NCBI RefSeq assembly: GCF_008000815.1
Contig: NZ_CP042806.1
Span: 372,001 to 436,000, forward strand
DNA length: 64,000 bases
From: Terriglobus albidus
GTDB lineage: Bacteria; Acidobacteriota; Terriglobia; Terriglobales; Acidobacteriaceae
Direction: 5' to 3'
Positions 1 through 64,000 of this stretch are shown piece after piece. The position numbers and the translations under genes are program-made. Within the stretch, counting starts at the first letter, position 1, and each line of letters opens with the position of its first letter. The notes below the pieces were generated by a model. The model made no database searches. It had not been told where the DNA came from and was given only the letters and a program-made list of their open reading frames with translations.

Positions 1-323
1 GTATTCGCATCCAGGCCATAGAGCTCATCCAGCACGCCTACCACAACGGCGATGTTCTTTTTGCCCGCAGGAGTTTCGACGTTTTCTACCAGCAGCGGCG
101 GGAAGAGGTTGTGCATCTCGCGCGGTTTGGAGTCGAGCTGCACCTTCCACAGCAGCTTCATGTTCTTCACGTTCTGTACCGTGAAGGACTTGTCTCCCTG
201 AACCCAGCCGGTGCGTCCCACATCGACGCCCTCGGTCAGGATGTTTACCGCCCATGCGGCCGCCCCGCCGCCCAACAGCAACACGGCAGGTAACAGCAGT
301 TTGTTCCAGCAGAATCGACGCAT
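1..323 (-). CDS. PQQ-like beta-propeller protein, 3' end missing
   Basis: Only the first ~107 residues are in the window; the gene runs off the left edge. It starts with an RRFCWNKLLLPAVLLLGGGA-type signal segment, so the product is probably exported. The following stretch (GRTGWVQGDKSFTVQNVKNMK, then LLWKVQLDSKPREMHNLFPP and VVGVLDELYGLDA) aligns by eye with the N-termini of the two complete beta-propeller proteins at 50846-52432 and 52457-54067, which share the R-S/D-GW...N(V/I)...LLW pattern. It is therefore a third paralogue of a secreted PQQ-binding-like propeller. The cofactor and substrate cannot be told from the fragment. It is divergent from a cytochrome c gene at 665, a natural electron acceptor for a quinoprotein. 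The start at 323 is chosen because the signal peptide begins there. Confidence 0.75.
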   Translation of the reverse strand, partial: MRRFCWNKLLLPAVLLLGGGAAAWAVNILTEGVDVGRTGWVQGDKSFTVQNVKNMKLLWKVQLDSKPREMHNLFPPLLVENVETPAGKKNIAVVVGVLDELYGLDAN

Positions 324-374
324 ATGCCAGCCTCGAACCCAATTGCCTTAGGGAGGAAATCTCCCGCAACATAT

Positions 375-619
375 TGAGACGTTTCAATTTCGGACCGGAG
401 ATTTGCCCGCCGGAAAGTCCTTCCTGCTTGCGGTTCATCCGTTGTCCGATTTCGCGGGCAAGAGTACGCGGAGAAGAAAGCACTCGTCAACCGCTAAAAT
501 TCAGGGTTTTTCGCGGAACTTCGAACAAAAATTTAGCTGCAACCACCCTCTCGGCTGGGGGATCATGGTTTGAATTTGCCTCTTCCGGAAGGACACAAGA
601 AAAATATGAGACGTTTCAT
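375..619. promoter_or_regulatory. Divergent intergenic region with two identical 12-bp near-palindromes
   Basis: The 341-bp gap between the divergent beta-propeller and cytochrome genes carries no convincing gene. The sequence TGAGACGTTTCA occurs twice, at 375-386 and 608-619, and is a near-perfect palindrome (TGARACGTYTCA). A related site, TGAGACGTCTTA, lies at 54179-54190 upstream of another beta-propeller gene. Paired copies in a divergent promoter region suggest operators for one regulator. The regulator is not identified. Confidence 0.35.
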
Positions 620-664
620 TTTTCTCTTGAGTGTTGTCTTCTCCCTCTGCTAGGTTGATCGATC

Positions 665-1147
665 ATGCGTGGTCTTCGCCTCCCTCTCGCCGTTGTCGCC
701 GCTACCGTGGCAGCTCTCCTCTGCTCCGCCCGCGGAGCCCAGGCGCAACAACTGCCGGAAGGTCCCACCCGCGACCTGGTGACCAGCACCTGCTCACGCT
801 GCCATGAGTTCGACCGCGTACTCTCGCAGCATCAGGACAAGGATGGTTGGAGCGCCATCGTCAACAAGATGGTCGGACTCGGTCTGCAGGCCAGCGACGA
901 CGACATCAAGAAGATCGTGGACTACCTGGCCACGAACCTGCCGGCGGAGAAGGTCGAAAAGCTGAACATCAACAAAATGACCGCCGTGCAATTTGAAACC
1001 ACACTCGGCATTCCTCGCCCCCTCTCCCGGGCCATCATCGAGTACCGCGATAAGAACGGTGATTTCAAAACACTCGACGACCTCAAGAAAGTTCCGGGCG
1101 TAGACCCGGCCAAGGTCGAAGCAAAGAAAGACCGGCTGACAGTCTAA
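665..1147 (+). CDS. Secreted c-type cytochrome fused to a helix-hairpin-helix domain
   Basis: 160 aa. Residues 1-27 form a Sec signal peptide ending ARGAQAQ. A single heme c attachment motif CSRCH lies near residue 43, followed by a short cytochrome-like helical region ending in YLATNLP, as in small class I cytochromes c. The C-terminal ~60 residues (LNINKMTAVQFETTLGIP through DDLKKVPGVD) form a ComEA-type helix-hairpin-helix pair. The likely role is periplasmic electron transfer, perhaps as acceptor for the divergently encoded beta-propeller protein. In a periplasmic heme protein the HhH module probably binds protein rather than DNA; this is inference. The axial methionine is not certain, though Met residues follow at NKMVGLGL. 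Confidence 0.75.
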   Translation: MRGLRLPLAVVAATVAALLCSARGAQAQQLPEGPTRDLVTSTCSRCHEFDRVLSQHQDKDGWSAIVNKMVGLGLQASDDDIKKIVDYLATNLPAEKVEKLNINKMTAVQFETTLGIPRPLSRAIIEYRDKNGDFKTLDDLKKVPGVDPAKVEAKKDRLTV

Positions 1148-1162
1148 GCTCCGCTTCTCCGT

Positions 1163-1849
1163 CTAGGCTCCGTTTCTCTCAGCTTGCCTGGCGTTCGTGA
1201 TGAACGCCTGCAGTTTCTCAGGATCTTTCTTCCCGGGCGCGCTTTCCACGCCGCTGGCCACATCCACGCCCCACGGGCGTAGCGTCCGGATGGCCTCGGC
1301 CACATTCTCCGGCCTGAGACCTCCTGCGAGGATGATAGGCATTCCCCGTCGCGCTATCTCAAAACTCGCCCGCGCCAGATTCCAATCGAAGGCCGTCCCT
1401 GTGCCTCCGCTGGCAGAAGCAGTCTTCGCATCGACCAGCAGCCGCGCGGCCAACCCATCTTCCGCGATGCGACGCGTACTCGCCTCAAAGGCCTCAGCCT
1501 GTTCCAGCCCGGCGGTCACCTGCCAGTGCAGCGTCTGCAGAATCGTGACCGGCGTGCTCAGTCCCTTGCGCAGTCCCAGGATCAGCTCTGGGGTGTAATC
1601 CCCGTGCAGCTGCACCCCTGTCAGCCCGGCATACTCCACCGCCGCGCGAATGGCGGCCAGATCAAGCTCGGCGAAGACACCGACCTTCTCGATCGATTCC
1701 GGCAGCTCCTGCACAATCGGCGCCACCTGTTCGGGCGTCATCCGACGCGAGCTCGCAGCGGCGAAGACAAACCCAAGCGCATCCGCTCCCAGCTCTGCGG
1801 CGAGCTTCGCGTCATCCAGGTTCGTATTGGCGCAGATCTTTACCCACAT
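1163..1849 (-). CDS. trpF: Phosphoribosylanthranilate isomerase
   Basis: 228 aa, normal length for TrpF. It converts N-(5-phosphoribosyl)anthranilate to CdRP, the third step of tryptophan synthesis from chorismate. Visible family motifs are the N-terminal VKICANTNLDDA (cysteine general base), GADALGFVFA, VGVFAE, GVQLHGD, LLVDAKT...GGTGTAFDW and ILAGGLRPENV, the last two forming the phosphate-binding loops of the TIM barrel. It lies 6 bp downstream of trpC on the same strand and is probably co-transcribed with it. The remaining trp genes in the window (trpB, trpA) are about 56 kb away, so the pathway is split. Confidence 0.96.
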   Translation of the reverse strand: MWVKICANTNLDDAKLAAELGADALGFVFAAASSRRMTPEQVAPIVQELPESIEKVGVFAELDLAAIRAAVEYAGLTGVQLHGDYTPELILGLRKGLSTPVTILQTLHWQVTAGLEQAEAFEASTRRIAEDGLAARLLVDAKTASASGGTGTAFDWNLARASFEIARRGMPIILAGGLRPENVAEAIRTLRPWGVDVASGVESAPGKKDPEKLQAFITNARQAERNGA

Positions 1850-1855
1850 GATGGC

Positions 1856-2638
1856 TTATCCGATCAGCTCACGCAGCATGGCGCCCGGCGAGGGCTGACG
1901 CATCAATGTCTCGCCGATAAGGAAGGCATCGAAGCCCGCCACACGCAGATTCTCAACATCCTGCCGCGAAGCAATGCCGCTCTCCGCAACTCGCACTACA
2001 CCGTCCGGAAGCTGCGATGCCAGCTCCACCGCACGTTCGATGGAGACATCGAAGGTCTTCAAATTGCGGCTGTTCACACCGACGCACTCGCAATCCAACT
2101 GCAGCGCACGATCCAACTCCTCCTGATCGTGCACCTCGCACAACACATCCAGGCCATAGGTGCGCGCGGTATCGCGCAGCACCCGCAGATCTTCATCTCC
2201 AAGCGCCGCCATGATCAGCAGAATGGCATCCGCACCGGCGGCGCGGGCTTCCAGCACCTGGAAGGGCTCGACCATGAAGTCCTTGCGCAGGCAGGGAATC
2301 TTCACTGCGGCCGAGACACGGCGCAGATTCTCAAGGCCACCCAGAAAGAAGACCTCGTCGGTCAACACCGAGAGACAGGCCGCCCCTGCCGCTTCAAGCT
2401 CAGTGCCCAGAGCCACCGGCTCAAACTCTGCCCGGATCAGCCCCTTGGAGGGCGACGCCTTCTTCAACTCCGCAATCACGGCAGGTCCGGTCTCCGCACG
2501 CTCACGCAGTGCGCGGGCAAAGCCTCGCGGAGTATGTGCCGCCGCTGCTTCTTCCAGAGCAGCAAACTCGGCGGCTGCCTTGCGGGCAGAGACTTCTATG
2601 CGGGTATTGGCCAGAATACGTTCCAGATGACTCGACAT
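1856..2638 (-). CDS. trpC: Indole-3-glycerol phosphate synthase
   Basis: 260 aa. It catalyses ring closure of CdRP to indole-3-glycerol phosphate. Diagnostic motifs are VIAELKKASPSKG (catalytic Lys), SVLTDEVFFLGG, PCLRKDFMVEPFQV, ADAILLI, CVGVNSRNLKTF and VAESGIASRQDV with FLIGETLMR near the end. The start at 2638 is preferred because GGGGA lies 7-11 nt upstream. An ATG at 2650 would add only four residues and a longer frame to 2944 would cross a divergent gene. Directly followed by trpF. The upstream neighbour (2672, plus strand) is divergent with a 33-bp gap, so the two promoters must overlap. Confidence 0.96.
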   Translation of the reverse strand: MSSHLERILANTRIEVSARKAAAEFAALEEAAAAHTPRGFARALRERAETGPAVIAELKKASPSKGLIRAEFEPVALGTELEAAGAACLSVLTDEVFFLGGLENLRRVSAAVKIPCLRKDFMVEPFQVLEARAAGADAILLIMAALGDEDLRVLRDTARTYGLDVLCEVHDQEELDRALQLDCECVGVNSRNLKTFDVSIERAVELASQLPDGVVRVAESGIASRQDVENLRVAGFDAFLIGETLMRQPSPGAMLRELIG

Positions 2639-2671
2639 GCCTGTCCCCATTGTAGATACACTGGTGCCAGC

Positions 2672-3220
2672 ATGAAATTCCGTCGCCTTTCGCTGTTGCT
2701 CGCCCTTACTGTTGGTGTCTTTACCGTTTCTGCCCGTGCCCAGTTGGGCGTCTATGGCACTGTGAATGTGCAGCAGGTAAGTGTCAGCGGAAAGAATGTT
2801 GCTCCGGTCGGTGGCGGCGGCGGCGTTTATTACGACTTCAAACAGATCGGCCGCATCAAGCTCGGTGCCGATGTCCGCGGCAGTGTCGCCAGCAGCAAAC
2901 AGGGCAACGATAACGGCTTCAACGGCGTAGGAACCCGCATTCATACCGCCCTCGGCGGCGTGCGTGCCAGCACTACGCTTCCCGTGAACTGGATCAAGCC
3001 TTATCTGCAGGGTTCAGTCGGCTGGGGTGGCAGCAACTTCGGAGCCTCACAGAATATCAGCGGTGGACTTGCCTATGAGGCCTTTGCCGGCGTTGACCTG
3101 AAGGTCGCTCCCATCATGGATGTCCGCCTGGCCGAGTTCGGCATCGGCTCGATTCATGCGAACAACAGTAATCACGAGTTGAAGACCATCAGCTTCGGCG
3201 TTGTTCTCCATCTGCCGTAA
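2672..3220 (+). CDS. Small outer-membrane beta-barrel protein
   Basis: 182 aa with a signal peptide ending VSARAQ. The mature part is rich in alternating aromatic and glycine residues (GVYGTVNVQQV, GGGGGVYYDF, PYLQGSVGWGG, YEAFAGVDLKV) and ends with ISFGVVLHLP, a typical beta-signal-like terminus. This fits an 8-stranded porin-like or OmpA-like barrel. The function is unknown. The chosen ATG follows the trpC start by 33 bp; a longer frame reaching back to 1526 runs antisense through trpF and trpC and is not credible. A strong hairpin terminator lies 23 bp after the stop. Confidence 0.75.
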   Translation: MKFRRLSLLLALTVGVFTVSARAQLGVYGTVNVQQVSVSGKNVAPVGGGGGVYYDFKQIGRIKLGADVRGSVASSKQGNDNGFNGVGTRIHTALGGVRASTTLPVNWIKPYLQGSVGWGGSNFGASQNISGGLAYEAFAGVDLKVAPIMDVRLAEFGIGSIHANNSNHELKTISFGVVLHLP

Positions 3221-3242
3221 CGAGCGCTTCCGGCTTAAACAG

Positions 3243-3272
3243 AAAACCCGGCCGTTGGCCGGGTTTCAATCT
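3243..3272. terminator. Bidirectional rho-independent terminator
   Basis: Perfect 10-bp stem AAACCCGGCC/GGCCGGGTTT (3244-3253 with 3257-3266) and a GTT loop. It serves the outer-membrane protein gene on the plus strand and, on the minus strand, the tRNA-Leu gene, where it is followed by TTTTCTGTTT. Confidence 0.8.
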
Positions 3273-3275
3273 TTA

Positions 3276-3362
3276 TGGTGCCGAAGAGAGGACTCGAACC
3301 TCCACACCCTTGCGAGTACATGGACCTGAACCATGCGCGTCTGCCAATTCCGCCACTTCGGC
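3276..3362 (-). tRNA. tRNA-Leu (anticodon CAG)
   Basis: 87 nt including an encoded CCA at 3276-3278. The acceptor stem is GCCGAAG/CTTCGGC with discriminator A. The anticodon arm is CATGG-TTCAGGT-CCATG, giving anticodon CAG. A long variable arm, as expected for tRNA-Leu, precedes the T-arm with GGTTCGAGTCC. Confidence 0.95.
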
Positions 3363-3535
3363 ACGGGACAACCACAACAGCGCGTCGTGGCCTTGCAGAA
3401 ATATTAGTGTTTCAAACCTTTGCTGGCATGTCAAACCAACACAGGTTTCCCCTAAACAAACATATGCTTGCCCTTCGTTCCCACGGACTGTATCGTTTGT
3501 GAAACGTCGCGGCCCCTGGAGCGTCTGAACGAAGC

Positions 3536-3775
3536 ATGAACGACCCGAAACAGGAACAGGTCATCCCCGAGGATCTCGCACTGGAGATCCGTAAGCTCGC
3601 CCACGACCTCTCGAATGCCCTCGAGATCATCGTGCAGACCAGCTACCTGCTCTCTACCGCCGAGCTAAAACCGCCCGCCTCAGACTGGCTGGGCATGATG
3701 GACTCGGGTGTGCAGAAGGCGCTGGACCTGAACCTGCAGCTCCGCAACTACATCAAGACCCATAGCCCCAAATAA
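3536..3775 (+). CDS. Small protein with a histidine-kinase H-box-like helix
   Basis: 79 aa, no signal peptide or membrane segment. Residues ~20-40 read LRKLAHDLSNALEIIVQTSYLL in register with the H-box of histidine-kinase dimerisation domains (H-D-L-x-N-x-L-x-x-I). The second half (WLGMMDSGVQKALDLNLQLRNYI) could be the second helix of a helical hairpin. It has no ATPase domain and no adjacent response regulator. It may be a free-standing DHp or phosphotransfer-like hairpin; this is a resemblance, not a proven assignment. It starts 174 bp after tRNA-Leu and converges on the M28 peptidase gene. Confidence 0.6.
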   Translation: MNDPKQEQVIPEDLALEIRKLAHDLSNALEIIVQTSYLLSTAELKPPASDWLGMMDSGVQKALDLNLQLRNYIKTHSPK

Positions 3776-3781
3776 CGAGGA

Positions 3782-5374
3782 CTACTTCGCGGCTACTTTC
3801 GTCGCAGCGAATGAGCTCTCCGGGTACCACTCCGGTCTGCCCTTGGCATCGGCGACCCGCGTTGCCAGTTGCGCCAGCAGACTGGTGAACTGGGCTGCGC
3901 CAACCTTGTCCACCGGCTGATTCAGATCGTCGGAGGGCCGGTGATAGCGCACCGCTACCCAGGTATTGAAGGTCTTCTCCTCCGGGGAGCCCGGGGTCCA
4001 GCCGAACTTGAAGGCCAGGGCCGGAATGCCCTGCTTCACAAAGTTCACCTGGTCCGAGCGGATAAACCGGTTCTCATCCGGCTGTTTGTCGAACTGCGGC
4101 TCCACATCGTTCAACTGGCACACGGCGCGGGCGTCGTTCCCCAGCGTCGACTCACCAAGCCCTTGAATCTCCAGGTAGCGCAGCGGGAACAGAGGCAGAT
4201 ACATATCCATGTTCAGGTCAGCAACGATCGCCGATTTCGGCACCGTTGGCCTGGTCGCAAAGTACTGCGATCCCAGCTCGCCCATCTCCTCGGCTGCGAG
4301 CGCCACAAACAGAATCGACCGCTTCGGGCGAGCACCTGCCGCCAGCAGCTTCGCCGTCTCGATCAGCGAAGCTACACCGGAGGCATTATCCATCGCTCCG
4401 TTGTAGAGGTTGTCACCATCCACAGGACGCCCAATCCCCAGGTGGTCAAGGTGCGCGCTGATGACCAGGTACTCCTTCTTCAGCTTCGTATCCGCGCCCT
4501 CCAGCAGGCCAACGACGTTCGGGGCATGAAGGTGCTCCGCAGTCTTGATGGCAGTCGTCGCATGCAGCGTTCCCGGAAAAGCGAAGTGAGCCAGCGGCTT
4601 GCCGGCGTCGCCAGAGGCCTTGATCTCGGCGAAGCTATGCCCGGCGGAAGCGAAGAGCTTCTCCGCTCCCTTCTCTGTAAGCGCGGCATAGACCTTCATG
4701 CCGGGCAGGTTCTCCAGCGCAGGATCGGCATACAGCATGACCGGCGGCGGAGCGTTACGATTTCCCGCTGCGGGGTTCGGCGGAGCCCCCGGACGCGGCG
4801 GCGTAAACAGCACCATGCCGATGGCGCCTGCAGCATGCAGCGCCCTCCAGCGCTCCCCAGCGATGCGGGAATAGGCACGCTGCGGCCCCAGCAAGTTCGC
4901 CGGAGCACCGCCGTAGATCACCACTACCTTGCCCTTCAGATCTTCGCCGGTGATGTCATCCACGTGCTTCTTCGGAAGTGACAGCCCATAACCGAGAAAG
5001 ACCATCGGCGCATCCACCGTTCCGGCCCCATCCACATGGGCGTTCAGCTGCAGCTCCGCAGGCAGCTCGTACCGGAGGTTATCCACAGCGAAGCTCGATT
5101 TTTCCACGTCAATGGATGTGGGCACGAGTTCAATATCCTGCCCGTATCCATTGGTTCCAGCAGGCTTCAGCCCAATCTGTTTGAACTGAGTTTCCACATA
5201 TTCCACAGCCTTGAAGTACCCTGGCGAACCGGCGCGCCGGCCCTCCAGTTTGTCATCGGCCAGGTATTGCACGTGCGACCACCAGGCATCTGCGGCAGGG
5301 GTCCAGTCTTTTGTCTGGGCGTGAAGAACTGAGGTCAGAACGAGCGCAGAAGCAAGCAGCGGAATACGCGGCAC
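3782..5374 (-). CDS. Secreted M28-family metallopeptidase (PA-domain aminopeptidase type)
   Basis: 530 aa with an ~19-residue signal peptide (ending SVLHAQ). Residues ~120-260 contain a PA-like insert (GKVVVIYGG...AGAIGMVLF). The two-zinc M28 centre is complete by eye: H308 and D310 in SAHLDHLG, D329 in NGAMDNASG, the general base/ligand pair E362-E363 in ALAAEEMGELG, D390 in DLNMD, and the late histidine in RYHRPSDDL. It probably removes N-terminal residues from peptides in the periplasm or outside the cell. It appears monocistronic, and its upstream region contains a decayed copy of the palindromic repeat. Confidence 0.9.
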   Translation of the reverse strand: MPRIPLLASALVLTSVLHAQTKDWTPAADAWWSHVQYLADDKLEGRRAGSPGYFKAVEYVETQFKQIGLKPAGTNGYGQDIELVPTSIDVEKSSFAVDNLRYELPAELQLNAHVDGAGTVDAPMVFLGYGLSLPKKHVDDITGEDLKGKVVVIYGGAPANLLGPQRAYSRIAGERWRALHAAGAIGMVLFTPPRPGAPPNPAAGNRNAPPPVMLYADPALENLPGMKVYAALTEKGAEKLFASAGHSFAEIKASGDAGKPLAHFAFPGTLHATTAIKTAEHLHAPNVVGLLEGADTKLKKEYLVISAHLDHLGIGRPVDGDNLYNGAMDNASGVASLIETAKLLAAGARPKRSILFVALAAEEMGELGSQYFATRPTVPKSAIVADLNMDMYLPLFPLRYLEIQGLGESTLGNDARAVCQLNDVEPQFDKQPDENRFIRSDQVNFVKQGIPALAFKFGWTPGSPEEKTFNTWVAVRYHRPSDDLNQPVDKVGAAQFTSLLAQLATRVADAKGRPEWYPESSFAATKVAAK

Positions 5375-5414
5375 GGCAACTCCAGAATAAGGGATATGGG
5401 GAGTATGTCACGAG

Positions 5415-5495
5415 AGAGCGTTTTCCCTGCGGGTGTGGTCCAGGGCTTTCACATCTATGGGCGTTTTCCGCACTGAAAACGCAGCTGCACCGTTG
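5415..5495 (-). repeat. Decayed copy of the ~114-bp palindromic element
   Basis: It begins AGAGCGTTTTCCCTG and continues through CATCTATGGGCGTTTTCC and GAAAACGC, matching the reverse orientation of the element family best seen at 25538-25651 and 30183-30296. The distal arm is no longer recognisable. It lies in the 346-bp gap between the M28 peptidase and the Wzi-like gene; I see no gene in that gap. Confidence 0.7.
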
Positions 5496-5720
5496 CACAG
5501 AAGTCGTAACTCCGGTATCGCACTGGGGATCGATAAAGATCTTCACGAGAAAAGAACACTCGCACATTTGCATTCTGCGGCAGCGACTGATTTCGATTGC
5601 TTCTGGAAGAAGCTATGTTGCCTGCTGACGCTTGGGTAAAGCTGCTTTGATATATTTACGCAATAGCCTCGTTAAGTTTTGGCGCTCTAACGCTGCTTCT
5701 GGCTATACCCGGTACACAAC

Positions 5721-7634
5721 GTGAAAAATCAGGCAGTCGCGCTAATACTAGCCGTAGTGAGTTCTTCGGCGTTTCTGCAAGCGCAGTTGAAACACACAAC
5801 AAATTGGGCAGATGCGCCGACCGTCACGCAGGAGCAGCGGCAAACCACAGGGTTTTTCTCTCCTTTAGTCCATCTTCCTTCTTTGAAGGAGATCGGTGAG
5901 TACCACTCGGGCGGTAATTTCATACCGCATGGCACATCCGTATCCCTGGGCGACAGAGAAGTTGAGAGTGAACCGCAAGGTAGTTCGACGGCCACCTACG
6001 CTCAATTCGACGCGAGACAGGCCTCCGAGACAACTTCATACAAAGCCTCTAGCTACGTTCCTCTCGATAGTTGGATTTACCCCGCCTTCGATCGATTGGC
6101 GGCCGTCGGCCCTCTGCCAACAAGCACCGCGATCCTCCGTCCGTGGACGAGACTGGAATGCGCACGACTGTTGGCTGAGGCACACATTGCCATCAATTAC
6201 GAGGATGACGATGTAGCAGGTCCCATATTTGCAGCGTTAGATAAGGAATTTCGTAGCGAATCCACAATTATCGACGGAGGCCGAAACGCATCCGCAGGAA
6301 TAGAGAGCGCCTATAGCCGCGTAACCGGCATCGCTGGAACCCCGATACGGGATGGCTTTCATTTTGCGTCGACGATCACCAACGACTTCGGACGGCCGTT
6401 TGGTAATGGAATCAACTCCTACGACGGTCTATCAGGATCTGCACAGTTTGGTCCGTTTGCGGTGTATGGGCGAGCGGAATACCAATATGCGTCCGCGATG
6501 CCGGAGTACAGTACCGCGACCAAACAGTTCCTTGCCGCCAACGACGTTCTTCCGGTGGGATGGAATCTACGCTCCGGCACGACAAGTCGCTTGCGGCCGA
6601 TTGAAGCTTATGTCTCTTTGAACCTCGCGAACTGGCAGCTTTCCTTTGGGCAGCAGAGTCTTTGGTGGGCGCCGGACCGCAGCACGTCCTTGATCCTGTC
6701 GAATAATGCCGAAGCTCTGCCGATGTTTCGAATCACTCGCGCTAAGCCGGCGACCCTCCCGAGCTTTCTCAGCAAACTGGGCCCCGTGCACCTCGATATG
6801 TTTCTAGCGCGCCAAGGTGGAGTCCATTATGTGGGACTTGGCAGTACGTTTGCGGTTCATGGCACCCCAGACAAACCGTTGAAGCAGCCTCCGTATCTAT
6901 GGGGTTTCGCCTTCACCGTCAAGCCTACGGAGTACCTTGAGCTTGGCTTTGCGCATACTGTGATCTTTGCCGGTTATAGCCGTCCGCTTACCTTTGAAAC
7001 CTTCTTCCACACATTCTCCGTAGATGGAAATGGGCAAGAGATCGAGCCTGGCAAGCGTGTCACAGCGTTCAACTTCGCTTATCATCCTCCCTTCCTGCGG
7101 CAAAGCCTGGTGCTCTATAGCGAGGCCATGGCCTGGGATAATCCGATTCAGGGAAAGTTTGTTGGGCGCTATGCCTTCTCTCCGGGGATCTATATCCCGC
7201 AGATGCCGAAACTGCCAAAGCTGGATCTCCGTTTGGAAGCGGCTTACACCGACCTGCCCAAACTACCGATCCAGGGCTACTTTTACACGAACCACCACTA
7301 CATTGAGGGCTATACCAATTACGGTCAGATCCTTGGGAGTTGGGTTGGCCCCCAGGGGATTGGTGGAGAGGCTTCCAGCACCTATTGGTTTTCGCCTCGG
7401 ACAAAAGCCTCAATCAGTTATCGGAAGATGGTCTCAGATGTCGGGTACTTCCAGGGCGGCCATCGGGATGACGTTTCAGGAAAGCTGATTTGGACGCCCA
7501 ACGCTTCCACAGAAATCTCCGGAGACCTGCAGTACGGGCATTGGAACTTTCCAGCAGTGTCTCCAACATCAAAGTCCGATTTCACGACAACAATCCAGAT
7601 TCGATTCTTCCCGCAAAATCATCGTGATCACTAG
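5721..7634 (+). CDS. Capsule-assembly Wzi-like outer-membrane protein
   Basis: 637 aa, GTG start, signal peptide ending FLQAQ. Residues ~110-160 read SSYVPLDSWIYPAFDRLAA then RPWTRLECARLLAEA, a block typical of the acidobacterial Wzi-type proteins that precede an outer-membrane barrel. The rest is rich in beta-strand patterns (AEYQYAS, LSFGQQSLWW, FNFAYHPPF, SYRKMVSDVGY) and ends in TIQIRFFPQ, consistent with a barrel. Wzi proteins anchor or assemble surface polysaccharide, but there are no capsule genes nearby, so the actual ligand is unknown. No clear Shine-Dalgarno precedes the GTG. Confidence 0.75.
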   Translation: MKNQAVALILAVVSSSAFLQAQLKHTTNWADAPTVTQEQRQTTGFFSPLVHLPSLKEIGEYHSGGNFIPHGTSVSLGDREVESEPQGSSTATYAQFDARQASETTSYKASSYVPLDSWIYPAFDRLAAVGPLPTSTAILRPWTRLECARLLAEAHIAINYEDDDVAGPIFAALDKEFRSESTIIDGGRNASAGIESAYSRVTGIAGTPIRDGFHFASTITNDFGRPFGNGINSYDGLSGSAQFGPFAVYGRAEYQYASAMPEYSTATKQFLAANDVLPVGWNLRSGTTSRLRPIEAYVSLNLANWQLSFGQQSLWWAPDRSTSLILSNNAEALPMFRITRAKPATLPSFLSKLGPVHLDMFLARQGGVHYVGLGSTFAVHGTPDKPLKQPPYLWGFAFTVKPTEYLELGFAHTVIFAGYSRPLTFETFFHTFSVDGNGQEIEPGKRVTAFNFAYHPPFLRQSLVLYSEAMAWDNPIQGKFVGRYAFSPGIYIPQMPKLPKLDLRLEAAYTDLPKLPIQGYFYTNHHYIEGYTNYGQILGSWVGPQGIGGEASSTYWFSPRTKASISYRKMVSDVGYFQGGHRDDVSGKLIWTPNASTEISGDLQYGHWNFPAVSPTSKSDFTTTIQIRFFPQNHRDH

Positions 7635-7681
7635 AGTCCTGAGTCTGAAGTTCTGGTCGTAAATTTTGTCATCCTGAACGT

Positions 7682-7745
7682 TCGGGGTCCCCAGCGAACT
7701 TGTTCGCTGATGAGTGAAGGACCTGCTTTTTCAACGCTTCGGATG
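7682..7745. repeat. Dispersed intergenic repeat with TCGGGGTCCCCAGCGAAC core
   Basis: The 28-nt segment at 7682-7709, with a GGGGTCCCC palindrome, recurs with one mismatch at 25949-25976 inside a divergent palindromic element. It is flanked by GTCATCCTGAAC and GTGAAGGACCTGC. It lies in the 189-bp gap between convergent genes, where I see no gene. Confidence 0.6.
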
Positions 7746-7823
7746 GCAAAGCTGTTCATGATTTATGTCGGCGAACTCTGGACTCACCACACTAGGGCGT
7801 ATCTGACATAGGACCCCGAACCA

Positions 7824-8753
7824 TCAGCGGGGCGATGGCTTCGGGTCTCCTCCCGGCGCCATGCCCCGGGGGCGGTATGCCAGCCGAATGAAGTTGTGAA
7901 CGAGAGGATCTAACGACATGGCTTCGCGTGCATCGGCCTTGCGCCAGGCGAGTCCGATCTTCCATTTCGCTTCTTCCAATCCTGTATCCAGCAAGCGAAC
8001 ATTCGGCACGTGCATCAGATTCGCCGATCGCGGCACCAGACTTACGCCCACACCACCGCGCACCAGATTCAGAACCGTAAACAATTCGTTGACCTCCTGC
8101 ACGATGCGGGGACTGAAGCCCGCGGCACGGCAGGTTCGCGCCACGTGATCGACAAAGCTGGAAGAGACGCTGCGCGAGATCACAACAAAGGGCTCGTTGC
8201 GAAGACTGGCCAATCCCTTTCGGTAGGGCATGCCACGAGGAATGGCCGCGACAAGCCTCTCTTCGAGCACTGGAACGGTCTCCAGATCGGGATGTTCGAC
8301 AGGCAGGCGTACAAAGCCAACATCAATATCTCCCTGCTCCAGGGCACTGATCTGATTTGGTGTGGACATATCCGCCATCGACACCTGCACCGCAGGAAAG
8401 TGCTGACGGAAACGCGTCAGAATATCCGGCAACCCTGCGGCCAGCGAGGCGATGCCGAAGCCGATGCGCAACAAACCCGCCTTGCCATGTACAGCGAGAC
8501 GCGTGATCTCCTCCGCCATCTCCGCTTCGCGCAACAAACTCTGTGCCCGCTCACGCAGAATCTCGCCTGCCGGTGTAAGCGACACCCGGCGATATCCACG
8601 CACCAGCAGCGGTCCACCAACTTTAGATTCCAGTTTTTGGATCTGTTTGGTCAGCGCGGGTTGGGTGACGTGCAACGCCTCTGCCGCCTCACCGAAGTGA
8701 AGATGTTGCGCCAGCACGAGAAACGAGCGCAATTCGGGGAGCTCGAGTGCCAT
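7824..8753 (-). CDS. LysR-family transcriptional regulator
   Basis: 309 aa. The N-terminal winged HTH is clear: LPELRSFLVLAQHLHFGEAAEALHVTQPALTKQIQKLE, followed by the usual LLVRGYRRVSLTPAGE. The C-terminal substrate-binding region spans ~90-295 (LLRIGFGIASLAAGLPDILTRF, DIDVGFVRLPVEHPDLETVPV). It is divergent from an MFS transporter gene with an 81-bp gap, the usual layout for a LysR regulator and its target. The effector is unknown. The ATG at 8753 gives a standard LysR N-terminus. Confidence 0.95.
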   Translation of the reverse strand: MALELPELRSFLVLAQHLHFGEAAEALHVTQPALTKQIQKLESKVGGPLLVRGYRRVSLTPAGEILRERAQSLLREAEMAEEITRLAVHGKAGLLRIGFGIASLAAGLPDILTRFRQHFPAVQVSMADMSTPNQISALEQGDIDVGFVRLPVEHPDLETVPVLEERLVAAIPRGMPYRKGLASLRNEPFVVISRSVSSSFVDHVARTCRAAGFSPRIVQEVNELFTVLNLVRGGVGVSLVPRSANLMHVPNVRLLDTGLEEAKWKIGLAWRKADAREAMSLDPLVHNFIRLAYRPRGMAPGGDPKPSPR

Positions 8754-8782
8754 TCCTGTACGTTATCAGAATTGCTCTTACG

Positions 8783-8802
8783 ATCTATTGGACAGAATCG
8801 AT
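8783..8802. promoter_or_regulatory. Possible LysR-type operator
   Basis: An imperfect dyad ATCTATT-N6-AATCGAT lies midway between the divergent LysR and MFS genes and contains a T-N11-A spacing typical of LysR boxes. The assignment rests on position and symmetry only. Confidence 0.35.
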
Positions 8803-8834
8803 GCGATCCCGGAGCCTAGTAGTAGGTGACTTGC

Positions 8835-10043
8835 ATGGCGCATCCAGACAACACGTTCAACCGTACCGGGATTAAACGGGCAAGGTGGGCGCTCGCCATG
8901 CTCTTTGTGGTGGATGGGGTTGGTTTTGGAACCTGGGCGTCGCACGTGCCCGTCTTCCAGCAGCTGCTTCACCTCGAGAATGGATCGCTCACTTTCGTGC
9001 TGGTCAGCCTCATCATCGGCGCCATCATCACGATGCCCATCACCGGGCACCTCATCGAGCATTACGGCAGCCGCCGCGTCGCCCGGGTAACAACCGTCGT
9101 CTATGTTCTGATGGTCGCACTTCTGGCACAAGCCTCCAACCTGTTCTTCCTGATTCTTTTCGCCGGCATGTATGGAGCAGCAAAGGGCGCGATCGATGTC
9201 GCCATCAACGCGCAGGCGGTTACCGTAGAGAAACAATATGGCCAGCCGATCATGAGCTTCTTTCAAGGCTGCTGGAGTGCCGGTGGACTGTTCGGGGCAG
9301 GTGCAGCAAGTCTGATGCTGCAGCGCGGCGGTACTGCTCGATTCGATCTCTCACTCACGGCAGGTGTACTCGCCCTGTGCGGCCTGTGGGCGATGCCGTT
9401 GCTTGTCTCAGAGACCGACCGCACGACAGGAAAGCCACGCAAACCCGCGAAGTTCATGTGGCCCGATGCCGTTCTGTTACGCCTGGCTGTCCTTGCCTTC
9501 TTTGGCCTCATGGCCGAGGGAGCGATCGGAGACTGGGCATCGGTGTATCTGCACTCCAATGTAGGCGTAACGCTCTCGCTCGCAGCCGCGGGTTACGCTG
9601 CTTACGCTATTGCGATGGCAGCTGGGAGATTCTCCGGCGACTGGCTGGCGCAGCGTGTCAGCAGCAGGAACATCCTGCATGGCAGCGGCTTTCTGATTGC
9701 TTTAGGTATGGCCTGTGCTCTTCTCATACCCTCATGGTGGCCGGCTGTCGGTGGCTTGATGCTTACTGGAATCGGAATTGCAAATATTGTGCCGATCATC
9801 TGGGGAGCTGCCGGCCGCGATACACGCATGGGAGCCGGTCCCGCGATCTCGACGGTCACGACCATCGGGTACTGCGGCTTCCTCATGGGGCCTCCGGTCA
9901 TCGGCTCGCTCTCCGTTGTCATCGGCTTACGTGCGGCGATGGCGGTTATTGCAATCGCCGGCCTTATTGTTGCTGTTGGGCCAGTGTTGTTTCCGATAGA
10001 AGCCACCTCGCGAGAGGAAGAGAGACAAGTCATCGGCGTTTGA
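8835..10043 (+). CDS. MFS transporter (YbjJ/FucP-like single-domain family)
   Basis: 402 aa, about 12 hydrophobic segments. Segment 1 is WALAMLFVVDGVGFGTWASHVP and the cytoplasmic loop after TM2 contains the MFS signature-like HLIEHYGSRRVAR. A central hydrophilic loop (ETDRTTGKPRKPAKF) separates the two six-helix halves. TGIGIANIVPIIWGAAGR resembles sugar or drug MFS members of the YbjJ type. ATG at 8835 is chosen over GTG at 8826 because AGGTGA ends 5 nt upstream. Substrate unknown; probably controlled by the divergent LysR protein. Confidence 0.9.
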   Translation: MAHPDNTFNRTGIKRARWALAMLFVVDGVGFGTWASHVPVFQQLLHLENGSLTFVLVSLIIGAIITMPITGHLIEHYGSRRVARVTTVVYVLMVALLAQASNLFFLILFAGMYGAAKGAIDVAINAQAVTVEKQYGQPIMSFFQGCWSAGGLFGAGAASLMLQRGGTARFDLSLTAGVLALCGLWAMPLLVSETDRTTGKPRKPAKFMWPDAVLLRLAVLAFFGLMAEGAIGDWASVYLHSNVGVTLSLAAAGYAAYAIAMAAGRFSGDWLAQRVSSRNILHGSGFLIALGMACALLIPSWWPAVGGLMLTGIGIANIVPIIWGAAGRDTRMGAGPAISTVTTIGYCGFLMGPPVIGSLSVVIGLRAAMAVIAIAGLIVAVGPVLFPIEATSREEERQVIGV

Positions 10044-10154
10044 TCTCTTCCATCGGTCAATCAGCACGCGGACTGCATCGGATATTGTTTTCACCTGATA
10101 CCAATCAGGATTCTGGTAAGCTGTTACTACGATTTTTGACGAAAGGAAAGAACC

Positions 10155-10226
10155 ATGGAGACCACTAATATCCCCAGCGATCCCAGGACACCGGCCGAGT
10201 TCTTTCCCAGCGTCTCGCGCAGCTAG
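10155..10226 (+). CDS. Possible 23-aa peptide upstream of an ABC exporter
   Basis: ATG with a good ribosome site (GAAAGGAAAGAACC-ATG) followed by METTNIPSDPRTPAEFF and PSVSRS, then TAG. It lies between the MFS gene and the ABC exporter at 10354. The strong Shine-Dalgarno is the main evidence. There is no recognised leader or core motif. It could be a regulatory leader peptide, an exported peptide or chance. The rest of the 310-bp gap shows no other gene. Confidence 0.35.
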   Translation: METTNIPSDPRTPAEFFPSVSRS

Positions 10227-10353
10227 ACTCTCCCTTCGATAGATTCAGAGTTCTTCAGCGCAGCCTGCGGGCGGCTCTCTCTACCCGTCTCCCCTTTTTC
10301 AACTTTGATAGGCATGCGGATGTCCGCGGCCCCTGATTCCTCTGGGAGTTTTT

Positions 10354-12195
10354 ATGAACGAACATTCCAGTAAAAGCGCAATGCGCGAAGTACTGGCTTT
10401 CTTATTCCGCCACTGGCGCCGCGAACGGTGGCTGGTTGTGTGGGTGGCGCTCTGCATGATCTTCGCCACAGCCGCTGACCTGCTGATGCCCATCTATGCG
10501 GGCAAACTTGTAGATGCAATCGCGATGCATGCGTCCCTGCGTGCACTGGCGCTCCATACCGCACTGCGGGCGATCGCAATGATGGCAGTGCTCGGCATCA
10601 TGCTTACGGTGCTACGCTACGTGGCCCTGGCAGGGATTATCCGGCTGACATTGCGGCTGATGACCCGTTTTGCCGGCGAGACATTCTGGCGGGTGCAGCG
10701 ATTTTCGACGGACTGGCACGCGAATAACTTCGCCGGCGCCATCGTGCGTCGAATCACGCGCGGCATGTGGGCCGTGGATGTGATGGATGACATCCTGCTG
10801 CTGGAGATGCTCCCGGCCTTGCTGGTACTGGTTGGCTCATCACTCCTGCTCGGGCTGCATTGGCTCAACATGGGTGTGCTTGTGGCCGTTGGCGCTGTGG
10901 CGTATATCGCGGTCTCCATCGCGTTGTCGCTGTACTACGTCGCCCCGGCAGCACGGCTGTCGAATGCGCAGGACACACGGATCGGCGCATCCATGGCAGA
11001 TGCGATCACATGCAACGCAGTCGTAAAGTCGTTCGGAGCCGAAAGGCGAGAGGATTTCCGGCTGGCGAAGGTCGTGGAGAAATGGCGCAGCCGTACCTCG
11101 CGCACCTGGATACGGGCAACACTCAACGGGAGTCTGCAGACACTTCTGTTGCAGGCATTGCGCACCGCGGTACTGCTCTATGCGGTATGGCTGTGGTGGC
11201 ACGGACGAGCGACCGCCGGCGACGCAGCCTTCGTGTTGACGAGCTACTTCATCGTGCAGGCCTACCTGCGCGACATCGGACAGCACGTACGCAACCTGCA
11301 ACGCGCCGCCAATGAGATGGAGGAAATGGTGGAGTTCCACTCGCATCCCCTCGGCGTAACAGATCACGCCGATGCAAAACCGATCCATGTGCGAGAGGGT
11401 GCGATCACCTATGACCGTGTGACCTTCCGCTATGGAATGCACACCGAAGCGCTCTTCCAGAATTTCTCCTTGAAGATCCGTGCCGGAGAACGTGTGGGAC
11501 TTGTAGGTCATTCCGGATCCGGCAAGACCACGTTCGTGAAACTGCTACACCGCTTGTACGACGTGAATGGAGGAAAGATTGTCGTGGATGGCCAGGATAC
11601 CTCTCGTGTGACACAGGAATCATTGCGTGCGCAGATGGCACTGGTGCCGCAGGAGCCGATTCTCTTTCATCGCACATTGGCGGAGAACATTGCCTATGGA
11701 AGACCGGACGCTTCGATGGAGGAGATCGAGCACGCAGCCCGGCTGGCCAACGCGCATGAGTTCATCCTGCGTCAGCCGAAGGGATATCACACCCTGGTAG
11801 GCGAACGCGGCGTGAAGCTCTCCGGCGGCGAGCGGCAGCGTGTCGCGCTGGCACGTGCATTTGTGGCGAACACTCCGGTGTTGGTGCTGGATGAAGCGAC
11901 TTCAAGCCTGGATTCAGAGTCCGAGGCGCTGATTCAGGAAGCAATGGAACGCCTGATGGCGGGCCGCACGTCGATCGTGATCGCGCATCGGCTCTCAACC
12001 GTGCGAATGCTCGACCGGATTCTTGTCTTCGAGCGCGGAAGAGTCGTCGAAGAAGGAACGCACGAGGAGCTTGTACGACGTGACGGCGGCACATACAGAA
12101 GGCTGTTCGAACGACAGGCACTCGGCCTTGTAGTACACGATGAGGACACCACAGATGACGAGTCTGACTTCTCGGACAGCGTGGTGAGCTACTAA
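10354..12195 (+). CDS. ABC exporter, fused membrane and ATPase domains
   Basis: 613 aa half-transporter. Residues ~20-310 form a six-helix type I exporter domain (LVVWVALCMIFATAADLLMPIYAG, VLIGIMLTVLRYVAL, LLVLVGSSLLLGLHWLNMGVLV). The nucleotide-binding domain follows: Walker A GHSGSGKTT, Q-loop MALVPQEPILF, signature LSGGERQRVALARA, Walker B VLVLDEATSSLD and H-loop IAHRLST. It probably works as a homodimer exporting lipid, drug or peptide. It sits behind a micro-ORF at 10155. The lasso cluster 16 kb away has no transporter of its own, but no link between them can be shown. A palindrome cluster follows. Confidence 0.92.
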   Translation: MNEHSSKSAMREVLAFLFRHWRRERWLVVWVALCMIFATAADLLMPIYAGKLVDAIAMHASLRALALHTALRAIAMMAVLGIMLTVLRYVALAGIIRLTLRLMTRFAGETFWRVQRFSTDWHANNFAGAIVRRITRGMWAVDVMDDILLLEMLPALLVLVGSSLLLGLHWLNMGVLVAVGAVAYIAVSIALSLYYVAPAARLSNAQDTRIGASMADAITCNAVVKSFGAERREDFRLAKVVEKWRSRTSRTWIRATLNGSLQTLLLQALRTAVLLYAVWLWWHGRATAGDAAFVLTSYFIVQAYLRDIGQHVRNLQRAANEMEEMVEFHSHPLGVTDHADAKPIHVREGAITYDRVTFRYGMHTEALFQNFSLKIRAGERVGLVGHSGSGKTTFVKLLHRLYDVNGGKIVVDGQDTSRVTQESLRAQMALVPQEPILFHRTLAENIAYGRPDASMEEIEHAARLANAHEFILRQPKGYHTLVGERGVKLSGGERQRVALARAFVANTPVLVLDEATSSLDSESEALIQEAMERLMAGRTSIVIAHRLSTVRMLDRILVFERGRVVEEGTHEELVRRDGGTYRRLFERQALGLVVHDEDTTDDESDFSDSVVSY

Positions 12196-12279
12196 TGGAG
12201 TATTCGGAATCCCATACTTCGGTCATTGATTTGCCAGGGTCTTGGACGGAGCGTATGGGATTCAAGCGAAGCTCGAACC

Positions 12280-12420
12280 GGGATAGACCGTGGGCTTTAG
12301 CCCACGGTCTATCCCTACGTAGAAATGGGCTTTAGCCCTGGGTCTTTTCTGTTGATCAGGAAAACGCCCAGGGCTAAAGCCCATTTACTTTCTATCCCTT
12401 ATCAGCGGGCTGAAGCCCGC
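12280..12420. repeat. Cluster of three REP-like palindromes
   Basis: Three palindromes share a GGGCTTTAGCCC-like core. 12280-12315 has perfect 16-bp arms GGGATAGACCGTGGGC around TTTA. 12323-12342 and 12367-12386 are perfect 20-bp inverted arms separated by 24 bp. 12405-12420 is GCGGGC-TGAA-GCCCGC. They fill most of the 308-bp gap between the ABC exporter and the sulfatase, in which I see no gene, and may end or stabilise transcripts. Confidence 0.75.
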
Positions 12421-12503
12421 TGCTCCCACCAGCCGGGGCCGTTACTCGATGGAGAGCCGTGGACGCAACAATATGGTGGCCAAGCTGCTATCTTTCCAGA
12501 GTC

Positions 12504-14075
12504 ATGAGAATGGACCGGCGGCAACTTCTTCAGTTACTCGCACTCTCCGGAGCAGGCGCTGCCACTGCACGTGGCTTCAGTGCTCCTGTCCGCAAGCGGC
12601 CCCCTAACATCGTCGTCATCCTGTCGGACGATGTCGGCTACGGCGACGTGGGCTGCTACGGTGCGAACGACGTAAAGACCCCCCACATTGATGAGTTGGC
12701 GAAGGATGGACTCCGGTTCACGAACGCACACTGTGATGCAGCGACCTGCACACCTTCCCGCTACGCGTTGCTCACCGGCAGTTACGCCTGGCGCAGAGAT
12801 GGAATCCAGGTTCTCCCCGGCGATGCGAAGCTTCTGATCCACCCAGATCAACCAACCATCGCGTCAATCCTCAAGAAGGCCGGATATAGAACCGGACTCG
12901 TCGGCAAGTGGCACATCGGCCTGGGAAGCGGAACCATCGATTGGAATACTGCCATCGAGCCGGGACCGTGCGAGGTCGGCTTTGACGAAGCATTCTTCTT
13001 CGCGGCTACCGCAGACCGTGTACCCACGGTCTACATCCACGACCACAACGTCGTCGGGCTTGATCCCACGGACCCGATTAAGGTCTCGTACCGCGCTAAG
13101 ATCGGAAATGAACCCACAGGCAAAGAGAATCCAGATCTTCTCAAGATGAAGCTGAGTGAAGGGCATGACGGTACCATCGTCGATGGCGTTAGCCGGATTG
13201 GATTCATGACCGGAGGAAAGTCAGCTCGCTGGACAGACGAGAACATGGCAGCAACCTTCACGGACAAAGCCGTCCAATTTATCGAGACTAATCGCGATCA
13301 GCCCTTCTTCCTGTACTTCACACCCAGCGACATTCACGTACCGCGCATGCCGAACGAGCAATTCGCTAACCAAAACACCTGTGGCATCCGGTGCGACGTG
13401 CTGAATGAACTCGATTGGAGCGTTGGACGCATCATCGACAAGCTCAAGAGCCTGCACCTTGAAGAAGACACGATCGTTATCTTCTCTTCCGACAACGGTC
13501 CGGTCGTGAACGATGGCTATGATGACGGGGCGGACCATCATACCGACAGCCACCCGCCCGCTGGGCCATGGCGTGGAGGCAAGTACACCATCACCGAAGG
13601 TGGCACACGCATCCCCTTCATCGTGCGTTGGAAAGGAAACGTAAAGCCCGGCGTCTCTGATGCGCTCATCAGTCAGTTGGATCTCACCGCGAGCCTGTCT
13701 GAGCTTGCCGGGACGCGAGTTCCTCAGAGCGCTGCGGGAGATAGCCAGAATGTACTGCCCGCACTGCTCGGTCGTTCAAAGATCGGGCGTCAATCTCTCG
13801 TCGAAGAAGCACAGTGTCTTGCATTGATCGAAGGCGACTGGAAACTGATCGACCGGGCGCAAAGGCCTGGAACCACTCCTCAACCAAAAGGCCGATATAT
13901 TCCCGATACCATCCTGGGCGACGCTCCGCGAGAGACTCCGCCACAGTCGGCGATTGAGCTCTATAACCTAAAAGCTGATCCACACGAGATGCACAACGTT
14001 GCGGACCAACATCCTGAGATCGTGACAAGGATGAAACGAAAACTCGCAGATATTCGTTCGCGCCAGCCTCACTAA
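12504..14075 (+). CDS. Type I sulfatase (formylglycine-dependent), exported
   Basis: 523 aa. A TAT-like leader (DRRQLLQLLALSGAGAATA) is followed by the N-terminal sulfatase motif PPNIVVILSDDVGYGDVGCYG with the metal-binding Asp pair. The formylglycine site is complete, CTPSRYALLTG, with the cysteine as the residue converted. GKWHIGLG, FFLYFTPSDIHVP and FSSDNGP complete the alkaline-phosphatase-fold centre. It hydrolyses sulfate esters, probably of polysaccharides; specificity is unknown. ATG 12504 is used; the in-frame ATG at 12510 is also possible. No sulfatase-maturating enzyme lies in the window. Confidence 0.92.
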   Translation: MRMDRRQLLQLLALSGAGAATARGFSAPVRKRPPNIVVILSDDVGYGDVGCYGANDVKTPHIDELAKDGLRFTNAHCDAATCTPSRYALLTGSYAWRRDGIQVLPGDAKLLIHPDQPTIASILKKAGYRTGLVGKWHIGLGSGTIDWNTAIEPGPCEVGFDEAFFFAATADRVPTVYIHDHNVVGLDPTDPIKVSYRAKIGNEPTGKENPDLLKMKLSEGHDGTIVDGVSRIGFMTGGKSARWTDENMAATFTDKAVQFIETNRDQPFFLYFTPSDIHVPRMPNEQFANQNTCGIRCDVLNELDWSVGRIIDKLKSLHLEEDTIVIFSSDNGPVVNDGYDDGADHHTDSHPPAGPWRGGKYTITEGGTRIPFIVRWKGNVKPGVSDALISQLDLTASLSELAGTRVPQSAAGDSQNVLPALLGRSKIGRQSLVEEAQCLALIEGDWKLIDRAQRPGTTPQPKGRYIPDTILGDAPRETPPQSAIELYNLKADPHEMHNVADQHPEIVTRMKRKLADIRSRQPH

Positions 14076-14121
14076 GCCGCGGTCGGGCGGATGTGATCTT
14101 CCCGTATCAAGGAGTCCAGGA

Positions 14122-14949
14122 ATGCTTACACTCGCCAATCAGCGCTTTTGGACACGCAGGCTTCTAAGATCGCATCTCGAGGCCATTGGAATGGCGCCAG
14201 GCGATGCGGTGATGGTGCATGCTGCACTGCGCTCCGTTGGCCCGATGATTAATGGTCCAGACACACTGATCGACGCAATCCAGGATGTCGTTGGCCCGGA
14301 CGGCACACTTCTCAGCTATGTTGACTGGAACCCGCAATATGAAGACGCAGCCGATTCGGAAGGACGAGTGCCAGAAGAGTTGAAAGCCGACATTCCTCCG
14401 TTCGACCCGAAACGCTCGCGGGCAAGCCGGGACTATGGCGCCTTCGCCGAGTTTGTTCGTACAAGTCCAGGCGCATTGAGGAGCGGAAATCCGGGCGCAT
14501 CAATCGCCGCCATTGGCGGGAATGCCGCATGGTTCACCACGAATCATCCACTCCAATATGGCTACGGCGCGGGATCGCCCTTCGCCAGGCTGGTTGAGAT
14601 CAGAGGCAAGGTTCTCATGGCAGGAGCTCCATTCGACACCATGAGTATTCTTCACCACGCCGAGCACATGGCTCACATACCCGGTAAGCGCATTCGCCGC
14701 ATAGAGGTTCCACTGCTGATCAACGGCAAAACGGAATGGCGGATGATCGAGGAGTTCGATACCGCAGATCCTGTAGTTGAGGGACTCGACGAGAATTACT
14801 TTGCCGCGATCGTGGCGGAGTTCCTTACCGATGGACGCGGCAGTGCTGGGGCAATTGGTTCTGCATCTTCGATATTGGTCCCGGCCGCAGACATCGTCGC
14901 CTTTGCCGTTCAATGGCTAGAACAGCGATTTCCCGCGATGGAATCATAG
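14122..14949 (+). CDS. Aminoglycoside N(3)-acetyltransferase-like enzyme
   Basis: 275 aa, typical length for AAC(3). Family features: VMVHAALRSVGPMINGPDTLIDAIQDVVGPDGTLL, YGAFAEFVRTSPGALRSGNPGASIAAIGGNA, and GAGSPFARLVEIRGKVLMAGAPFDTMSILHHAEHMA. The enzyme would transfer acetyl from acetyl-CoA to an amino group. Many environmental homologues (YokD-like) have no proven resistance role, so a resistance phenotype should not be assumed. It follows the sulfatase by 46 bp on the same strand and may be co-transcribed with it. Confidence 0.85.
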   Translation: MLTLANQRFWTRRLLRSHLEAIGMAPGDAVMVHAALRSVGPMINGPDTLIDAIQDVVGPDGTLLSYVDWNPQYEDAADSEGRVPEELKADIPPFDPKRSRASRDYGAFAEFVRTSPGALRSGNPGASIAAIGGNAAWFTTNHPLQYGYGAGSPFARLVEIRGKVLMAGAPFDTMSILHHAEHMAHIPGKRIRRIEVPLLINGKTEWRMIEEFDTADPVVEGLDENYFAAIVAEFLTDGRGSAGAIGSASSILVPAADIVAFAVQWLEQRFPAMES

Positions 14950-15022
14950 TTCTGCATGTAGCGATTGAGATGTGGTACAAACTTGTTACTTCTGTGCTAC
15001 ATTCCAATATAGAGGTGCTGCA

Positions 15023-15355
15023 ATGACGCAAACCACAATCAGCCGCAGCCTCAAAGCGGCCAAGCAAGTAAAGACATCTGCACGCCATGCTACGCGTAGC
15101 GGACGGGATGGCCGATTCGAAGATGCTCTCTCGATCGCCGGGCAGCAGGGCCTTCTCAGCGGCAGCCGCACCCTCACAGTCCGCGGCCGTATGCCATCCC
15201 TTCTAGTGGAACAGGCCAAGAAGAAAACCGGTATCCAATCCGATTCGAAGCTTCTCGAAGTTGCGCTCGCGAATATTGCCGTCGCCGATGATTACGCTGA
15301 GTGGCTGCTGGCGCAACGTGGCACTGTCAGCAGGGATCTGGACCTTGAGTTCTAA
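15023..15355 (+). CDS. Antitoxin of a PIN-type toxin-antitoxin pair
   Basis: 110 aa. A basic N-terminus (SLKAAKQVKTSARHATRSGRDGR) is followed by a LLSGSRTLTVRGRMPSLLVEQAKKKTG segment that could be a DNA-binding ribbon-helix-helix-like unit, and an acidic tail ending DLDLEF, of the kind that wraps a toxin. AGAGGTG ends 5 nt before the ATG. It overlaps the next gene by 11 bp, typical of translational coupling in TA modules. Assignment depends mainly on the PIN-domain partner. Confidence 0.65.
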   Translation: MTQTTISRSLKAAKQVKTSARHATRSGRDGRFEDALSIAGQQGLLSGSRTLTVRGRMPSLLVEQAKKKTGIQSDSKLLEVALANIAVADDYAEWLLAQRGTVSRDLDLEF

Positions 15356-15917
15356 ATCCGTTCTCGACCAATCACTTCGAAGGCTGAAACCCGAGAAGCA
15401 TCGCAAATCGCTGACCTACCGCGACCGGGCCGTTCTACCGTTCCTTGCAGATCTGAAGCCGCCATTTCCCAAGCTTTTGCTGGACACGACGGTCTACGTT
15501 GACCTACTCCAGAACAAGCTTCCGGCCGAGGCCGACATCGCGTTGCGCGCTGGCAGCCTATGGCACTCGACCGTTAGTGAGGCAGAACTCGCGGCGCTCA
15601 CAGGGCTCCTCGACCCTGCTCGGTCGGAAACGAAAACAGCTGTTGCTCAGATCGCAGCTTCGATCGATCGCTGGCCAACACACCGCATTCTGACTCCCGA
15701 CCGTGAGATCTGGCGCGAAGCGGGCATTCTTGCGGGCCTAATAGCTCGTTTACAGCACTATAGACCCAACGAGCGGCGCAAAGCGCTGAACGACGCGCTC
15801 ACCTTCCTGACCGGCATCAGATACGGATGCGCCATACTCACCCGCAACATCACAGACTTCGATCTGCTGATGCAGCTTGATTCACGAGGACAGGTACTCT
15901 TCTACGACCAGATCTGA
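15345..15917 (+). CDS. PIN-domain ribonuclease toxin (VapC-like)
   Basis: 190 aa from an inferred TTG start overlapping the antitoxin stop; a start further upstream would read through most of the antitoxin gene. The PIN centre is visible as LLLDTTVYVDLLQ (first Asp), STVSEAELAAL (Glu), NDALTFLTG (Asp) and CAILTRNITDFDLL (C-terminal Asp residues). VapC-type toxins cut RNA, usually tRNA or rRNA, when their antitoxin is lost. The N-terminal ~30 residues before the PIN fold are extra compared with minimal VapC. Confidence 0.75.
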   Translation: MSSKSVLDQSLRRLKPEKHRKSLTYRDRAVLPFLADLKPPFPKLLLDTTVYVDLLQNKLPAEADIALRAGSLWHSTVSEAELAALTGLLDPARSETKTAVAQIAASIDRWPTHRILTPDREIWREAGILAGLIARLQHYRPNERRKALNDALTFLTGIRYGCAILTRNITDFDLLMQLDSRGQVLFYDQI

Positions 15918-15965
15918 GGCTGCTGCATTCTCTGGGTAAATATCACCTTCAAGAGAAATCGTCTG

Positions 15966-18164
15966 TTAGACGAGATCGATAGCCACCACCTCATGTAGCG
16001 CGATGGATGGCACCTCCAACCGGACAAAGCCTCCCTCATTCCTATAGTTCGGCTTCGTCCCTGCAACCAGCAGTTGCACCTGTTTCACTTTGCGGCCGGC
16101 TGGGATTTGCACTCTAACCTTTTGCGCAGAGATTGGGATGATCTCACGTACCGGACCTTTCATCATCATGGGGTTGGTCAGGTTCACCAGGTGTGCGGCG
16201 ATGGAGCTCTTCTGCTCCCAGACGGAAACATCCAACACGCCCTTACCCTCGACCGTCAGCGGAGCGGGTTCATCCGTTGCCCAGAGCACGGCATTGCGAA
16301 GCAGCCTGGCCTGATCGAAGTTCAGCGTCTCCCAGAAGGTTCGATCGATGTCACCCGGCAGATAGACGACACGTCCCTTGCCTACCTGACGAGCGACGGC
16401 GCCGGGCTGTCCAGCCGGCGCATCGTTGCGGGGAAAGACCTCTTCCATCGGAAGGTCTGGATAGGTGGGGACCACCTGCAAGGGATACGTTCCTTCTCCG
16501 GCCGGCGTGACCGATACCTGATTCACAGCGTTGATGATGCGTACGGCGTTTTCGAGATCGTGCAGCAGAGGATGATATTGCCCCGATGAGTCTTTCTTCA
16601 GGCTCAGGTAAGAGTTCTTCATCTGGCCTTCAACCTTGCCTGCGTAATTGACGCCGAAGAGAGAGGCCAGCCCAAAGTTTGGCTGGCGAACACCCCATTC
16701 GTTATACAGCGAGGTCTCATACGTAGCGATCAGGCTGCCGCCATCTCGCACAAACGCCTCAAGCTGTTTGCACTGCTCCGTCGAGAGCGCCGCGATATTC
16801 GGAAGGATAAGCGTGCGGAATGGACGGATGTGCTCAGAGTCGAGCAAATGGTCATGGACCATCTCAAATGGAATACGCGCCTCGACGAGTGCCTGATAAA
16901 AACCCAGACCTGCGTCCTCGACCTTGGTACGTGCCTCGTCGCCTCCGTAGTACGTTGCAGTCTGTTGAGAGTACACAAGACCGACCCTGGCGAGCGGCCG
17001 CTCGTTACGCAAGTAGATCTCGTTCGCTGCGTGCCACTTGTAGATCTCTTCCACGACGGGCATCCAGCGCGGATCGATTATCTTGCAGTCAAACTTCGTG
17101 AACCATGGGCGGAGGTCATGCGCGATGCCATCCGCAACCCACATCCGTATCTCGTCGTCACTCTGTACGGAATCTTTCCAGCGGTATTTGTCCTCCAGCC
17201 CCATGCTGAAGATACCGACGATCGCTTTGCGGCCCAGCGTGGCACGGTACTCTTTACCGTTCTTCCCGTTGGCCCAAGGAGGTATCAGGCCTGACCGCCC
17301 CTGGCGATCTGCGAAGAGCGTTGGAGCCAGCTCGCCGACCGTCTTCATATCGAGCTCGCTCAAAGCGCCGCCGCCTGCGTTGGCAATGTAACTTGCGTTG
17401 GGATTGATGCTTTGGATCCTTCCATTCCATAGCCGCCAAAGCTCAAAGAGCCGTTGCTGCCTCCAGAGGATGTATTGCCGCCGCGATGGATCCTGCGGAT
17501 TGTGCGTGCGAGGAAGCGCCATACCGCTGAAAGCCTGGAAGTTCTTCTGGCAATGCTCGCAGTAGCACATGCCCAACCCAGCCCATCGATTGGTGAAGAT
17601 GCCTCCGGTCATGTACTTCGTCATGATCTCTTCGTGAACTGCGGTCATGAAGTCGAAGTTGTACGGACCCAGGGCGCAGGTCAGCCAGAAGTCTTTATCA
17701 GACGGATGACGGACCTTATCTCCGTTCGCATCCACCATGATCCAATCCGGATGCGCGTCATAGACGTCCTGATGGCAGGCATGCGCATCTGTCCGTGCAA
17801 CAACAACCATGCCAAGCGCCCGGCAACTCTTCTGCAGATCACCAAAGGTATCCATATCGCCAAGCCACTTGCTGCGATAGTGAAAAGGAACCTGTGTGGG
17901 ATAGAACGCAACAGCTCCGCCGGCGTTCAGAGTCACCGCATCGATGCGCAGACGCTTGAAGTAGTCCAACCAGAACTGGGGATCGTAGTTGCCTGGATCA
18001 TCCTCAGCAAAACCGATCTGAGCCCATCGCATGGGTTTGTCGTACCAACCGCTTTGCGGTCCATCTAAAGGGGGTTGCGACCATAGACGAATGCCTGGCT
18101 CAAATAGACTGGCGGCTGTAACAGAGGCTGTATATCCCAAAAATGTGCGACGACTGGTTGTCAT
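15966..18164 (-). CDS. TAT-exported glycoside-hydrolase-like protein with GH42-type trimerisation domain
   Basis: 732 aa. TAT motif SRRTFLG in the signal region. Residues ~50-400 look like a TIM barrel (YFKRLRIDAVTLNAGG, VVARTDAHACHQ, GIFTNRWAGLGMCYCEHCQ), resembling hypothetical glycosyl hydrolase families with a CxxC pair. Residues ~410-620 match the GH42 M/trimerisation-like fold (RVGLVYSQQTATYYGG, HIRPFRTLILPNIAALS, FVRDGGSLIATYETSLYNEWG, VVYLPGDIDRTFWE). The catalytic acids are not obvious, so activity is unproven. It follows the GH42 protein on the same strand, with a palindromic element between the genes. Confidence 0.75.
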   Translation of the reverse strand: MTTSRRTFLGYTASVTAASLFEPGIRLWSQPPLDGPQSGWYDKPMRWAQIGFAEDDPGNYDPQFWLDYFKRLRIDAVTLNAGGAVAFYPTQVPFHYRSKWLGDMDTFGDLQKSCRALGMVVVARTDAHACHQDVYDAHPDWIMVDANGDKVRHPSDKDFWLTCALGPYNFDFMTAVHEEIMTKYMTGGIFTNRWAGLGMCYCEHCQKNFQAFSGMALPRTHNPQDPSRRQYILWRQQRLFELWRLWNGRIQSINPNASYIANAGGGALSELDMKTVGELAPTLFADRQGRSGLIPPWANGKNGKEYRATLGRKAIVGIFSMGLEDKYRWKDSVQSDDEIRMWVADGIAHDLRPWFTKFDCKIIDPRWMPVVEEIYKWHAANEIYLRNERPLARVGLVYSQQTATYYGGDEARTKVEDAGLGFYQALVEARIPFEMVHDHLLDSEHIRPFRTLILPNIAALSTEQCKQLEAFVRDGGSLIATYETSLYNEWGVRQPNFGLASLFGVNYAGKVEGQMKNSYLSLKKDSSGQYHPLLHDLENAVRIINAVNQVSVTPAGEGTYPLQVVPTYPDLPMEEVFPRNDAPAGQPGAVARQVGKGRVVYLPGDIDRTFWETLNFDQARLLRNAVLWATDEPAPLTVEGKGVLDVSVWEQKSSIAAHLVNLTNPMMMKGPVREIIPISAQKVRVQIPAGRKVKQVQLLVAGTKPNYRNEGGFVRLEVPSIALHEVVAIDLV

Positions 18165-18214
18165 CTCTTCGACTCTTCACCCTTCCTGCCACCGTTCAGG
18201 CAACCGTTGGTTTT

Positions 18215-18330
18215 AGAGCATTTCTCCTGCTGCTGGGTATCCCGTGAGGAGCGTGCAGCGGCGTTTTCATTGCGGAAAACGCCCAACGATGTACAAGCCC
18301 CCCACACTACACCTACAGGAGAAATGCTCT
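18215..18330 (+). repeat. Palindromic element, full-length copy (116 bp)
   Basis: Ends AGAGCATTTCTCCTG and CAGGAGAAATGCTCT, with an internal hairpin GGCGTTTTC-ATTGCG-GAAAACGCC. TA flanks both ends. Its right end overlaps the TAG stop codon (18331-18329) of the GH42 gene read on the minus strand. Confidence 0.9.
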
Positions 18331-20581
18331 AGCGCAATGCAATGACAGCTGCATCCCTCGCCGGCACGCTGACAACTACCTGTTGTCCTGTGAGCTTGAT
18401 GCTGAGGTTTCCCCACTTATCCTCAGCCGCGGAAAACGTACCAAGTTCCGGAGCGAGCGCAACCGAAACTGCACGCGACGTCCTGGTTGGATTTGTTATC
18501 CACAGGTAGGTCCCACCAGCGCCCTGATGCACACGCGCCTGCACTTCGTCGTCGGCAAGGGTCACCCTTGGAGTGATGCCGGCCGTTTTAAGGAAGCCGG
18601 CAAACAACGTCCGGGCTTCCTTGCCATGGTGCAGGTAATAACCGCCCCCAGGAAAAGATCCCATCAGCAGTGTGCGTCCTTTGCCCGTCTGGTTCTCGAT
18701 AGCGGCAATCGTTCCGCTTGGATAATGGCCTACAGCTTTGCCGCTGCCCTTCGTCTCATACTCCTGGAAGAAGTAACGGCCATCGATGGTGTTGCCGTTG
18801 ACCTCCATCTTCAGATGATCATGGATGTCGGCTAAGAACTCGACGTATGTCTCGCGCGCGCCGAAGAGCTCATCCAGTCCATAGTTCGGCTGCACCTGCC
18901 CAACGTGGCCATGCTCACCGAAATAAGCCGGAAGTCCCTCGCAGACCAGCGTGCCGCCCTTCGTGACGTACTCCTTCAATTTGCCGACAGTCTCCGGATG
19001 CATCATGACCGGGTAGGCCAGATAAATCAGCTCGTACTCATCGATATGCTCGAGCGCCACGAAATCCGGCTGGATGTTCTGATCGAAGAAGGCCTGATAC
19101 GCGCCACGCATCGACTCCGCATAGAAGTCCGTCGAGAGCTGCTGGACATAGTTAAAGAGCTCTGCCTCCGGAACGAAGAGCAGGCCGACATCTCCGCGCA
19201 CGGGCCGTGACTTCCAGATCTCCGGATGAGCATTGGCCCAGCTCAGAGTCTTTCCGGCCATCTCCGCGCGAGGCGTCACAGAGCCGTCCATGCCAATGGA
19301 CCCGAATGCGCCGAAGAGCGGGCCGTCCAGCAGAGGACGATAACGGCAGTACAGCAGTCCTCTGGCTCCGCCCGCGAACGAGATCATATTCCAGATCCGC
19401 ACATCTTCCGGCTCTGTAACGCGACCATCTTCTCTCGGCTTGCCGATCAATTGTGGCTGCATCCATAGCGGTCCGCCCTGTGCCTCGGCATGCCAGAACG
19501 GCTTGCCCCGCGCGCCTGCCCGCGTCAGGTCGAAGGATTGCCACTGACGCCAGGACTCCGTACCATGACGCGACTGCACCCAGGTCAGGCCGTAGACATC
19601 AACGCGTTTGGCAGCCATCCATTCGTTGTGCACAGCGGAAGGATAGCTCTCCAGCGTCCCGGCTACGCCGTGACACGTGACCAGATGTTTGGGATCGAGC
19701 TTGCGATAAAGCTGAATGCGCCAGTCAAACAGGTCGTAGGCGTTATCGATGCGATGTTGCAGCCAATCCAGGCTCTCTGGATAGCCTGAAAAATCACGAG
19801 GGGGCTCAATGTCCTCCCACTCCGCGAAGCTGGGACGATGCCAGGTCTTGCAGACTTTGTCCAAGGAACCGTACTTCGTCTTGAGCCACTGCTGCAGCTT
19901 CTTCTTACTCGCATCACAGAAGCAGTTTGTCTTGCCGGGGCGGCCACCGTTGTAAGTGGTCTCATTCCACAAGTCATATCCCAGCAGCGCAGGATGGTTG
20001 TGATAGTGCTCGATCAATCGGGTGTGGAAGTTCTCTGCCAGCGCTTTCACTTCAGGATTATCGAGACACAAACCAGGAAACCCGCCGACGCCGCTGCTGG
20101 CCGACACACTACTATGCGTAATTGAATCATCGCTCGCCTTGTAGCGAGCATTTGGAAACTTGCGGAAGGCCCACTCAGGCGCGGCAGTGTCGAGTGTCGC
20201 GATGATGACCTTGATATTGTTCTGCGCGGCAAGGTCCATCATCCTGTCATAGTCGGCCCAATCCCATTTGCCAGGAGCCACCTCAAGCGCCGACCACATG
20301 AACCAGTGGCGAAAGGTGTTCATGCCGAGCCGCGAAGCCGTCTGATGATCGCGCTCCCAATCCTCCGTAGGAGGATTGGACTTCCGAAAGTAGACACCGC
20401 CGGCGGGAAACACCGATCCCATATCCACCTCAGTCGCTGGTACTGCAGGCGCCGGGTTGACCTCATGCCCTATGAATGCGCCAAGAATGGGTTGAGAGTG
20501 ACCAGTGGCGGATGACGCGGTGATCATCGCGGTAGAAAGGAGGAAGTCGCGCCGGGTGATTTCGTTACGATCGTCTATCAC
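18329..20581 (-). CDS. TAT-exported GH42-family beta-galactosidase-like enzyme
   Basis: 750 aa. TAT motif TRRDFLLS near residue 9. Catalytic barrel ~55-420: GMNTFRHWFMWSALEVAPGKWDWADYDRMMDLA at the front, acid/base Glu in LLGYDLWNETTY, and nucleophile Glu in KPFWHAEAQGG, matching the GH42 WNE and E-x-Q arrangement. A trimerisation domain follows (VGLLFVPEAELFNYVQQLS, ELIYLAYPVMM, YVTKGGTLVCEGLPAYFGE) and then a C-terminal beta domain. It probably removes terminal galactosyl or arabinosyl residues outside the cytoplasm. It belongs to the minus-strand carbohydrate locus with the TonB receptor upstream. The stop codon lies in the end of a palindromic element. Confidence 0.88.
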   Translation of the reverse strand: MIDDRNEITRRDFLLSTAMITASSATGHSQPILGAFIGHEVNPAPAVPATEVDMGSVFPAGGVYFRKSNPPTEDWERDHQTASRLGMNTFRHWFMWSALEVAPGKWDWADYDRMMDLAAQNNIKVIIATLDTAAPEWAFRKFPNARYKASDDSITHSSVSASSGVGGFPGLCLDNPEVKALAENFHTRLIEHYHNHPALLGYDLWNETTYNGGRPGKTNCFCDASKKKLQQWLKTKYGSLDKVCKTWHRPSFAEWEDIEPPRDFSGYPESLDWLQHRIDNAYDLFDWRIQLYRKLDPKHLVTCHGVAGTLESYPSAVHNEWMAAKRVDVYGLTWVQSRHGTESWRQWQSFDLTRAGARGKPFWHAEAQGGPLWMQPQLIGKPREDGRVTEPEDVRIWNMISFAGGARGLLYCRYRPLLDGPLFGAFGSIGMDGSVTPRAEMAGKTLSWANAHPEIWKSRPVRGDVGLLFVPEAELFNYVQQLSTDFYAESMRGAYQAFFDQNIQPDFVALEHIDEYELIYLAYPVMMHPETVGKLKEYVTKGGTLVCEGLPAYFGEHGHVGQVQPNYGLDELFGARETYVEFLADIHDHLKMEVNGNTIDGRYFFQEYETKGSGKAVGHYPSGTIAAIENQTGKGRTLLMGSFPGGGYYLHHGKEARTLFAGFLKTAGITPRVTLADDEVQARVHQGAGGTYLWITNPTRTSRAVSVALAPELGTFSAAEDKWGNLSIKLTGQQVVVSVPARDAAVIALR

Positions 20582-20674
20582 GGTTGCTCCAAGGGTGTGT
20601 GATCACGGTTGAGCGATAGCGGCCCCACTGTAGCATCCCTGCGCAAAGAAGGGCGAACCGACCGCGAATCCGCG

Positions 20675-20742
20675 CGCGTGCAAACGCACGTCGCCCACCT
20701 CTAAGAGCACGAACGAAGTATCTCTATTTTCATTGGGATAGT
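20675..20742 (+). repeat. Solo relative of the tRNA-Phe array spacer
   Basis: GCGTGCAAACGCACG through CTAAGAGCACGAACGAAG and TATTTTCATTGGGATAG parallels the non-tRNA part of the 116-bp units at 32556-33190 (GCGTGCAAACATACGG through GAGAGCGCGGCCGAA and GTTTTCATCGGGATGG). It carries no tRNA fragment. Confidence 0.6.
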
Positions 20743-20757
20743 AGAAAGTGACGTTCA

Positions 20758-20793
20758 GACCGATGCCCCTCTCACGAGGGGCATCGGTCTTTG
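20758..20793. terminator. Strong hairpin terminator
   Basis: Perfect 14-bp stem GACCGATGCCCCTC/GAGGGGCATCGGTC with a TCAC loop, 22 bp past the TonB receptor stop codon. It probably ends transcription of the receptor gene. The T-tract is on the plus-strand side only. Confidence 0.65.
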
Positions 20794-20814
20794 CAGATGA
20801 AAATCAAAAGCTTG

Positions 20815-23800
20815 TTAGAAGTTGATCTTCAGCGCGAACTGACCGAAGCGGCGTTCGTCGTTGGCTCCACTGTTGTTGCCGATGCCGCCCTTGGAGGCTG
20901 TGATCGGCAGAGGATCTCCAGGGTCGACGTTGGCAACATCATTCAGGCCTTGTTGGATAAAGAGATTGTGATGGTTGAGAAGATCGAAGCCTTCTGCACG
21001 GAACTCGATGTTGACCTTCTCATGAATGGGGAAGGTCTTGCTGACAGATGCATCGAAGGTCCATGCGCCAGGTCCGCGGAAGCTGTTCCGGGCGACCATG
21101 GTCGCAGGGAATGGGCCCCAATCGGAGATCCCGCCCAGCGCAGGATTACCGAATGTGACGGCTGGCGGAAGGTTGCCGATGACGTAGCTGTTCAGTCCGC
21201 CGCCATTCTGGCCATTCGGGATTGATTTGAAGGTGCGTTGTGGGACCGCGCCGGCGCGTGGCGTATAACGCGCGACTTGATAGCCGCTGTTATTGTTCGT
21301 ACTGTCGAAGTAGCTGAACGGCGTACCCGTCCGGACGGTATAGATGCCCGTTACCTGCCAGCCGCCAACTGTCTGTGCCATGAAACGATTGCCCTTGGCA
21401 AAGGAAGGCGTCCGGAAGATGGGGGCGACCACCAGACGATGACGGATATCGAGATCGCCGTTGCCCCGATCGAAACCTGGATTGAATGGCTGCAGATATC
21501 CAAGCGCGAACGCGTTGTTGGTCTCAGAGAACGTTGTGCTCAGATCGTCGATCTGATGCGCGAGCGTGTAATTTGCCACCAGGCTCAACCCCGAGTTATG
21601 GAGATTTGTACTTTGGAACTGGATGTTCATTGCCTCGTAGTACGAGTCGCCATTGGAACCCCGGTTGTTGATGTTGGAGTACTGGTTCGTCAGCCTTGTG
21701 AGCCCTGTGTTCCCACTGCTATCTGATCTTGGGTCGCCAAGCAGCACATTGCCCGAACCGAGAGCATTGATGTTCTTGATGTCATACAGATGGAGCCCGC
21801 GAGCGCCGGCATACTGCAGCGAGAGCATCGTATTGCGTGCCAGCTGCTGCTCCAGTGCCGCATCCCAGAACTGCGTCTGCGCCGTGCGGATGTTTTGATC
21901 CACATGCCGCAGGCTGGTGGGTGGCAGCGGAACACTACCCGAAGCTCCCCCAAGTGGGCCGGCATTCGAGCTAGTGATCCGCGTATTGTTGACTACAACA
22001 ACCGCATAGTTCGGAGGATTCTGAATCACGTTGAAGGTGACATTGCCGAAGTTCCGTTCGTAGCTGATGCCGAAGCCGCCACGAATTGAAGTCCTGCCTG
22101 TCCCAAATACGTCAAGCGCAAAACCGACACGCGGCGAAACCGTGCCCCACTGCGGATTCCATAGTCCTCCGATAGGGCTCTTTGGAGTGGTAAATACCTG
22201 ACCATTGCGAATGCCCTGGAAGAGGTTTCCCGAGCCATAGTAGAAGTTCGACTCCAGATCCTTCTTGTTGTTGTGCTGCACGCCATAGTGCTCATAACGC
22301 ACACCATAGTTCACGGTAAACCGCGGCGTCAGCTTGTATGAGTCCTGCGCATAAACAGCCCAGTCGTGGAAACGATTGCTGCGCGCAAAGTTGGGTTGGG
22401 TTGCCGGCAGGTTAATGGAGCAGGCTGCAGTCCGCGTCAGCGCGCCTGTATAGGGGTTGCGCACGCAGGGCAGTGCACCGTTCGGGCTCACCGCGGCCTG
22501 GAACTGGAACAGATCGCCGGTGACAAGATTCTGCAGTCCGGCCGTGCGATTGACGCCAACCTGCTCTGAGGCCTGCGCATACGCACCATAGGCGTTATTG
22601 GCCTGCAGGTAGAGATACTGTCCACCAAACTGCATGGAATGCTTTCCCTTCAGAACGTTTAAATCCTGATTGATCTGGATCGTGTTTTGCGGTCCGCCGA
22701 ACGGAAGGCCGCCGTTCGCTGGGTTGAAGTCATAAAATCCCGGCAGTTGGATAAACGTGCTCGTCTTCGGCAACTGGGCATTCACTGAAACGATCAGCGT
22801 TGGGACGTTCTGTAATTTCGTGTCATAGGTTACGGGAGCATTGAACCTGCTGAAGCTGAGCTTTGTGCTCGAGACCAGGGCGGGATTGAACTCGTGCGAT
22901 GCGCTCAGGAGATAGGCCCGGGCCCTGGTGGCGGCGCCTACGTTGTATTGCGAGTAAGGCGACGCGAATGCTGTACCGTTTGCATCTGTCTCCTCATAGT
23001 CTGCATAGCGGAAGAACATCCGGGTGCGATCGCTCGGGTTGAAGTCCGCCCGCCCGACGATGTTATAGGTGTTTTGAGGAACACTGCCGCCGGCGTTGAT
23101 CGGCGCGGTATACGCGACGACGCCGAAAGCCGGGGTGCTGGCCGGAATCCCTGTGATCCCAAGGTCACCCGCGGTGTAAGTCTTCGTGAAATTGAAGTTC
23201 TTCCCTCCGGCGTAAGCCGTAAAGAAGGCTTGCGTGTTTGCTGCCGAAAGCGCAAGAAACTGAGGCGTGGGAACCCCGGCAAAGGCGATGCCGGAACTGC
23301 GCACCCGGATCCACTCAGTGCTGCCGAAGAAGAACAGCTTATCTTTGACAACCGGTCCACCCACCGCAAAGCCAAACTGATTACGGGTGTACTTGCCCCT
23401 GGGCTGACCCGCCTGTGCATTCAACACTGTATTCGCTGTGTAGGCGGAAAGACGGTTGAACTCCCACAGACTGCCGTGGAATGCATTGGTTCCGCTCTTC
23501 GTTGTCACGTTGACGATTCCACCCGATGCTCGACCATACTGGGGCTCAAAATTGGAGGTCTGTACACGAAATTCCTGCGTTGCATCGATCGGCACATAGA
23601 CTCCTATGCCATCCGTGAAGACGCTGATGTTTTCAACGCCATCCAGAAGAATCTCAGTACCGCTGGACCGCTGTCCGTTCACATTGAATCCGACGCCGCG
23701 CGTGGTCGCATTCTGCGAGTTTCCACTCGACCCGCCTGAAACGCCCCTGGAATCGCCACTGTTTGTGCTGTCGCCGGCGGACACGTTGCCTGCGAGCGCC

Positions 23801-24297
23801 ACAAAGTCATAGGGGTTGCGTGTAAGACTCGGCATTTGCGAGACCTGGGTTGCGTTGACGATCTGCGACAACTCCTGTGACTGCGTGTTTACCTGTGCGC
23901 CCCCCTCAGCGGTCACCTCTACGGTGCTGATGGCTTGCGTCACCGATAACTTGGCATCCACCGTTACTTTGGCTGCCACCGTGACCTCAACACGTGCCGT
24001 GTACGCTTGGAAACCACTGGCTTTAATCGCGACCTCATAGGTGGTAGGCTGCAGGCCTGTGACCACAAAAGTACCGTCACTATTGGTCGTTGCGGAACGA
24101 ACCGCATTTGTCCCCAGGTTCGTAATGGTGACAGCGGCATTGGGAACAACGGCACTGGTAGGGTCGCTCACCGTTCCTGAGATCTGTCCGGTCTCTTGGG
24201 CGTATGCGCTTTGATTTGTGAGAGCAAGAATGAACGTTGCTACGCCTAACAGGAAAATTATCTTGTTGAGCAGACTGACTAGACTTTTCATTGGCAC
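20815..24297 (-). CDS. TonB-dependent receptor, Oar-like with N-terminal carboxypeptidase-regulatory-like domain
   Basis: 1160 aa. Signal peptide to ~33 (ending QSAYAQ). Residues ~35-120 form the Ig-like CarboxypepD_reg domain (GQISGTVSDPTSAVVPNAAVTI, GTFVVTGLQPTTYEVAIKASGF). The plug includes NGQRSSGTEILLDGVENISVF and GRASGGIVNVTTKSGTN. The remainder is a 22-strand-type barrel ending RRFGQFALKINF. These receptors take up large oligosaccharides or peptides using TonB energy. SD GAGGAGTG precedes the ATG. The 194-bp upstream region holds a perfect-armed CGCTTGC-GCAAGCG dyad near 24307 and an AT-rich tract at 24448-24480. It lies between a sugar-binding lipoprotein and two glycosidases, so oligosaccharide import is likely. 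Confidence 0.93.
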   Translation of the reverse strand: MPMKSLVSLLNKIIFLLGVATFILALTNQSAYAQETGQISGTVSDPTSAVVPNAAVTITNLGTNAVRSATTNSDGTFVVTGLQPTTYEVAIKASGFQAYTARVEVTVAAKVTVDAKLSVTQAISTVEVTAEGGAQVNTQSQELSQIVNATQVSQMPSLTRNPYDFVALAGNVSAGDSTNSGDSRGVSGGSSGNSQNATTRGVGFNVNGQRSSGTEILLDGVENISVFTDGIGVYVPIDATQEFRVQTSNFEPQYGRASGGIVNVTTKSGTNAFHGSLWEFNRLSAYTANTVLNAQAGQPRGKYTRNQFGFAVGGPVVKDKLFFFGSTEWIRVRSSGIAFAGVPTPQFLALSAANTQAFFTAYAGGKNFNFTKTYTAGDLGITGIPASTPAFGVVAYTAPINAGGSVPQNTYNIVGRADFNPSDRTRMFFRYADYEETDANGTAFASPYSQYNVGAATRARAYLLSASHEFNPALVSSTKLSFSRFNAPVTYDTKLQNVPTLIVSVNAQLPKTSTFIQLPGFYDFNPANGGLPFGGPQNTIQINQDLNVLKGKHSMQFGGQYLYLQANNAYGAYAQASEQVGVNRTAGLQNLVTGDLFQFQAAVSPNGALPCVRNPYTGALTRTAACSINLPATQPNFARSNRFHDWAVYAQDSYKLTPRFTVNYGVRYEHYGVQHNNKKDLESNFYYGSGNLFQGIRNGQVFTTPKSPIGGLWNPQWGTVSPRVGFALDVFGTGRTSIRGGFGISYERNFGNVTFNVIQNPPNYAVVVVNNTRITSSNAGPLGGASGSVPLPPTSLRHVDQNIRTAQTQFWDAALEQQLARNTMLSLQYAGARGLHLYDIKNINALGSGNVLLGDPRSDSSGNTGLTRLTNQYSNINNRGSNGDSYYEAMNIQFQSTNLHNSGLSLVANYTLAHQIDDLSTTFSETNNAFALGYLQPFNPGFDRGNGDLDIRHRLVVAPIFRTPSFAKGNRFMAQTVGGWQVTGIYTVRTGTPFSYFDSTNNNSGYQVARYTPRAGAVPQRTFKSIPNGQNGGGLNSYVIGNLPPAVTFGNPALGGISDWGPFPATMVARNSFRGPGAWTFDASVSKTFPIHEKVNIEFRAEGFDLLNHHNLFIQQGLNDVANVDPGDPLPITASKGGIGNNSGANDERRFGQFALKINF

Positions 24298-24491
24298 TCC
24301 TCGACGCTTGCGGCAAGCGTTCGTATGGAGCGCGCTCAGTCCCGTTGCTGTTGGGCCCAGTAACCGGGGCCTTCAGAAGCGCCCCATACGTAAGTCGTTC
24401 ACGCAGCCACCGCACTAAGAGCAAACAACTAAGGCTGCTGAACCAATGATTATTGCATATTTTTATCAAATATGGTAGTAATTCGCGACCG

Positions 24492-25505
24492 TCACCGTCC
24501 GCCGCCTAATGGCTGGCTCGCTATTCGTTTCCTCAAAATGGGATCCAGGTTCGTCTTATCGATCAGCGCCACCCCCGTATCGACAAACACCGGGAATGGA
24601 GAGTTTGGATCCAGGAAATGGTCTGCACTCAAAGGCTTTACGGGATAGTGATGGACTTGATCCAATGCCTTCAGCCCCAGAACGGCCATCGTGTACGGCT
24701 TTTGGGAGATCGTCGAATCAATTGTTCCATCCCCCACCAGCTGCAACGTATCGGTGTCCGTATCCATCGCGATCAGCACCCGGTCGGTGGCATTCCGCCG
24801 CTTTAAGGCTTCGGCTACGTTCGCACCCGACCTTGATTCCAGGCAAATAAACGCGTCAATCCTGGCAGGACCAGTCCGCGCCAGGTACACCATCGTCTGA
24901 TCCAACGCCTTACCTGGATCCGCCTTAATGTCGTACACCTCCTCGGTCTTGATCCCATTGAAATCCTTCAGGATGTCCTGATAGCCCTTGAGTCGCTCCT
25001 CCAGGTTTGGCTGCCCCGGATTCGTGAAGAACACTACATTTCCTTTCCCGTTCAGTCGCGCCGCCAGGCGCCTTCCGCCCAGCCTACCCGCCTCGAGGTT
25101 ATTGGTTCCGATGAAGTACAGTCGCTTGCTCTCTGGGGAATCCGAGTCAATCGTAATCACCGGAATGCCTGCCGCAACGGCAGCATCGATCTCCGGCGCC
25201 ATCAGGCTCGAGCTCGCCACCGAGACCAGAATGCCCGCGGGCTTGCTTGCTACCGCCGCCTTGAACTCATCCACTTCGGCCTGAGGATTTAGACCCGCTG
25301 GCCCACGCGTATCCACCGTGACTCCGTATTCCAATCCTGCCGCTGAAAACCCCGCCGCGGCGGTCTTCCAGTACGGCACTTCCGTGTTTGTGGCAATCAG
25401 GTAATACCGCTCGTTCTTACTATGCCGGGTGCAGCCCGTAAGCAAGGGAAGCACCACCGTCAAAAGCGCTAAAAAAATCCGTTTGCTCAACGTCATCATC
25501 GTCAA
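24492..25505 (-). CDS. Periplasmic sugar-binding lipoprotein (ribose-binding type)
   Basis: 337 aa. Lipoprotein signal with lipobox LLTGC at about residue 25. Type I periplasmic binding fold: YYLIATNTEVPYWKTAAAGFSAAGLEYGV, EVDEFKAAVASKPAGILVSV, GIPVITIDSDSPESKRLYFIGTNN, AFICLESRSGANVAEAL and QKPYTMAVLGLKALDQV. It would bind a monosaccharide or similar ligand. No ABC permease or ATPase lies nearby, so it may work with components elsewhere or act in sensing. It is upstream of the TonB receptor on the same strand with a 194-bp gap that probably has its own promoter. Confidence 0.88.
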   Translation of the reverse strand: MTMMTLSKRIFLALLTVVLPLLTGCTRHSKNERYYLIATNTEVPYWKTAAAGFSAAGLEYGVTVDTRGPAGLNPQAEVDEFKAAVASKPAGILVSVASSSLMAPEIDAAVAAGIPVITIDSDSPESKRLYFIGTNNLEAGRLGGRRLAARLNGKGNVVFFTNPGQPNLEERLKGYQDILKDFNGIKTEEVYDIKADPGKALDQTMVYLARTGPARIDAFICLESRSGANVAEALKRRNATDRVLIAMDTDTDTLQLVGDGTIDSTISQKPYTMAVLGLKALDQVHHYPVKPLSADHFLDPNSPFPVFVDTGVALIDKTNLDPILRKRIASQPLGGGR

Positions 25506-25537
25506 CCTCCGGAACTTCTCTTGTGAAGCACAGCACT

Positions 25538-25651
25538 AGAGCATTTTTCCTGTTGCCGGGTATCCAGGGAGAACCGTGCAGCGGCGTTTTCATTGAGGAA
25601 AACGCCCATAGATGCACCGGCCCTGCTCTACACCTACAGGAAAAATGCTCT
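25538..25651 (+). repeat. Palindromic element, full-length copy (114 bp)
   Basis: Ends AGAGCATTTTTCCTG and CAGGAAAAATGCTCT, with an internal GGCGTTTTC-ATTGAG-GAAAACGCC hairpin. It lies 32 bp upstream of the sugar-binding gene start. The 25506-26077 gap contains this copy, a partial copy and a divergent copy, and no gene that I can see. Confidence 0.9.
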
Positions 25652-25772
25652 GTCCTCCGTAGTAGGTGGACACCCACGTCATCGTTCGCGTGGGAGCCAG
25701 ATATTACTCCAAATTGGATGAGGAAAGCTAAGTAGTCTGGAATCAGCGGATACCTTTGAGACGATTAGCGTA

Positions 25773-25820
25773 TTTTCTCCCTGTGCGTGTAATGTGGGGT
25801 TCCGCACCTATGGGCGCTCG
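25773..25820 (-). repeat. Truncated copy of the palindromic element
   Basis: TTTTCTCCCTGTGCGTG through GGGGTTCCGCACCTATGGGC matches the first half of the reverse-oriented element (compare TTTCCCTG...GGCTTCCGCATCTATGGGCG at 56136-56249). The second half is missing. Confidence 0.55.
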
Positions 25821-25916
25821 TTCCGGCCCGTAAGTCATTCAAACAGTGATGTTTGCCGTGATACTAAGATGATGCTGTGTCTATTCAGCCGTTGAAGCCA
25901 TTTAAGAGATGAAGCT

Positions 25917-26076
25917 AGAGCAATTCTCCTAAGCTGTAGAGCGGAGTCTCGGGGTCCCCAGCGAACTCGTTCGCTGGGGTGAAGTCTTGGCTGTTGCGCC
26001 GTTTTCCAGCGAAGAAAACGGCATTCGCAGATCTATCCAGATCTATCCAGAGCTACCGTATTAGGAGAATTGCTCC
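25917..26076. repeat. Divergent, enlarged palindromic element (160 bp) abutting the B2 gene
   Basis: Ends AGAGCAATTCTCCTA and TAGGAGAATTGCTC, with an internal CCGTTTTC-CAGCGAA-GAAAACGG hairpin. The left arm contains the GGGGTCCCC repeat also found at 7682. The right end supplies AGGAGA, the likely Shine-Dalgarno of the lasso B2 gene starting at 26078. Confidence 0.75.
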
Positions 26077-26077
26077 G

Positions 26078-26578
26078 ATGACAACGCTGACATCATCACT
26101 TTCGAAGCGCCGCTGGTTCAAGCTTTTCAGACAGATTCGACATTTCTGCTGCATGCCATGGAAAGAGCAGAGCATGATCGCCGAAGCCTTCCTTCTGCTT
26201 GCCGCAACACGGGCGGCATTGCTTGTTGTCCCGTTTCGTGCGGCGGCAGGGTGGGTTGGAGTCATTGTTCCGCCTAATGCCCCGGGGCTATCGCCGGCCC
26301 AGGGACTTGCAGATGAACAGCGCAGGATTGCGGAGGAAGTGGCAACTGTCGTACGGCGAGCGTCCAGCATGGCGATCTTCGAGTCAACGTGTCTGCCACA
26401 AGCCCTCGCCGCGCGCATCATGCTCAAGCGGAGAGACGTGTCGAGCGTGATTCACTTTGGTGTGCGACGTGGTGAGGAGAAAAAATTGTTGGCACACGCC
26501 TGGCTGGAGGCGGGCGATATGGATGTCACCGGTGGCGCGGTGGCGAGTCAGTATTCTGAGATTGCGCTAGTTATTTGA
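26078..26578 (+). CDS. Lasso peptide B2 protein (transglutaminase-like leader peptidase)
   Basis: 166 aa. Matches the lasso B2/McjB C-terminal family: catalytic Cys in ESTCLPQALAARIMLKRRD (C105), then VIHFGVRRG and the His/Asp part in LLAHAWLEAGDMDV (H140, Asp residues at 147 and 149). It would cut the leader from the lasso precursor delivered by the RRE protein (30326). ATG 26078 is chosen because AGGAGA ends 9 nt upstream; a longer frame from 25979 runs through the palindromic element. It is transcribed opposite to the precursor operon and overlaps the Nif11-like gene tail-to-tail by 8 bp. The N-terminal ~50 residues are hydrophobic/basic, as in other B2 proteins. Confidence 0.88.
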   Translation: MTTLTSSLSKRRWFKLFRQIRHFCCMPWKEQSMIAEAFLLLAATRAALLVVPFRAAAGWVGVIVPPNAPGLSPAQGLADEQRRIAEEVATVVRRASSMAIFESTCLPQALAARIMLKRRDVSSVIHFGVRRGEEKKLLAHAWLEAGDMDVTGGAVASQYSEIALVI

Positions 26579-26795
26579 CGGCCTTACGCCGCTCGGCTTC
26601 ACGGACCAACATCCGCGCGCGAAATGCTTCGGCAATGGAAGCAGCATCCACTTCATAACCGCACGATGCGGCGTAACCAACAAGAGCATCTTCATCGAAA
26701 GCCATCACCTGCGCTGGATCATGAGCACCGGTGATAGATCCTGACCTGAGGCTCGCCAAAAATTGGATCGCATTCTGCACGCGCTTTAGCGTCAT
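26571..26795 (-). CDS. Nif11-like small protein in the lasso cluster
   Basis: 74 aa. The C-terminal half, VMAFDEDALVGYAASCGYEVDAASIAEAFRARML, follows the Nif11 domain pattern (A-x-x-x-GY-x-(V/F)-(T/D)...L-x-x-(A/F)), seen both in nitrogen-fixation accessory proteins and as leader regions of some RiPP precursors. Here no core follows; the protein ends in a basic helix (REAERRKAVK). It starts inside the cyclase-like gene's last codons (overlap ATGA, 26792-26795), so translation is coupled. It could be a carrier, partner or decoy leader for the cluster enzymes; function unknown. Confidence 0.65.
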   Translation of the reverse strand: MTLKRVQNAIQFLASLRSGSITGAHDPAQVMAFDEDALVGYAASCGYEVDAASIAEAFRARMLVREAERRKAVK

Positions 26796-28870
26796 GGTCG
26801 GTTATCCTCTGCGGTTGCCGGTTGTACCCCCAATGCTGTGAGGGCCATCAAAACAGCCGCCGTTGTAAAAATCCGGTAGGGCTCCTCAAGATTGCGGGCA
26901 GTGGCGCCGGTCCTGTCGTCGGTGTCAGTACTCACGATGTCAGTGCCAGATGGCCAGCTACCGTCCTCCAGTTGACGACGGGGTAAGGCTTCGGCGCGAC
27001 GGTGGGCTTCCTGCTGGTCTGACGCATTGCCCAGCCGCAATATTCGTATGATCCAGGCATCGATCCAGGCACTTGGTGCGGATGACCTGTAGGACCAGGC
27101 CCAGAGAATAGCGCGATCGACCGATGCGCGATGCCCAGTCACGGAGGCAAGCGCCTCAGCCGCGAGAGCGGTAGACAATGCAGGACACCGCCACCAGTAG
27201 GCCGTCCAGGAGCCATCATCATTCTGGGTTTCACGGAGCCGTCTCAACGGAAGGCTTCCGAGTAAAGGCGCTACATTCGCCGCCGTACAGAGATGTTCGG
27301 ACTGCCACCCATCGTCATTCTCTTTTGTCGCATGACCGCGGTACTGAACAGATACGCCGGCCTGGTAGGTTGATATTCCGCCATGTGGCAAAAGGTGTGC
27401 GCTTAGAAACTGCATGGCGTGTGCCGATGCCATCCCCTCATAGCCCATCCGTCGGAACAAATGCACTGCCCATGCTGTTGAGTCTGCATCAGGAGGTAGA
27501 CACCTGTTCCAACCCCACCCTCCACCGGCTCGCTGACTGCCCAGCAATTTGTTGACTGCGTCCCCTGCCCCTCTGCGTGCATCGGGATCATTGATGCAAC
27601 CTAGTGCATAACCAACAAAAGCCGTGGCCCATTCGTCACTTGGGCCTAAGTTCGTTCGAAACTCGGTCCACCAACCGCTCTGGTGTTGGCGACTTAATAG
27701 AAATTTGATGGCGGCGTTCACGGTGGCCGACAGGCAGGGCGGACGCGAAGTGGCAATGGCGACGGGATGTTCTGGTGGCGTGTCAGACCAGCAATGTTGA
27801 GCACTGACATACGCTTTCGCCGTCATCTTCCCCTCGGCCGAGAGAGTCACCTTGAGGTGTGACAGTGCGCGCTCTACATACGGGACCGCATCGCCTGACC
27901 GGAGTTCTGTTGCCAGTAACCAACCTAGTGGCCAGGTTTGTTTTGGCATATAGGGATACAACCGGCCTTCAACTTTCAGCAGGCAAGCGGCTTCCGGCTC
28001 AGTGCAGATTCCAAGTTTTTCCAGGAGCACGAATAACTGTTGCCAGCGCGGCTCGGAAGCCGGTTGCTCATCGAACATGATCTCGAAGCCGATATCTTTG
28101 GTCGGACGAAGCTCCATGAAGTTGATGGCAACGGTGACGATGTCCGCTATCTCGACGAGTTCGTCGAATAACTCCAAAGCAGGCGACGCCTCTCCAGGCC
28201 AGGCGATTTCTTCCAGCAGCAGACTGAGCTTTGATTGGCGTACGTTTCTATAGTTGACCCTTAGAAGATCGCCGCGCAGAGGCATGGAGCCGATGTGACT
28301 TATCGAAACATTGTCCGGCATGGTGGGAGCCCAGGGAGGAGCCTCCTGGCTGGCCACGGCGGTTTCCGAAATTTGCCCAGCTGCCATGAGAGCCCGCAGT
28401 TGTCGCATGCGCAGATCATGGAGCGACGGTTCCGGTAAGGCCGGAAACTTGGCATCGACGGGAAGAAAGACCGAGGCCGGCTGATGCAAACGATCAAAAT
28501 CCCATTCGAAGAAGATGGCGCGTGTTGGCTTGGCCTGAGAGTCGTCGCTTTCTCCTGACGCGACAAATTCCTGTAGCTGAGGCGGATACTGAGGCGAAGG
28601 ACGGTTTTGCAGGAACCACGCGAGAGCATCATCGTCGTCGCCGTATGGCTGCACCATCTGGTGCAGATCAGGAGTTTGCGCTCCCGCATTCAATCTGAGT
28701 TCTAGGGCCAGCCTCGGGATAGGCGCAAGCTGCTGAGCGGCGCGACGGATGCTCTCACGCGTCTGATCGTCAAGATGAAACTCGGAAAGTACAGGCCAAA
28801 GAAACTGAAGACATCCCTCGGCGGCTAGAAAGGGACCAGCAACGGTCGTGGAGCTCTTGCTGCCGCTCAT
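26792..28870 (-). CDS. Squalene/terpene-cyclase-like alpha-barrel protein in the lasso cluster
   Basis: 692 aa from the ATG at 28870, which overlaps the kinase stop (ATGA). The first ~370 residues have no motif I recognise. The C-terminal ~310 carry prenyltransferase/squalene-oxidase-type repeats with QW-like motifs: QHQSGWW (395-401), QRAGGGWGW (446-454), QNDDGSW (549-555), QLEDGSW (633-639). DADSTA at 461-466 matches the class II cyclase D-x-D-D-T-A motif except that the last Asp is Ser; the central Asp (proton donor in squalene-hopene cyclase) remains. Such a protein is not a standard lasso enzyme. It may modify the peptide, cyclise a separate terpenoid or merely share the fold. The in-frame extension to 29134 runs antisense to the kinase and is rejected. 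Confidence 0.75.
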   Translation of the reverse strand: MSGSKSSTTVAGPFLAAEGCLQFLWPVLSEFHLDDQTRESIRRAAQQLAPIPRLALELRLNAGAQTPDLHQMVQPYGDDDDALAWFLQNRPSPQYPPQLQEFVASGESDDSQAKPTRAIFFEWDFDRLHQPASVFLPVDAKFPALPEPSLHDLRMRQLRALMAAGQISETAVASQEAPPWAPTMPDNVSISHIGSMPLRGDLLRVNYRNVRQSKLSLLLEEIAWPGEASPALELFDELVEIADIVTVAINFMELRPTKDIGFEIMFDEQPASEPRWQQLFVLLEKLGICTEPEAACLLKVEGRLYPYMPKQTWPLGWLLATELRSGDAVPYVERALSHLKVTLSAEGKMTAKAYVSAQHCWSDTPPEHPVAIATSRPPCLSATVNAAIKFLLSRQHQSGWWTEFRTNLGPSDEWATAFVGYALGCINDPDARRGAGDAVNKLLGSQRAGGGWGWNRCLPPDADSTAWAVHLFRRMGYEGMASAHAMQFLSAHLLPHGGISTYQAGVSVQYRGHATKENDDGWQSEHLCTAANVAPLLGSLPLRRLRETQNDDGSWTAYWWRCPALSTALAAEALASVTGHRASVDRAILWAWSYRSSAPSAWIDAWIIRILRLGNASDQQEAHRRAEALPRRQLEDGSWPSGTDIVSTDTDDRTGATARNLEEPYRIFTTAAVLMALTALGVQPATAEDNRP

Positions 28871-29832
28871 GACTGCTTCGACAGGCAAAGCTGTAAGCTC
28901 TCCGCAAATACCTCTGCCGATTGCCTCAAGAGAGAAAGATTGTCCGGCATCTGCAGTTCCAGGACACTGGCCTGGGAAACCAGATGACTCATCATCCGTC
29001 CGGCAGCAAGAGGTGGGGCATTGGGGGGCAATGGATCGCGGATCAGATGCCTGGCGAGGTGTAGCACGGCACTTTGGCCGGATAGCTTTCGTATTTGCGG
29101 GCTTTCGAGGGATAAACTGCGTGGAAGCAGACAAATCGCAGCCGCAATCCGGAATGAGGAATCTTCCAAATTTTCGTCTTCCGGGATTAGTGCAGGAAGC
29201 AATAGCTTTTCATCCCATTGTTCCTCGAAGTCTCCAGGCAGGGTCTTTGCCCAGCGCTCCTGAGCCGTCTCGGGTGAGTGTCCAAGCGCTTGCAGGCTGT
29301 CGAGACGCAGCTTGTTACGACGCAATCCGGGGAGTGCGCACACTGTGCTTTCGTCACAGCAGATCACCCTCACCAGATCATCAGCAAGAAGAGACCAGCC
29401 TGAACGCTGTAGCGCAGCAGAGAGAGTCGATTTACCCGCTCCCTTAGGACCCATCAAAAGGATGGCCTCGCCGGCTTTTACCAGGGCTGCTGCGTGAAAC
29501 GCAGGGAGGTTCAACCGGCACAAGACCGTGCGCATCACCGGCTCAAGGAGAAGTTCTCTCAAGTTGCTCTGTGCAACAGATGGGAGAGCTGAGGACCGGA
29601 CGACGCGGCCGTCCAATGACACGCGAAACCGGCAGCGAACTTTCCCGCCGGTCCCGAAATCGTGTTGGATCCAGGTTTTGTCCTTTTCAAGGATGGGGCC
29701 GGTAGCCGCGACGTCGACGTCCTGTAGATCAGCCGCCATCGCATCGGACCAGGAATGAAACCAGGATACGTCGGCGTTGGCAGAAAGCGCTGCAGCTTCC
29801 CCTTCGTCAATGCTGAGTCCGTAATGGAACAT
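28867..29832 (-). CDS. HPr-kinase-like (HprK-related) peptide kinase
   Basis: 321 aa. Walker A GPKGAGKST at 128-136, preceded by FHAAALV and followed by LLADDLVRV (149-156), the HprK-type arrangement of P-loop and DD motif. N-terminal ~110 residues are specific to the HprK-related lasso/RiPP family. In paeninodin-type clusters the equivalent kinase phosphorylates the C-terminal Ser of the lasso precursor; the precursor here (29910-30062) ends in Ser, which supports the same role. It is 77 bp downstream of the precursor gene and translationally coupled to the cyclase-like gene. Confidence 0.85.
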   Translation of the reverse strand: MFHYGLSIDEGEAAALSANADVSWFHSWSDAMAADLQDVDVAATGPILEKDKTWIQHDFGTGGKVRCRFRVSLDGRVVRSSALPSVAQSNLRELLLEPVMRTVLCRLNLPAFHAAALVKAGEAILLMGPKGAGKSTLSAALQRSGWSLLADDLVRVICCDESTVCALPGLRRNKLRLDSLQALGHSPETAQERWAKTLPGDFEEQWDEKLLLPALIPEDENLEDSSFRIAAAICLLPRSLSLESPQIRKLSGQSAVLHLARHLIRDPLPPNAPPLAAGRMMSHLVSQASVLELQMPDNLSLLRQSAEVFAESLQLCLSKQS

Positions 29833-29909
29833 TCTCTTGGTAGCAATCGACGCGAAAGGCCATGGGGCAGCGCATGAAGTGTCTGCACCTATGCGAAAGA
29901 GGCGGATGT

Positions 29910-30062
29910 TTAGGAATACGCAGTGGTACCGTCACCGGTAGTGTTGCCGCTGCTACCAGCTTGAGTGATCTCTTCAATCTTGCCGTATTCCACCAGTTCT
30001 GACTCCACAAACTGAGACTGGTTTGCGGTGAGAAGCACCTCTTCCGAGGGTAATTTCTGCAT
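29910..30062 (-). CDS. Lasso peptide precursor
   Basis: 50 aa. AGGAG lies 5 nt before the ATG. The leader carries the lasso signature LVEYGKIEEITQ: a Tyr-Gly-x-Ile recognition segment bound by the RRE protein, and the Thr normally at position -2. The predicted core is AGSSGNTTGDGTTAYS (residues 35-50), with a single acidic residue, Asp44, for the macrolactam. If the core starts at Ala35, as the Thr(-2) rule predicts, the ring would have 10 members. If it starts at Gly36, the ring is the common 9-mer. The C-terminal Ser fits phosphorylation by the HprK-like kinase encoded next. First gene of the minus-strand operon. Confidence 0.85.
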   Translation of the reverse strand: MQKLPSEEVLLTANQSQFVESELVEYGKIEEITQAGSSGNTTGDGTTAYS

Positions 30063-30086
30063 AAATTCTCCTGAAGGTTCGCCGCA

Positions 30087-30116
30087 AGGATACGGTACCT
30101 GTTCGCCAACTGGCAA
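30087..30116 (-). promoter_or_regulatory. Likely promoter of the lasso precursor operon
   Basis: On the minus strand TTGCCA (30116-30111) is followed after 18 nt by TATCCT (30092-30087). This would start transcription about 18 nt before the precursor ATG, leaving just room for its ribosome site. Confidence 0.45.
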
Positions 30117-30182
30117 GAACTTGTTTTCCGTTACATTCGGAGGTTGATGAAGATTCGTATTTAGATTCCGGGAGTCCACTCG

Positions 30183-30296
30183 AGAGCATTTTCCCTGTTG
30201 CTGGGTATCCCGGAAGAGGCGTGCAGCGGGGTTTTCATTGCGGAAAACGCCCATTGGTGTGGAAACCCTACACTACACCTACAGGGAAAATGCTCT
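30183..30296 (+). repeat. Palindromic element, full-length copy (114 bp) in the lasso divergent promoter region
   Basis: Ends AGAGCATTTTCCCTG and CAGGGAAAATGCTCT, with an internal GGGGTTTTC-ATTGCG-GAAAACGCC hairpin. It occupies nearly half of the gap between the divergent precursor and RRE genes and ends 29 bp before the RRE gene start. Confidence 0.92.
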
Positions 30297-30325
30297 ATGG
30301 CATATAACTAACGTGCCGATATGAG

Positions 30326-30619
30326 GTGGGAGTGGACAACGACAAAAATACCTATCACCTGTCCGAGCAGGTTCTAGCCGTTGAGACAAACGGTGAGTAC
30401 GTGTTAATGGATTATGGATCAGGCAAATTCTTCGGGATTCGCGGCGCAGCCCAAATTTTGGTGCAGCCACTACAGACAGGAATGACATTTGATGCCATGG
30501 TGGACCTGGTTCAGCGCCATTACAGGGTTGACGCGGTCCTTGCCGAGACAGATGTGCGGAAGATCCTATCCAGGCTGCTGGATGCGGGGCTGGTTTTAGA
30601 TAGAGGCGCGCCGCAATGA
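30326..30619 (+). CDS. Lasso peptide B1 protein (PqqD-like RiPP recognition element)
   Basis: 97 aa (GTG start; GTG at 30332 is also possible). PqqD/RRE fold: LSEQVLAVETNGEYVLMDYGSGKFFGIRGAAQILVQPLQTGMTFDAMVDLV, then YRVDAVLAETDVRKILSRLLDAGLV, giving the three beta-strands plus winged helical bundle that binds the precursor leader at its Tyr-x-x region. It presents the precursor to the B2 protease and the cyclase. It overlaps the cyclase gene by 4 bp (ATGA) and is divergent from the precursor. Confidence 0.9.
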   Translation: MGVDNDKNTYHLSEQVLAVETNGEYVLMDYGSGKFFGIRGAAQILVQPLQTGMTFDAMVDLVQRHYRVDAVLAETDVRKILSRLLDAGLVLDRGAPQ

Positions 30620-32550
30620 GCGCAATCGCCGGCTTGTGGCACCGCGATGGTGCGCCGGGAGCCAAGGCGCGACTAGGAAATGTGCTGGCCGCGCTCCGTC
30701 ACTACGGTCCTGATGTACGCACACTGTGGGGGGACGGTGCTGTTGCGGTTGGCTGCTGTCTTCGCAAGATCCTGCCGGAAGACGGTATGCAGGCACAGCC
30801 CATCTCGCCTGATGGAGGACGCACAAACGTTGTCGCGGACGTCCGGTTGGACAACCGCTCCGAGATTGCTGAACTCCTTCGTATTACCCCGAATGACGCT
30901 GCAGCGATGAGTGATGCGGCAATCCTGGCTCACGCAGTAGCGCATTGGGGAACCGATTGCTTCCGGTACATTGTTGGGGATTACAGCTTTGCTGCCTGGA
31001 ATTCCCTGGACCAAAGCTGGCTACTCGCCCGCGATGTTGCAGGCGCTCTTCCTTTGTACTTCTATTCCAACGACAAGATCTTTGCATTCGCCTCTATGCC
31101 GATAGGACTCCTCGCATTGGCCGAGGTTCCGGCCGAAGTGAACGAGGAAGGCTTGTTACAGATGCTGGAGAGTGCTCCTCGCGCCTCGGCTGAAGTCACC
31201 GAGTGGAGCGCCTTTCAGCATATCCGCAGAGTTCCGGCCGGCCACTTTATTCGCATCGATAGCCGTGGTGAGAGGACTTTTGAACACTGGAGGCCGCCTG
31301 CTGAGCTCCGGCTGAAGCGTCCGGAGGATTACTACGAAGGGCTGCGAGAACACTTGAATCGTGCCGTCGCCTGCAGGTTGCGTGGAGTTGGAGATGCGGC
31401 ATCCCACCTCAGTGGGGGATTGGACAGTTCTTCCGTAGCCGCCACCGCCGCTCAGTTGCAGGCACAACGCGGAGCCAGCGTCGTTGCGTATACGTCTATC
31501 CCTCAGCGGCACTGTTCCGTAGAACCCCATAACCGCTTCTCCGACGAAAGCGAGCACGCAGCAGCGACGGCAGCACTGTACCCAAACCTTCAGCACGTTC
31601 TGATAACAAGTGAAGGCCGATCCCCCTGGCATTCGTTGGACAGTCATTTTTTGCTGTATCAACAGCCCATGCTGAATCTCTGCAACAGCGCCTGGATTGC
31701 TGCGATTCATAACGATATTGCGCAGAGGAATATCAAAGTTCTCCTCACTGGAAGTATGGGAAACTTCACGATCAGCTACAGGGGACTTGAGATGCTGCCG
31801 GCGTTGATAGCAAGCGGGCAATGGTCCGAACTTTGGCAGTTGACGCGGGCGCTCCACCGGCGTGGTATGTCGAGGAAGTTTCTGTTGGCGAGTTCCTTCG
31901 CTCCCTGGATTCCCAAGGCTCTGCTCATGGCTGCAAAGCGAAGTCCTCCACCCCCTAATCTCTTGCATCCTGACCACAACGAAAAGCGGCGGCGGTTGCC
32001 GCCTGCATCTCCGTTCACCTTTACCGCAGACCATGTCCGTTGGAGAATGTTCCTCTTGCAGCGAACCGACCTGGCTGCAATTCGCAAAGGAACGCTGGCC
32101 GCCTGGGGAGTAGACGAACGTGATCCCACAACGGATCGCCGGCTGCTGGAATTTTGCATGAGCATTCCTGCGGCTGAATGGATGCGAGACGGTTTGCCGT
32201 CTGCGGTGCTTCGGAATGGACTCGCCGATCGTTTACCGGAAAAAGTTCGCTACGAAACACGGAAAGGCATACAGGCGACAGACTGGCACATCGAAGCGGC
32301 CAAGGCTTTGCCTCAACTGCAGGAAGAAATGCGGAAGCTGGAGAAGTCCCCATCCGTAAACGGCATGATCGATATCCCGCGCCTGCGCTCCATGATGGAG
32401 GACTGGCCGAAGGATAACGACTTCGAGAAGATTAGTAGCTACCGATACACATTTCTTCGGGCGCTTTCAGTCGGTAGATTTCTCCGTGATGCGGAGAGCT
32501 GCAAGACCGCGATCAACGTGATTGCGAGCCAGGAGCCTGCGATTCCATAA
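30616..32550 (+). CDS. Lasso cyclase (asparagine synthetase B-like, McjC type)
   Basis: 644 aa. N-terminal Ntn-like domain begins MSAIAGLWHRDG: residue 2 is Ser, not the Cys2 needed for glutamine hydrolysis, as expected for lasso cyclases that use a peptide amine. NVVADVRLDNRSEIAELL and YIVGDYSFAAWNSLDQSWLLARDVAGALPLYF are the usual AsnB features. The PP-loop SGGLDSSS at 266-273 binds ATP to adenylate the Asp/Glu side chain, after which the new N-terminus closes the macrolactam. It forms an operon with the RRE gene. Its 3' end is followed by the tRNA-Phe-fragment array. Confidence 0.93.
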   Translation: MSAIAGLWHRDGAPGAKARLGNVLAALRHYGPDVRTLWGDGAVAVGCCLRKILPEDGMQAQPISPDGGRTNVVADVRLDNRSEIAELLRITPNDAAAMSDAAILAHAVAHWGTDCFRYIVGDYSFAAWNSLDQSWLLARDVAGALPLYFYSNDKIFAFASMPIGLLALAEVPAEVNEEGLLQMLESAPRASAEVTEWSAFQHIRRVPAGHFIRIDSRGERTFEHWRPPAELRLKRPEDYYEGLREHLNRAVACRLRGVGDAASHLSGGLDSSSVAATAAQLQAQRGASVVAYTSIPQRHCSVEPHNRFSDESEHAAATAALYPNLQHVLITSEGRSPWHSLDSHFLLYQQPMLNLCNSAWIAAIHNDIAQRNIKVLLTGSMGNFTISYRGLEMLPALIASGQWSELWQLTRALHRRGMSRKFLLASSFAPWIPKALLMAAKRSPPPPNLLHPDHNEKRRRLPPASPFTFTADHVRWRMFLLQRTDLAAIRKGTLAAWGVDERDPTTDRRLLEFCMSIPAAEWMRDGLPSAVLRNGLADRLPEKVRYETRKGIQATDWHIEAAKALPQLQEEMRKLEKSPSVNGMIDIPRLRSMMEDWPKDNDFEKISSYRYTFLRALSVGRFLRDAESCKTAINVIASQEPAIP

Positions 32551-32555
32551 AACGG

Positions 32556-33190
32556 GATACGTCGCTACACTCCTAAGAGCACGGCCGAAGTATCTGTATT
32601 TTCAACGGGATGGTGGCCAGGGACGGGATCGAACCGCCGACGGCTGGGCCTTGTTCATGGCCGCGTGCAAACATACGGCGCTACGCGCCTGAGAGCGCGG
32701 CCGAAACTACTGTGTTTTCATCGGGATGGTGGCCAGGGACGGGATCGAACCGCCGACGGCTGGGCCTTGTTCATGGCCGCGTGCAAACATACGGCGCTAC
32801 GCGCCTGAGAGCGCGGCCGAAATTACTGTGTTTTCATCGGGATGGTGGCCAGGGACGGGATCGAACCGCCGACGGCTGGGCCTTGTTCATGGCCGCGTGC
32901 AAACATACGGCGCTACGCGCCTGAGAGCGCGGCCGAAACTACTGTGTTTTCATCGGGATGGTGGCCAGGGACGGGATCGAACCGCCGACGGCTGGGCCTT
33001 GTTCATGGCCGCGTGCAAACATACGGCGCTACGCGCCTGGGAGCGCGGCCGAAACTACTGTGTTTTCATCGGGATGGTGGCCAGGGACGGGATCGAACCG
33101 CCGACGGCTGGGCCTTGTTCATGGCCGCGTGCAAACATACAGCGCTACGCGCCTGAGAGCGCGGCCGAAACTACTGTGTTTTCATCGGGA
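32556..33190 (-). repeat. Tandem array of 116-bp units carrying tRNA-Phe 3' fragments
   Basis: Five units start at 32611, 32727, 32843, 32959 and 33075 with an exact 116-bp period, and a sixth start (33191) is the intact tRNA-Phe; a partial spacer at 32556-32610 closes the array. In tRNA orientation each unit holds the tRNA-Phe 3' part including T-arm GGTTCGATCC, acceptor CCTGGCC and CCA, with a damaged anticodon arm (GGCC-ATGAACAA-GGCC) and no 5' half. The remainder is a spacer with a GGCGC-GTA-GCGCC hairpin. Units are almost identical, so amplification is recent or homogenised. No gene is supported in this 812-bp stretch between the lasso cyclase and adenosine deaminase genes apart from the tRNA. 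Confidence 0.9.
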
Positions 33191-33265
33191 TGGTGGCCAG
33201 GGACGGGATCGAACCGCCGACGCCGGCCTTTTCAGGGCCGCGCTCTACCACTGAGCTACCTGGCC
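33191..33265 (-). tRNA. tRNA-Phe (anticodon GAA)
   Basis: 75 nt with encoded CCA. Acceptor GGCCAGG/CCTGGCC, D-arm GCTC-AGTGGTA-GAGC, anticodon arm CGGCC-CTGAAAA-GGCCG (anticodon GAA) and T-loop GTTCGATCC are all intact. The downstream side carries five truncated copies of its 3' half. Confidence 0.95.
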
Positions 33266-33362
33266 CTTCGTGGAGTGTCCTTAGTATAGCAATCCAAAGG
33301 CGGATGGGACAAACCACGGTGCGGTATGCTGGGCCTGTTTCCACGAAAGGATTTTCCCTCTG

Positions 33363-34892
33363 ATGAGATGCACACGAGTACTCGCGGCCCTCGCATGCCT
33401 TGCGATCACCGCCGCCGCGCAGACCGCGACCCAGACCCCTGGTGAATTGAAGGCAGGCCGCGCCCTGGCCTCTGCCGTGAAACAAGGTCCCCTCTCTGCC
33501 CACGCCTTCCTGGCCAAAATGCCCAAGGGCAGCGACCTGCATGTCCACCTCGTCGGCGCCGTCTATGCCGAGACCTTTATCAAGAACGCCGTCGAAGATC
33601 ACCTCTGCATCGACCTGAAGACCAAGGCCCTAGCCAAGAACCCCGGCACCTGCTCCGATGGCCAGGTTCCTGCCGAGACCGCACTCAAAGACCAGACGCT
33701 CTACGACAACCTGGTCAATGCCTTCTCCATGCGCTCGTTCGTACCTTCCGCCGGCTATAGCGGCCACGACCAGTTCTTCGCTACCTTCGGCCGCTTCGGA
33801 GGTCTCGACCGCAAACACGTTGGTGAATGGCTGGACGAGGTCGCCTCCCGCGCGGCCTCGCAGAACGAGCAATATCTCGAGATCATGCATACGCCCGACT
33901 TCAGCACCAGCGCTGCCCTGGGCTACAAGCTCGGCTGGAGCGACGACCTCGAAGACCTGCGCCAGAAGCTGCTCGACGGCGCCGTGCGCGACAACGTCAA
34001 GCGCGACATCGCGGAGATCGACAGCATCGAGGCGCGCCGCAACGAGATCGAACACTGCGGCACACCTTCCGCCACGCCCGCCTGCGGCATGACGGTGCGC
34101 TTCATCTTCCAGGTGCTGCGCGCCTTCCCTCCACAGCAGGTCTACGCGCAGACCTTGCTCGGCTTTGAGCTCGCGTCCGCAGACCGCCGTGTCGTCGGCA
34201 TCAACTTCGTGCAGCCCGAAGACTCCTACATGTCGATGAGCGAGTACGACCGGCAGATGAAGTTCCTGCGGTTCCTCAAGACGAAGTACCCCAAAGTCCA
34301 CCTCTCGCTGCACGCCGGAGAGCTTGCCCCCGGCATCGTCCCGCCCGACGGCCTGAAGTTCCATATCCGCGAAGCCGTCGAGGTCGCCGGAGCCGAACGC
34401 ATCGGCCACGGTGTCGACGTGATGTACGAGACCGATCCCCACGCCTTGCTGAAGGAGATGGCCGCAAAGCACGTGATGGTCGAGATCAATCTCACCAGCA
34501 ACGACGGCATTCTCGGCATCACCGGCAACCATCATCCCCTGGCCAACTACCGCGCAGCCAAGGTTCCGGTCTCGCTTTCGACAGACGATGAAGGCGTGTC
34601 GCGTAGCGATCTCACCACCGAGTACACACGCGCCGCCATGGAGCAGAGCCTCACCTACGCTGACCTGAAGAACATGGCGCGCACCGGGATCGAACACATA
34701 TTCCTGCCCGGCGATGACCTATGGTCCGCCCCCGATGCCTGGGGCAAGCCGGTTGCCGTCTGCGCCGCACAGCCGTTGGGTGCCGACAAACCAACCGCAA
34801 AGTGCGCAGAGTTCCTGAAGTCCAGTGAGAAGGCTACGCAGCAGTGGGAGCTGGAACGTCGCTTCCGCGCCTTCGAGGCAGGTGTGCAATGA
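33363..34892 (+). CDS. Exported adenosine deaminase-family protein
   Basis: 509 aa with a signal peptide (ending ITAAAQ), unlike cytoplasmic bacterial Add (~330 aa). Metal and catalytic motifs of the ADA/AMP deaminase fold: SDLHVHLVGAV (first HxH), LSLHAGELAPG (His/Glu), AERIGHGVDVMYE (His) and VSLSTDDEGVSRSDLTTEY (Asp pair). It would deaminate adenosine or a related nucleoside in the periplasm; its size recalls the secreted ADGF group. SD AAAGGA lies near the start. It overlaps the next gene by 4 bp. Confidence 0.88.
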   Translation: MRCTRVLAALACLAITAAAQTATQTPGELKAGRALASAVKQGPLSAHAFLAKMPKGSDLHVHLVGAVYAETFIKNAVEDHLCIDLKTKALAKNPGTCSDGQVPAETALKDQTLYDNLVNAFSMRSFVPSAGYSGHDQFFATFGRFGGLDRKHVGEWLDEVASRAASQNEQYLEIMHTPDFSTSAALGYKLGWSDDLEDLRQKLLDGAVRDNVKRDIAEIDSIEARRNEIEHCGTPSATPACGMTVRFIFQVLRAFPPQQVYAQTLLGFELASADRRVVGINFVQPEDSYMSMSEYDRQMKFLRFLKTKYPKVHLSLHAGELAPGIVPPDGLKFHIREAVEVAGAERIGHGVDVMYETDPHALLKEMAAKHVMVEINLTSNDGILGITGNHHPLANYRAAKVPVSLSTDDEGVSRSDLTTEYTRAAMEQSLTYADLKNMARTGIEHIFLPGDDLWSAPDAWGKPVAVCAAQPLGADKPTAKCAEFLKSSEKATQQWELERRFRAFEAGVQ

Positions 34893-35200
34893 AGTTCACA
34901 CTCATCGCAATCGGCGAGATGCTGCTGCTCTTCGCAGCGGCACTCGTCGGCTTCGTGATGCATCCCTTCAACGTGGAGAAGGTTCTCCACACCGAAAACG
35001 GTGTCGTGCGTGCGATGGTCTATGACTGGATCATCGCCGCCGCCATTGCCTGGTTCGTTCTTTTGGTCATCGAGTTCGGCATCCGCCGGAACCGCGACGC
35101 CTGGCTCCGGCCGACCCTTTGCTTTGTCGCCGTGGTCACACTCGGCCTGATCTCCCATCTTGGCCTAAAATCCACGGAAGTCAGCCTCTACCGCTTCTAA
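34889..35200 (+). CDS. Small three-helix membrane protein
   Basis: 103 aa starting at the ATG that overlaps the deaminase stop (ATGA). Hydrophobic segments at about 3-24 (LIAIGEMLLLFAAALVGFVM), 45-65 (WIIAAAIAWFVLLVIEFGI) and 75-92 (TLCFVAVVTLGLISHLG). Function unknown. Coupling to the deaminase suggests a related role, but there is no family I recognise. Confidence 0.7.
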   Translation: MKFTLIAIGEMLLLFAAALVGFVMHPFNVEKVLHTENGVVRAMVYDWIIAAAIAWFVLLVIEFGIRRNRDAWLRPTLCFVAVVTLGLISHLGLKSTEVSLYRF

Positions 35201-35308
35201 GCTCTGCCCTGTAAAAGACATAGCGGCAAATAAGTGCTTCTCCGGCTGTCAACCCGGCCCGGATTTCCTCGTCACACACCAAAGTAATGTGCCTTTTTTC
35301 CGCAGGAA

Positions 35309-35324
35309 TGGCACGAAATATGCA
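35309..35324 (+). promoter_or_regulatory. Sigma-54-type promoter for the glucan phosphorylase gene
   Basis: TGGCACGAAATATGCA matches the -24/-12 consensus TGGCACG-N4-TTGCW at all but one position, with the invariant GG and GC exactly ten bases apart. It would start transcription near 35335, about 115 nt before the glgP ATG. No sigma-54 activator gene is in the window. Confidence 0.55.
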
Positions 35325-35451
35325 TTGCTTTCCTTGGTTCGGTGCGGTGAAGTTGTTATGTAAGGGGTCCGAACAATTCACGGGCCAAAAGCAGGACGGC
35401 ACGAAGAGCCTGCAGATTCTGGGACCCCCGAAGTGCGAGGTTTTATCTGGC

Positions 35452-37227
35452 ATGACTCTGCAGGATGTTGCCGCTGAAGCGTTGAGAAATAGTCGTGTTG
35501 CCTACTTTTCCATGGAGATCGCCCTGGAAGTAGGGTTGCCCACTTACTCGGGCGGTTTGGGTGTTCTGGCGGGGGATACGTTACGTTCCGCCGCGGACAT
35601 GGGCGTTCCAATGGTTGCGGTGACCCTGGCTCACCGCAAGGGTTACTTCCGTCAGATGCTCGATAGCAGCGGACGGCAGACCGAGGCTCCGATGCCGTGG
35701 TCGCCTGAAGGTCGTCTGCCCTCAGCCGGCGCGATTGCCGCCATCACCGTCCAGAACCGTGAGCTTCTGGTTCGCGCGTGGCGTTACGACATCGTTGGTG
35801 TAACCGGACATGTGATTCCGGTACTGCTGCTCGATACCGACGTCGAGCCGAATGACTCGTGGGACCGCACCTTTACCGACACCCTTTACGGTGGAGACCA
35901 CTACTATCGCCTCTGCCAGGAAGCTGTACTCGGCCTGGGTGGCATCGCTCTGCTGCACGCTCTCGGCGTTCAGCCAGAGGTCTTCCATATGAACGAGGGC
36001 CACGCGGCCCTGTTGACGACTGCTCTGCTGGAAGCGCGGCTGAACGGGCGTCCGTTGAATACGGCTACCGATGAAGATGTTGAGGCCATCAAGCAGCAGT
36101 GCGTCTTTACGACACACACGCCCGTACCCGCGGGTCACGACCGCTTTGGCTACGACCAGATGCTCGCCATCCTTGGTCAGGAGCGCACCGGCATCTACAA
36201 CCGTTTCGGTGGCATCCACGACGGGTTGCTGAACATGACGTACGTTGCTCTTCGCTTCTCCCGTTACGTAAACGGTGTCGCAATGCAGCACGGTAAGGTC
36301 TCACAGCAGATGTTTCCGGATACGCCGATCCACTACATCACCAACGGCGTACATGCGGGCACCTGGGTCTCGCCGGCCATGGCTGACCTCTTCGACCGCA
36401 AGCTGGATGGTTGGCGCGCGGACAACTACGCGCTGCGCGGTATCTACGGAGTCGAGCCACAGGAGATCGCAGCCGCGCACGCCTTAAACAAGCAGCGGCT
36501 GATCGAGACCGTCAAAGAACGCACGGGTGTCATCCTGCGTGAAGATGTGTTGACCCTGGGTTTTGCCCGCCGTGCCGCCACCTACAAGCGCGCGACCCTT
36601 CTCTTCGAAGACACGCAGCGTCTGCTCCATATCGCGGAGGCAATCGGCGGCCTGCAGGTCGTCTACGCCGGCAAAGCACACCCCGCGGATGCTCCCGGCA
36701 AAGCGCTGATTCACGAAGTCATCAGCGCGGCCCAAGGCCTGAAGCAGAGCCCCATCCACGTCGTCTATCTCGAAAACTACGACATGAACCTGGGCGCACT
36801 GCTTACCGCAGGCGTGGACATCTGGCTGAATACACCGCGGCGTCCCTACGAGGCCAGCGGCACCAGCGGCATGAAGGCCACGCTGAACGGCGTACCCAAT
36901 CTCAGCATTCTGGACGGATGGTGGATCGAGGGCTGCGCCGAAGGCTCGACCGGATGGGCGATCGAAGACGGCGTAAACGATGAAGAAGAAGCGGTCTCGC
37001 TCTACGAAAAGCTGGAGAAGGCTGTAGGTCCCGCCTATCTCGACAAGCAGAAGTGGGCAAAGATCATGCAGCACGCCATCGGCATCAACGGCGCGTTCTT
37101 CAACACGCAGCGTATGGTCGACCAGTACATCTGCCGGTCTTACCGCCTCGATCGCTCTACCCTGCAACCAACCGCTCTTGTTGCTCCGGTCGGCGAAGAT
37201 ACGCTGGTAATCCCGACCTCGGTCTAA
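35452..37227 (+). CDS. glgP: Alpha-glucan (glycogen/maltodextrin) phosphorylase
   Basis: 591 aa, the compact alpha-glucan phosphorylase type. It cleaves alpha-1,4-glucans with phosphate to give glucose-1-phosphate, using PLP. Motifs: VAYFSMEIALEVGLPTYSGGLGVLAGD at the N-terminus, VFHMNEGHAALL, FTTHTPVPAGHDRF, YITNGVHAGTW, and the PLP-lysine block RPYEASGTSGMKATLNG near 480. The ATG at 35452 gives the normal family start; the frame extends upstream to 35287 but that part overlaps the sigma-54-like promoter. The TAA stop is the first part of a palindromic element (37226). GCGAGG upstream is a weak ribosome site. Confidence 0.93.
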   Translation: MTLQDVAAEALRNSRVAYFSMEIALEVGLPTYSGGLGVLAGDTLRSAADMGVPMVAVTLAHRKGYFRQMLDSSGRQTEAPMPWSPEGRLPSAGAIAAITVQNRELLVRAWRYDIVGVTGHVIPVLLLDTDVEPNDSWDRTFTDTLYGGDHYYRLCQEAVLGLGGIALLHALGVQPEVFHMNEGHAALLTTALLEARLNGRPLNTATDEDVEAIKQQCVFTTHTPVPAGHDRFGYDQMLAILGQERTGIYNRFGGIHDGLLNMTYVALRFSRYVNGVAMQHGKVSQQMFPDTPIHYITNGVHAGTWVSPAMADLFDRKLDGWRADNYALRGIYGVEPQEIAAAHALNKQRLIETVKERTGVILREDVLTLGFARRAATYKRATLLFEDTQRLLHIAEAIGGLQVVYAGKAHPADAPGKALIHEVISAAQGLKQSPIHVVYLENYDMNLGALLTAGVDIWLNTPRRPYEASGTSGMKATLNGVPNLSILDGWWIEGCAEGSTGWAIEDGVNDEEEAVSLYEKLEKAVGPAYLDKQKWAKIMQHAIGINGAFFNTQRMVDQYICRSYRLDRSTLQPTALVAPVGEDTLVIPTSV

Positions 37228-37338
37228 AGCATTTTCCCTGTTGCTGGGTAGCCCGGCAACGCACACAGCGGCGTTTTCATTGGGGAAAACGCCCATAGAT
37301 GCGGAAGCCCTACTCTACACCTACAGGGAAGATGCTCT
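37226..37338 (+). repeat. Palindromic element, full-length copy (113 bp), overlapping the glgP stop codon
   Basis: Ends (T)AAAGCATTTTCCCTG and CAGGGAAGATGCTCT(A), internal GGCGTTTTC-ATTGGG-GAAAACGCC. The TAA stop of glgP is at 37225-37227, so the element's TA flank lies in the stop codon. Confidence 0.9.
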
Positions 37339-37410
37339 AAGCGAAGAAGACGAAAAAGAGCCTGCAGCGGGATGCGAAACCGCTGCAGGCTGCGAGTGTT
37401 TCGAGGGTCC

Positions 37411-38424
37411 TCAGTTACTCCTGAGGAGCTTGGTCAGGTAGTCCAGCGCCTTTGGATCCTTCGACTGGCCGAGCCAGAAGATCGCCTGTTTGCGTACATC
37501 AGGATCCTTGTTGCTCTCTGCTACCTGGATCAGTTGAGCAGCTGCCTCTCCTTCCGGCAGCCGCGAGATCGCGAAGACCGCGGACCGTCGAATGCTTCGG
37601 TCGGGATCATTCTGAACAATTTGACGAAGCTCCCCGGCGGCTCGTTTGCCGGCTTTCTGGGCCATCCAGAACTGGGCCTCTTTGCGGACGTGAGGCGAAG
37701 CGTCGTTCTTTGCCATCCAGATCAATTCATCGATGGCCGCGGGATTTTCTTTACCGAGTGTTAGATCAAAGGCGAGCTTGCCACGCAGATGCTCGTCCTG
37801 CTCGGTACGCGTAAGTTGCAGCAGCGCTTTGGTGCCATCCTGTCCGCGATGCGCACCCAACCAGAAGGCGGCCTTTTCGCGTACAAACGAATCGCCAGTG
37901 GTTGCCATAGAGATTAGAGTGCTGGTCGCAGCCGGCGACTCATGCTGAGCAATGATCATCACCGAGGCATCGCGTACCTTGCGTTCCTGTGAAGCGTTGT
38001 TGGCCAGCGATACGAACTCGCGAATGCTCTCATCCTGAGAGACGCCTTCAAGCCACACAAACTTCACACCGCCCGTATCCAGCTTGCGGTTGGGAGTCGC
38101 CATCCGGAGCTTCGTGACCGCGCCCTTCTCCATGCGCAACAGAACATTCACATGGTCAAACTGCTGCCGGTCACTATCCCAGTTGCCTCCGTCCCGGGAA
38201 CCTTCCAGATAGAGGGTCTCTCCATCGTTATCCGAAAAGTGTCCGAGTACGGGGATGGAATAACCCACCCACGCGATGCCATCTTTCGCCGCAGCGCTCA
38301 GCTCCGCGGGCAGACCATGAGCGGCATGCGCGTCGACCTGCACGCCTGTGACGACCGGTTGCTGTGCCGCGAGCGGTGCAACCAGCCCAAGTGAAACGAC
38401 GAGGATGCGGAAGGCGATTCTCAT
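37411..38424 (-). CDS. Secreted HEAT-repeat protein
   Basis: 337 aa with a signal peptide (ending APLAAQ). After a region of ~150 residues with no recognised motif, the C-terminal half is made of ~31-residue HEAT-like repeats (ESPAATSTLISMATTGDSFVREKAAFWLGA, NDASPHVRKEAQFWMAQKAG, DPDRSIRRSAVFAISRLPEG, NKDPDVRKQAIFWLGQSKDP). Likely a protein-interaction scaffold in the periplasm. AGGAGACAAAGGCC precedes the chosen ATG. It follows a second HEAT protein, an anti-sigma factor and an ECF sigma factor on the same strand, so it probably belongs to that regulon. Confidence 0.8.
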   Translation of the reverse strand: MRIAFRILVVSLGLVAPLAAQQPVVTGVQVDAHAAHGLPAELSAAAKDGIAWVGYSIPVLGHFSDNDGETLYLEGSRDGGNWDSDRQQFDHVNVLLRMEKGAVTKLRMATPNRKLDTGGVKFVWLEGVSQDESIREFVSLANNASQERKVRDASVMIIAQHESPAATSTLISMATTGDSFVREKAAFWLGAHRGQDGTKALLQLTRTEQDEHLRGKLAFDLTLGKENPAAIDELIWMAKNDASPHVRKEAQFWMAQKAGKRAAGELRQIVQNDPDRSIRRSAVFAISRLPEGEAAAQLIQVAESNKDPDVRKQAIFWLGQSKDPKALDYLTKLLRSN

Positions 38425-38571
38425 GGCCTTTGTCTCCTGATACGAGAGTTTTCGTAAAAAGTTCTTAGGGTACGGGAAAAATCCGGAAAATCGATCCAAT
38501 TCACTGGATGATGGATGGGATAACCGCCTGTATCGTCCATTTCCGGACAGACGACACAGGCAGGTTAGTGA

Positions 38572-39591
38572 TTAGCGCAATAGCTCGAGCATGTAGTCCT
38601 GTGCGACCTTGTCGTTCATCAGAGCAAGCTGTGAGACGATCTGCCGCTTCAGGTCAAGATCCTTCTCGCCCCGGGCAAGTTCCACCAGCTTCTGTGCATC
38701 TCCGGAGATGAACATTGCGGAGACGGCAGCCCGCTTTGTCTTCGGATCGCTGGATTGGCGATACACATCTGCCAGCGTATCGTTTGCCTTCTTGCCCTGG
38801 GTGATGGCGAGCGTCTGCATCGCCTGCCGCTGCAACTCGGGATCCTGCTTTCCAAGCGCGATCTCTCGCAACAGGGTCTGGCACTCCGGCGATTTATTCT
38901 GGCCCAGAACGAACAGCGCCTGCCGCTTCACCGACTCTGGTTGATTTCCCCGAAGGAGGTCGCGAATCACCGGGATCGCTCGATTCGCATCCTGATTCAT
39001 CAGCGAGTTCAGCGCGAGGATCTTCAGATCGGCATCGGGATCTCCCGTACTTCTGCGATCGCGCTTATAGACATACGCTCCCTCCCCTGCCGGAACCGGC
39101 GGCATTGGGGGAACCGGGGGAACGATCGCAATGGTGTTCTCGTCATCACTGCTGGACGATGAGGATGAAGATGAGGAGCTGGACATGGACGTGCTCGTCT
39201 TGCCGTTCTTGACCACCACACGCACATGTCCGCTGCTGATACCCAAGGCAGCACAATCCTTGTTCCACGTGGACTTCGGATACTCGCCCCGCAGTGCACT
39301 GCAAGTCGCTGCCGAATCATCGCGCCGGCCCAGCTTGTTGAGGGCATAGGCCTTCCAGTAAAACGCCGCGTCGGCCTTCGATCCCTTAGCGGCAATGACC
39401 TTGTCGAAAGACGCGATCGAGTCTTGCCAGCGCTGTTCATTCATCGCCTTGGTTCCGGCAGTGTAGTCGTCTTCCCCGGCAGGGGCGCCGGGCTCGGTGA
39501 TAAGGATCGCGGGCTGTAGGGGACCAGCAGCAAGCGCAACGTGCGCGCAACCAGCGGATGCCAGACCTGCAAGTAAAATCCAGTGCTTCAT
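38572..39591 (-). CDS. Secreted TPR/HEAT-repeat protein with a poly-Ser linker
   Basis: 339 aa, signal peptide ending HVALAA. A TPR-like unit at ~40-100 (YTAGTKAMNEQRWQDSIASFDKVIA, AAFYWKAYALNKLGRRDDS) is followed by a low-complexity linker with a run of about 12 serines, a proline-rich stretch (PPVPPMPPVP) and C-terminal HEAT repeats (NRAIPVIRDLLRGNQPESVKRQALFVLGQ, DPELQRQAMQTLAITQG, DPKTKRAAVSAMFISG). It lies 50 bp downstream of the anti-sigma gene. The same architecture repeats in the next gene, so the pair may be functionally linked. Confidence 0.8.
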   Translation of the reverse strand: MKHWILLAGLASAGCAHVALAAGPLQPAILITEPGAPAGEDDYTAGTKAMNEQRWQDSIASFDKVIAAKGSKADAAFYWKAYALNKLGRRDDSAATCSALRGEYPKSTWNKDCAALGISSGHVRVVVKNGKTSTSMSSSSSSSSSSSSDDENTIAIVPPVPPMPPVPAGEGAYVYKRDRRSTGDPDADLKILALNSLMNQDANRAIPVIRDLLRGNQPESVKRQALFVLGQNKSPECQTLLREIALGKQDPELQRQAMQTLAITQGKKANDTLADVYRQSSDPKTKRAAVSAMFISGDAQKLVELARGEKDLDLKRQIVSQLALMNDKVAQDYMLELLR

Positions 39592-39641
39592 AAGTACATC
39601 TCCTTTGTGACCAAAACTCGTTTTCTACTACTGCCTGCCGT

Positions 39642-40439
39642 CTACCTCGAAGAGCTGTGCTCATCGTTCTGGCGCAGCACACGCAGGTCCAGCAAAAGTC
39701 CGTCGGTATTCATCTCCAGCCGCAACTGCCAGGTGCTCTTTGGCGTCTCCGGCGCGTGATCCAGACCGATGAGGACACGTCCGAGGTTGTCAAGCACCAC
39801 TGCCTCGGCGAGATCGCCGCGGTCCCGCGCTGTCTGCGTATAGACAGCGTTCTTCAGCAGCAGATCGTGTGCCTGGGCGCGTGTCGCCTCGTCCAGCGGG
39901 CCCTCTTCATGATTCACCGTGGTCAGCAGACGCTCGGCGGAGTCAAGATGCGCGGAGATCTGCGGATCGTCAGACGGAACGTCCGTCAACGGACCATGGC
40001 CGTTGATGGGGTGCGCCTGTTGATGCCGGCCGACAAGACTCTTCAACACATCGGTGACCGAGGCACGCTGAGTCGTAGTCTCCTGTCCTCCGGCTGGCTG
40101 CTCCGCATGGCGAATGCGCAGACCGAGCACGATCATCACCACCACTGCGGCGGTAAGAGCACCGGCGGCAGGCCACACCCAGAGGGAGAACCACCGCTTC
40201 TTCTTCGGCGCAGCCTCCAGCACAGCCAGGTTACCGCGCAACCGCTGCCAGCTCAGGTCCATATCGACCGGCGTGCGCATCGGCACCGGCTCGGCCGAGA
40301 AGACACGTAGCGTCTGTGCAACAGATTCGGCCAGCGTGGCGCACTCCTCGCACTGCTCGAGATGCTCGCCGATCGAACGGGCCTCAGAGCTTTCGCCCAT
40401 CTGGTACGCAATCAGATCTTCTTCGCTGTAGTGCTTCAT
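39642..40439 (-). CDS. Membrane anti-sigma factor (zinc-finger type)
   Basis: 265 aa. N-terminal anti-sigma zinc-finger motif MKHYSEEDLIAYQ...IGEHLEQCEECATL (H-x3-C-x2-C). One membrane helix near 90-110 (LWVWPAAGALTAAVVVMIVLGL), leaving a periplasmic domain of ~150 residues. It would hold the ECF sigma factor encoded immediately upstream; the two genes overlap by 4 bp (ATGA). Upstream signal unknown. Confidence 0.88.
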   Translation of the reverse strand: MKHYSEEDLIAYQMGESSEARSIGEHLEQCEECATLAESVAQTLRVFSAEPVPMRTPVDMDLSWQRLRGNLAVLEAAPKKKRWFSLWVWPAAGALTAAVVVMIVLGLRIRHAEQPAGGQETTTQRASVTDVLKSLVGRHQQAHPINGHGPLTDVPSDDPQISAHLDSAERLLTTVNHEEGPLDEATRAQAHDLLLKNAVYTQTARDRGDLAEAVVLDNLGRVLIGLDHAPETPKSTWQLRLEMNTDGLLLDLRVLRQNDEHSSSR

Positions 40440-41014
40440 CGCATACCTCCTGCGACGGGTTCCAAGGCACGCCGAAGCTTGGCGACGGCGCGAAAGACAG
40501 CCTGCTTGGCTGAGTTGACGGGGACACCGAGCGCCTCGGCGATCTCCGCCATACCAACCTCTTCCATATGGCGCAGCGTGAAAGCAGTGCGCTCCATCGG
40601 GGTAAGAGATGCCATGGCGGCATGCCGCAGCGTAGCCGTCTCCATGTCCAGCAGAACGCGCTCCGGACCGGCGCGGTGGCTGGCAACCTGCACGGTGCCC
40701 TCAGCTACCTCGTCGGAGACACGCGGCGCATAGACCGAAAGGTCCCGATTTCTGCGCTCTACCAGGTTCATGGCCGTATTCATCGCTATCCTCGTCACCC
40801 AGGTTCCAAAGGCAGCATCCTGCCGGAACTCCGGAAGTTTGTTGTAGGCGCGCAGAAAACTCTCCTGCGCCGCCTCTTCCGCATCGGCTTCGTTGCCGGT
40901 AATGCGGAATGAGATCCGGAAGACGGCAGCGTAGTGGCGGTCCATCAGAACGCGGTACGCGTCCCGGTCGCCGGCAACTACCCGCCGGATCGCCTCTTTT
41001 TCTGCCTTCTCCAT
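40436..41014 (-). CDS. ECF RNA polymerase sigma factor
   Basis: 192 aa. Region 2: YRVLMDRHYAAVFRISFRITGNEADAEEAAQESFLRAYNKLPEFRQDAAFGTWVTRIAMN. Region 4: LTPMERTAFTLRHMEEVGMAEIAEALGVPVNSAKQAVFRAVAKLRRAL. AAGGAGGCGAA directly before the ATG is a strong ribosome site. It begins the operon sigma-anti-sigma-HEAT-HEAT. A second, distinct ECF module is at 54390-56073. Confidence 0.93.
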   Translation of the reverse strand: MEKAEKEAIRRVVAGDRDAYRVLMDRHYAAVFRISFRITGNEADAEEAAQESFLRAYNKLPEFRQDAAFGTWVTRIAMNTAMNLVERRNRDLSVYAPRVSDEVAEGTVQVASHRAGPERVLLDMETATLRHAAMASLTPMERTAFTLRHMEEVGMAEIAEALGVPVNSAKQAVFRAVAKLRRALEPVAGGMR

Positions 41015-41097
41015 TTCGCCTCCTTAGACAGGGGGATGGGGGTGCGGTTAGGTACGGTTTGAAAATTTTCTATCCAACCAGCGCGTAGAGTCTTCTT

Positions 41098-41946
41098 ATG
41101 CCGCAACCACCCTACAGCACCGAACGCCTGAGCTTCTTCCGTTCCCAGCAACTCGATGAGCACGAAAAGCGAACCATGGATCACATCGAGGAGTTTGGAT
41201 GGGAGGTCGTCATCATCGACCCGGATCACGCAAGCCGGGGATGGGCTTTCACGGTCGGTTTGCATGATACCGCCGGTAAGCCGGAGTTGATTCTCATTGG
41301 ACTGAATCGGAAGACATCGCAGTGGCTTCTGAATGACGCCGCGGAAAGAATGAAGGCGGGCACCGATCTGACACGGGGGAAGCACGAGGGCCTGCTGGAA
41401 GGCGTTGACGTGATCTTCCGTCCAGTCGACCGTAAGTGGCTGCGACAGGTCATGGGTTGGGCCACCTGGTACAACAACGGCGATAAGTTTCCCGTATTGC
41501 AGGCTATCTTCCCGGACAAGCAGAACCGGTTTCCCGGAGAAGAAGGTTTCGACACCCGCTACACACAACCGCTTCTCCAGCCGAATGCACCCATGACAAC
41601 TGTGGAAGAAGCCTTCTGGGCAGCATCCGATCCGAAGAGCAGCCTCTTTGACTGGAAGTTTCCTGACCCTCCGCACACAATGGTCTTTCTCTCGAAGACC
41701 GTCCAGGCGGGAGAAGAAGTCGTCACCTATGTCTCCCATGATGCTTCCGATGGAGCATGGCAATTTCTCGGCGATAGCATGATGGACGGCGGTGGCCCGG
41801 TGGTCTCCTGCTTCCACCATCCCATCGACCGTGACCCATCATTGAAGGAGCTGGCTGACTTACCACTGGGCTGGTATGCGTTTCGCGATACTCCGACGGC
41901 GGCTTGGCAGCGATTCGAACACGGTCCAGAGGAAGGCGATGACTAA
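41098..41946 (+). CDS. DUF4262-family protein
   Basis: 282 aa, cytoplasmic. Resembles DUF4262 proteins: HIEEFGWEVVIIDPDHASRGWAFTVGLHDTAGKPELILIGLNRKTSQWLLNDAAERMKAG at the N-terminus and FPVLQAIFPDKQNRFPGEEGFD in the middle. These proteins have no established function. The C-terminal ~100 residues (GAWQFLGDSMMDGGGPVVSCFHHP, LADLPLGWYAFRD) are additional to a minimal domain. Divergent from the ECF sigma gene. Confidence 0.75.
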   Translation: MPQPPYSTERLSFFRSQQLDEHEKRTMDHIEEFGWEVVIIDPDHASRGWAFTVGLHDTAGKPELILIGLNRKTSQWLLNDAAERMKAGTDLTRGKHEGLLEGVDVIFRPVDRKWLRQVMGWATWYNNGDKFPVLQAIFPDKQNRFPGEEGFDTRYTQPLLQPNAPMTTVEEAFWAASDPKSSLFDWKFPDPPHTMVFLSKTVQAGEEVVTYVSHDASDGAWQFLGDSMMDGGGPVVSCFHHPIDRDPSLKELADLPLGWYAFRDTPTAAWQRFEHGPEEGDD

Positions 41947-42023
41947 ATCTGCACACATTCATGTGTGTGCACAGAAATCTGAGCTATAGTCCATCCACCG
42001 GCACCCTTCGATCGGTGCTTCTC

Positions 42024-42770
42024 ATGCGACGCGCTGCGCTGCTCTTCCCCGCTCTTCTCGCACTCGCTCTGAAAGGCGACAGCCTTCCGGCACATCGTGC
42101 ACCGGTTACACCCGCTCGTGCCCCGGTCATCATGCTCTGGGCATGGGAGAGGCCGGAAGACCTGCGTACCCTTTCTCCGGATATCGCCGGCGTCGCCTTC
42201 CTCGCCCAACGAGTCTTTCTCAACGATGGCGTGCATAGTATTCCCCGCCATCAGCCCATCCGCGTTCCTGAAAGCATCTATGCCGTCGCAGTCACACGGA
42301 TCGAGATACGTCCGGGCTTCCGTGATACCGAAGCCATGCGCGCGCAAACCGCAGCAGCCATCGTCCAGACCGCCACACTTGCGGATATCAACGGCCTGCA
42401 GATCGACTTCGACGCCACGCCGGCGCAGCGTGCCTTCTATACCGACGTCCTGCAGCGCGTGCGCGCAGCTACGCCCGCGAGTATGTCCCTGACAATGACC
42501 GCACTCGTAAGCTGGTGCGCCGAGAGCGACGGCTGGCTGCATACGCTTCCTGTCGATCAGGCGATCCCTATGCACTTCCGCCTGGGCGTGCATATCGGCT
42601 ACTTCGCGACGCGCGAACCGTTGTGTGTTGCCTCCGTGGGCCTCTCTACCGATGAGTCGCAGGAGTATCCTGCAACGCGCCCTCGGCAGGTTTATCTCTT
42701 CTCTCCCAAACCCTGGACCGAGGCTGAGCTCGGCCAGATTAACCAGAACCTCCTACCGAAAGCAGAGTAA
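42024..42770 (+). CDS. DUF3142-family secreted protein
   Basis: 248 aa from ATG 42024, which gives a signal sequence (RRAALLFPALLALALKGDS). Matches DUF3142: VIMLWAWERPEDLRTLSPDIAGVAFLAQRVFL, QPIRVPESIYAVAVTRIEI, INGLQIDFDATPAQRAFYTDVLQRVR and SLTMTALVSWCAESDGWL. The barrel-like order, with QIDFDA, recalls glycosidase-type TIM barrels, but the function is undefined. It is followed after 2 bp by the hypothetical gene at 42773, so the two form an operon. Confidence 0.75.
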   Translation: MRRAALLFPALLALALKGDSLPAHRAPVTPARAPVIMLWAWERPEDLRTLSPDIAGVAFLAQRVFLNDGVHSIPRHQPIRVPESIYAVAVTRIEIRPGFRDTEAMRAQTAAAIVQTATLADINGLQIDFDATPAQRAFYTDVLQRVRAATPASMSLTMTALVSWCAESDGWLHTLPVDQAIPMHFRLGVHIGYFATREPLCVASVGLSTDESQEYPATRPRQVYLFSPKPWTEAELGQINQNLLPKAE

Positions 42771-42772
42771 CT

Positions 42773-45055
42773 ATGCGTCCCCGCCGCAGCCTCGTTGCCG
42801 GCCTCGCCCTCCTCACCATCACTGCCGTCCCAGGCATGCCCTGCGGCCCCTTCTTTCCGGAAGCCGTCTTTGTCATGCCGCACATGCCGGAGAACTTCCA
42901 GAAATACGTCGCCGGGCAAACGGGCATCGTCGAAAACACCTACTGGACGCGATACCTTGTCCCCGCGTATCGACAGCTCTCCGGAACACCGTTGACGGCA
43001 GAAGAGCAGAAGGCATTGATCGTTGCGAACACCCGCAAATATGAAGACGCGCCATCGCAGGAGCCTAAGCTCGAGTGGGCAAAGGCTCGTACCGCCGCGG
43101 GGATTACTACCAAGTTCGAGGACATGAACTACTCTCGCATCGCGGATGAGCGGGGATGGCAGGTCTATCGAAACTGTTATGACGATGCCTTTCACAACGC
43201 GACCAGGACTCTGCGCGCACGGCAGCAGAGTTATCCCACAGCGCATCTTGAGCTCGCCGAATGGGTGAAAGGACAGGACGCGGTTTTCTCCAACTGTGAC
43301 AAGACGGGAGCCATGCCTTCCGTCCTGCCCGAATCCGCTCCCTCATGGCTGAAGCAGGATCGCGCCTACCAGATCGCGGCAGCACATTTTTACCGGATGG
43401 AGCTGGACGCCGCCCGCGACGGCTTTCGCGCAATCGGCGCCGACGCAGATTCACCATGGAAGGCGATTGCGCCTTACCTGGTAGCACGAACGCTCATCCG
43501 GCAGGCTTTGGCGGGTCCACATGATGAGGCTCTTCCGCCCGCGCACTATGCACAGGCAAAAGATCTACTAGAGCCGATTGCCCACGGAGGCGGACCTTAC
43601 GCAGGCGATGCTGAGGCCCTGCTTACCTTTGTCGTGATCCACCTCGACCCAGGCAAGGCAGGCGCCATGCTGGGAGATCGCCTATCCCAAATCGACAGCC
43701 GCGTCGGGCAGGACTGGATCGATCTGAACTACATCATGCAGCTCGATCTAGAGCCGGAAGTAGAAGCAGACGCTCGCCGCAGTGACATGGTGGACTGGAT
43801 CTTCACCATGCAAGAGACCGTGCATCGCGCCGACGCATACCAGCATGCCCTGGAACGCTGGCGCACGGGCCACAGCATTCCGTGGCTGGTCGCCGCGATG
43901 AGCCTCGCCGACACCTCCGCCGACAAGGACTTGTTCGCCGCAGCACAGGCTGTACTCGAAAGCTCACCGGCCTATCTCACGCTCGTACTGCATCGTCTGC
44001 GGCTTGCTCAGAATCCCAAAGAAGCCTATGGCGAGGCAGACCGAATCATCCTCCGCTTCAAAAACCGCACGTCACAGTCAGCTATCAATCATCTGCGGCA
44101 GATACAACGTACCAACGCCTCCACACTGCATGAGTTCGTGCAAACTTCCTTCACTGTGCCTGCGCTCTATCTCTACGACGATGAGGAATGGTCCCCATCC
44201 CCTGATGTCGCCGCGAAATTTCTCATGGCTGGAGAGCGAGTCAACGGCAAGAACACACCGAGATTTGACCTGCAAAGTGCACTGGTTCTCAACCAGGGGT
44301 TGCCACTTACCACGCTGGCAGAGGCAGTACTACAGGGAAGCCTGCCACGTCAGTTGCGCTTCGAGCTGGCTCAGGCGACATGGACCCGCGCCATTCTGCT
44401 GCATCAGCCTTCCGTTGCTGCAAAACTGACACCCGTCCTCGTTGCCGGCGAACCCCGATGGAAACCGTTGCTGGACGCCTACAACCATGCGAAGACTGAA
44501 GATGACCGTACCTTGGCGGGTCTGATGGCGATGATGCGCTACCCCTCCACGCGGCCTTACGTGAACATTGGTGGCGGAAGGGACGATGGTTTCGCAGGTT
44601 ATAGCTACTATCGCGATAACTGGTGGTGCGAGACGAGAAGCACCAAGGGCATTAACTGGACACAATTCAGTAGTACGAAAGACCGCAGCTTTGTCGGAAT
44701 TACATACGATCGACAGGAGAAAATGCTGATTCCATTTCCACCATTTCTCACCGCCTATGACGTTAAAGAAGCAAGCACGCAGCTTCACACCATGGATACG
44801 CCAGAGTCAGGAAGTGATCGTTTAGCCGAGGAGGCTATCGTTTGGGCGAAGTCTCACCCTTCTGATCCGCGTACGGAAGACTTGCTCGGTTTCACCTTCC
44901 GCATGTTGCGAAATGGATGCACAGGACGTCCGGAAGTCGTAGAAGGAAAACCTTTGCCTCCGGAGGAGGAGAATCTCGAATATCAGGTATTCCACCTACT
45001 CAATACCCGATATCCCAACTCTCCATGGACTAAACGCTATAAGACCTGGCAGTGA
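42773..45055 (+). CDS. Large secreted protein of unknown function, partner of DUF3142
   Basis: 760 aa with a signal peptide then a conserved-looking start CGPFFPEAVFVMPHMPENF. The long middle is alpha-helical and TPR-like (AYQIAAAHFYRMELDAARDGFRAIG, LARPHDEALPPAHYAQAKDLLEPIA). There is no enzymatic motif I can name. Translation follows the DUF3142 gene with a 2-bp gap. The gene ends 3 bp from the convergent tyrA. Because the two genes are tightly paired, they probably act together in the cell envelope. Confidence 0.7.
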   Translation: MRPRRSLVAGLALLTITAVPGMPCGPFFPEAVFVMPHMPENFQKYVAGQTGIVENTYWTRYLVPAYRQLSGTPLTAEEQKALIVANTRKYEDAPSQEPKLEWAKARTAAGITTKFEDMNYSRIADERGWQVYRNCYDDAFHNATRTLRARQQSYPTAHLELAEWVKGQDAVFSNCDKTGAMPSVLPESAPSWLKQDRAYQIAAAHFYRMELDAARDGFRAIGADADSPWKAIAPYLVARTLIRQALAGPHDEALPPAHYAQAKDLLEPIAHGGGPYAGDAEALLTFVVIHLDPGKAGAMLGDRLSQIDSRVGQDWIDLNYIMQLDLEPEVEADARRSDMVDWIFTMQETVHRADAYQHALERWRTGHSIPWLVAAMSLADTSADKDLFAAAQAVLESSPAYLTLVLHRLRLAQNPKEAYGEADRIILRFKNRTSQSAINHLRQIQRTNASTLHEFVQTSFTVPALYLYDDEEWSPSPDVAAKFLMAGERVNGKNTPRFDLQSALVLNQGLPLTTLAEAVLQGSLPRQLRFELAQATWTRAILLHQPSVAAKLTPVLVAGEPRWKPLLDAYNHAKTEDDRTLAGLMAMMRYPSTRPYVNIGGGRDDGFAGYSYYRDNWWCETRSTKGINWTQFSSTKDRSFVGITYDRQEKMLIPFPPFLTAYDVKEASTQLHTMDTPESGSDRLAEEAIVWAKSHPSDPRTEDLLGFTFRMLRNGCTGRPEVVEGKPLPPEEENLEYQVFHLLNTRYPNSPWTKRYKTWQ

Positions 45056-45058
45056 CGC

Positions 45059-45913
45059 TCACCGCGGCTCACGAAATTTATTCGCCCGCTGGAACTCTTC
45101 CCTCAGCTCCGGCGTGCGCAGATGCTCCCTCAAGTGCTGCAGCCGCTGCTCCAGCGCCAGCAGCGAGTTCGCCAGCGGCGCCGTATTGGTCATGGCCACA
45201 TCGCGCCACATGCTGTACGGCGAGCTTCCCAGCCGCGTCATCTCGCGCAACGCGCGTCCTCCGATGGCTCGTAGGTCCGGGTCATCACCGAAGGTATCCT
45301 CCAGCAGTGCCGACAACGCAGTCGAGACCATCTGTGGCAGATGTGAGACCCATGCCAGCAACTGATCGTGCCTTGCCGGCTCCAGGTCCATCACCTTCGT
45401 CCCAATCGCAGACATCCACTCGCGCCACGCGGTCTCCTCCGCCGTCGACTCCGCATCGACCGGCGTAAAGATCCACACGGCTCCCTGATAGAGCCCTGCC
45501 TCCGCAATCGCGGCTCCGCCGGACTCTTTGCCGGCCATGGGATGTCCGGGCAGAAAGCGCGGCCCCGCAACCCCTGGAAACAGCCTCCGGGCAACATCGG
45601 CGATCTGTACCTTCGTGCTTCCGGTATCGGTCACCAGCTGGCCCGGCTTCAGCACCGGAGCCAGAATCGTCATCCAGTCCAGGATGGCGAACACCGGCAC
45701 GGCCAACAGCACCACATCGCTCCTCCGTGCAGCCTCAGTCGCGGCCTCGCGAGTGGAGACAACCTCGTCGATCGCGCCTGACTCGTGGGCGATGAGCAGC
45801 TCCGCCGCACTGAGATCGAAGCCGGTGATACGGCCGGAAAATCCCGCAGCCTTCAGCGCCAATCCCGTGGAGGCGCCGATCAACCCGGTACCGACAATGA
45901 GAAGGGAGTTCAC
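45059..45913 (-). CDS. tyrA: Prephenate dehydrogenase
   Basis: 284 aa, GTG start. It oxidises prephenate with NAD(P) to 4-hydroxyphenylpyruvate for tyrosine synthesis. The Rossmann motif IVGTGLIGASTGLALKAAGFSGRITGFD is at the N-terminus, then VVLLAVPVFAILDWM, LVTDTGSTKVQI, LPGHPMAGKESGGAAIA and a C-terminal helical region with LAWVSHLPQMVSTALSALL. No ACT domain. It is the monofunctional type; chorismate mutase is separate at 57387. iscX is directly upstream with no gap. Confidence 0.95.
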   Translation of the reverse strand: MNSLLIVGTGLIGASTGLALKAAGFSGRITGFDLSAAELLIAHESGAIDEVVSTREAATEAARRSDVVLLAVPVFAILDWMTILAPVLKPGQLVTDTGSTKVQIADVARRLFPGVAGPRFLPGHPMAGKESGGAAIAEAGLYQGAVWIFTPVDAESTAEETAWREWMSAIGTKVMDLEPARHDQLLAWVSHLPQMVSTALSALLEDTFGDDPDLRAIGGRALREMTRLGSSPYSMWRDVAMTNTAPLANSLLALEQRLQHLREHLRTPELREEFQRANKFREPR

Positions 45914-46129
45914 TTACTGGGCGTCCTTGTACTCCTCATACCAGGCCATCTGGATCGCCTCCAGCAGACCTTCGGTCGACTTCATCGGATCGCCCACGAA
46001 ATCGGGCAGCTCCGTGACAAACTTGTGCAGGTCCGTAAAGCGGACGGTGAGGGGGTCCAGGTCGGGAAACTTCTCCTGAAGCTGGATACCGATCTCTTCG
46101 GCGTCAGACCATTCGATTTCGCGAGGCAT
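45914..46129 (-). CDS. iscX: Fe-S cluster assembly protein IscX
   Basis: 71 aa, the normal length. PREIEWSDAEEIGIQLQEKFPDLDPLTVRFTDLHKFVTELPDF through MKSTEGLLEAIQMAWYEEYKDAQ follows IscX/YfhJ closely, including the WYEEYKD end. IscX binds iron and modulates the IscS desulfurase. GGAGAG lies before the ATG. It is immediately upstream of tyrA and probably co-transcribed. No other isc gene is in the window. Confidence 0.9.
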   Translation of the reverse strand: MPREIEWSDAEEIGIQLQEKFPDLDPLTVRFTDLHKFVTELPDFVGDPMKSTEGLLEAIQMAWYEEYKDAQ

Positions 46130-46273
46130 GCATCACTCTCCGGCGGTTAAGGCATGGCAAGAAATTGTTTACAGTTGTAAAGAATTTGTTGACATGCCCT
46201 AGTGTATCCGGCTCCCGGCTGCCAACCGGGCAACCAACCTGGCATCAACTCCCTCTACATAAAGTTTTCAACT

Positions 46274-46303
46274 TTTAACTTGCAACTTTTCCGGGCCTAT
46301 AAT
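46274..46303 (+). promoter_or_regulatory. Likely promoter of the MerR-type regulator gene
   Basis: A perfect -10 TATAAT at 46298-46303 with a weaker -35 (TTTAAC, 18-bp spacing). It gives a start near 46310, about 20 nt before the ATG. The TTTTCAACTTTTAACTTGC stretch just upstream resembles one near 60777. Confidence 0.5.
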
Positions 46304-46329
46304 CAGTCCGATACGGGGAAGACGTAGCC

Positions 46330-46833
46330 ATGGCCCTGGGTGAAGCGCGAAAGAAGACGATGCCGGGAAAGCCGGACAAGATTCCGGACAAGCTGTACTT
46401 CCGCATCGGCGAAGTTGCGCGCCTGTGTGGCGTGCCGGCCTATGTCCTGCGCTTCTGGGAGAGCGAGTTCCCCAACCTGAAGCCCAATAAGGGCGGTACC
46501 GGCCAACGCCTCTACCGCCGCCGCGATGTGGAAATGGCGCTGCGCATCAAGCAGCTCCTCTACGATGAGGGCTATACCATCGCCGGCGCCCGGCAGGCCT
46601 TCAAGACCGAGCAGCGTCAGAAAGACGCTCCGGCGACGCTCTTCCGCGTGGAAGAGACCACAGACCGAAGCAAGATGGACAGCATCCGGCGCGAGGTTCG
46701 CTCCCTGGTGGAGATGCTCTCTCAGCCCCCGGTAGGCCCTCCAACGACGACCAAACGCCGCGCTTCCGGACGTAAAGCCTCGAAGAATCCTGAGGATTCC
46801 GAGAAACACAACACAACAGACCGTTTATTCTGA
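46330..46833 (+). CDS. MerR-family transcriptional regulator
   Basis: 167 aa. A ~20-residue basic extension precedes the Mer[74 protein letters not shown]. The C-terminal part is a coiled coil and basic tail without the metal-binding cysteines of the classical sensors, so its signal is unknown. This short type is common upstream of housekeeping genes. It is followed after 6 bp by a zinc-ribbon-like gene, so they are probably one operon. Confidence 0.88.
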
Positions 46834-46839
46834 GAGACA

Positions 46840-47307
46840 ATGCAGGAATCCCACAAGCTATCGCAAGACGAGCGCCGCGAAATTCGCCGTCAGGCCGCGG
46901 CCGCGACCAGCGTTCGGCGTGTCCGCGAAGATGAACACGGCGTTCGCTGCCTCTTCTGCCCCGGAACGTCGTTTCGCCGTTCCAAGCTGCGCACCAGCGA
47001 TCTGCTGCACGTCTTTCTCCTGCGTTATCCCGTGCGCTGCCTGACCTGCAGCCAGCGACAGTTCGCCAGCATTCCCGTCGCCGGCCTCTCCGTCCCCGCC
47101 AGCGTCCGTCACTCCCGTGCTCCCGGACCGAAGGAGACCTGGAAGAGCTGGACCAATGGATCGGCGGACGATCCTGCGGCACAGAAGGCGCAGACGCCGT
47201 CGTACGCCCCTTACACCACGGTGAAGGTCTCCCAGGGACAGAGCTCCAAGAAGGGGCCTGCCGTCAAGGCGCCGAACCGCCCCGAAGAAGACGACGCTAT
47301 CTGGTAG
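46840..47307 (+). CDS. Small protein with a zinc-ribbon-like CxxC pair
   Basis: 155 aa. Two Cys pairs, CLFCPGT and CLTCSQ, ~30 residues apart (positions ~38-41 and ~68-71), suggest a zinc ribbon. The N-terminus is basic and the C-terminal ~70 residues are low-complexity (Ser/Pro/Lys) and probably disordered. No signal peptide. Function unknown. It lies between the MerR regulator and murJ. Confidence 0.65.
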   Translation: MQESHKLSQDERREIRRQAAAATSVRRVREDEHGVRCLFCPGTSFRRSKLRTSDLLHVFLLRYPVRCLTCSQRQFASIPVAGLSVPASVRHSRAPGPKETWKSWTNGSADDPAAQKAQTPSYAPYTTVKVSQGQSSKKGPAVKAPNRPEEDDAIW

Positions 47308-47417
47308 CGCCCCCCTTTTCCACCGTTTCCACTTCCCTGTTCTCCTCTTGTGGATAAAGGCGGATTCGCTTTGCCATAGGGTTCATGGGCGCTCGCAACG
47401 CCGACGGCAGGAGTTTG

Positions 47418-48998
47418 ATGACACGCCCTAAGCTGCTCCGCTGGCTCCACTGGCTGAAACCGGGCGCCACACACTCAGCTTTCTCCGCGTCCCTGCTGCT
47501 TATGGCCGGCAGCGTGATGAGCAGCGGCGTTTTTGCTCTGATTCGGCAGAAGCTCATCGCCCATCTCTTCGGCGCCACCAATGCCACGGATGCCTATATC
47601 GGCGCCTTCGAGCTCCCGGACATGGTGTACTACTTCCTGATCGGGGGTGTCGCCTCTTCTACCTTTGTCAGCCTGCTCAGCGGTTACCGGGAACGCGGTG
47701 AAGAGGCCGAAGGCGACCGCGCCCTCTCCGTGATTCTGAATACCATGATCCTGGCACTGGGCGCAGGCATCGTTGCCGCCGAGTTCTTTGCGCCCTGGTA
47801 CGTCTCGGTCAAGTTTCCGCACTTCGACGCTCCCACGGCTGCGTTGTGCGTCAACCTGACCCGCATCCTTTTGCCGGCACAGCTCTTCTTTTTTGCGGGC
47901 GGCGTCTTTGGTTCGAAGCTGATGGTGCGGAAGGTCTTTCTCTTCCAGGCACTCACACCCAGCATCTACAACCTGGGCATTATCTGTGGAGCTCTCGTGC
48001 TGCACAGCCGCATCGGCGTGCACTCTCTGGCGGTCGGCGCTGTCGCGGGCGTCTTTTGCGGCATGTTTCTGCTCAACGTCTTTGGAGCCAGGCGGGAAGG
48101 CATGCGCTGGCAGCCTGTATTCGACTTCCGCCATCCCGCGCTGCTGCAGTGGCTCAAGCTTGCGGCGCCTCTCATGATCGGCCAGTCTCTTACAACCTGG
48201 GACCAGTGGATCCGCACTTACTTCGCCTCTCAGGGAGTCGGCGACATTACTCGTCTGGCCTTTGCGAAACAGCTCTTCAACTCGCCGATGAACATCCTTG
48301 GGCCGGCCGCCGGAGCAGCTTCTCTTCCCTTCTTTGCGTCGCTCTACAGCCAGGGCAAGCTGGAAGAATTTGCCAAGGCCGTCAATCGCGCCGTGACTCG
48401 CCTGATGGCTGTCTCTTTACTGGCTGCCGGTTGGATGATCGCCCTGGCCGGCCCGCTGGTAGACGTCACCCTGCGCGGCGGACGCATGGATGAGGCCAGT
48501 GCGAGGATGACAGCGTGGTTCTTCACCATCTTCTGTCTCTCTCTTTTTTTGTGGACCACGCAGAGCCTGTACGTGCGGGCATTTTATGCTGCCGGCAATA
48601 CGTTCACGCCTATGCTCTCCGGCACGATCGTCACGGCGGTCTCCATGCCCGTGTACTGGTTGCTCTTTCATCGCCTGGGCGTTGAAGGCCTGGCGTGGGC
48701 TTCGAATGCCGGCATCCTGCTGCATACCATTGCGCTGGTTGTGCTGCTTCAACACAACAAGCTCACTCCCGTCTCCGGCCTGGAGTTCGGTGAGCTCGGA
48801 CGAGCCCTCTTGGCCTCTGTCATCGGCTGGGGAACCATCGCCACCGGCTTGCATGCGCTGCCGGCATTGCAGGGCCACATTCAAAATCTTTCTGCAATTG
48901 CTGGAGCCAGTGCCCTGTGGCTTGGTATCGTTCTCCTTGTCCTGAAGGCAACTGGCTCTCGCCTGCCAGGACAGATTCTCGGAAGGTTTGTGCGCTAG
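47418..48998 (+). CDS. murJ: Lipid II flippase MurJ (MviN family)
   Basis: 526 aa with about 14 hydrophobic segments. It flips lipid II across the inner membrane for peptidoglycan synthesis. Family features: SVMSSGVFALIRQKLIAHLFGATNATDAYIGAFELPDMVYYFLIGGVASSTFVSLLSGY, FGSKLMVRKVF, LAFAKQLFNSPMNILGPAAGAASLPFFASL, and FFTIFCLSLFLWTTQSLYVRAFYAAGNTFTPMLSG. CAGGAG lies 5 nt before ATG 47418, preferred over 47385. The TAG stop is the first part of a short palindromic element. Confidence 0.92.
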   Translation: MTRPKLLRWLHWLKPGATHSAFSASLLLMAGSVMSSGVFALIRQKLIAHLFGATNATDAYIGAFELPDMVYYFLIGGVASSTFVSLLSGYRERGEEAEGDRALSVILNTMILALGAGIVAAEFFAPWYVSVKFPHFDAPTAALCVNLTRILLPAQLFFFAGGVFGSKLMVRKVFLFQALTPSIYNLGIICGALVLHSRIGVHSLAVGAVAGVFCGMFLLNVFGARREGMRWQPVFDFRHPALLQWLKLAAPLMIGQSLTTWDQWIRTYFASQGVGDITRLAFAKQLFNSPMNILGPAAGAASLPFFASLYSQGKLEEFAKAVNRAVTRLMAVSLLAAGWMIALAGPLVDVTLRGGRMDEASARMTAWFFTIFCLSLFLWTTQSLYVRAFYAAGNTFTPMLSGTIVTAVSMPVYWLLFHRLGVEGLAWASNAGILLHTIALVVLLQHNKLTPVSGLEFGELGRALLASVIGWGTIATGLHALPALQGHIQNLSAIAGASALWLGIVLLVLKATGSRLPGQILGRFVR

Positions 48999-49077
48999 AA
49001 CATTTTCCCTGTAGGTGCCGTGTAGGTTTTCCGCATCTATGCCCTCACGGGACACCCAGCAACAGGGAAAACGCTCT
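48997..49077 (-). repeat. Short palindromic element (81 bp), overlapping the murJ stop codon
   Basis: Ends (T)AGAACATTTTCCCTG and CAGGGAAAACGCTCT(A). The internal GTTTTC/GAAAAC hairpin seen in the longer copies is missing, and CCGCATCTATG remains from the reverse-orientation half. The murJ TAG stop is at 48996-48998. Confidence 0.8.
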
Positions 49078-49209
49078 AAGCCAGTTGCAGTGGATCGATG
49101 TGCGTCCCTGCGCCGCGCACGCTCGTCCTTCCTTCAGATCCTGATGTTGATTTGCCTATAGATAGTTGATGTTGGTCTGCCGTTCCGTTTTCGATGAGAG
49201 GTCTTACGG

Positions 49210-50805
49210 ATGAAGCCGGCGTCGAACACCAGAAAGATTGCTTTGGCGATCGTGCTTTGCTCGGTAGCGCTGCTGCTGCCGATCTGGGCATCACTGCAGT
49301 TGTCCTGGATACAAAGCGAACTCAACGAGCGGAATGACGGTTTCGAATATGTCCACGACATCCTGCGCCGCGCGGAAGAAACCGCCGATCAGGTCTCCCA
49401 TGCCGTTGAACGGATCAACTCCAGCCATCTTCCACCTTGTTCCGAACAGGAACGGGACCTGATGCGCGACATCGACCTGGAGTCGGACTACACCCAGGCC
49501 ATCGGCCGTATTGCCAACAACATCATCATCTGCAGCTCTCTCGACAACAATGAGCCCATCTACCTGGGAAAGCCAGATCTGGTCACAGAGAACGGCGTCG
49601 GAGAGTACTTCCACGTCCTGCTGACACGGAATAAGCAGCATCCGTTGAATGTTTTTGCGAAAGATGGCGTCGCGGTCATCACCGATCCGGACCTGCCTCT
49701 GGATGTCTCTCTGAACGATAACGACATCAGTCTCGCTCTGCTCGTTCCCTCGGCCAATGGCCAGCAGGTCCTCGCCTCCCGAGGCAACCGGATCGATCCC
49801 CACTGGGTGCGTTCGCTGCCCAAGGGTGAAGAGCGCACTTATAACAAGGATGGTTACATGGTCATGGCCGCCCGCTCTTCCCGGTATGACCTCGCCGTCC
49901 TCGTAGCCTCGCCTCAAGAACGAATCGATCGCAGGGTGCGCCATTTTGCCCTGCTGTTTGTACCGATTGGCGTGCTATGCGGCGTAAGTCTGATCTGGGC
50001 AACCATGTACCTGGCGCGGCTCCGCTCTTCCTTCGACAACCGTCTGAAGGCAGCGGTGCGCCGGCGGGAGTTCTATGTGGAGTATCAACCGGTCGTCGAC
50101 CTCAAATCCAGACGCTGGACCGGAGCGGAGGCGCTTGTCCGATGGAGAACCGACAATACGACCGTGCGCCCCGATCACTTCATTCCCCTGGCCGAGGAAC
50201 GCCATCTCATTCACCTGATCACCGAACAGGTCATCTCTCTCATCGCCGAAGATCTGCCACGCATCCTGAAGATTGATCCTGCCTTCAGGGTCGCTATCAA
50301 CCTGTCTCCAGATGACCTGCGGACGCAGTCTACAGTCGAGATGCTGCGTTCACTCCTGGCTCTGGAAGGTGTTTGCCCCGGCAATCTGGAGGTCGAAGCT
50401 ACCGAACGCGCCTTTGTCGAAGATCAGAAGATCAGCCGTGTACTGGAACAGATCCGCTCTCTCGGCATCCAGGTAGCCATTGACGATTTCGGTATCGGAT
50501 ATTCCAGCCTGTCGCGCATCCATTCGTTCCGCTTCGACATCCTGAAGATCGACAAAACTTTTGTGGACACCATCGGAACCGAAGGCGCCGCCAGAGGTGT
50601 GATGCTGCCCATCATCGACATCGCTCGATCGCTCGATCTGCATATCGTCGCGGAAGGAGTCGAACGGGAAGAGCAGGCGCGATTCCTGCAGGCCTACGGC
50701 ATCGAGCGAGCACAGGGATGGCTCTTTTCAGCTCCGCTCTCCGCTGCAGCCCTGTCGAAAGAGCTTCGGGAACGATCGCACGAAGCTGTTGAATGCAAAG
50801 AATAA
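49210..50805 (+). CDS. CSS-type EAL-domain cyclic-di-GMP phosphodiesterase
   Basis: 531 aa. Membrane helix at ~10-28 (ALAIVLCSVALLLPIWASL), a periplasmic domain to ~240 with the CSS signature IICSS and a second Cys (LPPCSEQ) for a disulfide, then helix 2 (ALLFVPIGVLCGVSLIWATMYL) and an EAL domain. The EAL motif is EALVRW; the metal/catalytic motifs NLSPDD, EATERAFVED, IDDFGIGYSSL, KIDKTFV and VAEGVEREEQ are intact, so it should hydrolyse c-di-GMP. In CSS proteins, reduction of the disulfide increases activity. No GGDEF domain. Confidence 0.92.
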   Translation: MKPASNTRKIALAIVLCSVALLLPIWASLQLSWIQSELNERNDGFEYVHDILRRAEETADQVSHAVERINSSHLPPCSEQERDLMRDIDLESDYTQAIGRIANNIIICSSLDNNEPIYLGKPDLVTENGVGEYFHVLLTRNKQHPLNVFAKDGVAVITDPDLPLDVSLNDNDISLALLVPSANGQQVLASRGNRIDPHWVRSLPKGEERTYNKDGYMVMAARSSRYDLAVLVASPQERIDRRVRHFALLFVPIGVLCGVSLIWATMYLARLRSSFDNRLKAAVRRREFYVEYQPVVDLKSRRWTGAEALVRWRTDNTTVRPDHFIPLAEERHLIHLITEQVISLIAEDLPRILKIDPAFRVAINLSPDDLRTQSTVEMLRSLLALEGVCPGNLEVEATERAFVEDQKISRVLEQIRSLGIQVAIDDFGIGYSSLSRIHSFRFDILKIDKTFVDTIGTEGAARGVMLPIIDIARSLDLHIVAEGVEREEQARFLQAYGIERAQGWLFSAPLSAAALSKELRERSHEAVECKE

Positions 50806-50834
50806 AGGGCCACCCCTCCCGGGTGGCCCTTTGC
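50804..50834. terminator. Bidirectional rho-independent terminator
   Basis: Perfect 12-bp stem AAAGGGCCACCC/GGGTGGCCCTTT (50804-50815 with 50821-50832) between the convergent EAL and beta-propeller genes. Confidence 0.85.
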
Positions 50835-50845
50835 CTGAACCGCAC

Positions 50846-52432
50846 CTACTTCTTCAGCCCGAAACAGTAGAGCTTGCCATCGTAGGTTCCGGCATAGAGC
50901 TTTCCGTTCGAGATGGTGACATCCGTGAAGTGATTGAAGCCGGTGATCGTGTCGCCGCTCGACCACAGTTCCTTGCCCGTCTCTCCGTCCAGCACATAGA
51001 CCGTCGCATGGTTGGACTTCGCCGCACGAATCGTCGAGTCGAAGTTCAGACCGATGTCAGGCCAGGCCTGCTGGGTGTTATCACCGCTGCCATGGGTAAT
51101 GATCAGGCCGTTGGCGATGACCGGGGGGTCGCCGCGGAACATGTCACGAGAGATCCACGCGGGTTCGAGCGAGAGCTTGCCCGCCTTGTCCGCCAGCTTG
51201 AAGGCAGCGACACCGCCCTCTTTCGCGGCAGGAGTCTGCGTGATCGGGAACTTGGTCTGTTCCGGAGCCGCAGGCCCCCAGAACGGCACCACAATCCAGC
51301 GCGTACCGGCCTTGTCTTCCCACGAAGAGACCGCGCCCCAGCTTCCCGCGTTCTGGAAGTCGGCGGCGAAGTTGCAGAACAGCTCCGTGCGATAGAGCGG
51401 GGTGTGGTGATCCGGCGTTCCACCCAGGTTCTTCGGGTCGAGCAGATAGACCTTGCACTCCTTGCCCGAAGCCGCCATCAGCTCCCGGCCCTTGTAGTGG
51501 AAGACCGTCGGCGTGTTGTTCGGATCGAGGTCGCGCTTGCGCAGCCAGTCCCAGTTGGGCGGCGTGAACCAGTCCTTCGGGTGCCAGTTGCCGTCAGCCT
51601 GCAACTCGAAGCCAACCACTGAGTTACCGATCAGCGGATTCTTCGGGTCCGTGGTCACGTCGTAGATACCGTCACCGGTCGTTGTCCACACCGTGCCGTC
51701 ATCGGTAATCACTGGTCCACGGCGTCCCCACAGACCGCCGCCGCCCGCGAAACCGACAGTTTTGTGTACAGCCTTGGTCTTCAAATCGACGGAGATGATG
51801 CCGCCGCGCCCGTGATAGTCGGCGAAGATCATCTGGTCCTTGTAGAGCTGCACACCGAACTTGTTGATGACGCCGGTTGCTATCGGGCCAAAGACCACCT
51901 CGCCGGTCGCTGCATCCAGACCAACAACATTCCCTTTGCCGTCAACCATGTACAGCGTGCGCTTGCCGGAAGAGTCGGCGTCAGAGATCGCCGGAACGCC
52001 CGTGGTGCCGCCGGGCCCGAGGAAGTTCATGTGCCGCGGATCCGATGGTCCGCTACGCTGCATCCCCGGAGGTCCCTGCTGTTGCGGCGGAGCAGGCTCG
52101 AAGGTCTTGCGCCACACCTCCGCACCGGTATCGGCGTCGAAGGCGTAGATCACATCCGAGACGCCCAGAACGTAGAGCATGTTCTTGTCGCCGGAGGCAG
52201 TCTTCAGCCCGTGAATTGCGAGCGGTGTCATCAGGGCGTGCAGCGCGTGCGGCTTCACATCGGTCTGGATCGACCACAGCAGCGTAAGGTCTTTGACATT
52301 GTCCTTGGTCAGGACGGTTTCGTCCTTGGCCCAACCGGAGCGGGCGTTGTCACCACCGTCCATCGTCCAGTTCTGCGCAAGAGCGGCGCCGCAACTCAAG
52401 GCGACGGCAGCGAGTGTGATGAGCTTCTTCAT
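50846..52432 (-). CDS. Secreted PQQ-type beta-propeller protein
   Basis: 528 aa, signal peptide ending GAALAQ. The mature chain is a run of propeller blades with the PQQ-repeat pattern (VIYAFDADTGAEVWRK, NVVGLDAATGEVVFG, GIISVDLKTKAVHKT, VYVLDGETGKELWS, and KLYAGTYDGKLYCFGLKK at the end). Methanol-dehydrogenase-type quinoproteins have this fold, but I do not see the vicinal cysteine pair or the full set of catalytic residues by eye, so oxidase activity is unproven. Related to the neighbour at 52457 and to the fragment at 1-323. It is 24 bp downstream of that neighbour on the same strand, so the two form an operon. Confidence 0.82.
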   Translation of the reverse strand: MKKLITLAAVALSCGAALAQNWTMDGGDNARSGWAKDETVLTKDNVKDLTLLWSIQTDVKPHALHALMTPLAIHGLKTASGDKNMLYVLGVSDVIYAFDADTGAEVWRKTFEPAPPQQQGPPGMQRSGPSDPRHMNFLGPGGTTGVPAISDADSSGKRTLYMVDGKGNVVGLDAATGEVVFGPIATGVINKFGVQLYKDQMIFADYHGRGGIISVDLKTKAVHKTVGFAGGGGLWGRRGPVITDDGTVWTTTGDGIYDVTTDPKNPLIGNSVVGFELQADGNWHPKDWFTPPNWDWLRKRDLDPNNTPTVFHYKGRELMAASGKECKVYLLDPKNLGGTPDHHTPLYRTELFCNFAADFQNAGSWGAVSSWEDKAGTRWIVVPFWGPAAPEQTKFPITQTPAAKEGGVAAFKLADKAGKLSLEPAWISRDMFRGDPPVIANGLIITHGSGDNTQQAWPDIGLNFDSTIRAAKSNHATVYVLDGETGKELWSSGDTITGFNHFTDVTISNGKLYAGTYDGKLYCFGLKK

Positions 52433-52456
52433 ACTCTTATCTCCTCAAAGAGCGCA

Positions 52457-54067
52457 TTACCGCTCGGTCGGTACGCCAAAGGCGTACACGGTGTTGTCAT
52501 GGGTCGAAACATAGGCACGGCCGTTGGCATAGCCAAGCTCGACATGCGAGAAGCTGGTAATCTGCGTTCCGCTGGACCAGAGCTGCTTGCCGGTCGCTAC
52601 ATCGAGCATGTACAGCGTCGCGGGCTTGGAAGCCTTTTCTACTTCAGCTACCGAATACGCCGATCCATCTTTCTTCGCCAGACGCGGGCTCTCACCCGTC
52701 GAAAGCGCCAGTAGCAGACCGTTCGAGATCACCGGACCGGCAGGTGAAATCAGGTCACGGGAGACCCACTGCTGAACAAACGTGGGCTTACCGTCTTTCT
52801 CTTCGATCTTGAAGGCGACGATCGAACCGGTCGGAGCCGGGCCGTTCGCTCCGGTCTTCGCTGCAGCCGCTCCCCGAATGGAGGCGTAGAGCCAGCGAGC
52901 ATTGCCGTTGGCCTCATCTTCCCACGTCGCAAAGGTGCCATAGATGCCGTTTCCACCGAAGTCGGTATCCGGAGCAACGACAACGTCCGAAACTGCCAGC
53001 GGCGTCTTGTGATCCGATCCGCCGAGCGAGTCGCCATCCAGCAGATACAGCTTGCCGTCGCGTCCGCCGGCCACCAGAACGTCCTTACCCTTCCACTGGA
53101 AGAGCGCTGGCGTCACGCCGGGAGCAGCGATGCCCTTCTTCAACGCAGGCGCCTTCGAGGAGGGAGTGAAGTAGTCCTTCACCTCAAGCGTCTTGGGATC
53201 GAGCGCCACGACCGTGTCGTTGTACTCACCCGCAACATCGCCCTTGCCCTCGGCGATCATGCCGTAGAGCATTCCCTTGGAGCCGATCGTGACACCGCCC
53301 GGGCCTGAGAATCCGCTGCCGTTGGTCATGAATGAGGTCACTGCATACTCGGCCGGCTTCACCAGGGGCTTGTCCGGCATATCCGGAAGCACCGGCGGCG
53401 TCAGCGTCGCGGCATAAAGGCCGTTCGGTCCGGCGCAGCCATCGACGGTTGAGGCATAGATCACGTTGTTGTTGGTATTCAGGCCGCTGACCTTCGATCC
53501 GGCAGGAACAAACTGCACCGGAGCAATATACTTCGCATCGCCGTCCTGCTGACGCGCAGCCCGAAGCATGCCGTCACTTGAGACTGCCCATACGTACGGC
53601 TGAGGGCGCTGGAAACCTCCACCACCAAAGCCGCGGCGGCCCATGCTGTTGCCCGGCATCACGACCGAGGCAGTCTGACCACCCGAGCACAACGCGCTCG
53701 GTGTCCCGCTGGGCTTCACATCGAACTTCGTCTCGAAGTACTTCTCACCGAGATCCGAGTCGATGGAGTAGAGAGCATTGCTGCTGCCGCCGACAAAAAG
53801 CAGCTCCTTGAAACCGGCCCAGCCGATAAGGTTTGTCAGATCGATGGGCGTCGAAAGCGCATCCAGGCCGACAGCTGTATTCGGGAACTTGAACTTGTAC
53901 AGGAGCTTCACCTGGCCCTTGGTGATGTTGTCCTTGCTCAGGTACTTGTCGTTGCGGGCCCAGCCGTCGCGCTGCGGATTACCGCCGACGCTTGGCCAGT
54001 CCGCGGCCCATAGACTGGCGCACGCCGTGACGGCGATGCATGCCGACCAAAGAAATTTCCTACGCAT
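52457..54067 (-). CDS. Secreted PQQ-type beta-propeller protein, paralogue
   Basis: 536 aa, signal peptide ending ASLWAA. Same start pattern as its paralogues (WPSVGGNPQRDGWARNDKYLSKDNI, then VKLLYKFKFPN) with later blades ALYSIDSDLGEKYFE, DTVVALDPKTLEVKDY, LYLLDGDSLGGSDHKT, LYMLDVATGKQLWSSG. GGAGGGGAGG lies upstream of the ATG. It heads the two-gene propeller operon. The 322-bp upstream gap contains TGAGACGTCTTA at 54179, like the paired sites at 375 and 608. Confidence 0.82.
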   Translation of the reverse strand: MRRKFLWSACIAVTACASLWAADWPSVGGNPQRDGWARNDKYLSKDNITKGQVKLLYKFKFPNTAVGLDALSTPIDLTNLIGWAGFKELLFVGGSSNALYSIDSDLGEKYFETKFDVKPSGTPSALCSGGQTASVVMPGNSMGRRGFGGGGFQRPQPYVWAVSSDGMLRAARQQDGDAKYIAPVQFVPAGSKVSGLNTNNNVIYASTVDGCAGPNGLYAATLTPPVLPDMPDKPLVKPAEYAVTSFMTNGSGFSGPGGVTIGSKGMLYGMIAEGKGDVAGEYNDTVVALDPKTLEVKDYFTPSSKAPALKKGIAAPGVTPALFQWKGKDVLVAGGRDGKLYLLDGDSLGGSDHKTPLAVSDVVVAPDTDFGGNGIYGTFATWEDEANGNARWLYASIRGAAAAKTGANGPAPTGSIVAFKIEEKDGKPTFVQQWVSRDLISPAGPVISNGLLLALSTGESPRLAKKDGSAYSVAEVEKASKPATLYMLDVATGKQLWSSGTQITSFSHVELGYANGRAYVSTHDNTVYAFGVPTER

Positions 54068-54345
54068 GTGGAAGACCTCCCCTCCAGAATCCAGAGCGTG
54101 CTGGACATTTGCTGCAGCGATAACAATACGGATGAAGCGTGAAATTGTGGCGTCGAGACGGGTTCAGTGACACAAATTTGAGACGTCTTAAGCCGATGTC
54201 GTTAGACCACATCGAAAACACCGTTGTCAACGCCTCAAACGCATGTTTCCTTACCCGCAAGCCCGCCAAACGATGCAGCGCAAGTGAGACGAAAACATAG
54301 CTCCAAAAGTCGCAGCCAGGCTCATATTTCTAGAGACAAACAGCA
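54068..54345. other. Intergenic region upstream of the beta-propeller operon
   Basis: No gene is seen. TGAGACGTCTTA at 54179-54190 matches 10 of 12 positions of the repeated site in the 324-664 region, and a GAGACG also occurs near 54155 and 54287. This is the expected location of the operon promoter. A terminator follows at 54346. Confidence 0.4.
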
Positions 54346-54369
54346 AGGCCCGCCTTCCATGGCGGGCCT
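54346..54369 (-). terminator. Terminator after the second ECF operon
   Basis: Stem AGGCCCGCC/GGCGGGCCT; on the minus strand it is followed by TTGCTGTTTGTC, consistent with ending the sigma-anti-sigma-Spy-like operon that stops at 54390. Confidence 0.7.
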
Positions 54370-54389
54370 GCGGTGAACCTGAAATGAGG

Positions 54390-54965
54390 TTATTCGGTAG
54401 GTGGTTGCTGGCCGCGGTGGGACTCCAGCTTATGCCACTGATCCAGCGTAAGTTCGCGGCGAATGCCTAACAACATACGGGCGTTTGCCTTTTCCAGCTC
54501 GGCCCGAGCCTGCGCGACGCGGTCAATCTGCGACAGGATGCGGTTCTCATCGGGCTGCTCTGCCGAGACCAGAGGTCCCAGGGCTTCCTCTTCCTTCCGC
54601 AGTGAGCGGTAGAGGGTGGCCAAGGTGCCGCGGTTGGCATCAACGATCGCATCCATGCGAGCACGCTGTTCCTTCTGGATCCCGATGGACTCGGAGAACT
54701 TCTTATCATCCCACCAGCGCCCTGGAGGACCTACCTGCAGCCCCCCGTGCATCGTACTTACCGTTCCGGGCGTGCTGCCGCTGTAAGGCGGGGGAGAATT
54801 ACGCCTGTCAGGAAAGCCACCGCCAAAACCGCCGCCATTGCCCATCGGAGGCCGTCCGCCGCCCATGCCACCGCCGCCGGGACCTCCGGGGCCTTGCGCA
54901 AGAGCGGCCGAGCCACCAAGCAGGATGGCAAGCAGGGCCAAGGCGAGTTGGAATCGATACGTCAT
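54390..54965 (-). CDS. Spy/CpxP-like periplasmic protein
   Basis: 191 aa, signal peptide ending AALAQ, then a Gly/Pro-rich linker of about 50 residues (GGPGGGGMGGGRPPMGNGGG). The C-terminal ~110 form long helices ending LTLDQWHKLESHR, close to the LTxxQ motif of Spy/CpxP chaperones and heavy-metal resistance proteins. It probably acts as a periplasmic chaperone or metal/stress sensor. Last gene of the ECF operon; 29 bp after the anti-sigma gene. Confidence 0.8.
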   Translation of the reverse strand: MTYRFQLALALLAILLGGSAALAQGPGGPGGGGMGGGRPPMGNGGGFGGGFPDRRNSPPPYSGSTPGTVSTMHGGLQVGPPGRWWDDKKFSESIGIQKEQRARMDAIVDANRGTLATLYRSLRKEEEALGPLVSAEQPDENRILSQIDRVAQARAELEKANARMLLGIRRELTLDQWHKLESHRGQQPPTE

Positions 54966-54994
54966 TTGGCAAAGAAAAAAGAATAATAAAGAGA

Positions 54995-55471
54995 TTAGCG
55001 CTTCGTTGTCCTGGCTTTGCCGGACTCGTTGGCAAAGGCCGCCTCGTGCTGGGCAGCGGGCTGCGCAATCTCCTGGTTGATAGCGGACATCAGTTCATTG
55101 TCTGCGGCAATCTGTTCCGCCGTAGGCACCGGTGACATATGCTGCACGGCGGCTTGCTGCGGTGCATCGTTATCGCGGATCAGGAATGGCACAGCAACCG
55201 CGACCGCAAGCACCGCGGCCATAGCCATACCCGCGGCCGGGCGGAAGGAAAGTCCCAGACGTTCGAAGAAGCCGGGCTGAGGCGTCGGCATTTCGGCCAC
55301 ACGCTGGCGGCTCCAGTCCATGGATGCATCGCGCAGCATGCCCATCGTCTCTTCGACCCGCGCCATCTCCTGGCGGCAGTGTTCGCACGAATTCAGATGG
55401 GCTGTGGCAGTGCCGTCATCCAGTCCCAGCAGAAGATCGGTGAACTGTTCGTCTGTGAGGTGCCGGTTCAT
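54995..55471 (-). CDS. Membrane anti-sigma factor
   Basis: 158 aa. Zinc-finger-type anti-sigma N-terminus MNRHLTDEQFTDLLLG...ATAHLNSCEHCRQEM (H-x3-C-x2-C). One membrane helix ~82-103 (GMAMAAVLAVAVAVPFLI) and a short periplasmic tail. It overlaps the sigma gene by 4 bp (ATGA), so synthesis is coupled. A second member of this family is at 39642, but the two share little outside the finger. Confidence 0.85.
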   Translation of the reverse strand: MNRHLTDEQFTDLLLGLDDGTATAHLNSCEHCRQEMARVEETMGMLRDASMDWSRQRVAEMPTPQPGFFERLGLSFRPAAGMAMAAVLAVAVAVPFLIRDNDAPQQAAVQHMSPVPTAEQIAADNELMSAINQEIAQPAAQHEAAFANESGKARTTKR

Positions 55472-56073
55472 CGCGTACCTCCCAGTGTAGACGCGTTTGG
55501 ACCAAGCTGCGCGCGAATGGCGGTTACAGCCCGGTGCAGGTGTGTCTTGACGGTATTGACCGGCATACCGGTTGCCTCGGCAATCTCCGCCAGGTCCATC
55601 TCTTCCAGGAACCGCATGACGAAGACCGAGCGTTGCCGCTCAGAGAGTGTCGCCAGGGCAGCATGCACCCCCTGGACGCGCTCCCGGGCGATCAGGGCGC
55701 TCTCCGGCGAGCTGGCGCGCGAGCTGATCTGGTGCGACATGTCGGTGACATCGGCGGCGGTCGCACGGAAGTTGCGCCAGAACTTGAACTTCTGGGTGCG
55801 GACATGGTCGCGCACCAGGTTGGTGGCAATCGACATCAGCCATGTCGAAACGGAGCAGTCCCCACGGAAGCTGGCCCGGTTGGCATAGGCCTTGACGAAA
55901 CAGTCCTGCGTGATGGACTCAGCGAGGTCGGCGTCGTTGATGGAATAGGCAACGTAGCGGTAGACCTTAGCGCGATAGAGCCGAACGAGACCGTCAATGT
56001 CCTCAAGCTCGTGCGTGCGGGCCTCCTGCCGTGCGGCAAATGAGAGTATCGCGGTGCTGGCGGTGGCTGGCAT
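55468..56073 (-). CDS. ECF RNA polymerase sigma factor
   Basis: 201 aa. Region 2: LVRLYRAKVYRYVAYSINDADLAESITQDCFVKAYANRASFRGDCSVSTWLMSIATNLVRDHVR. Region 4: ATLSERQRSVFVMRFLEEMDLAEIAEATGMPVNTVKTHLHRAVTAIRAQL. The N-terminal ~25 residues precede the conserved part, so the true start might be slightly later. It starts the operon with the anti-sigma factor and the Spy-like protein, a layout typical of envelope-stress control. Confidence 0.92.
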   Translation of the reverse strand: MPATASTAILSFAARQEARTHELEDIDGLVRLYRAKVYRYVAYSINDADLAESITQDCFVKAYANRASFRGDCSVSTWLMSIATNLVRDHVRTQKFKFWRNFRATAADVTDMSHQISSRASSPESALIARERVQGVHAALATLSERQRSVFVMRFLEEMDLAEIAEATGMPVNTVKTHLHRAVTAIRAQLGPNASTLGGTR

Positions 56074-56135
56074 ACACCCGTTTGGACGAGATTACGCCGG
56101 GGCAGAGTACATCGACCGTCATCAAAGCGAAGACT

Positions 56136-56249
56136 GGAGCGCTTTCCCTGCCGGTGTAGTGAAGGGCTTCCGCATCTATGGGCGTTTTCCGCAATGAAAA
56201 CGCCGCTGTACGCCCCTTCCGGAATACCCAGCGACAGGGAAAACGCCCT
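56136..56249 (-). repeat. Palindromic element, full-length copy (114 bp), reverse orientation
   Basis: Ends GGAGCGCTTTCCCTG and CAGGGAAAACGCCCT(A), with internal GGCGTTTTC-CGCAAT-GAAAACGCC. It lies between the ECF sigma gene and the 3' end of the DAHP synthase gene. An A+T-rich tail and small dyads at 56250-56345 may help to end the aromatic operon. Confidence 0.9.
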
Positions 56250-56345
56250 AAAGGGCCGCAAATGCGGCCCTTAGTTACCTTTGTACCCGATTTCCCGCTG
56301 GGGATGTCATTCAATTGCTATCCGCTGGCAATTGAATTGGCATAC

Positions 56346-57362
56346 CTACAGTGTGCGGCCAACGATGGGTGCAAGCTGCTTGAGCTGGGCGTTCAACTTG
56401 TTAAGCTGCTCCGGGAACAGAGACTGCGCACCGTCACTCATCGCCTTGTCCGGATTCGGGTGCATCTCCATCAGCAGACCGTCGGCTCCGGCAGCCACCG
56501 ACGCCAGCGCCAGGGCCGGCACCAGGTCGCGCTTGCCGACACCATGCGACGGATCACCGAAGACAGGCAGGTGGGTCAGCTTCTTCAGCACCGGAATCGC
56601 CGAGACGTCCATGGTGTTGCGAGTGTAGGTCTCGAAGGTGCGGATACCGCGCTCGCACAGCATCAGGTCGTAGTTGCCGCCCGAAAGGATGTACTCGGCA
56701 GAGAGCAACACCTCTTCGATGGTGGCGGCGATACCGCGCTTCAGCAGGCATGCCTTACGTACATGGCCAAGCTCGCGCAGCAGGTTGAAGTTCTGCATAT
56801 TGCGTGCGCCGATCTGGAAGACGTCGATGTACGGCAGCATCGGCTCGATTTGAGAGATCTCCATCACCTCGGTGATCACCAGGAGGCCATTCTTGTCCGC
56901 AGCCTCGCGCATGATCTTCAACCCTTCGATGCCCATACCCTGGAAGCTGTACGGGGAGCTGCGTGGCTTGAAGGCGCCGCCACGCAGGAACTTGCAGCCG
57001 GACTCCGCCACCTGCTTCGCCGACAGGTTGATCTGCTCCTTCGATTCCACGGAGCAAGGGCCCGCCATCAGGACCACCTCTTCTCCGCCGACAACTACGC
57101 CGTTGGCGAACTTGATCTTCGTTCCCTCAGGGCGGAAGTTGCGACCGGCAAGCTTGTACGGCGAAGAGATACGGTAGGCGTCCTGAACGCCCGGCAATAC
57201 AGTGAACTCAGCCACATCGAAGGCCTGGGGAGTGCCTACACCGGCGAGAATGGTCTGCGCCGCCCCGGTGGTGCGGTGGACGGCGAAACCGAGCTCCACC
57301 ATGCGTTCGATGACTGACTGAATATGTTCTTCGGCTGCTGCATCCTGCATTGCGACGATCAT
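56346..57362 (-). CDS. aroF: DAHP synthase (3-deoxy-7-phosphoheptulonate synthase), type I beta
   Basis: 338 aa. First enzyme of the shikimate pathway (PEP plus erythrose-4-phosphate). The N-terminal ~75 residues form a ferredoxin-like regulatory domain as in Thermotoga-type enzymes. The barrel contains VVLMAGPCSVES, FLRGGAFKPRSSPYSFQGMG, QIGARNMQNF, KRGIAATIEEVLLSAEYI, and FGDPSHGVGKRDLV, covering the PEP, E4P and metal residues. SD AAGGAAGACAGC. It is the last gene of the operon trpB-trpA-chorismate mutase-aroF, which links entry to the pathway with its tryptophan branch under one attenuator. Confidence 0.95.
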   Translation of the reverse strand: MIVAMQDAAAEEHIQSVIERMVELGFAVHRTTGAAQTILAGVGTPQAFDVAEFTVLPGVQDAYRISSPYKLAGRNFRPEGTKIKFANGVVVGGEEVVLMAGPCSVESKEQINLSAKQVAESGCKFLRGGAFKPRSSPYSFQGMGIEGLKIMREAADKNGLLVITEVMEISQIEPMLPYIDVFQIGARNMQNFNLLRELGHVRKACLLKRGIAATIEEVLLSAEYILSGGNYDLMLCERGIRTFETYTRNTMDVSAIPVLKKLTHLPVFGDPSHGVGKRDLVPALALASVAAGADGLLMEMHPNPDKAMSDGAQSLFPEQLNKLNAQLKQLAPIVGRTL

Positions 57363-57386
57363 TGCTGTCTTCCTTTTCCGATCCTG

Positions 57387-57650
57387 CTAGTTGTCTTTCT
57401 TCTGGAGCGCTCGCATCACGTCCACGATGCGCTCGTAAATCTTCTGAATCTCCGTATCCGGCAACGGACCGGGATTACAACCCTTCACGTGATCAAAGAC
57501 CTGCTGTTCGCGGCCCGGTTCGTACACGGGCATGGCCTGCTGCGCCTTCAACCGCCCGATGGCCTCTGCTGCTTCCGCCCTCTGGCTGATAAGGCGGACA
57601 ATCTGCTCGTCGAGCTCGTCAATGCGCTTGCGCCAGTCTGCTATTTCCAT
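57387..57650 (-). CDS. Chorismate mutase (AroQ type)
   Basis: 87 aa from ATG 57650, the usual AroQ size. It turns chorismate into prephenate for Phe and Tyr. MEIADWRKRIDELDEQIVRLISQRAEAAEAIGRLKAQQ and PVYEPGREQQVFDHV follow the AroQ pattern: R in WRKRID, L-I-Q-R-AE helix, and E in YEPGRE. The longer frame to 57710 reads into the trpA-aroF spacer and is less likely. It lies between trpA and aroF; tyrA is elsewhere (45059). Confidence 0.9.
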   Translation of the reverse strand: MEIADWRKRIDELDEQIVRLISQRAEAAEAIGRLKAQQAMPVYEPGREQQVFDHVKGCNPGPLPDTEIQKIYERIVDVMRALQKKDN

Positions 57651-57687
57651 CGCTGATGCGTCTCCTTGTCGTTTCCTTTCATGGTAT

Positions 57688-58449
57688 TTACCCGCGCAGT
57701 CCCCGAACAAACTCGGCCACAGCCGTCGGCGCCTCCTGCGGCGTGGACTTCTCGATGATGGCTACAATCGCCGACCCGATGACCGCCGCATCGGCGTACT
57801 CGCCTACCGCCCGCACATGCTCCGCGTTCGAGACGCCAAAACCCAGTGCAATCGGTTTGTCTGTGAACTGACGAATCCGTTGCACCAGCTTCGAGGCATC
57901 ATCCGAAAGCGTGGACGAGACGCCGGTAATTCCCGTACGCGAGATGGCATAGAGGAAGCCCTCGGTGTGCTCCGCGATAGCCTTCAAACGGTCATCCGGC
58001 GAGGTGGGAGCAGCCAGAAAGACCGGCGCCAGGCCATGCTTCTTCATCGCTGCCATATAGTCGGCAGCTTCTTCGACAATCATGTCGGTCAGAAGCACGC
58101 CATCCGCGCCCGCTGCTTTCGCCTCGGCACAGAATGACTCCAGCCCCATACGGAGGACGGGATTCAGATAGCTGAACAGGATCAGTCCAGCCTGAGGACG
58201 CTCGGTACGAATCTCCTTGCAGAGAGTGAGCACGTCCGTCAGGCGAACACCGCGCCCTACCGCACGCTCCATCGCGCGCTGAATCACAGGACCATCGGCC
58301 AGCGGATCACTGAAGGGCACGCCGAGCTCCAGTACATCTGCGCCGGCATCGATCGCCGCGATGGCGATCTGCCTGGTCGTCGCCAGATCGGGGTCACCTG
58401 CAGTGAGGTAGATCACCAGGCCTGGTTTCTTCGAAAATTGAATCGGCAT
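57688..58449 (-). CDS. trpA: Tryptophan synthase alpha subunit
   Basis: 253 aa. It cleaves indole-3-glycerol phosphate to indole plus glyceraldehyde-3-phosphate. LVIYLTAGDPDLATTRQIAIAAIDAGADVLELGVPFSDPLADGPVIQRAMERAV carries the catalytic Glu and Asp; GVLLTDMIVEEAADY and FLYAISRTGITGVSS (phosphate loop) follow. Its start overlaps the trpB stop by 1 bp (TAATG), so the two subunits are translationally coupled. Confidence 0.96.
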   Translation of the reverse strand: MPIQFSKKPGLVIYLTAGDPDLATTRQIAIAAIDAGADVLELGVPFSDPLADGPVIQRAMERAVGRGVRLTDVLTLCKEIRTERPQAGLILFSYLNPVLRMGLESFCAEAKAAGADGVLLTDMIVEEAADYMAAMKKHGLAPVFLAAPTSPDDRLKAIAEHTEGFLYAISRTGITGVSSTLSDDASKLVQRIRQFTDKPIALGFGVSNAEHVRAVGEYADAAVIGSAIVAIIEKSTPQEAPTAVAEFVRGLRG

Positions 58450-59669
58450 TATGCTCCGGCTCCCTTCAGCTCCATCTCGCGGGCCAGGATGCCCATGTCC
58501 TTGTCACCGCGGCCGCTCACATTGACGAGGATCACATCCGTCTTCGCCAGCTTCGGTGCCTGCTTGATCGCCTCCGCTATGGCATGCGCCGACTCCAACG
58601 CCGGCAAAATCCCCTCGGTCCGCGACAGCACCTTCACCGCATCCAGAGCCTCGGCATCCGTAGCCGAGGTATAGGTGGCGCGGCCCTGGTCGTGCAGCAT
58701 CGCATGCTCCGGCCCTACCGACGCATAGTCCAGACCCGCCGAGACCGAGTGCGTCGTAGCGACCTGTCCCGCATCATTCTGAAGAACATAGCTGTAGGTC
58801 CCCTGCAGTACACCCGGCAGACCGCCGGAGAAGCGCGCCGCATGCTCACCCAGAGCCGTGCCGCGTCCACCGGCTTCGACACCGATCAGCCTTACATTCG
58901 GTTCGGGAATGAACTCATAGAAGGCTCCGATAGCATTCGAGCCGCCGCCGACGCAGGCGATCACCGCATTGGGCAGCTTGCCCTCGTGCTCCAGGATCTG
59001 CTGCTTCGCTTCGCGCGAGATCACGCGGTGGAAGTCGCGCACCATCGTCGGATAGGGATGCGCTCCCAGCGCCGAGCCGAGGATGTAGAAGGTCGTGCGC
59101 ACATTCGTGACCCAATCGCGCATCGCCTCATTGATGGCATCCTTTAGCGTCGCCGAGCCGGAGCCGACACCGCGCACCTCCGCACCAAGAAGGCGCATAC
59201 GGTAGACGTTCAGCTCCTGGCGGCGCATATCTTCTTCGCCCATGTAGATCACGCACTCCATGCCGAAGAGGGCACAGACCGTCGCCGTCGCCACGCCATG
59301 CTGTCCGGCGCCGGTCTCGGCGATGATGCGCTGCTTGCCCATACGCCTGGCCAGCAGTGCCTGACCGAGAGCGTTGTTGATCTTGTGCGCGCCGGTGTGC
59401 AGCAGGTCTTCGCGCTTGAGGTAGATCTTTGCTCCACCCAGGCTCTCCGACAGGCGTTTCGCGAAGTAGAGCGGTGTCGGGCGGCCGACATAGTCCTTCA
59501 GCAGCGCCGCGAGCTCGCCTTGAAAGGCCTGGTCTTCGCGGACAGCGGCGTAGGCGCGTTCCAGCTCCTGCAGGGCGGCCATCAGCGTCTCTGGCACGTA
59601 ACGGCCGCCATAAGCGCCGAAGCGGCCATTGCCGAGGGTACGGACGGGGTCGATGATGCTGTGTTCCAT
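58449..59669 (-). CDS. trpB: Tryptophan synthase beta subunit
   Basis: 406 aa from ATG 59669, with AAGGAC just upstream; the frame extends to 59702 but that part overlaps the attenuator tail. It condenses indole with serine using PLP. Motifs: [84 protein letters not shown] with the PLP Lys in HTGAHK, and [17 protein letters not shown]. First structural gene after the aromatic attenuator. Confidence 0.97.
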
Positions 59670-59689
59670 CGGTGAGGTCCTTTTCTGGT

Positions 59690-59730
59690 GCAAACAAAAC
59701 AAAAGCCGCGACCCTTAGGGTTCGCGGCTT
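59690..59730 (-). terminator. Attenuator terminator upstream of trpB
   Basis: On the minus strand the stem AAGCCGCGA/TCGCGGCTT is extended by CCC/GGG around a TAA loop (59703-59730) and followed by TTTTGTTTTGTTTG. Its 5' strand can instead pair with a segment of the leader (59786-59795), which would prevent termination. This is strand 3:4 of a classic attenuator. Confidence 0.85.
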
Positions 59731-59777
59731 CGGTTGGAATCTCGTCGTGTGCTGCTGATACTACTGGTCGTTCGACG

Positions 59778-59849
59778 CTAGTCCGCCGGAGCCGCTACTG
59801 TGTACCAGTAGCGGAACGTAAAGCTGAAAAACTGGCGGTTGGACGTCAT
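59778..59849 (-). CDS. Aromatic-amino-acid leader peptide of the trpB operon
   Basis: 23 aa starting at 59849. Residues 6-16 read QFFSFTFRYWY: 4 Phe, 2 Tyr and 1 Trp within ten residues (7-16). The Tyr-Trp-Tyr codons lie in the 5' strand of the hairpin at 59792-59814, so a stalled ribosome would mask that strand. No Shine-Dalgarno is visible, and a promoter at 59860-59889 would start transcription within ~5 nt of the ATG, so the leader may be translated from a leaderless mRNA. The mix of codons fits an operon that includes DAHP synthase and chorismate mutase as well as trpBA. Confidence 0.82.
   Translation of the reverse strand: MTSNRQFFSFTFRYWYTVAAPAD
59792..59814 (-). promoter_or_regulatory. 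Attenuator hairpin 1:2 and antiterminator strand
   Basis: Perfect 9-bp stem CCGCTACTG/CAGTAGCGG around GTACA, overlapping leader codons for Tyr-Trp-Tyr. The 3' strand with its continuation (GCGGCTCCGG on the minus strand, 59795-59786) can pair 9 of 10 with CCGAAGCCGC (59733-59724), the 5' strand of the terminator. This gives mutually exclusive 1:2/3:4 and 2:3 structures. Confidence 0.8.
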
Positions 59850-59859
59850 TGCACTTTTG

Positions 59860-59889
59860 ACCATACACGGATTCCGTCCCTTCAGGCAA
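59860..59889 (-). promoter_or_regulatory. Likely promoter of the aromatic operon
   Basis: Minus-strand TTGCCT (59889-59884), 18-nt spacer, TATGGT (59865-59860). The predicted start near 59853 is only a few bases upstream of the leader-peptide ATG. Confidence 0.5.
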
Positions 59890-59999
59890 CCAATTGGCCG
59901 AAATGCCGGATTTTTCTTTTTCCCCGCTGGCAAACACTTCCCTCCCCTGCCTCTCTAACACTCGATGCATGCGCCCATTAGGCGCAGAAGGAGGACGTC

Positions 60000-60368
60000 A
60001 TGATGCAAAAGAACGTCACGAACTTCAGCAGATTCAGCTCCGCTCTCATTCTGGCGGGATTGCTCTCGACGCCATTTACAGCAGTCTCCCAGGACTCCAG
60101 CCGAGATCGCACCTACGAGGAGCAGCAGGCTCACGACCGCGCCAAGGCCGCGCAGGATGCCAAGGATAAACGGCACCACACCACCGCCAAAATCGTAGGT
60201 GGTTCAGCAGCCGGCGGCGCTGTGCTGGGCGGCGTGATGGGTGGCGGTAAGGGCGCAGTACTCGGAGCCGGAGCCGGAGCCGGCGGTGGATACATCGCCG
60301 ACAAGATCCGGAAGAAGAAAGGCACAGAGAAACGAGAGAAGGAGTACAAGCAAACCGACCCAAGGTAA
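60000..60368 (+). CDS. Secreted glycine-zipper protein
   Basis: 122 aa, signal peptide ending TAVSQ, preceded by a perfect AAGGAGG. After an acidic/basic helix (EEQQAHDRAKAAQDAKDK) comes a Gly-rich hydrophobic segment at ~63-100 (IVGGSAAGGAVLGGVMGGGKGAVLGAG), the glycine-zipper pattern of membrane-inserting lipoprotein-like proteins, and a basic tail (RKKKGTEKREKEYKQ). It is likely envelope-associated. An adjacent ATG at 60003 is equally possible as start. Confidence 0.7.
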   Translation: MMQKNVTNFSRFSSALILAGLLSTPFTAVSQDSSRDRTYEEQQAHDRAKAAQDAKDKRHHTTAKIVGGSAAGGAVLGGVMGGGKGAVLGAGAGAGGGYIADKIRKKKGTEKREKEYKQTDPR

Positions 60369-60508
60369 TCACCTTGATGCCGTCGGTAACAGCACCAGAA
60401 TTCGCTTGAAACGCACCGTCTTTTGTGGCGTACTTGCTCACCTGAGGTGAGGGTTTTTGAACCCGTCGCCGCGCGTGGTGCATCTAGATATGCAGAAAGA
60501 TGGTGATT

Positions 60509-60664
60509 ATGCTGCGAAAGACTATTCTCGCTGCTGTAGTTGCCTTCCTTGCTCTGGGCGTGGCCCATGCCCGCACCTCTGCAATGAAGGTTCGTGATCA
60601 TACTCCGCGTGTTAAAGATCGGACGCCGCACGTCCGCGGCACTCAAGCCGGCCGCCGCGCGTAA
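60509..60664 (+). CDS. Small secreted basic peptide, hypothetical
   Basis: 51 aa (ATG at 60500 in the same frame is also possible). A clear signal peptide (LRKTILAAVVAFLALGVAHA) precedes a ~30-residue basic, His- and Arg-rich mature part (RDHTPRVKDRTPHVRG, with a repeated HTP-R-V/RTPHVR). A terminator hairpin lies 24 bp after the stop. The Shine-Dalgarno is weak. It was too short to be noticed by length alone but has signal-peptide and terminator support. Confidence 0.5.
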   Translation: MLRKTILAAVVAFLALGVAHARTSAMKVRDHTPRVKDRTPHVRGTQAGRRA

Positions 60665-60688
60665 AGTTCTTACTCCTGAGACGAAATG

Positions 60689-60717
60689 AAAGGACGCCCC
60701 TCGCGGCGTCCTTTCTC
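60689..60717 (+). terminator. Rho-independent terminator
   Basis: Stem AAAGGACGCC/GGCGTCCTTT with CCTCGC loop, followed by CTCGTT; it sits 24 bp after the small secreted peptide gene. Confidence 0.7.
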
Positions 60718-60820
60718 GTTACCCAATCCTTCACAGAAGGTGGCAAGTTACTTTCCCCGCTCATGCCGTACTTCTTCAACTTTTAATTTTCAACTTTCTA
60801 ACGAGCGCCGACGGCGCTCC

Positions 60821-62407
60821 CTAGTGTCCCATCGCCTCTGGCGAAGGCTTCTGCTTCTTCGGTGGCAGCCGCATCATCAGCGGCAACGGCGACAGCATCA
60901 GAATCACCACCGCCAGTACGTAGAAGGCGTTCTTGTAGCTCAGCATCTGCGCCTGACGCAGCATCTCCTGGTACGCACGCCCCATCGCCATCTGCGTCGC
61001 CTGCGCTGAGCTCGTTCCGTGATCCCGGAGGATGGCGGCGACCCTGCTGATGTAGTTCTCATAGGCCGGGGAACCAGGCACGGTATTCATGGCAAGCTGC
61101 ACCTGATGCGTCTGCGCGGTGCGTGCCAGGAACGTCGTCAGCAGCGCTGTACCCGCACTTCCACCCAGGTTGCGGGCGAAGTTCGAGAGCGACGAGATCT
61201 GGTTCATCTTCGCCGGCGGCACGCCCACATAGTTCAGCGTGGAAATGGGAATGAATATGAATGGCAGACCGATCACCTGCAACATGCGCCACAACGTCAC
61301 GGTTCCGTATGCCGCATTCAGGTCCAGACGGGTGAGGTTGTAAATCCCCGCAGCTGTCGCCACATAGCCCATAATGACGAGCGCACGTGGATCGATCTTG
61401 CCGAGCGATCTGCCCGCAACTGCCATGCCGATCATCATGACGAAGCCCGCGGGTGACAGCACCATGCCGGCACGCTCTGCCGTGTAGCCCAATAGCACCT
61501 GCAGGTATTGCGGAATCAGCACAGTCGATCCGAAGAGCACCATACCCAGCACAAGCTGCAGAAAGACGGCGGTACCGAAGTTGCGGTTCTTCAAGAGCTT
61601 CAGATCGACAATCGGGTCAGGGTGCCGCCACTCCCACCAGGCAAAGAACAGCAGCAACGCGGCCGCAGTGATTCCCGCGGCACGGATCATGGGGTCGGAG
61701 AACCAGTCCTTCTCCTGCCCCTTATCGAGCGTGAACTCCAGCAAGCCAACGCCCACTGCCACCAGTCCGAGCCCCATGAAGTCCACCGGTTGGCGATGTG
61801 CCTCTTCCGCGCGCGCCTTCAGATACGGTGGGTCTTCCACCATCTGGTTTGAAAGCCAGAGCGAGAGTAGACCGACCGGAATGTTGATGAAGAAGATCCA
61901 GTGCCAGTTGTAGTTGTCGGTAATCCATCCGCCGAGCGTGGGACCGATTGCCGGAGCGACCACCACGGCCATGCCATACACCGCGAAGGCCTGCCCGCGT
62001 TTCTCTACCGGAAAAGTATCGGCCAGAATCGCCTGCTCCGATGGCGCCAGGCCACCGCCGCCAAGCCCCTGCAGCACGCGCGCCAGAATCAGGATCGGCA
62101 TTGACGGCGCGATACCGCAAAGGAATGAGCATGCCGTGAACAGAATCACGCAGGTCATGTAGAAACGCTTGCGTCCGAAGCGGTTGGAGAGCCAGCCCGA
62201 GATAGGCAGGATGATGGCCGAAGCGACCAGGTAGCTGGTCAGCACCCATGTCGCCTCTTCCTGGCTGGCGCCGAGTGAACCGGCGATATGTGGCAGAGCG
62301 ACGTTTGCAATGGAGGTATCGAGCACCTCCATGAAGGTGGCCAGCGTGACCGTAAGAGCAATAGCCCACGGATTGTGCCGGGGCTTCCAGTTGTGGTCGT
62401 ACGACAT
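60821..62407 (-). CDS. DHA2-family (EmrB-like) MFS multidrug efflux transporter
   Basis: 528 aa with 14 predicted helices. LATFMEVLDTSIANVALPHIAGSLGASQEEATWVLTSYLVASAIILPISGWLSNRFGRKR is the DHA2 front with the D-R-T-like and G-R-K-R motifs; LQGLGGGGLAPSEQAILADTFP and FAVYGMAVVVAPAIGPTLGGWITDNYNWHWIFFINIPVG are motif C region features. It probably exports toxic compounds using proton motive force, usually with an HlyD-type partner, which is absent here. Divergent from a MarR regulator with a shared operator, so it is probably repressed by it. Confidence 0.93.
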   Translation of the reverse strand: MSYDHNWKPRHNPWAIALTVTLATFMEVLDTSIANVALPHIAGSLGASQEEATWVLTSYLVASAIILPISGWLSNRFGRKRFYMTCVILFTACSFLCGIAPSMPILILARVLQGLGGGGLAPSEQAILADTFPVEKRGQAFAVYGMAVVVAPAIGPTLGGWITDNYNWHWIFFINIPVGLLSLWLSNQMVEDPPYLKARAEEAHRQPVDFMGLGLVAVGVGLLEFTLDKGQEKDWFSDPMIRAAGITAAALLLFFAWWEWRHPDPIVDLKLLKNRNFGTAVFLQLVLGMVLFGSTVLIPQYLQVLLGYTAERAGMVLSPAGFVMMIGMAVAGRSLGKIDPRALVIMGYVATAAGIYNLTRLDLNAAYGTVTLWRMLQVIGLPFIFIPISTLNYVGVPPAKMNQISSLSNFARNLGGSAGTALLTTFLARTAQTHQVQLAMNTVPGSPAYENYISRVAAILRDHGTSSAQATQMAMGRAYQEMLRQAQMLSYKNAFYVLAVVILMLSPLPLMMRLPPKKQKPSPEAMGH

Positions 62408-62411
62408 GATC

Positions 62412-62451
62412 GAATATCAGCTAGCTGCGATAGAATATCAGCTAGCTGATG
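62412..62451. promoter_or_regulatory. Direct-repeat operator between the efflux and MarR genes
   Basis: GAATATCAGCTAGCTG occurs twice, at 62412-62427 and 62433-62448, with a 21-bp period (two helical turns). Each copy contains the palindrome CAGCTAGCTG. The second copy runs into the MarR start codon. Confidence 0.75.
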
Positions 62452-62907
62452 ATTGAAAACGACAGGAACGCGGAAAAAACCTCCCGGAAACAATCGGAGG
62501 CTCGCCGGACCCTCAAGCTGCTGAAGCGGCTGACACTTGGTTTCCGCGCGCGGCTGGACGAAGATCTGCGGCCGTTGGGCATCACGCTGGCACAGCTCCG
62601 CGTGCTGCACGCTATCAAATCAGAAGCCACAGCCAGCGGCGCCCAGGTGGCGCGGGAATGCAGCATCACTCCCCAAACCGCACATGGCCTGATTCTGCGC
62701 GCAGAGAAGAACGGCTGGATCGTCCGTCAGCAGGACGCAACCAATGAACGCCGGCGCATCGCCAGCCTCACGGCAACCGGCGAAAAGCTGCTCCAGGATA
62801 CCGACGTGGTTGTACAGAAGATCGAGATGGACCTGTGGGAGGGCGTAAAACGCTCAGACCTGAAAGCCATGAACGACCTGCTGGAGATGGCCGCAGACCG
62901 GCTGTAG
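62449..62907 (+). CDS. MarR-family transcriptional repressor
   Basis: 152 aa. Winged HTH: GITLAQLRVLHAIKSEATASGAQVARECSITPQTAHGLILRAEKNGWIVRQQDATNERRRIASLTATGEKLL. The helix pair before it and the C-terminal helix (KIEMDLWEGVKRSDLKAMNDLLEMAADRL) form the dimerisation part. No Shine-Dalgarno precedes the ATG, which overlaps the operator, so a leaderless mRNA is likely. It most probably controls itself and the divergent efflux gene in response to a small ligand. Confidence 0.92.
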   Translation: MIENDRNAEKTSRKQSEARRTLKLLKRLTLGFRARLDEDLRPLGITLAQLRVLHAIKSEATASGAQVARECSITPQTAHGLILRAEKNGWIVRQQDATNERRRIASLTATGEKLLQDTDVVVQKIEMDLWEGVKRSDLKAMNDLLEMAADRL

Positions 62908-62927
62908 GTTTCTTATGAACAAAGGCT

Positions 62928-63082
62928 GGGTGCCCCACATACGCGAAGCTTATGTGGGTGTATCGAGCGTTAGCTCGATCCGCCTTTATTCATAGAACCG
63001 ATAATCCGGAAGCAGGAAGAACTGGAAGCAATTCGAGCTCCGCTCGAATGTCCCACATAAGCTACGCGTATGTGGGGCACCC
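62928..63082. repeat. 155-bp element with 31-bp inverted ends
   Basis: Left end (62928-62958) and right end (63052-63082) are near-perfect inverted copies beginning GGGTGCCCCACATACGCG and ending the same on the other strand. Each contains GCTTATGTGGG/CCCACATAAGC. Two smaller hairpins (TCGAGC-GTTA-GCTCGA and ATTCGAG-CTCC-CTCGAAT-like) lie inside. It fills most of the 230-bp gap before ilvA. Confidence 0.8.
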
Positions 63083-63137
63083 GTCCTTATCTGAGAGTCG
63101 AGTTCACGAGACTCCCCCTCATTTACCCTAATGTCAT

Positions 63138-64000
63138 ATGGCGACCGAGACAGCGACCCCGAGCGTTTCCCTTGCGGATGTGCAAGCCGCCCGCGAACGG
63201 ATGCGCGGCAGTGTCTACGAATCTCCCTGCTCCCGTTCGGAGAGGCTGTCCAAGACCACCGGACTTGAGATCTATCTCAAGCTCGAAAACCTGCAGATGA
63301 CCGGCAGCTTCAAAGAGCGCGGTGCCCTGAACAAGATCGCCACCCTCACCGCGGAGCAGGCCAGCCGCGGCGTGATCGCCGCAAGCGCAGGCAATCACGC
63401 CCAGGGCGTCGCCTATCACGCCACCAAGCGCGGCATTCCCGCCACCATCGTCATGCCGGTGCAGACGCCGCTGGTCAAAGTCACCGCCACTCGCAACTTC
63501 GGCGCCGAGGTGGTCCTGCACGGAGCCAACTATGACGAGGCCTACGCCGAAGCCCGGCGGCTCTGTGATCTGAAGGGCATGACCTTCGTACATCCCTTTG
63601 ACGATCCCGTCGTCATCGCCGGCCAGGGCGTCATCGGCCTGGAGATTCTGGAGCAGGTCCCTGGCCTGGAAGCAGTCGTCATCCCGATCGGCGGTGGCGG
63701 ACTAACCGGCGGCATCGCCGTTGCGCTGAAAGAGACCAACCCGAAGATTCAGGTCGTCGGCGTGCAGACAGCCCGTCTGGCCAGCATGAAGGCCGCTGTA
63801 GAAGCAGGCCATCACGTCACCCTCGACGCCGCCACCACCATCGCCGACGGCATCGCCGTACGGCGCGCCGGTGACGTCACCCTTCCGATCGCGGAGCACT
63901 ACGTCGACCGCATCGTGACCGTTGAAGAAGATGAGATCGCGTCCGCCATCCTTGTCCTGCTCGAACGGGAAAAGACACTCGCCGAAGGCGCGGGCGCGAC
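63138..64000 (+). CDS. ilvA: Threonine ammonia-lyase, 3' end missing
   Basis: The first ~287 residues are in the window; the gene continues past the right edge. It deaminates threonine to 2-oxobutyrate with PLP. The PLP lysine is in MTGSFKERGALNKI; ASAGNHAQGVAYHA, VVIPIGGGGLTGG (phosphate loop) and GVQTARLASMKAA follow. The sequence reads as the catabolic/short type at the N-terminus; a C-terminal ACT domain cannot be judged. There is no strong Shine-Dalgarno before ATG 63138. Confidence 0.92.
   Translation, partial: MATETATPSVSLADVQAARERMRGSVYESPCSRSERLSKTTGLEIYLKLENLQMTGSFKERGALNKIATLTAEQASRGVIAASAGNHAQGVAYHATKRGIPATIVMPVQTPLVKVTATRNFGAEVVLHGANYDEAYAEARRLCDLKGMTFVHPFDDPVVIAGQGVIGLEILEQVPGLEAVVIPIGGGGLTGGIAVALKETNPKIQVVGVQTARLASMKAAVEAGHHVTLDAATTIADGIAVRRAGDVTLPIAEHYVDRIVTVEEDEIASAILVLLEREKTLAEGAGA

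Follow-up and report, generated by a model that had tools for sequence, protein, structure and literature searches.

We analysed a stretch of 64,000 nucleotides from Terriglobus albidus (the window below) and found in it a complete lasso-peptide gene set, consisting of the precursor, RRE, protease, cyclase and HprK-like kinase genes (Table 1). The kinase gene is coupled to two extra genes, which encode a 692-aa protein and a Nif11-like protein of 74 aa. We consider it probable that the lasso peptide is prenylated, most likely on the single Tyr of its core, that the attached chain is then cyclised, and that the Nif11-like protein, a leader devoid of a core, serves the enzyme in trans.

Table 1. 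Features of the lasso-peptide cluster, in positions of the window.
Feature	Position	Strand	Basis
Lasso peptidase B2 (transglutaminase-like), 166 aa	26078..26578	+	NF033537 81.5 bits, cut-off 33; Transglut_core3 7.9e-23
Nif11-like protein, 74 aa, proposed stand-alone leader (structured nucleus)	26571..26795	-	TIGR03798 top match, hhalign, AlphaFold2
Proposed bifunctional prenyltransferase-terpene cyclase, 692 aa	26792..28870	-	PT-domain profile and cyclase profile
N-terminal domain, residues 1-372, proposed RiPP prenyltransferase-like family	27755..28870	-	alignment A3; homologues in RiPP clusters
C-terminal domain, residues 374-692, MstE-like class II terpene cyclase	26795..27751	-	phmmer against PDB
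DADST acid-catalysis motif, residues 461-465 of the 692-aa protein	27476..27490	-	aligned with DADTT of MstE
HprK-like lasso-peptide kinase, 321 aa	28867..29832	-	TIGR04352 5.4e-12, below curated cut-off; P-loop GPKGAGKS and DD
Lasso precursor, 50 aa	29910..30062	-	sequence; lasso leader models NF033528, NF033521 matched weakly
Promoter-like site upstream of precursor	30087..30116	-	TTGCCA-18-TATCCT, consensus match only
RRE (PqqD-like, B1)	30326..30619	+	PF05402 4.8e-10 (above cut-off); NF033530 1.1e-12 (below curated cut-off)
Lasso cyclase C (asparagine-synthetase-like), 644 aa	30616..32550	+	PF00733 8.5e-29 (above cut-off); NF033535 5.1e-90, below curated cut-off; SGGLDSSS motif

A preliminary description of this DNA had placed all of the genes at, or very near, these positions. 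It had also joined the precursor, kinase, 692-aa protein and Nif11-like genes into one minus-strand unit with 4-bp ATGA couplings. Such couplings indeed link the kinase gene to that of the 692-aa protein (28867-28870) and the latter to the Nif11-like gene (26792-26795), but the precursor and kinase genes are separated by a gap of 77 bp. The RRE and lasso cyclase genes do form a unit as described, both being on the plus strand with an ATGA overlap at 30616-30619, and the B2 protease gene, correctly called convergent, overlaps the Nif11-like gene end to end by 8 bp. The ATG of the B2 gene is preceded by AGGAGA. Four promoter-like consensus sites were found in the region, where 3.5 are expected by chance.

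The preliminary description also considered that the two extra genes might be bystanders, found at random beside unrelated genes. We reject this reading, because another species of the genus (G007) has the same fusion and Nif11-like pair in a rearranged lasso cluster, and because the two fusions form a supported clade. The two lasso-linked prenyltransferase (PT) domains group with each other (95/91) and with the PTs of Nif11-precursor loci (93/94). The module was found in only two lasso clusters, which belong to a single genus, and related lasso clusters that share the B2/kinase/C frame have neither of the extra genes. Searches of genome contigs with the 692-aa protein and with its two-row alignment confirmed no relatives, and none were found among viral contigs. 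The pair in G007 and the RiPP context of the N-terminal domain family (see below) speak for the earlier suggestion that these non-standard genes bring an extra modification or a different carrier. The added modification would be prenylation plus terpene cyclisation.

The C-terminal part of the precursor reads ...EYGKIEEITQ/AGSSGNTTGDGTTAYS, and the core ends in AYS, its Tyr being the single aromatic residue. A sole core Tyr and a C-terminal Ser are common to the precursors of the window and G007, and inspection of both sequences showed no Trp in either. A lasso precursor is expected to have Thr at position -2 and an Asp or Glu at core position 7-9. When the Thr of the window precursor is taken as position -2, the Asp falls at position 10, and when it is taken as -3, the Asp falls at position 9; the G007 precursor has the same Thr/Asp offset. 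Leaders of Acidobacteriaceae often depart from the rule at -2 (PMC10368454). A lasso ring of 10 residues is a possibility, the cleavage site being placed only tentatively. The kinase carries the H/G/G/G/K/S/DD pattern, read off its sequence, that has been reported for lasso-peptide kinases (PMC10368454).

The 692-aa protein consists of two domains. Residues 13-369 match a PT-domain profile at 1.6e-112 and residues 374-692 match a cyclase profile at 6.7e-137; the 692-aa protein was itself among the sequences of each profile. In a phmmer search of the PDB, the C-terminal half matched MstE at 7.6e-30 over residues ~380-642 and prenylcyclase 6ij1 at 2.5e-29, and the DxD(S/T)T acid motif is kept in it. 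The name squalene-cyclase-like, previously given to the entire protein, holds only for the MstE-like residues ~374-692; the N-terminal half belongs to a family of its own. We rejected an ordinary squalene-hopene cyclase activity because the models of that enzyme family match weakly (26 bits for TIGR01507 against a cut-off of 431) in comparison with the MstE match. Judged by sequence, the C-terminal domain is an MstE-like class II terpene cyclase, and its predicted reaction is the cyclisation of an isoprenoid. According to PMC9401909, the substrate of MstE is an aromatic that already carries a geranylgeranyl chain.

The N-terminal domain has no match in Pfam, NCBIfam or the PDB and none to NphB in a profile comparison, and its AlphaFold2 model, computed from the single sequence, was uninformative (pLDDT 37). 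Its family has 16 invariant positions (alignment A3), and the conserved charged and aromatic residues are E, D, R, R, E, H-x-K and K-x-Y. In nearly all loci recovered, the family was found in RiPP clusters, with LanM, YcaO and LanB-type enzymes and NHLP/Nif11 precursors as neighbours. The homologues stand alone in many loci, often adjoin or are fused to related cyclases, which has come about in several independent ways, and in Pseudanabaena are fused to a 2OG oxygenase. The domain is shown to be akin to proteins encoded beside RiPP precursors. That it is a RiPP prenyltransferase domain and transfers a prenyl group is what we infer. Trp is present in the core peptides of 11 of the 13 RiPP loci of the family and is the last residue of all four core peptides in L032 and of five in L063. 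This residue, the acceptor of NctPC-type enzymes, is absent from the window and G007 cores.

The assignment of the 74-aa protein as Nif11-like is weak when TIGR03798 is considered alone, as the match (E 0.072, 13.4 bits) is below the curated cut-off of 32.3. The same model is nevertheless the top match of both this protein and its G007 counterpart (0.048), and hhalign against cyanobacterial Nif11 leaders gave Prob 72 and E 3.3e-5 in a single comparison, which supports the earlier call. The AlphaFold2 model is compact and all-helical (pLDDT 84), and a Foldseek search with it found no match in the PDB. The protein contains no GG site and no core, and its ORF stops after the last helix. The two lasso-linked copies are strongly diverged; the gene is intact in both lasso clusters and in each has an ATGA overlap with the PT-cyclase gene.

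In our proposal, a kinase-containing (paeninodin-type) lasso cluster has taken up a prenyltransferase-terpene cyclase module of RiPP type. In the 692-aa protein, the N-terminal half would move a C15 or C20 isoprenoid from its diphosphate onto the lasso precursor, where the most likely acceptor would be the only aromatic core residue, the Tyr located one residue from the C-terminus. The MstE-like half would then protonate the end of the attached chain and cyclise the chain. We infer both the Tyr acceptor and this order of steps. The Nif11-like protein would represent the structured part of a Nif11 leader after loss of the linker and core. It would provide a docking surface in trans, while the RRE would handle the lasso leader, and it may have been kept because enzymes of this family are evolutionarily adapted to docking on Nif11/NHLP leaders. 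B2 and C would then form the lasso, and the kinase would phosphorylate a Ser or Thr of the core, perhaps the C-terminal Ser.

Several other explanations have to be weighed against this pathway. The N-terminal half could serve to bind leaders or act as a scaffold, handing peptides over to exchangeable catalytic domains, the terpene cyclase here and the 2OG oxygenase in Pseudanabaena. Its fusion to different catalytic domains and its lack of sequence similarity to known prenyltransferases would fit such a role. We nevertheless find it improbable, as the domain also occurs alone, its conserved residues fit a catalytic barrel that uses a diphosphate, a prenylated substrate is required by MstE-like cyclases and NctPC has its PT in the same position. 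It is also unlikely that the PT-cyclase and Nif11-like proteins are merely co-localised with the lasso genes and modify a small molecule or another peptide. This would account for the missing Trp in both lasso cores and has a parallel in L020, in which a PT homologue is accompanied by a coreless NHLP leader, an amine-oxidase/cyclase fusion and P450-like genes, with no obvious core peptide. It is at odds, however, with the retention of the pair in both lasso clusters despite their different gene order, with the coupling of its translation to that of the lasso kinase in the window, and with the ORF lists of the window and G007 clusters, in which no second precursor was noticed.

Two further alternatives concern parts of the pathway, and we regard both as possible but doubtful. 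One is that the PT-cyclase does act on the lasso peptide, and the Nif11-like protein is a relic, left over from an ancestral Nif11 precursor and without function today. The loss of the GG site and core, the divergence of the two copies and the finding that the leader of MppC is inactive in trans (PMC12715784) are all compatible with a relic. An intact ORF overlapping the PT-cyclase gene in both clusters and a confidently modelled helical protein are not what a relic would suggest, and coreless or enzyme-fused leaders also exist in L020 and in L120, the latter having a fusion of an NHLP leader with a cyclase. The other alternative is that the acceptor is a Ser, a Thr or a terminus of the core, which is rich in Ser/Thr in both clusters, rather than the Tyr; yet the two cores, different otherwise, both keep a lone aromatic residue close to the C-terminus.

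If the Nif11-like protein does act in trans as proposed, it would be a natural case of leader recognition separated from the substrate, which is wanted by RiPP engineers. We put forward, tentatively and with somewhat less than even confidence, a broader idea, namely that an enzyme once guided by a substrate-attached Nif11 leader was recruited to a lasso peptide through the release of that leader as a coreless trans activator, and that the L020 and L120 cases follow the same principle, by which a leader domain becomes a subunit of an enzyme. Ribosomal peptides that are prenylated and then polycyclised have been discovered only very recently, in other RiPP classes. In a lasso version, which would be a hybrid of lasso peptide and terpene, a knotted scaffold that resists proteases would carry a rigid lipophilic group, and the module would be seen to move between lanthipeptide, azole, proteusin and lasso classes.

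With paeninodin-type phosphorylated lasso clusters the window shares the precursor, RRE, B2, C, HprK-like kinase and the C-terminal core Ser, and differs from them by the two extra genes. Two related clusters (L069 and L076) have an ABC transporter gene adjoining the cyclase gene, whereas the window is without one there. The known prenylation of lasso peptides has the same type of target, and the descriptions consulted for it name neither a terpene cyclase domain nor a partner of Nif11 type. MstE merosterolic acid synthase (PDB 6sbb family) and 6ij1 are, like the C-terminal domain, class II terpene cyclases with the DxD(S/T)T motif; MstE, however, is a single-domain enzyme that cyclises a small prenylated aromatic acid, whereas the window cyclase domain is fused to a proposed peptide-modifying domain. 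The lanthipeptide prenyltransferase MppC is a soluble PT that requires the structured nucleus of its Nif11 leader, with an aromatic residue modelled as docking into a hydrophobic groove of that leader, and its prenylation is abolished by a Trp-to-Tyr mutation (PMC12715784), which weighs against our proposal. Relatives of the window N-terminal domain similarly adjoin Nif11 precursors and LanM, but MppC has a single domain and acts on the Trp of a lanthipeptide with its leader attached.

A close parallel is NctPC, a RiPP prenyltransferase-cyclase that geranylgeranylates Trp (Hubrich et al. 2024, Chem 10:3224; described in PMC13290415). It has a PT domain N-terminal to an MstE-like cyclase in one protein, an architecture that the 692-aa protein shares, and relatives of the window N-terminal domain occur in LanM/Nif11/NHLP clusters. 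The window differs in having a lasso-peptide cluster, a core Tyr instead of Trp and a Nif11 leader made as a separate, coreless protein. Because NctPC is a published relative by architecture, the claim of an undescribed system has to be tempered with respect to the enzyme type. What is new is the lasso context together with the coreless Nif11 partner, in a machinery known to date from other classes of peptide.

All seven genes that the preliminary description had listed for positions 26078-32550 were located in the window (table). The 4-bp couplings it had seen throughout the minus-strand unit hold between the kinase and 692-aa genes and between the 692-aa and Nif11-like genes, but not between the precursor and kinase genes, which are 77 bp apart; the RRE and lasso cyclase genes on the plus strand also overlap by 4 bp. 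The HprK-like kinase contains the conserved lasso-kinase residues listed in PMC10368454. The host genome, a single contig of 6.4 Mb, is assigned to the family Acidobacteriaceae (Acidobacteriota) on the strength of its gene content and the preliminary description. Two copies of a palindromic element of ~115 bp, with ends AGAGCATTTTYCCTGT, flank the segment from B2 to the precursor. This element is REP/MITE-like, with at least 42 scored copies (327 candidates) genome-wide. A tandem array of 5.9 copies of a 116-bp unit, which includes tRNA-derived sequence, extends into a tRNA-Phe(GAA) gene.

Features of the lasso cluster, its surroundings and related loci (L numbers, loci elsewhere; PT, putative prenyltransferase)
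Locus	Feature	Position	Strand
Window	Palindromic element, first copy	25538-25651	
Window	B2	26078-26578	plus
Window	Nif11-like protein, 74 aa	26571-26795	minus
Window	692-aa protein	26792-28870	minus
Window	HprK-like kinase	28867-29832	minus
Window	Lasso precursor, 50 aa	29910-30062	minus
Window	Palindromic element, second copy, between divergent precursor and RRE genes	30183-30296	
Window	RRE	30326-30619	plus
Window	Lasso cyclase	30616-32550	plus
Window	Tandem array	32557-33265	
Window	tRNA-Phe(GAA)	33191-33265	minus
L097	Second lasso locus of the window's genome: B2, RRE, kinase; without PT-cyclase	G000:C1:5102000-5114500	
L008	Lasso precursor	5669-5797	
L004 (Nostoc)	N-domain relative with LanM, radical SAM, NHLP/Nif11 precursors		
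L005 (Acaryochloris)	N-domain relative with Nif11 precursor and RiPP radical SAM enzyme		
L006 (Pseudanabaena)	N domain fused to 2OG oxygenase; with LanM and Nif11 precursors		
L020	Coreless NHLP leader, PT, amine-oxidase/cyclase fusion, methyltransferase-like gene, two P450-like genes; no evident core peptide	7619-15000	
L021, L023	N-domain relatives adjoining LanM-like proteins (called by eye)		
L024	N-domain relative (PT), adjacent cyclase, NHLP peptide ending ...DPEGWRPF; apparent minimal three-gene system	2315-4839	
L026	N-domain relative with LanB C-terminal-like protein		
L028	N-domain relative with NHLP precursors		
L032	PT/cyclase cluster: N-domain relative, LanM-like protein, cyclase-like protein, four NHLP precursors	9814-17911	
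L063	PT/cyclase cluster, several NHLP precursors	635-9080	
L120	N-domain relative with YcaO		
L120	Natural NHLP leader/MstE-like cyclase fusion; adjoins YcaO, stand-alone PT, precursor ending CCCW	10457-11764	minus
L121	N-domain relative with adjacent cyclase		

The 692-aa protein consists of two unrelated halves. Its squalene-hopene cyclase matches in Pfam and NCBIfam are all weak. Against the PDB, residues 362-692 match the meroterpenoid cyclase MstE (7.6e-30) and the prenylcyclase 6ij1 (2.5e-29), and the monodomain squalene-hopene cyclase 8pak is far worse (5.6e-14); DADST (residues 461-465) aligns with the DADTT of MstE. According to PMC9401909, the substrate of MstE is a dihydroxybenzoate bearing a geranylgeranyl chain, which the enzyme cyclises through protonation of the terminal double bond, so a domain of this type acts on a chain already joined to an aromatic group. 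The N-terminal half (about 370 aa) had no match in the family and structure libraries searched. We assign it a putative role in prenyl transfer because NctPC, as described in PMC13290415, combines a prenyltransferase with an MstE-like cyclase, geranylgeranylating a ribosomal-peptide Trp and then cyclising the chain. The two domains are fused both in the window and in a second species of the genus, G007, and are neighbours in L024, L121, L032, L063 and L120. In L020 the N-domain gene neighbours an amine-oxidase/cyclase fusion, and in L025 the N domain forms the C-terminus of a longer protein, the cyclase being a separate gene.

Relatives of the N domain are surrounded by RiPP clusters. They occur on cyanobacterial and Azospirillum plasmids, and Acidobacteriota genomes carry them at about a dozen loci. 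Core peptides contain Trp in 11 of 13 such loci (expectation 4.5 for a Trp frequency of 1.4%; P about 3e-5), an enrichment that is indicative, since the cores were picked by hand. Trp is C-terminal in all four NHLP precursors of L032 and in five precursors of L063.

The preliminary description had suspected an added modification, and the recurrence of the gene pair in the rearranged lasso cluster of G007 (L008) supports this. There, the same fusion protein (33% identity, E 9.6e-69; PT halves 25% identical) is encoded by a gene overlapped by 4 bp by a Nif11-like gene, next to B2, RRE, C, precursor and kinase genes. Lasso B2 genes occur widely in the family, in 44 of 150 genomes, whereas the N domain is scarce (3 of 300). 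The lasso clusters nearest by C protein, L069 and L076, keep the B2(+)/kinase(-)/C(+) frame without the fusion and Nif11-like genes, and the pair is placed as if inserted between B2 and the kinase. In a tree of 16 N domains, the two lasso-linked ones pair up (95/91) within a group supported at 93/94, whose remaining members (G246, G291 and G417b) mostly accompany Nif11-type precursors. In four other lasso clusters of the family (L065, L073, L083, L085), B2 lies within a long ORF of 555-623 aa, which suggests fusion to another domain.

TIGR03798 is the top match, below cut-off, of both Nif11-like copies. Profile comparison of the Nif11-like protein with cyanobacterial Nif11 leaders gave a probability of 72% (E 3.3e-5), and structure prediction gave a compact, helical model (pLDDT 84); no linker, GG site or core follows. 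Most simply, the protein would be a docking partner that the enzyme kept as its substrate switched to a lasso peptide. The lanthipeptide prenyltransferase MppC depends on two parts of its Nif11 leader, the linker and the structured nucleus (PMC12715784). A retained leader fits L020, where a coreless NHLP leader adjoins the PT gene, and L120, where one protein joins an NHLP leader (residues 8-66, 2.3e-13) to a cyclase (121-427, 1.2e-38). However, the MppC leader is inactive in trans (PMC12715784), which argues against it.

Tyr is the likeliest prenyl acceptor, because neither lasso core contains Trp and the sole aromatic residue of each is a Tyr near the C-terminus (...TTAYS in the window; ...SSYTS in G007). 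As mutation of Trp to Tyr abolishes MppC activity (PMC12715784), a Tyr acceptor would need a change of specificity. Both cores end in Ser, and a Ser is likely to be the phosphorylation site. In both precursors the leader/core offset departs from the usual rule with either Thr: Thr at -2 would place the ring Asp at 10, and Thr at -3 at 9.

Our searches, which covered open-access literature, brought up no description of a terpene cyclase in a lasso cluster. As a whole, the system is best seen as a lasso-peptide cluster that carries a detached Nif11 leader and an NctPC-like prenyltransferase-cyclase. Its kinds of component are already known, and the cluster is a variant of them.
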